From a virus, in IMG/VR virus record IMGVR_UViG_3300037847_003263, positions 1-20,763 of that record: a stretch of 20,763 nt of DNA. One strand, given 5' to 3'. The translations under genes and the position numbers were made by a program. Under the pieces are notes generated by a model. That model saw only the letters and a program-made list of their open reading frames with translations. It did not search any database and was not told the DNA's origin. Positions 1 to 20,763 of the stretch are shown one piece after another (position 1 is the first letter of the stretch; each line of letters begins with the position of its first letter).

Positions 1-209
1 GTGACCAACAAACGTTTATTGGTAATCTAGCCAAGTCAGGTCTTAAAAAAGGTGACACTATTGAATGGGAATATCGAGGTGTTGTTAAGCAAGGTATCAT
101 TCAAAAGATGAACCAAAAGACTACAGAATTGGTTGATGCTAATGCAAACCCATTTGGTCGAACTGTAACTAAAATTCAAAACTCAATGATACTAAGAAAG
201 GTGGCATAA
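1..209 (+). CDS. 3' end of unknown protein (partial)
   Basis: The frame beginning at base 3 is open to the TAA at 207-209, giving the last 68 residues of a gene that starts upstream of the window. The visible part is basic and polar, with a KKGDTIEWEYRG stretch that could be a small beta-barrel segment and a C-terminus ending in ILRKVA. It has no signal peptide, membrane segment or cysteine motif. The next gene starts 1 nt after its stop, and that gene's Shine-Dalgarno (AAAGGTGG, about 196-204) lies inside this gene, so both belong to one transcript. I do not recognise the family. Confidence 0.6.
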   Translation, partial: DQQTFIGNLAKSGLKKGDTIEWEYRGVVKQGIIQKMNQKTTELVDANANPFGRTVTKIQNSMILRKVA

Positions 210-210
210 T

Positions 211-399
211 ATGATAGATGTAACAAAAGTAACTGATGTTGTAATTGCTGGCATTGATATGTCAGATTACCCTAAGTTTTGTGATGCTTATATTGAATCT
301 GCCAAGATTAACGGAGTAGAGGCAACAGAAGAAGAATGTGCTGAACTTCAAGAAAATGGTGAATTCTTTTATGAGAAAATCAACGAGGAGATATTTTAA
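211..399 (+). CDS. Small acidic protein, 62 aa, unknown function
   Basis: This is a short, strongly acidic protein with an N-terminal MIDVTKVTDVVIAGIDMSDY segment and a Glu-rich C-terminal half (ATEEECAELQENGEFF). It has two cysteines that do not form a motif. Small acidic ORFs opening in this way are familiar as conserved hypothetical genes in marine phages; that is recollection of a pattern, not a search result. The start is supported by AAAGGTGG about 6 nt upstream of the ATG. The stop TAA overlaps the next ATG (TAATG), which suggests coupled translation. It is probably cytoplasmic. The function is unknown. Confidence 0.75.
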   Translation: MIDVTKVTDVVIAGIDMSDYPKFCDAYIESAKINGVEATEEECAELQENGEFFYEKINEEIF

Positions 400-512
400 T
401 GCATAAAGGCAGTTTTAATTCTGTACCTCGTACTAAGTCTGCTTTGATTGGCATATTGCTTGGTACAGTATTAGGTGGTGAAATCATTGGACATACGATA
501 GGTTTATGGTAA
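399..512 (+). CDS. Tiny membrane protein, 37 aa, glycine-zipper-like
   Basis: This ATG overlaps the preceding stop (TAATG) and has a GAGGAG Shine-Dalgarno at about 385-390, 8 nt upstream. The product has a short basic N-terminus (KGSFNSVPRTKS) followed by one hydrophobic helix, ALIGILLGTVLGGEIIGHTI, with glycines spaced as in a glycine zipper, so it probably oligomerises in the inner membrane. The stop overlaps the next start in the same TAATG arrangement. Phages often carry such single-helix proteins as holin-like, exclusion or lysis-timing factors, but nothing here assigns a specific role. Confidence 0.55.
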   Translation: MHKGSFNSVPRTKSALIGILLGTVLGGEIIGHTIGLW

Positions 513-682
513 TGGATATTGTAACTCAATTTGAATTGTTCTGGGCAACTTTAGAACCATTAATTCTAATCGGTATTACTGTTGGTGTTGTACTTGCAGT
601 TATATTTGGTTCGATAAAAATAGGTTGGAAGTTTGCACCCTGGATTGTTCTATTTGGACTAATAATTATGTTCCTAAACTAA
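512..682 (+). CDS. Small membrane protein, 56 aa, two predicted TM helices
   Basis: The start overlaps the previous stop (TAATG). The protein has two hydrophobic stretches, at about residues 15-33 (LEPLILIGITVGVVLAVIF) and 42-55 (APWIVLFGLIIMFL). They are separated by a short basic loop (GSIKIGWK), so it should be a helical hairpin in the inner membrane. The N-terminus is acidic and aromatic. Two adjacent mini membrane genes in one operon could be partners. A holin-like role is possible, but no lysin is visible nearby. It is unrecognised. Confidence 0.55.
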   Translation: MDIVTQFELFWATLEPLILIGITVGVVLAVIFGSIKIGWKFAPWIVLFGLIIMFLN

Positions 683-691
683 ATACAGGTT

Positions 692-1123
692 ATGAAAATA
701 ATAATAAGAAACATTTGTGCTGGAGCCCTTATCTTTACGGTATGGGCTTTAATTTTATCTGCAACTTGGTCTATGGCTGTGGCAGAAGAAATCCAACCTG
801 ATATCAAATTAGTTTGTAACATCACAGAAGAAGAAACAAACGCAATTATCTTAAGACCAGAAGGGGAATACGGACCAGTAGGCAAGTTGAAATCTTTAAC
901 TAAAGATACACCAGCAACAAATGGCTTGTTAATAAAGTTTCCAGAAGAATATCTTTTAGTTGTTCAAACACCAGTTGGCTATGACTCGCATTATATAAAC
1001 AGAATGAATTTAAAGTATCATATTATAACTACAATAAATACTGTAGGGAAATCAATGAAAACCGGTGGGTTTTGTAAAATTTACAAAAAGGAAACTAATG
1101 GTAAAGATACTATATCAAAATAA
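692..1123 (+). CDS. Predicted secreted protein, 143 aa, unknown
   Basis: The N-terminus is a classic signal peptide: basic MKIIIRN, a hydrophobic core to about residue 24 and a probable signal-peptidase site after AVA (about residue 31). The mature part is about 112 residues. It begins EEIQPDIKLVC and holds two cysteines (about 42 and 128) that could form a disulfide in the periplasm. No domain is recognised. A weak ACAGG precedes the ATG. The gene lies 9 nt after the small membrane protein gene, and its 3' end overlaps the next gene in another frame. Several products in this stretch are exported, which points to action at the host envelope. Confidence 0.65.
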   Translation: MKIIIRNICAGALIFTVWALILSATWSMAVAEEIQPDIKLVCNITEEETNAIILRPEGEYGPVGKLKSLTKDTPATNGLLIKFPEEYLLVVQTPVGYDSHYINRMNLKYHIITTINTVGKSMKTGGFCKIYKKETNGKDTISK

Positions 1124-1319
1124 GTATATCGACTTAGATGATTTGTCGGCGGCTATGACCAAAGAAGAACTAATCGAATTGATTGGTTTATTTGGGTTTC
1201 CAGGCTGGGGTTCTCCTGGCTACTTTCGTTGCATAGAATGTGGATTAATTGAAAAAGATTTAGACGAATGGGATTACTTTCATTCTCATATAGAAATACC
1301 TGAACATAAAATCCACTAA
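1098..1319 (+). CDS. Small acidic protein, 73 aa, one CxxC
   Basis: I place the start at the ATG at 1098, preceded by AAAGGA about 5-6 nt upstream. A longer reading from 1065 would lie deep inside the preceding gene and has no ribosome site. The protein is acidic and aromatic, with a helical segment (TKEELIELIGLFGFPGW) followed by a single CIEC pair and a His-rich tail (HSHIEIPEHKIH). One CxxC plus nearby histidines could bind a metal, but no known zinc-ribbon layout is complete. It overlaps the 143-aa gene by 26 nt and the following lipoprotein start by TAATG. The function is unknown. Confidence 0.55.
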   Translation: MVKILYQNKYIDLDDLSAAMTKEELIELIGLFGFPGWGSPGYFRCIECGLIEKDLDEWDYFHSHIEIPEHKIH

Positions 1320-1483
1320 TGAAAATCACATTATTAGTATTGACCTTATTACTCGCAGGGTGTGCCAGTACTCAAACTGATAAGCAAAAAGAAGATATGA
1401 AGAAAATGTCTATTATACGGGCAGGCAGTTGTGTAGTAATTCCAACATTACCTTTTTGTATCATTCCAGGATCGACCAACTAG
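1319..1483 (+). CDS. Small lipoprotein, 54 aa
   Basis: This gene starts in a TAATG overlap with the preceding stop. The product has a short basic and hydrophobic leader ending in a clear lipobox, LLAGC, with the lipidated cysteine at about residue 15. A charged segment (TDKQKEDMKK) follows, then a hydrophobic, Cys-containing C-terminus. That predicts a tiny membrane-anchored lipoprotein of about 40 mature residues. Rz1 spanins are also tiny lipoproteins, but they are usually Pro-rich and nested in an Rz gene, which is not the case here. The stop TAG forms a CTAG palindrome shared with the stop of the opposing gene. Confidence 0.6.
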   Translation: MKITLLVLTLLLAGCASTQTDKQKEDMKKMSIIRAGSCVVIPTLPFCIIPGSTN

Positions 1484-1863
1484 TCTAAATCAAATTCTTC
1501 TATTTCGGGTTTAGATTCTTGTTCTTGTCTTTGTCTTTCTAACTCTAGCATTTCACCAATAGTCATTAAACCACGACCCCAAGTTAATAAACAAAATACA
1601 TCAAGTTCCGCAAGATGTTCAACAATCGTAAATGTACGGGCTTCTACATTTAAATACATAGCAACTGCACGGTTCTTATCATCAAACCCACGAAACAAAA
1701 TACTTTCACCTTTTAGTTGTTCGATAGCATCAACTGTAACTTCTCTACCACCACATAATACTGGTTTCTGTTCCCAAGTAGGTGGCATAGTTTGTGCTAT
1801 CACTGGTGAGCAACTGGCAAGGATACCGATTACTATTGATAGCATCGTAATAAGTCTTTTCAT
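1480..1863 (-). CDS. Predicted lipoprotein or secreted protein, 127 aa
   Basis: I set the start at the ATG at 1863-1861, because AGAGGA lies about 7 nt upstream and the product then begins with a signal peptide (MKRLITMLSIVIG). A longer reading from 1896 would add a polar leader and lacks a ribosome site. The hydrophobic core ends in LASC, a fair lipobox with Cys at about residue 18; cleavage by signal peptidase I after IAQ is the alternative. The mature domain has two further cysteines (CGG and CLL) and an acidic, Gln/Glu-rich tail (ERQRQEQESKPEIEEF). No family is recognised. It ends tail to tail with the + strand lipoprotein and follows the 361-aa SGNH gene. Confidence 0.65.
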   Translation of the reverse strand: MKRLITMLSIVIGILASCSPVIAQTMPPTWEQKPVLCGGREVTVDAIEQLKGESILFRGFDDKNRAVAMYLNVEARTFTIVEHLAELDVFCLLTWGRGLMTIGEMLELERQRQEQESKPEIEEFDLD

Positions 1864-1886
1864 TTTACATTCCTCTTCGTTGCAAC

Positions 1887-1894
1887 TATTTATC
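1887..1894 (-). promoter_or_regulatory. Candidate T4-type late promoter box (GATAAATA)
   Basis: Read on the - strand, GATAAATA differs by one base from the T4 late consensus TATAAATA. It sits in the 39-nt gap upstream of the 127-aa lipoprotein gene. Transcription starting about 6 nt downstream would give a leader of roughly 17 nt carrying the AGAGGA site, which is a sensible layout. One 8-mer in an AT-rich genome is weak evidence. Confidence 0.25.
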
Positions 1895-1902
1895 ATTAAC
1901 TT

Positions 1903-2988
1903 CTAAGTTAACCAATCACCGTTGCCATTTGATTTAGAAACGAACTTATCACCTATATGTTTGTTTGGAATTCTTCCATAATGACCGTTTCCAGGTTTTA
2001 TCCCATATGCTGGATCGTATTCCATTATGTCTCTTGCTTTTATATTGTTTAAGTACCAAGCCTTTTGTTCTTCAGGTAATCTCTCCCAATAATATCTAGG
2101 ATGTTTTGGTGCACCGTCGGCGTGATAACGATTTACTTCTGTCATACTGTTTGGAAATTTAACATATACTTTATCGACATTACCTGTATCTGGTCCTCCA
2201 GGTCCAAGTTTTTCATCGCCAAGTACCAATAACTTATCTACTTCCATTTCAACTAAATCACCAAAAAAGATATTTCGTAATGCGGTTTTGTACATTAGTT
2301 TTCTATGATATTGTTGTATGTTATCTGTTAACCAACTATGTGTGATAGGCGGCTTTAAGTTAGTCATTCTACCTTTATAAAATCCAGGCTGTATATCAAC
2401 CCGTTTATACCATCCACCCAATCCATACTCATTTGGAAAATAATAATCTTCTATATGTGTCCATCTATCCCAATAAGTCCAAAGAACAAACAACTTTTTT
2501 GGCTTACCATAATCTTGTAATAATTTCATTGCGTTATTGAATATAACATCATTGTTTCCACCTGGTACTCCTAAGTTGATTACTTGTTTACCAGTTCGAT
2601 AATGTATCTGTTCGCCTATCGTATCTTGCATTGCATTACCTACACCAAACACGTGACTACAACCCATAATAACATAAACATCTTTCCAGTTTATCTTATC
2701 AAAGTCCATAGGACATCTAAAGCCTTCTTTGTTTATTTTATAAGTTATGGATTCTGGTTTCTTAAACTCCCACCAGTCAGGAATAGTTTTACAGATTTTT
2801 TTGTGATTTTCAGGATTATCACCAGTGCCTTGAGCAAAATGTATAATACCTTTCCAATCAGGAATTTCATATTCTGAGGGCGTGTCTCTATTCAAATGAC
2901 TCATCCATTCTAGTCTAGGTTTATCATCGGTCTTTATAGGGTCAAATTTTTCTTGTATATCTTCTTTTGTCTTCCATAAGTACGCCAT
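1903..2988 (-). CDS. SGNH/GDSL-type hydrolase-like protein, 361 aa
   Basis: The central part carries the SGNH signature in a phage-style variant. Block I is IMGCSHVFGVG (residues 107-117, candidate nucleophile Ser111), followed by NLGVPGGNND (138-147) with the oxyanion-hole Gly and Asn. Near the C-terminus, GHYGRIPNKH (335-344) gives candidate catalytic His336. SGNH enzymes are esterases or acyl hydrolases, or acyltransferases acting on glycans, in which case they add or remove O-acetyl groups. The first 100 residues and the long middle section are unassigned. There is no signal peptide, so it is probably cytoplasmic or virion-borne. No clear ribosome site precedes the start, and a downstream Met (residue 29) is a possible alternative. 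It resembles the 226-aa protein at 6481-7161. Confidence 0.7.
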   Translation of the reverse strand: MAYLWKTKEDIQEKFDPIKTDDKPRLEWMSHLNRDTPSEYEIPDWKGIIHFAQGTGDNPENHKKICKTIPDWWEFKKPESITYKINKEGFRCPMDFDKINWKDVYVIMGCSHVFGVGNAMQDTIGEQIHYRTGKQVINLGVPGGNNDVIFNNAMKLLQDYGKPKKLFVLWTYWDRWTHIEDYYFPNEYGLGGWYKRVDIQPGFYKGRMTNLKPPITHSWLTDNIQQYHRKLMYKTALRNIFFGDLVEMEVDKLLVLGDEKLGPGGPDTGNVDKVYVKFPNSMTEVNRYHADGAPKHPRYYWERLPEEQKAWYLNNIKARDIMEYDPAYGIKPGNGHYGRIPNKHIGDKFVSKSNGNGDWLT

Positions 2989-2993
2989 ATTAT

Positions 2994-3001
2994 TATTTAT
3001 G
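2994..3001 (-). promoter_or_regulatory. Possible late-promoter-like box (CATAAATA), weak
   Basis: CATAAATA on the - strand lies 5 nt before the ATG of the 361-aa SGNH gene. It is one mismatch from TATAAATA. If used in the T4 manner, transcription would begin at about the start codon and give a leaderless mRNA, which fits the missing ribosome site. Otherwise it is chance AT-richness. Confidence 0.15.
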
Positions 3002-3013
3002 TTCGTAGTAAAC

Positions 3014-3041
3014 TTGACAAATTTTAGAATCGTGCTATATT
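3014..3041 (+). promoter_or_regulatory. Sigma70-like promoter for the 264-aa gene
   Basis: A perfect -35 TTGACA (3014-3019), a 16-bp spacer and a -10 TATATT (3036-3041) preceded by TGC lie in the divergent intergenic region. Transcription would start near 3048, placing the AGGAG at 3060-3064 in a short leader before the ATG at 3075. The -35 is embedded in AAACTTGACAAAT (3010-3022), which recurs exactly at 4884-4896. Confidence 0.7.
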
Positions 3042-3074
3042 AATAATATGATGAATGCACAGGAGACATATCAA

Positions 3075-3869
3075 ATGACACACAAGGGTGAGAAACATAT
3101 CTACTCTGAGAACAACGTTATTTACTTTGGTAAGTATAACTTTGATATGTCAGTACTAGATTACAAAGAGGTAAATGCTCTTAACAAAGAAGGGTTCCCA
3201 AAAGAACAAGTTTTGGCGGCCTCTATTGTTGCTACAGAATTCAATGAGAATGAATATGTAAAAGCATCAGGCAAACACGAATTTCAAGATACAGAACACG
3301 GCTCACGTTATTTTATATCTAAACTAGCAAACAAGGCCATTGTTGAAGGTATTCTTCATATGTATCCGCATCTTATAGAAGACAAGCATATTCAGGCGGC
3401 ACGTAATATTCTAAAAGAATTAGAAGTAGATTTTATGTTCAAAATTATGTCTGATAATATGTCAGAGTTTGAAGGTAGTATTGCAAGTGTTCTTGCAAGT
3501 GATAAGATTGGTAAACAATACTATGGAGTATGTGCTTATCTTCCACAATATGCAGTTAAGAAAGCACTTGAGAAAACAATCACAGATAAGTCAGAGGCTA
3601 GTCAGCATCTTACAACTACACGACCTGATGGTAAGATATTCTTGAATATCGAGGTTCTACGTTCTAATCCAAGTCAGATGTATCCTGGATATAACGTAAG
3701 TGCGATTACTGATAAAAATCATCGTGTAAGTTTCTTTACTAGCAAAGAAGAATTCCGTAATGCACAAGGAAAGACTTTCAAAATTGTGAGTAAAATCAAA
3801 TCTCACGGTACTGTTTGGAAACAAGACCACATTAACGAAACAAGGTTGAACTACGTAAAAATTATATAA
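3075..3869 (+). CDS. Unknown protein, 264 aa (possibly nucleic-acid related)
   Basis: The frame is open from an ATG at 3048, but the promoter just upstream predicts transcription starting at about 3048. An AGGAG lies 9 nt before the ATG at 3075, so I choose 3075 (MTHKGEKHIY). There is no signal peptide or membrane helix, so the product should be cytoplasmic. The middle is rich in charged helices. The C-terminal 50 residues (FKIVSKIKSHGTVWKQ, then ETRLNYVKI) resemble the strand pattern ending in T-x-LNxVKI seen at the C-terminus of many phage replication and DNA-binding proteins. That is a resemblance only. It heads a + strand operon with its own promoter. The function is unknown. Confidence 0.7.
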   Translation: MTHKGEKHIYSENNVIYFGKYNFDMSVLDYKEVNALNKEGFPKEQVLAASIVATEFNENEYVKASGKHEFQDTEHGSRYFISKLANKAIVEGILHMYPHLIEDKHIQAARNILKELEVDFMFKIMSDNMSEFEGSIASVLASDKIGKQYYGVCAYLPQYAVKKALEKTITDKSEASQHLTTTRPDGKIFLNIEVLRSNPSQMYPGYNVSAITDKNHRVSFFTSKEEFRNAQGKTFKIVSKIKSHGTVWKQDHINETRLNYVKII

Positions 3870-3961
3870 TGGAAATAATACTATCTCTCCTGTATCTTGC
3901 CGGCATCTTTGCCGGCATTTGTTTAATGTTAATCAAATGGAATAACGAAAAGGTGAAATGA
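3869..3961 (+). CDS. Candidate 30-aa single-helix membrane peptide
   Basis: The start overlaps the preceding stop (TAATG), and the stop overlaps the next start (ATGA). The product has one hydrophobic helix, IILSLLYLAGIFAGICLMLI, and a short polar tail. It has no Shine-Dalgarno of its own and would depend on coupling. The same DNA contains a GC-rich hairpin followed by a T-rich run (3898-3924), so this may instead be a transcription signal with a chance ORF over it. The neat overlaps on both sides favour a real gene. Confidence 0.4.
   Translation: MEIILSLLYLAGIFAGICLMLIKWNNEKVK
3898..3924 (+). terminator. Possible hairpin terminator or attenuator
   Basis: TGCCGGC (3898-3904), a 6-nt loop ATCTTT and GCCGGCA (3911-3917) form a perfect 7-bp GC-rich stem followed by TTTGTTT. 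In this AT-rich region such a stem stands out. It lies 29 nt after the stop of the 264-aa gene and could terminate or attenuate before the downstream genes. The alternative is that it simply encodes the repeated Ala-Gly-Ile in the 30-aa membrane peptide. Confidence 0.35.
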
Positions 3962-4095
3962 GAATAATCTGTTATAAAGCACCAACTGATTATATCACAC
4001 ACGATTTCCCAAAAGAAGAACTATTAGAAGTATTGCAAGTCTGTAAGGAACTTGATATAAAATGGTATGTGCTTGTTTATGACCATTTAGACTAA
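3958..4095 (+). CDS. Small protein, 45 aa, unknown
   Basis: It starts in an ATGA overlap with the 30-aa ORF, with AAGG just upstream. The product (MRIICYKAPTDYITHDFPKE at the N-terminus, ending KWYVLVYDHLD) has a beta-alpha-beta look: a strand, an acidic helix (EELLEVLQVCKELD) and a second strand. It has no membrane segment. The 8-nt gap to the AdoMet decarboxylase gene suggests it is in the same operon. It is not recognised. Confidence 0.5.
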   Translation: MRIICYKAPTDYITHDFPKEELLEVLQVCKELDIKWYVLVYDHLD

Positions 4096-4103
4096 ATAGA
4101 ACT

Positions 4104-4490
4104 ATGGCGAGTAAGGATACAGTATTAGTACATAAACATTTATTAATTAGGGCCGAAGTCAAAAAGCCTTTGGTCAATAAAAATCACGCAATCAAGTATC
4201 TTCGTAAAATGATTAAAGCAATCAATATGAAAGCGATGTATGGACCTACTGCATCATATTGTAAGATGCCAGGCAACAAAGGTCTAACTGCATTTGCTAT
4301 AATCGAAACATCACACATTGCAATGCATATATGGGACGAACCAAGTCCTGCTTTATTACAATTAGATGTATATACTTGTTCAGAAATGAAACCAGAACAA
4401 GTGTTACCTTTCTTAGAAGTAATGGAACCTACAAAAATAGAATGGAAGTTCCTAGATAGAGAAAATAACTTCACAGAACTTTCTGTATAA
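4104..4490 (+). CDS. speD: S-adenosylmethionine decarboxylase-like protein (SpeD/SpeH type)
   Basis: At 128 aa this has the size of the short bacterial/archaeal AdoMet decarboxylase proenzyme, which cleaves itself to a pyruvoyl enzyme. That enzyme makes decarboxylated AdoMet, the aminopropyl donor for spermidine. The core IIETSHIAMHIWDE (66-79) followed by LDVYTC (87-92) matches the family pattern ISESHLTIHTWPE...DVFTC. The candidate pyruvoyl-forming Ser is Ser70, and the other catalytic residues are His75 and Cys92. Two things are odd. The residue before the cleavage-site Ser is Thr instead of the usual Glu, and there are two extra residues between His75 and Cys92. No clear ribosome site precedes the ATG. 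speD homologues are known auxiliary genes in marine phages. It sits between tiny unknown genes and a cupin gene. Confidence 0.75.
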   Translation: MASKDTVLVHKHLLIRAEVKKPLVNKNHAIKYLRKMIKAINMKAMYGPTASYCKMPGNKGLTAFAIIETSHIAMHIWDEPSPALLQLDVYTCSEMKPEQVLPFLEVMEPTKIEWKFLDRENNFTELSV

Positions 4491-4540
4491 AATCCCCAAT
4501 AATTCAACTTATAGTACTCATAACGGATAAGTACTGTATT

Positions 4541-4891
4541 ATGAACGATAATGAAAAGACTCATCCTTGGGGTTTCTGGAAAACACTCACAGACAAGCAA
4601 CCAAGAATATCTCAAAAGATAATAGAAATACAACTCAACCCAGGCAAGAGTATGCCAAAACAAAAGCATACTTTTCGTAATTGTTTCTGGTATATCTTAG
4701 AGGGTGATATTATGGTGCAGTTGGAATTTGCTAAAAAGAAAGATGCAATATATCTAACTGAACACGACCATTTTCTAGTTCCAAGCGAAATCTGGTATCA
4801 AACATCTAATATTGGCAAAAAGCCAGCATTTTTGCTAGAAATTCAATATGGCGACAAATGTGACGCCAACGATTATCAGCGAAAAACTTGA
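4541..4891 (+). CDS. Cupin, mannose-6-phosphate isomerase type II-like
   Basis: This 116-aa protein matches the C-terminal cupin of type-II phosphomannose isomerase/GDP-mannose pyrophosphorylase. It has HPWGFW at 8-13, Q-x-H-x2-R-x3-W (Gln41, His43, Arg46, Trp50), LEGDIMV, VPSEIWYQTSN (80-90) and IQYGDKCDANDYQR (101-114). Such cupins interconvert sugar phosphates or act as sugar-nucleotide isomerases and epimerases. One expected metal ligand, the His in the P-x3-x-H-x3-N position, is Tyr86, and the usual Glu near the first motif is Cys48, so catalysis is uncertain. The 50-nt gap upstream has no strong ribosome site but contains AGTACT twice. Its stop codon overlaps the -35 of the next promoter. 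It may supply or modify a sugar used by the glycosyltransferases. Confidence 0.65.
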   Translation: MNDNEKTHPWGFWKTLTDKQPRISQKIIEIQLNPGKSMPKQKHTFRNCFWYILEGDIMVQLEFAKKKDAIYLTEHDHFLVPSEIWYQTSNIGKKPAFLLEIQYGDKCDANDYQRKT

Positions 4892-4918
4892 CAAATATAC
4901 GTTTTGTGTTATTATAAT
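4888..4918 (+). promoter_or_regulatory. Sigma70-like promoter for the FG-GAP gene
   Basis: TTGACA at 4888-4893 overlaps the cupin stop codon. A TATAAT at 4913-4918 gives a 19-bp spacer, and an overlapping TATTAT at 4910-4915 gives 16 bp. Either would start transcription at about 4922-4926, leaving a leader of about 20 nt with GAGAGG before the ATG at 4944. The surrounding AAACTTGACAAAT is identical to the block at 3010-3022. Confidence 0.65.
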
Positions 4919-4943
4919 CTTATCAATTAAACGAGAGGTTATG

Positions 4944-6443
4944 ATGAAAAAACTAATGATTCTATTGTCAGCACTACTTATTTCAGGTACTGCTATGGCA
5001 AATGACAAACTCCCATTTCAAGCAGGTCACGGTTTTGACGAAAAATACTTGTGGGAAAAGAATTTAAATGGTAAAAAGAAATGGCTTTTACCAAAACAAA
5101 TGCTACACGACCAGTTTCTAGCGAAACTATTGGCATACGATCCAAATCAATTTTGGTTTACAATGCACGACTTTATTGCAATGGGAGATTTCAATAGAGA
5201 CGGTGTACAAGATTATGTTGTAACAGTTTTGAATCTTGATAAAGATTTTAAGAAAAAGTTAGACAAAGACCAAGGTATGGTTGTGTGTAAAGCAGATTCA
5301 TCTGCTGGTGCTTGTTTGGCAGAGAAAGGTGTTACACAACACAACTATCAAATTATTCTAGGACAAAAAGAAACTGGTAGGGCTAAAGGTAAAGAGTCTT
5401 ATTGGGGTACAGGTTTGATACAAGACAATCTTCCTTTTATTCAAGGAGGAACTGCACAACCGCTTGTTGCAGATTTCAATGGTGACGGTTGGGACGACAT
5501 TTATTTGGCGGCGGCTGTTAATGACTTTGGAACAGGTTGTGGTGGATATCATTCTTACTTCTTGTCACAACCAGAAGGTTTCTTAAAAGAGTCAAGCAAA
5601 TCACATATCGGTGGTGGTAAAGACTTCAATAAAAAATTCAAAAGAATTTGTAACTTTTCACACAGAGCCGAGGCTGGTGACTTTGATAAAGATGGCGACA
5701 TAGATATCATACTTGCTAGTATTGATTGGAAAGGTTCTAACGGTGAAATGATTTGTCTAATCAATGATGGTAAAGGTAAAATGAAAAGTACAACTTGTGG
5801 TAATCAGTTTGCATTTATCGTAAGACACGCAGATTTTAATGGTGACGGTCACATTGATATGTTAGCAGGTGCTCATAGTTCTGAGTGTTTCAAATATCAC
5901 AGTAACTGGAAAGGTCATCATAGTAAGTCTAAGAACAGACACAACATAAGAATTCTTTGGGGTAACGGTACTAACAAATGGAATACAAAGAATTCAAAAG
6001 AAATTAAGTCTGTAGGATATCACACAAAGACTAAAGACAAAACTCCATTATGTCTTCCAGTAGGAACTTTGGTTGCTGATGTTGATAACGATGGTGATAT
6101 GGATTTAGTAGGTTCAACTGTAGGTCTTAACTATGTTGGTGGTTACTTGATTACTTACTTGAACGATGGTAAAGGTAACTTTACAATCGGTTGGCAGAAG
6201 TCAATTAAAAGTGTAACTAAGTTTAACAAAAAGAATTGGCCTAAGTCAGAAGTTAATCACGATTCAAATGGTTGGTATCTATCACTTCATCCAGTAGATG
6301 TTAACTTTGATGGTAACATAGACTTTATGACAAATGGTCACTGGTTAAATCCTGGTGATAACGATGTTTACATCAACAATGGTGATGGTACTTTCAATAA
6401 GATAGGACACACTGATTTAAGAAAGTATGCAAAAACGTTCTAA
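4944..6443 (+). CDS. Secreted FG-GAP/VCBS repeat protein with six Ca-binding motifs
   Basis: The frame is open upstream to 4848, but the promoter (4888-4918), the GAGAGG site 5 nt before the ATG at 4944 and the signal peptide MKKLMILLSALLISGTAMA all fix the start here. The mature protein is about 480 aa. It has six DxDxDG-type loops of the FG-GAP/integrin-alpha kind, at about residues 82-90, 177-185, 247-255, 297-305, 379-387 and 452-460 (for example DFNGDGWDD and DVDNDGDMD). This predicts a calcium-stabilised beta-propeller. Such domains mediate adhesion or carbohydrate and protein binding outside the cell. Export by Sec from an infected cell is unusual for phage proteins. The gene is monocistronic, between its own promoter and a strong terminator. 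Its ligand is unknown. Confidence 0.85.
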   Translation: MKKLMILLSALLISGTAMANDKLPFQAGHGFDEKYLWEKNLNGKKKWLLPKQMLHDQFLAKLLAYDPNQFWFTMHDFIAMGDFNRDGVQDYVVTVLNLDKDFKKKLDKDQGMVVCKADSSAGACLAEKGVTQHNYQIILGQKETGRAKGKESYWGTGLIQDNLPFIQGGTAQPLVADFNGDGWDDIYLAAAVNDFGTGCGGYHSYFLSQPEGFLKESSKSHIGGGKDFNKKFKRICNFSHRAEAGDFDKDGDIDIILASIDWKGSNGEMICLINDGKGKMKSTTCGNQFAFIVRHADFNGDGHIDMLAGAHSSECFKYHSNWKGHHSKSKNRHNIRILWGNGTNKWNTKNSKEIKSVGYHTKTKDKTPLCLPVGTLVADVDNDGDMDLVGSTVGLNYVGGYLITYLNDGKGNFTIGWQKSIKSVTKFNKKNWPKSEVNHDSNGWYLSLHPVDVNFDGNIDFMTNGHWLNPGDNDVYINNGDGTFNKIGHTDLRKYAKTF

Positions 6444-6470
6444 TCTCTCATAACCTAGTTTTTGCAAACT

Positions 6471-6499
6471 AAAGAGGGTCTTAATGGCCCTCTTTTTTT
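6471..6499 (+). terminator. Strong intrinsic terminator, convergent genes
   Basis: AAAGAGGGTC (6471-6480), loop TTAAT and GGCCCTCTTT (6486-6495) pair over 10 bp with one T-G wobble, and seven Ts at 6493-6499 follow. It lies 28 nt after the FG-GAP stop. The loop contains the TAA stop (6483-6481 on the - strand) of the converging SGNH gene. On the - strand the downstream T-run is poorer, so it may terminate the long operon less efficiently. Confidence 0.85.
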
Positions 6500-7161
6500 A
6501 TGGCTTCGATAATCTTATTTGCCCAATCTTTATGAGCATCTTTTCCAAAATGTTCTGCTGGAGTTCTTTTATAACCCTTCTCTACTAGATATTCCCAATA
6601 AGGTACTTTGATAATAAAACAATCATTGTAAACTGTTCTATCACTTTCTGTCATATAATATTTTATATTCTTACTATCTAATAATTCTTTTGCACCTAGT
6701 ATATTTTTTGTCTTTAATACATTTGTATAATCAGGTTGTGCAATAAATTCTATATACTGGTCATAAAACTTTTGATTCTTTTTAGTTACATCAAACTTAG
6801 AACCATCAGGGTTTATTCCTTTAAAGCCCATACCTACTGAAAAGTTTTGATATCCATCAGGTGTTTTTAATTCTATTCTATCAGGTCCTGTCCATTGTAT
6901 TAGAAATCTATCACCTTCTTCCCATTTGTATTTGTTGCCAAAGAATTCAAATTCATCATTTACTAATTCATATATAACTCTGAATATTCTATCATTGCTT
7001 CCTCCTGGCCAAGATAGATTGACTGGTTCTAGATTTAAATGTTCTGCGACTAAAGTACCATAACAATGCTTTAGATTATATTCAGTAAAGTGTCCTATAC
7101 CTTCACCTTCTATCTCACAACCCATACCGTGAGAACAAGCGATTATAAAAAGTTTATTCAT
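6481..7161 (-). CDS. SGNH/GDSL-type hydrolase-like protein, 226 aa
   Basis: I place the start at the ATG at 7161, which overlaps the upstream gene's stop as TAATG; a reading from 7173 adds four residues inside that gene. Block I is IIACSHGMG (candidate Ser10). NLSWPGGSND (48-57) carries the Gly and Asn of the oxyanion hole. EHFGKDAHKDWA (203-214) offers His204 or His210 as the catalytic base. The Cys-Ser-His form of block I and the PGG-x-ND motif match the 361-aa protein at 1903-2988, so the two are paralogues. It is the last gene of the 14-kb operon, and its stop codon lies in the loop of the terminator. It probably adds or removes acyl groups on a carbohydrate, but the substrate is unknown. 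Confidence 0.7.
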   Translation of the reverse strand: MNKLFIIACSHGMGCEIEGEGIGHFTEYNLKHCYGTLVAEHLNLEPVNLSWPGGSNDRIFRVIYELVNDEFEFFGNKYKWEEGDRFLIQWTGPDRIELKTPDGYQNFSVGMGFKGINPDGSKFDVTKKNQKFYDQYIEFIAQPDYTNVLKTKNILGAKELLDSKNIKYYMTESDRTVYNDCFIIKVPYWEYLVEKGYKRTPAEHFGKDAHKDWANKIIEAIKKEGH

Positions 7162-8012
7162 TAAATACCCCAATCATATTGTTCTACGTATTTTGCATAT
7201 TGTCTATGTCCATTAATAGATAAATGCCACGCATCAAAGAATACGTCTTCGTTCGGTTCTTGTATTTCGTTTATTCTTTTAATAAACTTTATGGCTTCAT
7301 CATTGTAATGTAAACTGTTCTTAGAATAATCAATTTCCCATTGTTTGTAATGGTCTTTTAGTTTATATTTTTTAGGATGATTTGAATTAATAATTTTATC
7401 TATTTGAAAATGAAAAAAATCATTTATTAAACAATAACCAGAATTAAACTGCATAAAGTTTTCTATATCAAAATATTGTAACATTTGTTTTTCAAAAGTT
7501 CTAGTACTAGCACCTAACATATAATCTTTTACATAATTGCTTTTTATCTCAACCAATTCAAAATGACCACATATCATTTTATACTTTACACCAATATCAT
7601 CTAGTAAACGTTTTGCGTAATTAGAATGTATACTCAATTTTAATCTATCTGAATATACATTACCTAACTTCATCATTGCATTAAGTACTTTCGTGTTGTT
7701 ATCAAAGTCTTGCAATACTGTCCACATATCTACTGTATTTCTATCTGTGTCTATATATTTTGTTTCTATATTATCGATAGTCATAAAACGTGATACATTA
7801 CTTAATGTAAATAAAACAAAATCTTTTTCTGGATCTATCTGACTAGTCATATCTCTTAAACAAAAAACTGCATCATCTGTAGAACGTCCTGCCATCGCAT
7901 AGTTCTTAACTTTATACCCTTTATTTTCTAAGAGTATATCTGCCCAACTTTTTTTATTTCCGTGCGGAAAATAATTATCTACAAAACTATCTCCAAATAT
8001 CCAGGCTATCAT
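7161..8012 (-). CDS. SGNH/GDSL hydrolase-family protein, 283 aa
   Basis: This has a more canonical SGNH layout than its neighbour: IFGDSFVDN near the N-terminus (nucleophile Ser9), NYAMAGRSTDDAV (37-49) as the Gly/Asn-type blocks, and DAWHLSINGH (260-269) near the end, giving the Asp260-x-x-His263 pair. All three catalytic elements are therefore present. The intervening 200 residues are AT-rich coding with many Asn and Lys and no recognised insert. There is no signal peptide. It overlaps the upstream glycosyltransferase-like gene by ATGA and the downstream SGNH gene by TAATG. The likely role is deacylation or acyl transfer on the product of the upstream enzymes (inference). Confidence 0.75.
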   Translation of the reverse strand: MIAWIFGDSFVDNYFPHGNKKSWADILLENKGYKVKNYAMAGRSTDDAVFCLRDMTSQIDPEKDFVLFTLSNVSRFMTIDNIETKYIDTDRNTVDMWTVLQDFDNNTKVLNAMMKLGNVYSDRLKLSIHSNYAKRLLDDIGVKYKMICGHFELVEIKSNYVKDYMLGASTRTFEKQMLQYFDIENFMQFNSGYCLINDFFHFQIDKIINSNHPKKYKLKDHYKQWEIDYSKNSLHYNDEAIKFIKRINEIQEPNEDVFFDAWHLSINGHRQYAKYVEQYDWGI

Positions 8013-8878
8013 TTTAAGACTCCCATATTTAAAACTTTTTCTATTTCACTTTTATCAATACAATGCACGTGACTTTGTTCATATAAATGTTTTTTACTTT
8101 GTATCTTACCTATAAAGTTCCAGTCTGGAGTTAGAGTACATATAAATTTATCTGGTCTGTTAATCATTAAGTATTGCCAGTATACTTCATCTGATGGATG
8201 AAACATATCATCTTTTTCATCATCATAAGGCAAGGTCATAAAGTTTGCATTATCTATATGCATAGAAGAATAGTAGCCTTTCTTTTCGTGTATGTCTTTT
8301 GAAAAATCTACGTAATCTTTTAATGACTTTTCTGTTATGAAATTTCTTGATACAATATATAATCCTGAATTATAACGATATAATTGTTTATTAATTTGTT
8401 CAAATGTAATGCCTTTGTACATACAATAATAATGTAAGTATGTCATATCATAAAGAAAAGGATGTTGTACACAACTTCTAACTACATCGTGTTCATAATA
8501 AGGACCTATTTGATTCACATAATGTTTTGTAGCAAGTAAATGATTTTCTTTTACAAACAAACTATCAAAGTCTGCATATGCAACATAATGTAAGTTAGGG
8601 TTTTCTTCAAAAGCCAATAGTGTTGCAAATATTTTACCTATACCAGGCATTACTTGTAATACATCTACTTTTATATTGTATTCAGAAAACGTATATCTTA
8701 AATACGGAAATCTATCATACAAATCATCTCCATATAATTTATATTCTGCATCGTTGATTGTTGCAAATGCTTTATGATTTTCTATAATGTCATCTTTAAA
8801 CTTTACCATAGGACTATAGTGAGGTCCTTTATATAAAGAACTTATAAGTTTAATTTTTTTAATATCAAATTTAGCCAT
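8009..8878 (-). CDS. Glycosyltransferase-like protein (GT-A fold, GT8-like), 289 aa
   Basis: The features of a metal-dependent GT-A transferase can be seen in order. YADFDSLF (101-108) contains the Asp-x-Asp that would bind the nucleotide-sugar metal. YNSGLYIVSR (169-178) resembles the NSG-x-x-hydrophobic motif of GT8-like enzymes. HPSDEVYWQYL (227-237) is a candidate acceptor or catalytic segment. HVHCID (270-275) could supply the late His ligand. The protein would transfer a sugar from a nucleotide donor, with donor and acceptor unknown. It overlaps the preceding radical-SAM gene by 8 nt and the next SGNH gene by ATGA, so it is co-expressed with both. It has no membrane anchor. Confidence 0.65.
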   Translation of the reverse strand: MAKFDIKKIKLISSLYKGPHYSPMVKFKDDIIENHKAFATINDAEYKLYGDDLYDRFPYLRYTFSEYNIKVDVLQVMPGIGKIFATLLAFEENPNLHYVAYADFDSLFVKENHLLATKHYVNQIGPYYEHDVVRSCVQHPFLYDMTYLHYYCMYKGITFEQINKQLYRYNSGLYIVSRNFITEKSLKDYVDFSKDIHEKKGYYSSMHIDNANFMTLPYDDEKDDMFHPSDEVYWQYLMINRPDKFICTLTPDWNFIGKIQSKKHLYEQSHVHCIDKSEIEKVLNMGVLK

Positions 8879-10034
8879 CTATATACTTCTTCATTTGAGG
8901 GAATAAATCACAATAATTTTGATTTCTAATCTTATCTATATCTTTTATATATTGTATTGTTTCTGTACTATCTATGTTTGTGTTATTCATATAATTTACA
9001 ATACCTTCTAGTGTTTTTTCTTGTAAAATACTTTTCCACTCTGGTTTGAAATTATCTTCTATGTCTTTTGTTATCTGTTCTTTTATATCTTTTGGTAATG
9101 ATGCTATACTTGTATTCTTATCATAAACAATATTTAACCACACAGGAATGTTCTTAGAATAATAATATTCTATAGATTCTAATAAATTAAAAATACTATA
9201 TACACTTACTCCATAACTAATCGTAGGTCTATAACCGTGTTCTACATAACCATCTAAATGTTTTTCATAATCATTCCAGTTTGCAGGATATCTAGAATAT
9301 TCAAATGTATCTCTAACACCATCTGCACTAAGCATAATAACTATATCTTTAAAGTTTGGCCATATAGTTTTTATTTGGTTCTTTGGAAATATGGTGCCAT
9401 TGGTTGCGTAACTTACTGTGATATTTTTTGATAACCCACGTTCTACTAGTCTTTCTAAAAACTGAAACTGTTGTTTAATCAACATTGGTTCACCACCAAA
9501 TATTTCTATAAACTCTACGTGTTCCATTAATTCATCTAACTCTTTCCAAAAGTTTTCATTATTATACCATTTGAAATTAGCAAGTTGATTTTCATCAAAC
9601 AACTTAGTAGTATTGAATAATTTATATTTGTCATCAAGCCATTTACTACTACTGAATTCATTACATATACGACACTTAAGATTACAAGTGTTACCTGGTT
9701 TTATATCTAGTATCTTTAAATTAAATACACCATTACGTATATTATCAATCTCTGCCTCAAATCTTTTATTTTCTCTTATACGTCTGCTTATGTTATTATT
9801 CATTTCTTCTGAATAACATTTTCTGCAACCCTTGTCTGGTTTATCGTCAAGCATCTTTTGTTGCATAGTTTTAATCCACTTAGAACTTCTAATGTCTTTT
9901 AGTGTATCTGTTCTTGCATTATATAAACTACCATCTTCTTTTGTGAAGTGTCCATCATAAACACAACAAGGTCTTATTTTTCCGTCAGTGTCTACTTCTA
10001 TATGAACAAAAGGTAATACACAAAACTTATTCAT
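8871..10034 (-). CDS. Twitch-type radical SAM protein, 387 aa (array member 8, CC type)
   Basis: The N-terminal twitch-like part has Cys5 (FCVLPF), a Cys-Cys pair at 23-24 (RPCC) and CRKC at 70-73, a set able to hold an auxiliary iron-sulfur cluster. The radical-SAM motif CNLKCRIC follows (Cys117, 121, 124), then FGGEPM (180-184) for AdoMet binding and LSADG (235-239). The order is N-terminal auxiliary domain first, then the TIM-barrel core, as in the phage and bacterial family called twitch domain-containing radical SAM protein. The C-terminus has the shared IRNQ...LFPQM signature. It should cleave AdoMet to the 5'-deoxyadenosyl radical; the substrate is unknown. It is the last of eight in transcription order, directly before the GT-like gene. 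Confidence 0.85.
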   Translation of the reverse strand: MNKFCVLPFVHIEVDTDGKIRPCCVYDGHFTKEDGSLYNARTDTLKDIRSSKWIKTMQQKMLDDKPDKGCRKCYSEEMNNNISRRIRENKRFEAEIDNIRNGVFNLKILDIKPGNTCNLKCRICNEFSSSKWLDDKYKLFNTTKLFDENQLANFKWYNNENFWKELDELMEHVEFIEIFGGEPMLIKQQFQFLERLVERGLSKNITVSYATNGTIFPKNQIKTIWPNFKDIVIMLSADGVRDTFEYSRYPANWNDYEKHLDGYVEHGYRPTISYGVSVYSIFNLLESIEYYYSKNIPVWLNIVYDKNTSIASLPKDIKEQITKDIEDNFKPEWKSILQEKTLEGIVNYMNNTNIDSTETIQYIKDIDKIRNQNYCDLFPQMKKYIDG

Positions 10035-11220
10035 TAAAATACGCCTCGAATTCTGGTAGATAGTCTACTATATTTTGTTTTCTAATTTCATCTAAATTCT
10101 TAGTATATTCAATCGCTTTTTCCCATTTGCCTTTTCTATCAGGACCACTAAACATTTTTTCGAACTCTGTTAACTTCCAACTATCAAATATATTAGAAAA
10201 CTTTTTATGTATTCTTTCTCTCATTTCTTTTGGTAGAACTGCTGGTGAAAGAATATCAGGATCATATACATAGTTGTGATGTACCCATACTCCGTGTTCT
10301 CTGTGAAAGAAATTATAGAAATCTCCCAACGTAGAATAATTCATCCACGATACAGTTTGTGTTACATCTAATTCAAAGTTTTCTTCTTTAAGTCTTAAGA
10401 AGTTTTTCAATACAGTATCCCAATCACTTGGATATCTTATATAGTGATTTCTTTCTCCTAAGTCATCAATACTGCAACTAACTTTAACGTGGTCAAACTT
10501 ACGCCACAATTCTATAACTTTATCATTCATATTAGTCATATTGATATTATACCATAGTTTGATATCTGTTTTGCCCATATCAACTAGTCTTTGTAAAAAT
10601 GCAAAGTGTTGTTTTATTAATGTAGGTTCACCACCATTAATATAAAACGTCTTTACTTTATCACAATGTTTTAATAAATCTTCCCAAAAACCTTCACGTT
10701 CAGGCCATCTAAAGCCTTCCATTGTATCATAACTTGTTAACTTGAATGTTGTTTTCTTTTGTAATGCATCGTAATCGTTACGCCATTTACTTGATGATGC
10801 TGGATTACAAGTACGACAAGCCACGTTACATACATTACCTAACCTTAGTTCAACAAAGTCTAGTTGTACGTCTTTCATATAGCCATCGCTATCAGTGGCG
10901 TCCCTAGCGACTTCTATGGTGTATTCAGGATAGTTTTTGATTTCTTCTATTCTTTTAGAATGCATTCCTTTTGCCTCTTCGGCATAACAACGCATACAAG
11001 CACGAGGTTTCTTTCCATCTAATACTTCTAATCTTGCTTTACGAAAAGATTTAGAATTCATTGTATCGTGTACAGTATCACGATTAAGATTATAAAATCT
11101 ATCACCATCACGTGAACTACTCAACGCATTTCTATGATCCGCAATACAACAATGAGTTACTCCACCGTGTGGGTGGGTAGCAAGATGCTGAAATAATAAT
11201 GGGCAAAAAGTATCACTCAT
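10027..11220 (-). CDS. Twitch-type radical SAM protein, 397 aa (array member 7, CC type)
   Basis: Auxiliary-cluster cysteines are Cys6, Cys24-Cys25 and CMRC (75-78). The radical-SAM motif is CNVACRTC (131-138), with NGGEPT at 195-200 and a CSIDDLGE segment near 249-256 matching the common SID motif of the barrel. The sequence around the radical-SAM motif (CNPASSSKW) is close to that of member 8 (CNEFSSSKW), so these two are the most alike of the array. The gene ends with IRKQ...LPEFEAYF. It has an 8-nt overlap downstream with member 8 and a TAATG overlap with member 6 upstream. Function is as for the family, with substrate unknown. Confidence 0.85.
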   Translation of the reverse strand: MSDTFCPLLFQHLATHPHGGVTHCCIADHRNALSSSRDGDRFYNLNRDTVHDTMNSKSFRKARLEVLDGKKPRACMRCYAEEAKGMHSKRIEEIKNYPEYTIEVARDATDSDGYMKDVQLDFVELRLGNVCNVACRTCNPASSSKWRNDYDALQKKTTFKLTSYDTMEGFRWPEREGFWEDLLKHCDKVKTFYINGGEPTLIKQHFAFLQRLVDMGKTDIKLWYNINMTNMNDKVIELWRKFDHVKVSCSIDDLGERNHYIRYPSDWDTVLKNFLRLKEENFELDVTQTVSWMNYSTLGDFYNFFHREHGVWVHHNYVYDPDILSPAVLPKEMRERIHKKFSNIFDSWKLTEFEKMFSGPDRKGKWEKAIEYTKNLDEIRKQNIVDYLPEFEAYFNE

Positions 11221-12602
11221 TATACTTTTTCTCCTAGTGTTTTATCAAGAAAACTATTTAATTTTGGATATATACTTCTCCAATCTTGTTTTCTTCTTCT
11301 ATCCATTTCATCAGAAAATCTAACAAACTCTTTTAGCATTTCTATATCTGGTTCAGGTTTATTTTCAATCGCTTTTTTATATCCATTTAAAAGTTTATGT
11401 TCTTCTTTATTATGTGGAATTAAACTAATTAACTTTTCTAAATCTTCTAAAACAAAACTTCCATACTTTGTTGGATCTAAGAAAGGTGGGTTCTGAATAA
11501 TATTCCAACTTTGATGTATTTCTTTACCGTACTTCTTTTCATACTCTATAACTTTCTTTCGTAATACCCAATTAGTAGGAGTTGTTAAAGGAGTTATCGT
11601 ACTATGCACGTGAACAATTATATCTGTTTCCATAAGTGTTTCAAAGTTTTCTGTCCATTGTTTTAAATCAATTCCATACCTTGCGTACTCTTGTTCAGGT
11701 CCCCAGGCATCAATACTGCATACAATTATCCATTGTCTTATTAAATTCTTTTCAAGCATCTTTTGTATACGACCAATTTTCTGCTTAAATAAATTAGGCT
11801 TAAGCATTAAATTACTAAACATCTTAATACCCAACTTGTCATTCAAAAGTGATTCGTCTTCAAAGAATGTTAACGTTTCTTCAAATTCTTCTTTTTGATA
11901 TAACGGCTCACCACCCAAAATATGAAAATGTTTTAGATAACAAGAATGACCTCGCATCCATTCCCAAAATTGTTTCTTTCTTTTTTCATACATAGGAGAA
12001 ACAGAATATGATCCATCTAATGAATAGTGTTTACTTGCAGGACCATTTGTTCTAATGTCTGCTTCTATCTTACTGCTAAACATAGGAGAACAATATGTAC
12101 AAGCAAGATTACACGTATTTTTAAAATACACTTCCATCACTGATGGTGTAACTTCATTTCTTAATTTTCCATCTTCTGACCATTGTATCTGATGAGGATT
12201 CCAATATGTCTTTTTAGAAAATATTTGTCTTTCACTTGTACCACCTGCATCTTCAACTCTTTTACAATATCTACAACTTTCTTTTGGCCATTGATTATTG
12301 GCCATACGTGTTCTTTCTTCTACAAGTTTTGGGTGACTGTTAAAATTTCTAAACTCAGAATCTGGTTCTCTACTAAAATGAAAACCACCTGTTCTATGAC
12401 ACATATTAAACATATCCATAGAAAGGTATAAAGTCATCCAACTCCATTTCAATGCACAAGCGGCATCGTTTTGTATGGGGAATATTCTTTGACCTGGTTC
12501 TTCTGTTGGCTCAGGTGGAATATCTATGTAATCAGGAAACTTCCTATCAGGATATTCGTTTTTTACCTTTCTTCTATCTCTATAAAAATTAGAACTCGTC
12601 AT
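11220..12602 (-). CDS. Twitch-type radical SAM protein, 460 aa (array member 6, CH type)
   Basis: I use the ATG at 12602, with GGTGGAAAAGAT just upstream. A start at 12620 adds six residues and overlaps member 5 by 32 nt instead of 14, so the choice is uncertain. The auxiliary region differs from the Cys-Cys type: Cys49 (ACALKW), then Cys68-His69 (NMCHRTG) in place of Cys-Cys, then CRYC (110-113) followed by KRVEDAGG. The radical-SAM motif is CNLACTYC (164-171) and GGEP is at 230-233. The barrel has CSIDAWG and EYARYG. The C-terminus carries RRKQ...IYPKL. It belongs with members 1 and 2 by its CxYC-K/W-x-VED motif. Substrate is unknown. Confidence 0.85.
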   Translation of the reverse strand: MTSSNFYRDRRKVKNEYPDRKFPDYIDIPPEPTEEPGQRIFPIQNDAACALKWSWMTLYLSMDMFNMCHRTGGFHFSREPDSEFRNFNSHPKLVEERTRMANNQWPKESCRYCKRVEDAGGTSERQIFSKKTYWNPHQIQWSEDGKLRNEVTPSVMEVYFKNTCNLACTYCSPMFSSKIEADIRTNGPASKHYSLDGSYSVSPMYEKRKKQFWEWMRGHSCYLKHFHILGGEPLYQKEEFEETLTFFEDESLLNDKLGIKMFSNLMLKPNLFKQKIGRIQKMLEKNLIRQWIIVCSIDAWGPEQEYARYGIDLKQWTENFETLMETDIIVHVHSTITPLTTPTNWVLRKKVIEYEKKYGKEIHQSWNIIQNPPFLDPTKYGSFVLEDLEKLISLIPHNKEEHKLLNGYKKAIENKPEPDIEMLKEFVRFSDEMDRRRKQDWRSIYPKLNSFLDKTLGEKV

Positions 12603-13986
12603 ATCTTTTCCACCAGTCATATAGTTCAGAATCTTTTTTATAGATATCTTCTAATCTATATTGTTCTTGTCTTATTCGGTCAAGCCTATCTTGAAATCCT
12701 TTTCCGTTCTTAAATTCTTGTTCGTGTTTATCAGGCCATTGTTCTGCAAATGTAGGTCTATCTTTCATACCTTTTAATGTATTTACAAGTGTTGCCTGTT
12801 TGCCTGTTGCTTTAGGTTCTATATATGCAAGTAATTCATCAATCTTTCTATCCAATATATGTCTAGGCCAAGCAAAAGGACTCATAATAATATCAGGGTG
12901 AAAAGCAAACATAATCTTTGTTTCTATTCTTACATCTAATTCTAAACTCAAATCAAATAAATCTTTGATACTAAACATACCTGGTCCAGTAATAGTCAAG
13001 TCAAATAACATCTTGTCTTTACCACCTGGTGCGGCTAACCCTTTCTTAAAGTTTGCTAACCATTCTTCCCATACAATACCTTTACGAATAAACTCTACAA
13101 TATCTCCTGTGCCATCAATACTTGCACACATTAACCAATCTTTAAACTGAGGAAGATAATCAAATAACTCCATACCCTTAAATGTTGTACGAGACAAATT
13201 AGAGTTATATCTTAAGTGACAATTCTTTGCTGAACCATTAGCGACCATTTCTTTTAATGCCCACCAATGTATATCGTACATAAGTGGTTCACCACCTACC
13301 CAATATATTTCTTCTACGATACCATCTGAAATTGCTTTCTTAAATTCAGGCTCAACTACAGTACGTTGAAACTTAACCATCTTTTGTTTTACAGTTGGTT
13401 GCATAAAAGGTTGATTTTCTACTGACCACATATTGTGTTTCTTCTTTTCTGCTTCCCAAGAACTTGATAATTGTTCTCCACACATACGACATTTAAAGTT
13501 ACATAAATTTGAATATCGATAATCAAAAGAAATTGTAGGCATATCAGTACGACCATCATCGTCTGTTTTATCGAAAGCCTCTTGTATCTTGTCTCTGAAT
13601 AACACACCAGTGAACCATTTACGATAAGATGATAAACTTAAGATATCATCATTACAAACGTCACATTGTGGTATACGTTCCCCTGCCATTAGTTTCTTTC
13701 TAATGTCTCTCATATATTGAGAGTTCCAATGTTCGTCTAATGATGTAGGATTAAAATCATCTGCATCTGTTTTTGATTCTTTTACTTTACCATATCGTTC
13801 ATCATTTGATGCATCAATATATTGTTTCTGAAAGGAATGTTCTTCACGTGATGCACAACAAAGTCTGCGTTCACCTTGAGGAGAAATATAGGTGTGAGAC
13901 CATGGAGCCATACAGAAAGTTTTGTTCTTACTTTCTTCTGCACAACTTCCGTCTGACTTCCAGATAGGTATTATTCTCTTACTCAT
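12589..13986 (-). CDS. Twitch-type radical SAM protein, 465 aa (array member 5, CC type)
   Basis: The N-terminus has a 20-residue extension before FCMAPW (Cys25). LCC (Cys43-44) follows, then a long loop, CDVC (108-111), the radical-SAM motif CNFKCRMC (162-169) and VGGEPL (230-235). The barrel motif reads ASIDGTGD, followed by EFIRKG. The loop between the Cys-Cys pair and CxxC is about 25 residues longer than in members 7 and 8, so the auxiliary domain is enlarged. The C-terminus IRQEQ...DSELYDWW is a diverged form of the family's closing signature. It overlaps member 4 by ATGA. It should be a cytoplasmic iron-sulfur enzyme; substrate unknown. Confidence 0.85.
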   Translation of the reverse strand: MSKRIIPIWKSDGSCAEESKNKTFCMAPWSHTYISPQGERRLCCASREEHSFQKQYIDASNDERYGKVKESKTDADDFNPTSLDEHWNSQYMRDIRKKLMAGERIPQCDVCNDDILSLSSYRKWFTGVLFRDKIQEAFDKTDDDGRTDMPTISFDYRYSNLCNFKCRMCGEQLSSSWEAEKKKHNMWSVENQPFMQPTVKQKMVKFQRTVVEPEFKKAISDGIVEEIYWVGGEPLMYDIHWWALKEMVANGSAKNCHLRYNSNLSRTTFKGMELFDYLPQFKDWLMCASIDGTGDIVEFIRKGIVWEEWLANFKKGLAAPGGKDKMLFDLTITGPGMFSIKDLFDLSLELDVRIETKIMFAFHPDIIMSPFAWPRHILDRKIDELLAYIEPKATGKQATLVNTLKGMKDRPTFAEQWPDKHEQEFKNGKGFQDRLDRIRQEQYRLEDIYKKDSELYDWWKRYDEF

Positions 13987-15233
13987 TCTTTCTCCACAAA
14001 GTATTCTTTAAACTCAGGAAGATAATGTTTAACGTCCTGATTTCTAATCTTATCTAGTTTCTTTGTTATATCTACAAACTGGTCAAAGTACTTATCGTGT
14101 AACGATTCGTTATCTAACATCTTTCTGTAACTTTCAAACTGAGGTAAAGTATAATCTACTTTTTGATTTTGTCTCTTTAAGTAAGTTATATGTTCGTCTA
14201 GTTTTTTCTTTGCTTTCTCAACCATATGTGGAGGTGCAGTTTCTACACGATACCACTCAGGATGTAATAATGGATTAAGACCAAATTTATTAATATCAAT
14301 CAAATCATTTTCATATAGATACTTGTGTAAATCAACCACGTGTTCCATATTCATAATACCAACTGTACAACTATCATATAGTTCTACGTTAGGACATTCT
14401 TTTCTAACTAATCTTAAGTTTTCTTCAATCTTTTTCCATTGCGGTCCGTGTCTCACATATTCTGCACGTTCACCGAATGCATCTATACTTGCCATTACTT
14501 TTACTTTTTTAAGTGTGTTCCATATATCTATGGCTGTTCTCTTTTTGTACTTTAACTGACTCATATTGGTTTGATAGAATATATCAGCATCAAGATTTCC
14601 TTGTCTAATCAACTCATCAATAAAGTCCCAATGTTCAGGCATTATCAAAGGCTCACCACCTGCAAAATATATTCTTTCTAAGTTTTTCATTTGTGGTTTT
14701 GTTTCATCAAGTAGTGTAGAAAAATCATCACGTACTTTCTTAACTTTAGTATTATGTATAGCAAATGTATCGCCTAATAATTTCACACTATCATCATACC
14801 ACATTGTACTAAAGTCAGGGCCACAACTTCGACATTTCATATTACAATTATTACTAAATCTAATATCCCAATATGTTATTCTTAATTCTTTTAAAGTTCC
14901 ATCTTCATCTGTATTCTTAACTAAATCGTAATGATGCCAGTTTTCTCTATTCATATTAATACGTAAACTATCAAAGCCATAACTTTCTTGCTCATAACAT
15001 CTAGTACAAGCCTTGCTTGGTTTGCCTTCAAGCATATTCTTTCTAAGTTGTTTTGCTTTGTCTGTATTAAGTATATCTTGTAAACTAGTATTGTTCAGAT
15101 TACCAAATTGATGTTCAGGACCTACGTTACTCAAGCAACAAGGATATACTTCTCCTCCAGCCCAAGCGTGAACGTGAACCCACGGAGCCATACAGAAAAC
15201 TTTACTTTCTTTTGCTTTCTTTTGTTCTAACAT
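13983..15233 (-). CDS. Twitch-type radical SAM protein, 416 aa (array member 4, CC type)
   Basis: This is the clearest textbook member. VFCMAPWVHVHAWAGGEVYP leads into Cys32-Cys33, with Cys14 in FCMAPW and CTRC at 76-79 (KACTRCYEQE). The radical-SAM motif is CNMKCRSC (130-137) and AGGEPL is at 191-196. The barrel carries ASIDAFGE and EYVRHG. The tail is IRNQ...LPEFKEYF. The FC-x-x-PW...G...PCC opening is also that of the large bacterial radical-SAM/SPASM-twitch group, whose characterised relatives modify peptides or sugars. It has a 7-nt overlap with member 3 and an ATGA overlap with member 5. Substrate is unknown. Confidence 0.88.
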   Translation of the reverse strand: MLEQKKAKESKVFCMAPWVHVHAWAGGEVYPCCLSNVGPEHQFGNLNNTSLQDILNTDKAKQLRKNMLEGKPSKACTRCYEQESYGFDSLRINMNRENWHHYDLVKNTDEDGTLKELRITYWDIRFSNNCNMKCRSCGPDFSTMWYDDSVKLLGDTFAIHNTKVKKVRDDFSTLLDETKPQMKNLERIYFAGGEPLIMPEHWDFIDELIRQGNLDADIFYQTNMSQLKYKKRTAIDIWNTLKKVKVMASIDAFGERAEYVRHGPQWKKIEENLRLVRKECPNVELYDSCTVGIMNMEHVVDLHKYLYENDLIDINKFGLNPLLHPEWYRVETAPPHMVEKAKKKLDEHITYLKRQNQKVDYTLPQFESYRKMLDNESLHDKYFDQFVDITKKLDKIRNQDVKHYLPEFKEYFVEKE

Positions 15234-16354
15234 ACGTATCCTATCAACTCAGGAAATGCTTTCTCAAATAACCCTGGTCTTGTTTGTTTTGGATATTCAA
15301 GTCTTGTTTTAAATGTATTAACATCTCCTGGCATATCCATAAATTTAGTCAACCAGTTATCTTTACCAACAACTGGATTAATTTGTATATCTTCTATATC
15401 GTGTTTATCAAACTTTTCTTTTACTCTTGTTTTGAATTCTTCAGGTAAATCTTTTACACAAAAAGGATGCATAACAAGATTATTAAAAATCTTTACATTG
15501 TGTTTATTGCACCACTGATGAAACTCAGGCAAGTGAAATATATTCAATGCACTTACACTATGTGATATTTCTACTTGACACAAACCTTCATCTCTGAGAT
15601 GCATAAATTTTTTAAATGTTTCATATGTTTCTTCCCACTTCGCAGGATATCTTTGAAATTCAAATTGCTCTTTTGTATTATCAATAGACAACATAATTCT
15701 TACTAATTTAAAATGTTTAAAATAATCTATCAAATCTTTTGGCCACATAGTGCAATTAGTAAACCAAGTTATTTCAATATTCTTTGCAATATCTTTATCG
15801 ACAAGAAACTGTAATAATATCTTTTGTTTCTTAATCATAAATGGTTCACCACCAGCAAGTTCAACACGATTTAAATCTTCTACGTGATTATTTAAGTCTT
15901 CCCAAAATCTATCTTCATCTTGCCATTTGTTATATGGCTTATATTCTATACCAAATGATTTGTCTATACTTCCCCATTTAGAACTAGAGTGTGAACCACA
16001 TATAGCACAAGCAAGGTTACAAGTATTCCCCATTTTTAAATCTATTGCTTGTAGAGAATTCTTTTTATATCTAAAGTTCTTTGTCCATAATTTTATTTCT
16101 CTTTGTCTTTTGCTTTCGCCACCTGTTTGTTCAACTTCATAGCATTGTTTACAATCTGTCTGATAGTAGTCATCAAAGTTTTTGATCCAGTCTTGTCTAT
16201 CACTGTCTCTAAGTATTTCTGTAATTGTATGATAATGTGCGTTTGCTTTTTCTCCATTAATAGTAAATCTTTTAGAACTAATACAACAAGGAGTTGCCTC
16301 ACCTTTTGTAGTAAGTTCAAGATTATTTGTTACTAATGGACAGAAATTACTCAT
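15227..16354 (-). CDS. Twitch-type radical SAM protein, 375 aa (array member 3, CC type)
   Basis: This is the shortest of the eight. Auxiliary cysteines are Cys5 (NFCPLV), Cys23-Cys24 (TPCC) and CKQC (68-71). The core motif CNLACAIC spans 112-119, AGGEPF 167-172, and LSIDN with EFQRYP lies in the barrel. It starts in an 8-nt overlap with the end of member 2. The closing signature is TRPGLFEKAFPELIGYV, diverged from the IRxQ form. It groups with members 7 and 8 by length and by the SSSKW after the core cysteines. A + strand reading frame over its 5' end is a shadow. Substrate is unknown. Confidence 0.85.
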   Translation of the reverse strand: MSNFCPLVTNNLELTTKGEATPCCISSKRFTINGEKANAHYHTITEILRDSDRQDWIKNFDDYYQTDCKQCYEVEQTGGESKRQREIKLWTKNFRYKKNSLQAIDLKMGNTCNLACAICGSHSSSKWGSIDKSFGIEYKPYNKWQDEDRFWEDLNNHVEDLNRVELAGGEPFMIKKQKILLQFLVDKDIAKNIEITWFTNCTMWPKDLIDYFKHFKLVRIMLSIDNTKEQFEFQRYPAKWEETYETFKKFMHLRDEGLCQVEISHSVSALNIFHLPEFHQWCNKHNVKIFNNLVMHPFCVKDLPEEFKTRVKEKFDKHDIEDIQINPVVGKDNWLTKFMDMPGDVNTFKTRLEYPKQTRPGLFEKAFPELIGYVC

Positions 16355-17903
16355 TGACGATTACACCACCCAAAGCATCTTTATCAGTATCCCAACCACC
16401 GACACCTGCTTTTTCGTGTGCATCATCACCACCTTCGTATGATTCTGTAGTTGCAGGGTCGCCTGCTCTGTCACCAACTTCAAGAACAAATGTTTTTGAT
16501 TTGATTTGTTCTGGTGTAGGTGCTTTAGCATCTATAGTATCATACCAATCTGCGATAGGACCCTTGAATACTTCTCTGAAATCGTGACCTCTACGAACAT
16601 CAAACTGTGAAAAGAATGCTTTAAAATCGTTATATAGTTTTGGAGTTTCCGCAGTATTCTTGTGAGGAGTTTTTACAATATCAAGATAATCAATTAATCT
16701 TTGTACACTTGCTTTTTCGCCCTCTGTTAATTTTCTCTGCGGTCTGTCTGATATAAACCATCTTTCTAATTTGTCTTTATAAAAAGTTTTAATATGTTCT
16801 GGCAATATTGCGGCACTTTGAAAAGAAGGAAAACGTAAAATATTTAAAGTCATAGTAGGCGCACGTTGTCCGTATTCTTCTCTCAAGTCTAGCATCTCAT
16901 CCATAAAGTTTGTAATAGTAACTAAACACAATGAGTTAATAGTCATCATCATATGTAACTTTTTCACATTTGATTCTTTTAATACACGATGAATATTTGA
17001 TTTCCATAAATCATAATTCAATCCATCACGTATATATTCTGCTTGTTCTTTTGTTGCTTCCATTGATGTATAGATTTCAAAGTTAGGAACAAACCAAGAC
17101 TTTTCAATAAGTTTGTCTAATACTTTTGGTTTCTCAGGAGATAGATTTGAATTAATTGCGAAACGCATATTTCTACCTCTATCAGGATTCTTTTCAAACC
17201 AATCGAATAGTTTCCAAGTACCTCTATGCATAATAGGCTCACCGCCTGTAATTCTAATTTCTTCTAAACAATCTGCTAAGTCACTTTCCCACCACTTATG
17301 AAATGCTTGAATATACGGATTGTCTTCTTCTTGTTTAGACACAGGAGCCGCCCAAGGAGCAGTATCTACAAAGTGTCCTCTACCATCTGATTGTATATTT
17401 TGATAAGCACCATATGTGTTTATATCTTTAACCCAAGCAGTTGAGAATGCTGGATTACAATATGAACATTTAAGATTACAAGCACGGTCAAATGAAATTT
17501 CTAATGTACGTAAATTTACGTTATCGTCCCAAGGCATATTAGCACTCTTTTCGACATCTTCATCTTTAAATATTTCTGTTTTGAAAACTCTATCTGAAAT
17601 ATGGTCTTTACCCATATCTTCAACTTTCCAACAGTATTCACATTCTGCAGGACGTTTGCCTTCTTGCATATACTTACGCATAAGTTTTTTATGCTTTGTA
17701 TTATGAATAGCCGTAGGATTATCTTTTAATTCTTCTAGTGGAATCCAATGACCAGGTGGGTGGTGACAACTAGCAGTTTGTCCGTGACCTAACCAGATAG
17801 TTGCGTTATACCACTTCGCCGCACAGTAAGACGTACTGACAGGATCTATCATACGTTTTTTGTATTGGTGAAGTGTTTCGCCTTCCCAGTGTTTTCTACC
17901 CAT
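16347..17903 (-). CDS. Twitch-type radical SAM protein with C-terminal tail, 518 aa (array member 2, CH type)
   Basis: I set the start at the ATG at 17903, with GAGG about 7 nt upstream; a start at 17933 adds ten residues that overlap member 1. The auxiliary region has Cys27 (YCAAKW), Cys46-His47 (SCHHPP) and CEYC (88-91) followed by WKVEDMG. The core is CNLKCSYC (142-149), GGEP is at 220-223, and the SID motif reads SMEAT, with Glu in place of Asp. Unlike the other seven, it does not stop after the RRGHDF...FKGPIADW signature. It runs on for about 62 Gly-, Asp- and Ala-rich residues that look disordered. Sequence and CxYC-W-x-VED motif pair it with member 1, which overlaps it by 8 nt. Confidence 0.85.
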   Translation of the reverse strand: MGRKHWEGETLHQYKKRMIDPVSTSYCAAKWYNATIWLGHGQTASCHHPPGHWIPLEELKDNPTAIHNTKHKKLMRKYMQEGKRPAECEYCWKVEDMGKDHISDRVFKTEIFKDEDVEKSANMPWDDNVNLRTLEISFDRACNLKCSYCNPAFSTAWVKDINTYGAYQNIQSDGRGHFVDTAPWAAPVSKQEEDNPYIQAFHKWWESDLADCLEEIRITGGEPIMHRGTWKLFDWFEKNPDRGRNMRFAINSNLSPEKPKVLDKLIEKSWFVPNFEIYTSMEATKEQAEYIRDGLNYDLWKSNIHRVLKESNVKKLHMMMTINSLCLVTITNFMDEMLDLREEYGQRAPTMTLNILRFPSFQSAAILPEHIKTFYKDKLERWFISDRPQRKLTEGEKASVQRLIDYLDIVKTPHKNTAETPKLYNDFKAFFSQFDVRRGHDFREVFKGPIADWYDTIDAKAPTPEQIKSKTFVLEVGDRAGDPATTESYEGGDDAHEKAGVGGWDTDKDALGGVIVNE

Positions 17904-19461
17904 ATTTTGCCTCGTATTCTTCTTTTGCCTCATTCCAGAAATCAGTCATTTCAGGGAAAGTTTCTAGGAAATTAAGACCTCTTCTTTCATCGTATTGTTT
18001 AAAGTATTCATAAAAACGAATAAGATGTGTACTTAATTCGTCATCTGTCATATTTATCCCCTCTTTGGCCCACGCCAAATCACGTTCAAGTTTTAATACT
18101 TCATAATTCTTAAAACCTGTGTACTTTCGACCATATAAGTCATTCTCTAAAACATTATCTTTCATAAAGTTAATATTATCTTGTATAGTATCAAGTAATG
18201 TCGGATCTGCTAACTGAATTGTCATCCAGTCAGGATATCTTAGATAAGGGATATCAAACCAAACTCTTTGTCTTTTCTTTCTAACAAAAGGTGGGTGTTT
18301 GAAACCATTATAGTCTGGTGGTTGTATAATTTTATCTTCTTGATTTTCATATCCAAATTCTTCACGTAAATCTAATACCATCTGTAAGAATCCACGTAGA
18401 TTTGGTATACTCAATAATTGAAAAGTATTAATAAAAGAAATTTCAGTTCCATCAGTTTCACGTAATACTCTGCGACAATTATTATACATTTTATCAAAGT
18501 CTAATCCATCACGCATATATTCTGCTTGTTTGCCTACACCATCAACACTAACATATAAACTAAAATGTTTGTATGCAGGTGCGACATACCAGTGATTGCC
18601 ACTATCTGGATTAAATCTTTTTGGATCTTCCCATACACGAATTTCTTCACAAGACTTAATCTTATCAATAAACTTATCGAATAGTTTATCTTGTGGAGGA
18701 CACATATTTGATGTAATACTTAAGTCAAGAAATGGATTTGGATTTTCATTTACATAATCAAATACTTTAAATGTATTGCTATCCATTAATGGTTCACCAC
18801 CTGTCATACGAAAAACTTTCAAGTCTCTGTATATCATTGGAAACCATTTCCAAAATGCTTCGATGTAAGGATTATCTTTACGTGCTACTTCTAATGGCAT
18901 CAAACCAGTCTTACGCAAGTAATCTATATCATTATGACCTGTGCCATTACTGAAACGAAATCCACCGTGTTTCTTTACATCATCTTCCCAAGCCGTTGAC
19001 AAATGAGGAGAACAATAACTACATTTAAAGTTACACGCCTGATTAAAATTAACTTCTACATATCTTGGTGTTATGTTATGATCCCAAGGATTATTTACTA
19101 CTTCGTCCCAGGCATCTTTAACCCACCATTCACTTGAGCGATAATGCCTATCACTCAATCTACCACCTTTCGGGGCGTTAGGGGCATCTTCAACGTTCCA
19201 GCAATATTGACACCCTTCAGGTCGAGTGCCACATTTCATTTGCTTACGTTCTTCTAATTTGAATGTAGTATTGTGTAACGCATTAGGATCTTTTTTAAGT
19301 TCTTCTAATGGTATAGGGTGAGTTGGCGGGTGATAACAACTATGTGTTCTACCTTGTGGTAAATGCAAACTCACTTGTAACCATTTTGCCATACACATTG
19401 ATGGCGATAGAGAATTTAATTTATCCCTGGTTACTATTGCATCGTCATCATAATTCGCCAT
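17896..19461 (-). CDS. Twitch-type radical SAM protein, 521 aa (array member 1, CH type)
   Basis: This is the longest core and the first of the array in transcription order. Auxiliary ligands are Cys23 (MCMAKW), Cys42 in SCYHPP (a Tyr-His follows instead of a second Cys) and CQYC (84-87), then WNVEDAP. The core motif is CNFKCSYC (143-150), with TGGEPL at 220-225 and VSVDGVG and EYMRDG in the barrel. An insertion between the Cys motifs and the barrel end (FVRKKRQRVWFDI and surroundings) accounts for part of the extra length. The tail is RRGLNF...FPEMTDFW. It follows the 325-aa glycosyltransferase gene by 7 nt with only a weak ribosome site. Substrate is unknown. Confidence 0.86.
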   Translation of the reverse strand: MANYDDDAIVTRDKLNSLSPSMCMAKWLQVSLHLPQGRTHSCYHPPTHPIPLEELKKDPNALHNTTFKLEERKQMKCGTRPEGCQYCWNVEDAPNAPKGGRLSDRHYRSSEWWVKDAWDEVVNNPWDHNITPRYVEVNFNQACNFKCSYCSPHLSTAWEDDVKKHGGFRFSNGTGHNDIDYLRKTGLMPLEVARKDNPYIEAFWKWFPMIYRDLKVFRMTGGEPLMDSNTFKVFDYVNENPNPFLDLSITSNMCPPQDKLFDKFIDKIKSCEEIRVWEDPKRFNPDSGNHWYVAPAYKHFSLYVSVDGVGKQAEYMRDGLDFDKMYNNCRRVLRETDGTEISFINTFQLLSIPNLRGFLQMVLDLREEFGYENQEDKIIQPPDYNGFKHPPFVRKKRQRVWFDIPYLRYPDWMTIQLADPTLLDTIQDNINFMKDNVLENDLYGRKYTGFKNYEVLKLERDLAWAKEGINMTDDELSTHLIRFYEYFKQYDERRGLNFLETFPEMTDFWNEAKEEYEAKYG

Positions 19462-19468
19462 ATCATCT

Positions 19469-20446
19469 TTACTTGTCCCAACCAGTCTGCTTTTCAGTTG
19501 CTAATGGATTTGCAACTCTAGGTGGGTTTGTATAAACACGTTTAAAGAATCTTCCGACTTCAGGAGTTGGGTCGCAAAGTTCTAAATCTAATTTATTAAC
19601 AAGTATATCACCTGTATCTAAACACGCATCATACAATTTCTCGTAATCCCAAGTTAGTTTAGTTTTCTCACACTTCATATCTCCTCCCTCAAACTTAGGG
19701 AAAAGTACATTATCAAAATGTTCTTTGAACCAATCAAAACTTGAAATACTTTCTAATAGAAAGTCAGGATTCAAATTGATATCAAAGCATCCTAATCTCG
19801 CTCCATAGATTGCCCATAGACCGTTATCTATATCTGCACCTATGTTTTGCCAAGTAATTAATCTTTCGTAGTTCTTAGGCCATATTCTCTTTTTAAATTC
19901 ATTTGGTTTGACTACTTTACCTTCATCTAAAGACATCTTAACACCTTCACGATATCCTGCTCTAAAGGCTTGATATGGAGAGCCAGCATTATGTACAGTT
20001 GAATAAATGTTATTCATTTGTATATAATTCAAGTCCCAACAAAAATCTACTTTCTTAGTTTCTTCATCTGCATTTTCGTGTGTTTTCATATTAAGAACTA
20101 AGTCAACAGGCCAACATTTGATACCACCATTGCCGTATACTAAACCATTGACTACGTTTTTACCACACCAAGATATAACAGAATTACTCAAGTCTGTGCC
20201 TTCTGGAAATGATAACTCTATATCAAAGAATTTTTCATCTACGATATTATCTCCATCAACACTTATAAATCTTTCAGTGTCACTTTGTCTAGCACATTCT
20301 TTGTGTGCATTATCAAATCCTTTTACTCCGTCAACACGTTTAGCAAAAGGAAATTTACTTATTAAGTCTGCCCAATGTTTTTCTTTTTCGGGTTCGTCAT
20401 AACTAATATAAAATATGTCTAACTCGCCTACTTCAAGTTTTGTCAT
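19469..20446 (-). CDS. Putative glycosyltransferase (GT-A-like), 325 aa
   Basis: The N-terminal half has the layout of a nucleotide-sugar transferase: LDIFYISYDEP (9-19) as the first strand, AKRVDGVKGFDNAHKECA (35-52), then ISVDGDNIV (61-69) whose Asp-x-Asp would bind the metal and donor. GLVYGNGGIKCWP (101-113) is a likely acceptor or donor loop. The C-terminal half has a GARLGCFD segment and no recognised domain. Similar open reading frames with FISVDGDN-like motifs are familiar from marine phages. There is no membrane segment. The start is supported by AGGAGA 6 nt upstream, and the ATG overlaps the stop of the truncated upstream gene (ATGA). Donor and acceptor are unknown. Confidence 0.65.
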   Translation of the reverse strand: MTKLEVGELDIFYISYDEPEKEKHWADLISKFPFAKRVDGVKGFDNAHKECARQSDTERFISVDGDNIVDEKFFDIELSFPEGTDLSNSVISWCGKNVVNGLVYGNGGIKCWPVDLVLNMKTHENADEETKKVDFCWDLNYIQMNNIYSTVHNAGSPYQAFRAGYREGVKMSLDEGKVVKPNEFKKRIWPKNYERLITWQNIGADIDNGLWAIYGARLGCFDINLNPDFLLESISSFDWFKEHFDNVLFPKFEGGDMKCEKTKLTWDYEKLYDACLDTGDILVNKLDLELCDPTPEVGRFFKRVYTNPPRVANPLATEKQTGWDK

Positions 20447-20763
20447 TTAATTCTCCTGAATGAATATGTATCTAAAAACTTTTGTGTATAGATACTTATA
20501 TCATATTTATTATATTCGAATTTAACATCTACACCATCACTTAACAATTTAGCAAATGGTATAGATAGTGTTTTTATTAAAAAGTCTGGTCTATCTTTGT
20601 ACGTAACAAAAAACATATGTTTAGTTTTTCCAGCAACTGTAACACTTTGTGAAGCATCTACTTCTGATTTCGCTTTTAAATCTTCACTTGGTTTTAAAGA
20701 AATTGTTTCACCATCATATGTTATGTCAATATCTGCATTATCATATTCTTCAATTTTTACTAA
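20443..20763 (-). CDS. 3' end of unknown protein (partial)
   Basis: Reading leftwards from the window edge, the frame is open for 106 codons to a TGA that overlaps the glycosyltransferase start (ATGA). The visible part is charged and strand-rich: IDITYDGETISLKPSEDLKA, then SQSVTVAGKTKHMFFVTYKD, ending LDTYSFRRIK. It has no cysteines, signal peptide or membrane helix. Because it is translationally coupled to the glycosyltransferase it should belong to the same operon, whose promoter must lie beyond the right edge. The family is not recognised. Confidence 0.65.
   Translation of the reverse strand, partial: LVKIEEYDNADIDITYDGETISLKPSEDLKAKSEVDASQSVTVAGKTKHMFFVTYKDRPDFLIKTLSIPFAKLLSDGVDVKFEYNKYDISIYTQKFLDTYSFRRIK

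Follow-up and report, generated by a model that had tools for sequence, protein, structure and literature searches.

We report that a marine virus of bacteria, a large myovirus of the jumbo type, carries a gene for a predicted exported FG-GAP propeller, here P0001, that looks to have been captured from bacteria, and that it sits at a place in the genome, here called the slot, where related phages hold different bacterial-type versions. The preliminary description, which read the gene as a phage-encoded secreted propeller with its own promoter and terminator, had foreseen neither the capture nor the slot. Going by the sequence comparisons, we regard bacterial origin and the slot as very probable. 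The whole explanation, a moron-like slot of marine jumbo-type myoviruses that is refilled in each lineage with an exported bacterial FG-GAP propeller, we hold to be moderately probable.

The gene, its signals and the record that carries it

The window, the whole stretch of 20,763 nucleotides that was analysed, comes from a virus record of 42,881 bases. Its features around the gene are listed by window position.

3048 to 3869, plus strand: g3048, the marker gene of the slot, with the same promoter type ahead of it at 3014 (open reading frame list, locus comparison, promoter pattern)
4104 to 4490, plus strand: speD-like S-adenosylmethionine decarboxylase, slot neighbour (domain match; 76-84% identical in L251, L254, L115 and L114)
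4541 to 4891, plus strand: cupin-domain protein, slot neighbour (domain match)
4888 to 4915, plus strand: sigma-70-type promoter, TTGACA-N16-TATTAT with an extended -10 (TG), matching the consensus at 11 of 12 positions; the -35 overlaps the cupin stop codon
4933 to 4938, plus strand: likely ribosome-binding site GAGAGG (read from the sequence; AGAGG-type sites in the leaders of most relatives)
4944 to 6443, plus strand: FG-GAP propeller protein P0001, 499 aa; ATG at 4941 also possible (open reading frame, Pfam)
4944 to 5000, plus strand: predicted Sec signal peptide, residues 1-19, inferred cleavage between AMA and ND (rule-based script)
5187 to 6314, plus strand: propeller core, residues 82-457, containing the six D-x-[DN]-x-D-G loops (Pfam, motif count, model)
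6471 to 6495, plus strand: intrinsic-terminator-like hairpin followed by a T run, in convergent position
6481 to 7173, minus strand: convergent gene with weak similarity to Pfam DUF6071, the right-hand slot neighbour in L251 and L252

That the gene is phage-encoded, as first described, is borne out by the same record, which encodes a gp25-like baseplate protein (PF04965, beyond the window) and a gp6-like protein of the baseplate wedge that shares about 33% identity with its counterparts in jumbo phages, those of Erwinia and Cronobacter among them; the contig is therefore that of a myovirus. The worry that homologues found only in bacteria might betray a non-viral contig does not apply: the contig belongs to a virus, and phages as well as bacteria have homologues. 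The baseplate-protein search led to related records of up to 342,607 bases. Also encoded beyond the window are a ClpP-like protein (read from the sequence), an ATP-dependent DNA ligase and a polysaccharide lyase. Within the window, eight tandem radical-SAM-like genes occupy 8871-19461 on the minus strand, and the three that were tested all match NF033640 (twitch-domain radical SAM; E 8e-94 or better). An Rfam search of the window gave no match, and ARAGORN found no tRNA.

The 499-residue frame is present as described, and its tandem ATGs at 4941 and 4944 are preceded by GAGAGG. A start at 4848, which would give the longest frame, was set aside because it lies upstream of the promoter and within the cupin gene. 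The N-terminus, MKKLMILLSALLISGTAMA followed by ND, fits a Sec type I signal peptide in our rule-based script, in keeping with the clean signal peptide claimed before. All 11 phage FG-GAP copies pass the same rule, as against 12 of 134 other phage ORFs (the background being phage ORFs of at least 100 aa, 20 of 142 of which pass, 8 of those 20 being FG-GAP), and five of the 11 copies have a lipobox. Export of the phage FG-GAP proteins through Sec is thus predicted with high confidence. The preliminary description had added that phage proteins exported in this way are few, a point that weighs less here, since the same record also has a lyase with a signal peptide and two export-like proteins. 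The lyase (PF14099, L003:237-1223, outside the window) lies behind the same promoter type, as do its homologues in L011, L013 and L021; a polysaccharide lyase is also found close to the slot in L253 and L254. The two export-like proteins are short and lie at 692-1123 (plus strand) and 1480-1896 (minus strand); the second has a lipobox, and the first is kept near the slot in L251, L254, L114 and L115.

The six calcium-binding-type loops are also as described: D-x-[DN]-x-D-G motifs start at residues 82, 177, 246, 297, 379 and 452, compared with a mean of 0.065 and a maximum of 2 in 2000 shuffles of the protein. Pfam assigns FG-GAP_3 (E 8e-24; 84.4 bits against a curated cut-off of 26.9) and FG-GAP (E 3e-9). 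A model built from a 32-sequence alignment (A2) has a mean pLDDT of 72.5 and a pTM of 0.78, with residues 16-73 poorly modelled, and its listed structural matches include the LGI1 EPTP domain (Z 21.0), aldos-2-ulose dehydratase (Z 19.1) and integrin alpha-M (Z 18.6). The predicted beta-propeller fold is thereby supported, while the model leaves the choice between six and seven blades unsettled. An earlier AlphaFold model from another alignment (A1; pLDDT 55.8) was set aside, and sequence hits to solved structures were weak and were discarded (designed TIM barrels, 8e-4; integrin alpha-IIb, 0.05). Domain search identified no enzyme domain or catalytic signature in P0001, PHROG profiles, virion families included, gave no match to it, and PADLOC gave no hit. 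In two slot alleles from different tree groups (L252:8714-10459, E 2e-9; L258:6310-8067, E 1e-6, the same protein as L088) domain search finds PG_binding_1 fused to FG-GAP, which fits an envelope location; its presence in two tree groups may mark a second exchanged module.

The promoter and the terminator claimed for the gene are both found. A match of at least 11 of 12 promoter positions turns up in about 0.6% of 80-nt stretches drawn at random from the phage DNA. The terminator hairpin meets the convergent gene at its stop codon, so that it may serve both genes. The promoter type precedes the FG-GAP gene in 10 of the 11 phage copies, L087 being the exception in the stretch looked at; a hairpin and T run stand at a like place in eight of the 11 (read by eye); and the phage promoter type is absent upstream of the two host copies examined. 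In the window the promoter pattern matches twice, before g3048 and before the FG-GAP gene, against 0.09 matches expected, and two or more matches arose in 1 of 100 shuffles of the window. L002 has no match; L003 has two, before the lyase and before the ligase. Across related phages (97 loci, some overlapping, repeats removed; 63 hits printed, of which some fall within genes and some belong to a variant found ahead of clpP-like genes), the promoter type recurs upstream of FG-GAP and lyase genes, of g3048 homologues and of small non-structural genes. A related variant lies 41-46 nt before a conserved ClpP-like gene at many baseplate loci, for example L023, L024 and L040. Because the promoter type precedes other non-structural genes, we consider it fairly probable that the FG-GAP gene is expressed early in infection; a T4-like late motif, TATAAATA, has no hit in the record, so a late class cannot be assigned. 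The likeness of the promoters could also reflect a shared early-promoter consensus and not descent at this place.

These signals bear on two other readings of the protein. One would make the propeller a structural adhesin with which the virion binds to the surface of its host. Adhesins such as integrins often contain FG-GAP propellers, and the locus adjoins a long block of late-looking genes; against it stand the export signal in every phage copy, the lipobox in five, and a promoter and terminator of the gene's own, with the baseplate genes on the other strand, and we rate it the least probable of all the readings considered. The other would have the propeller, together with the exported lyase, act late in infection by binding or loosening the glycans of the host's capsule or matrix, which would help progeny to escape or mask debris. 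Such a role would suit the lyase with its signal peptide on the same record and near the slot in L253 and L254, as well as the carbohydrate-active propellers among the structural matches, of which aldos-2-ulose dehydratase is one. We nevertheless think it improbable, as the promoter type of non-structural genes argues for early expression and P0001 has no identified catalytic signature.

Bacterial relatives and the slot in related phages

The best matches to P0001 in the genome scan, at 83, 78 and 77% identity over the full length, lie in three alphaproteobacterial single-cell genomes (L137, L138 and L139), among housekeeping neighbours and with no other ORF of these loci that matches the phage. 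Within the small-genome alphaproteobacterial order concerned, which we suspect to be HIMB59/AEGEAN-169, 52 of 162 genomes have some match and 23 have an orthologue at 77-85% (one partial): 83-85% in 11 genomes and 77-79% in 11 more. The host orthologues are resident, single-locus chromosomal genes in fixed housekeeping settings, which, with names read from the sequence, we take to be an M16 peptidase and a threonine-synthase-like gene for clade A and guaB/guaA-like genes for clade B. As controls, other proteins of the same record were compared with the same 162 genomes: speD reaches at best 51% (10 of 162), the cupin 33% (117 of 162) and the lyase, aligned over the greater part of its sequence, about 31% (38 of 162). 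An identity of 83-85% to chromosomal genes, with controls at no more than about 51%, points to a foreign origin in the host. One radical-SAM and one SGNH-like protein matched none of the 162 genomes, a zero that lacks a positive control and is uninformative by itself.

About 17% of bases differ between P0001 and its clade-A homologues, with a dN/dS of 0.11-0.12 (a home-made Nei-Gojobori count). This ratio points to strong purifying selection, and all six calcium loops are retained. Synonymous divergence from the nearest host genes is high (dS about 0.85), so either the capture was not recent or the true donor is unsampled.

Viral relatives were less direct to find. A single-sequence scan with P0001 gave no viral relative, tblastn in 50,697 phage records gave no match, and two further scans that needed exact short peptides turned up no P0001-type allele beyond one viral contig; FG-GAP relatives were reached only via the baseplate gene and the slot neighbours. 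A single-sequence scan with g3048 likewise found nothing, but an alignment search with it recovered 21 loci. In eight of these an FG-GAP gene adjoins g3048; in the other 13, which are mostly more distant loci, none lies within 7 kb. Among relatives found through the baseplate (80 loci), seven of 47 records of about 15 kb or more carry an FG-GAP gene, one each; most of the 40 without one are fragments.

The order of the slot is g3048, speD, cupin, FG-GAP, and six other FG-GAP alleles occupy it, 30-41% identical to P0001. Their neighbours are closer to those of the window: 76-84% for speD, 37-60% for g3048 and 54-62% for the cupin. Compared with the window, L251 shows 81-98% identity in the radical-SAM genes that lie past the slot, 77% in speD and 60% in g3048, but in FG-GAP only 38% by tblastn. 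The SGNH-like and GT-like neighbours in L251 are divergent as well (36-43%); the slot thus lies within a variable stretch, and the argument is made not by divergence alone but by the tree. Three more phage FG-GAP genes, L084, L087 and L120 (the same gene as L085), lie at other phage loci.

In the tree, P0001 joins the 77-85% host genes and branches off close to the base of clade A, though it is weakly supported there (88/64). The L251 allele joins L245 and L274 (100/99; about 74-75% identical), the L254 allele joins L219 and L249 (100/100), and the alleles of L114, L115 and L088 join L247, L282 and L283 (100/99; 51-54%), while L252 forms a long branch beside P0001 and its host clade (94/89). 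Four groups of slot alleles fall with different bacterial genes of the order, the fourth and fifth with differing firmness, and the host genes of each tree group lie at different fixed chromosomal places. A single clade of the seven slot alleles is rejected (dlnL 1116, p-AU about 1e-87). L084, L087 and L120 join genes of a gammaproteobacterial order, in which 15 of 83 genomes have matches to L084 at 65-68%. A first tree had very long branches (L117, L118, L119, L145 and L246); the second dropped these and seven near-identical host rows, and ten of its end branches are still long, so that long branches may meet near L252 and the gammaproteobacterial group. In two host-order genomes (G177 and G210; L307 and L308) related reading frames in tandem adjoin the bacterial counterpart of the L251 allele, which in G177 is interrupted by a stop.

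The locus is a mosaic. Over the 70 nt upstream, phage copies are 67-90% identical to one another and 50-66% identical to host copies; the mature proteins mostly show the reverse pattern, at 33-71% between phages (most pairs 33-43%) and 43-87% between phage and host. One expression slot that has captured exported propellers from bacteria several times over would explain this most simply, and we hold it to be the most likely account: the alleles are not sisters, each joins a different bacterial gene in the tree, and the flanking genes are phage-like. The opposite direction, in which the slot gene is old in phages and was acquired several times by bacteria, would agree with the several divergent alleles held by phages and with the weakly supported position of P0001 near the base of clade A. 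We consider it very unlikely: the bacterial copies sit in fixed housekeeping settings that several species have in common and that differ from one gene group to the next, and the two host copies looked at are without the phage promoter.

A possible role at the cell envelope

What would a phage gain from such a protein? Under repeated capture, we propose that host sigma-70 polymerase would transcribe the phage gene soon after entry and that Sec would export the product, some alleles as lipoproteins and two with a peptidoglycan-binding domain. The calcium-stabilised propeller might then replace or compete with the host's own envelope propeller, and the surface of the infected cell would be changed, mainly stopping adsorption or entry of further phage. 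Recapture would keep the protein matched to the current host, a proposal that the dS given above weakens. A role in superinfection or receptor masking is, in our view, the likeliest use, though we put it forward tentatively; the preliminary description had suggested altered surface binding or a superinfection block. Rather unlikely, to our mind, is a slot for host mimicry, in which the promoter and terminator are fixed and early, the phage repeatedly recaptures the mature portion of whatever propeller its present host has, and a self-like protein floods the cell, masking or replacing a phage receptor or a site of defence sensing; if it were true, the slot allele would be a genomic tag of the host.

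The same data can be read as envelope upkeep. The phage copy would stand in for a host envelope protein, perhaps one that binds glycans or nutrients, which fails after shutdown of the host genome, and the cell would survive a long jumbo-phage infection. The strong purifying selection with its six retained loops, the resident, single-locus host genes, and the exported lyase as a second enzyme under the same promoter type all speak for this auxiliary role. However, one upkeep function shared by non-sister alleles of 30-41% identity is not obvious, and a match in just 52 of 162 genomes implies that the order can do without the host protein; we rank the idea only slightly below the superinfection or receptor role.

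Cargo genes are usually seen as single captures, whereas here at least four well-supported, separate affiliations with bacterial envelope genes, in closely related phages, go with one slot and one promoter type. Should this be confirmed, it would offer a testable case of capture repeated under one and the same selection, the slot allele would let one guess the hosts of uncultured marine jumbo phages (that of P0001 points to the small-genome alphaproteobacterial order), and the propellers would be candidate envelope proteins for phage-phage or phage-host competition in abundant ocean bacteria.

Comparison with known systems

A literature search on FG-GAP or VCBS together with phage found no paper on this kind of gene, and a study of marine jumbo phages (PMC9123017) has none of the terms looked for in it. 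P0001 resembles the FG-GAP/VCBS repeat propellers (PF13517, PF01839; integrin-alpha-type fold) in domain, in its six calcium loops and in its modelled fold, and differs from them in being phage-encoded, about 500 aa long and of a single domain. Envelope superinfection-exclusion proteins, such as T4 Imm and Sp, T5 Llp and P22 SieA, are small membrane proteins or lipoproteins; the likeness to them would lie in the proposed mode only, by analogy, as a phage-made envelope protein present early. We know of no superinfection-exclusion protein that is an FG-GAP propeller of host origin. Marine T4-like phages carry host-derived auxiliary genes, and P0001 is like these in having a close bacterial homologue and in being under purifying selection, but it is a predicted exported envelope protein with no known metabolic role.

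In organisation there is a parallel with phage morons, which are cargo genes that bring a promoter and a terminator of their own. By its sequence signals the FG-GAP gene has both, and the slot is further alike in its foreign content and in its place outside the structural operon; morons are also named in the abstract of PMC6469090. What sets the slot apart is that it occurs in jumbo-type myoviruses and that one place repeatedly holds non-sister versions of one kind of protein.
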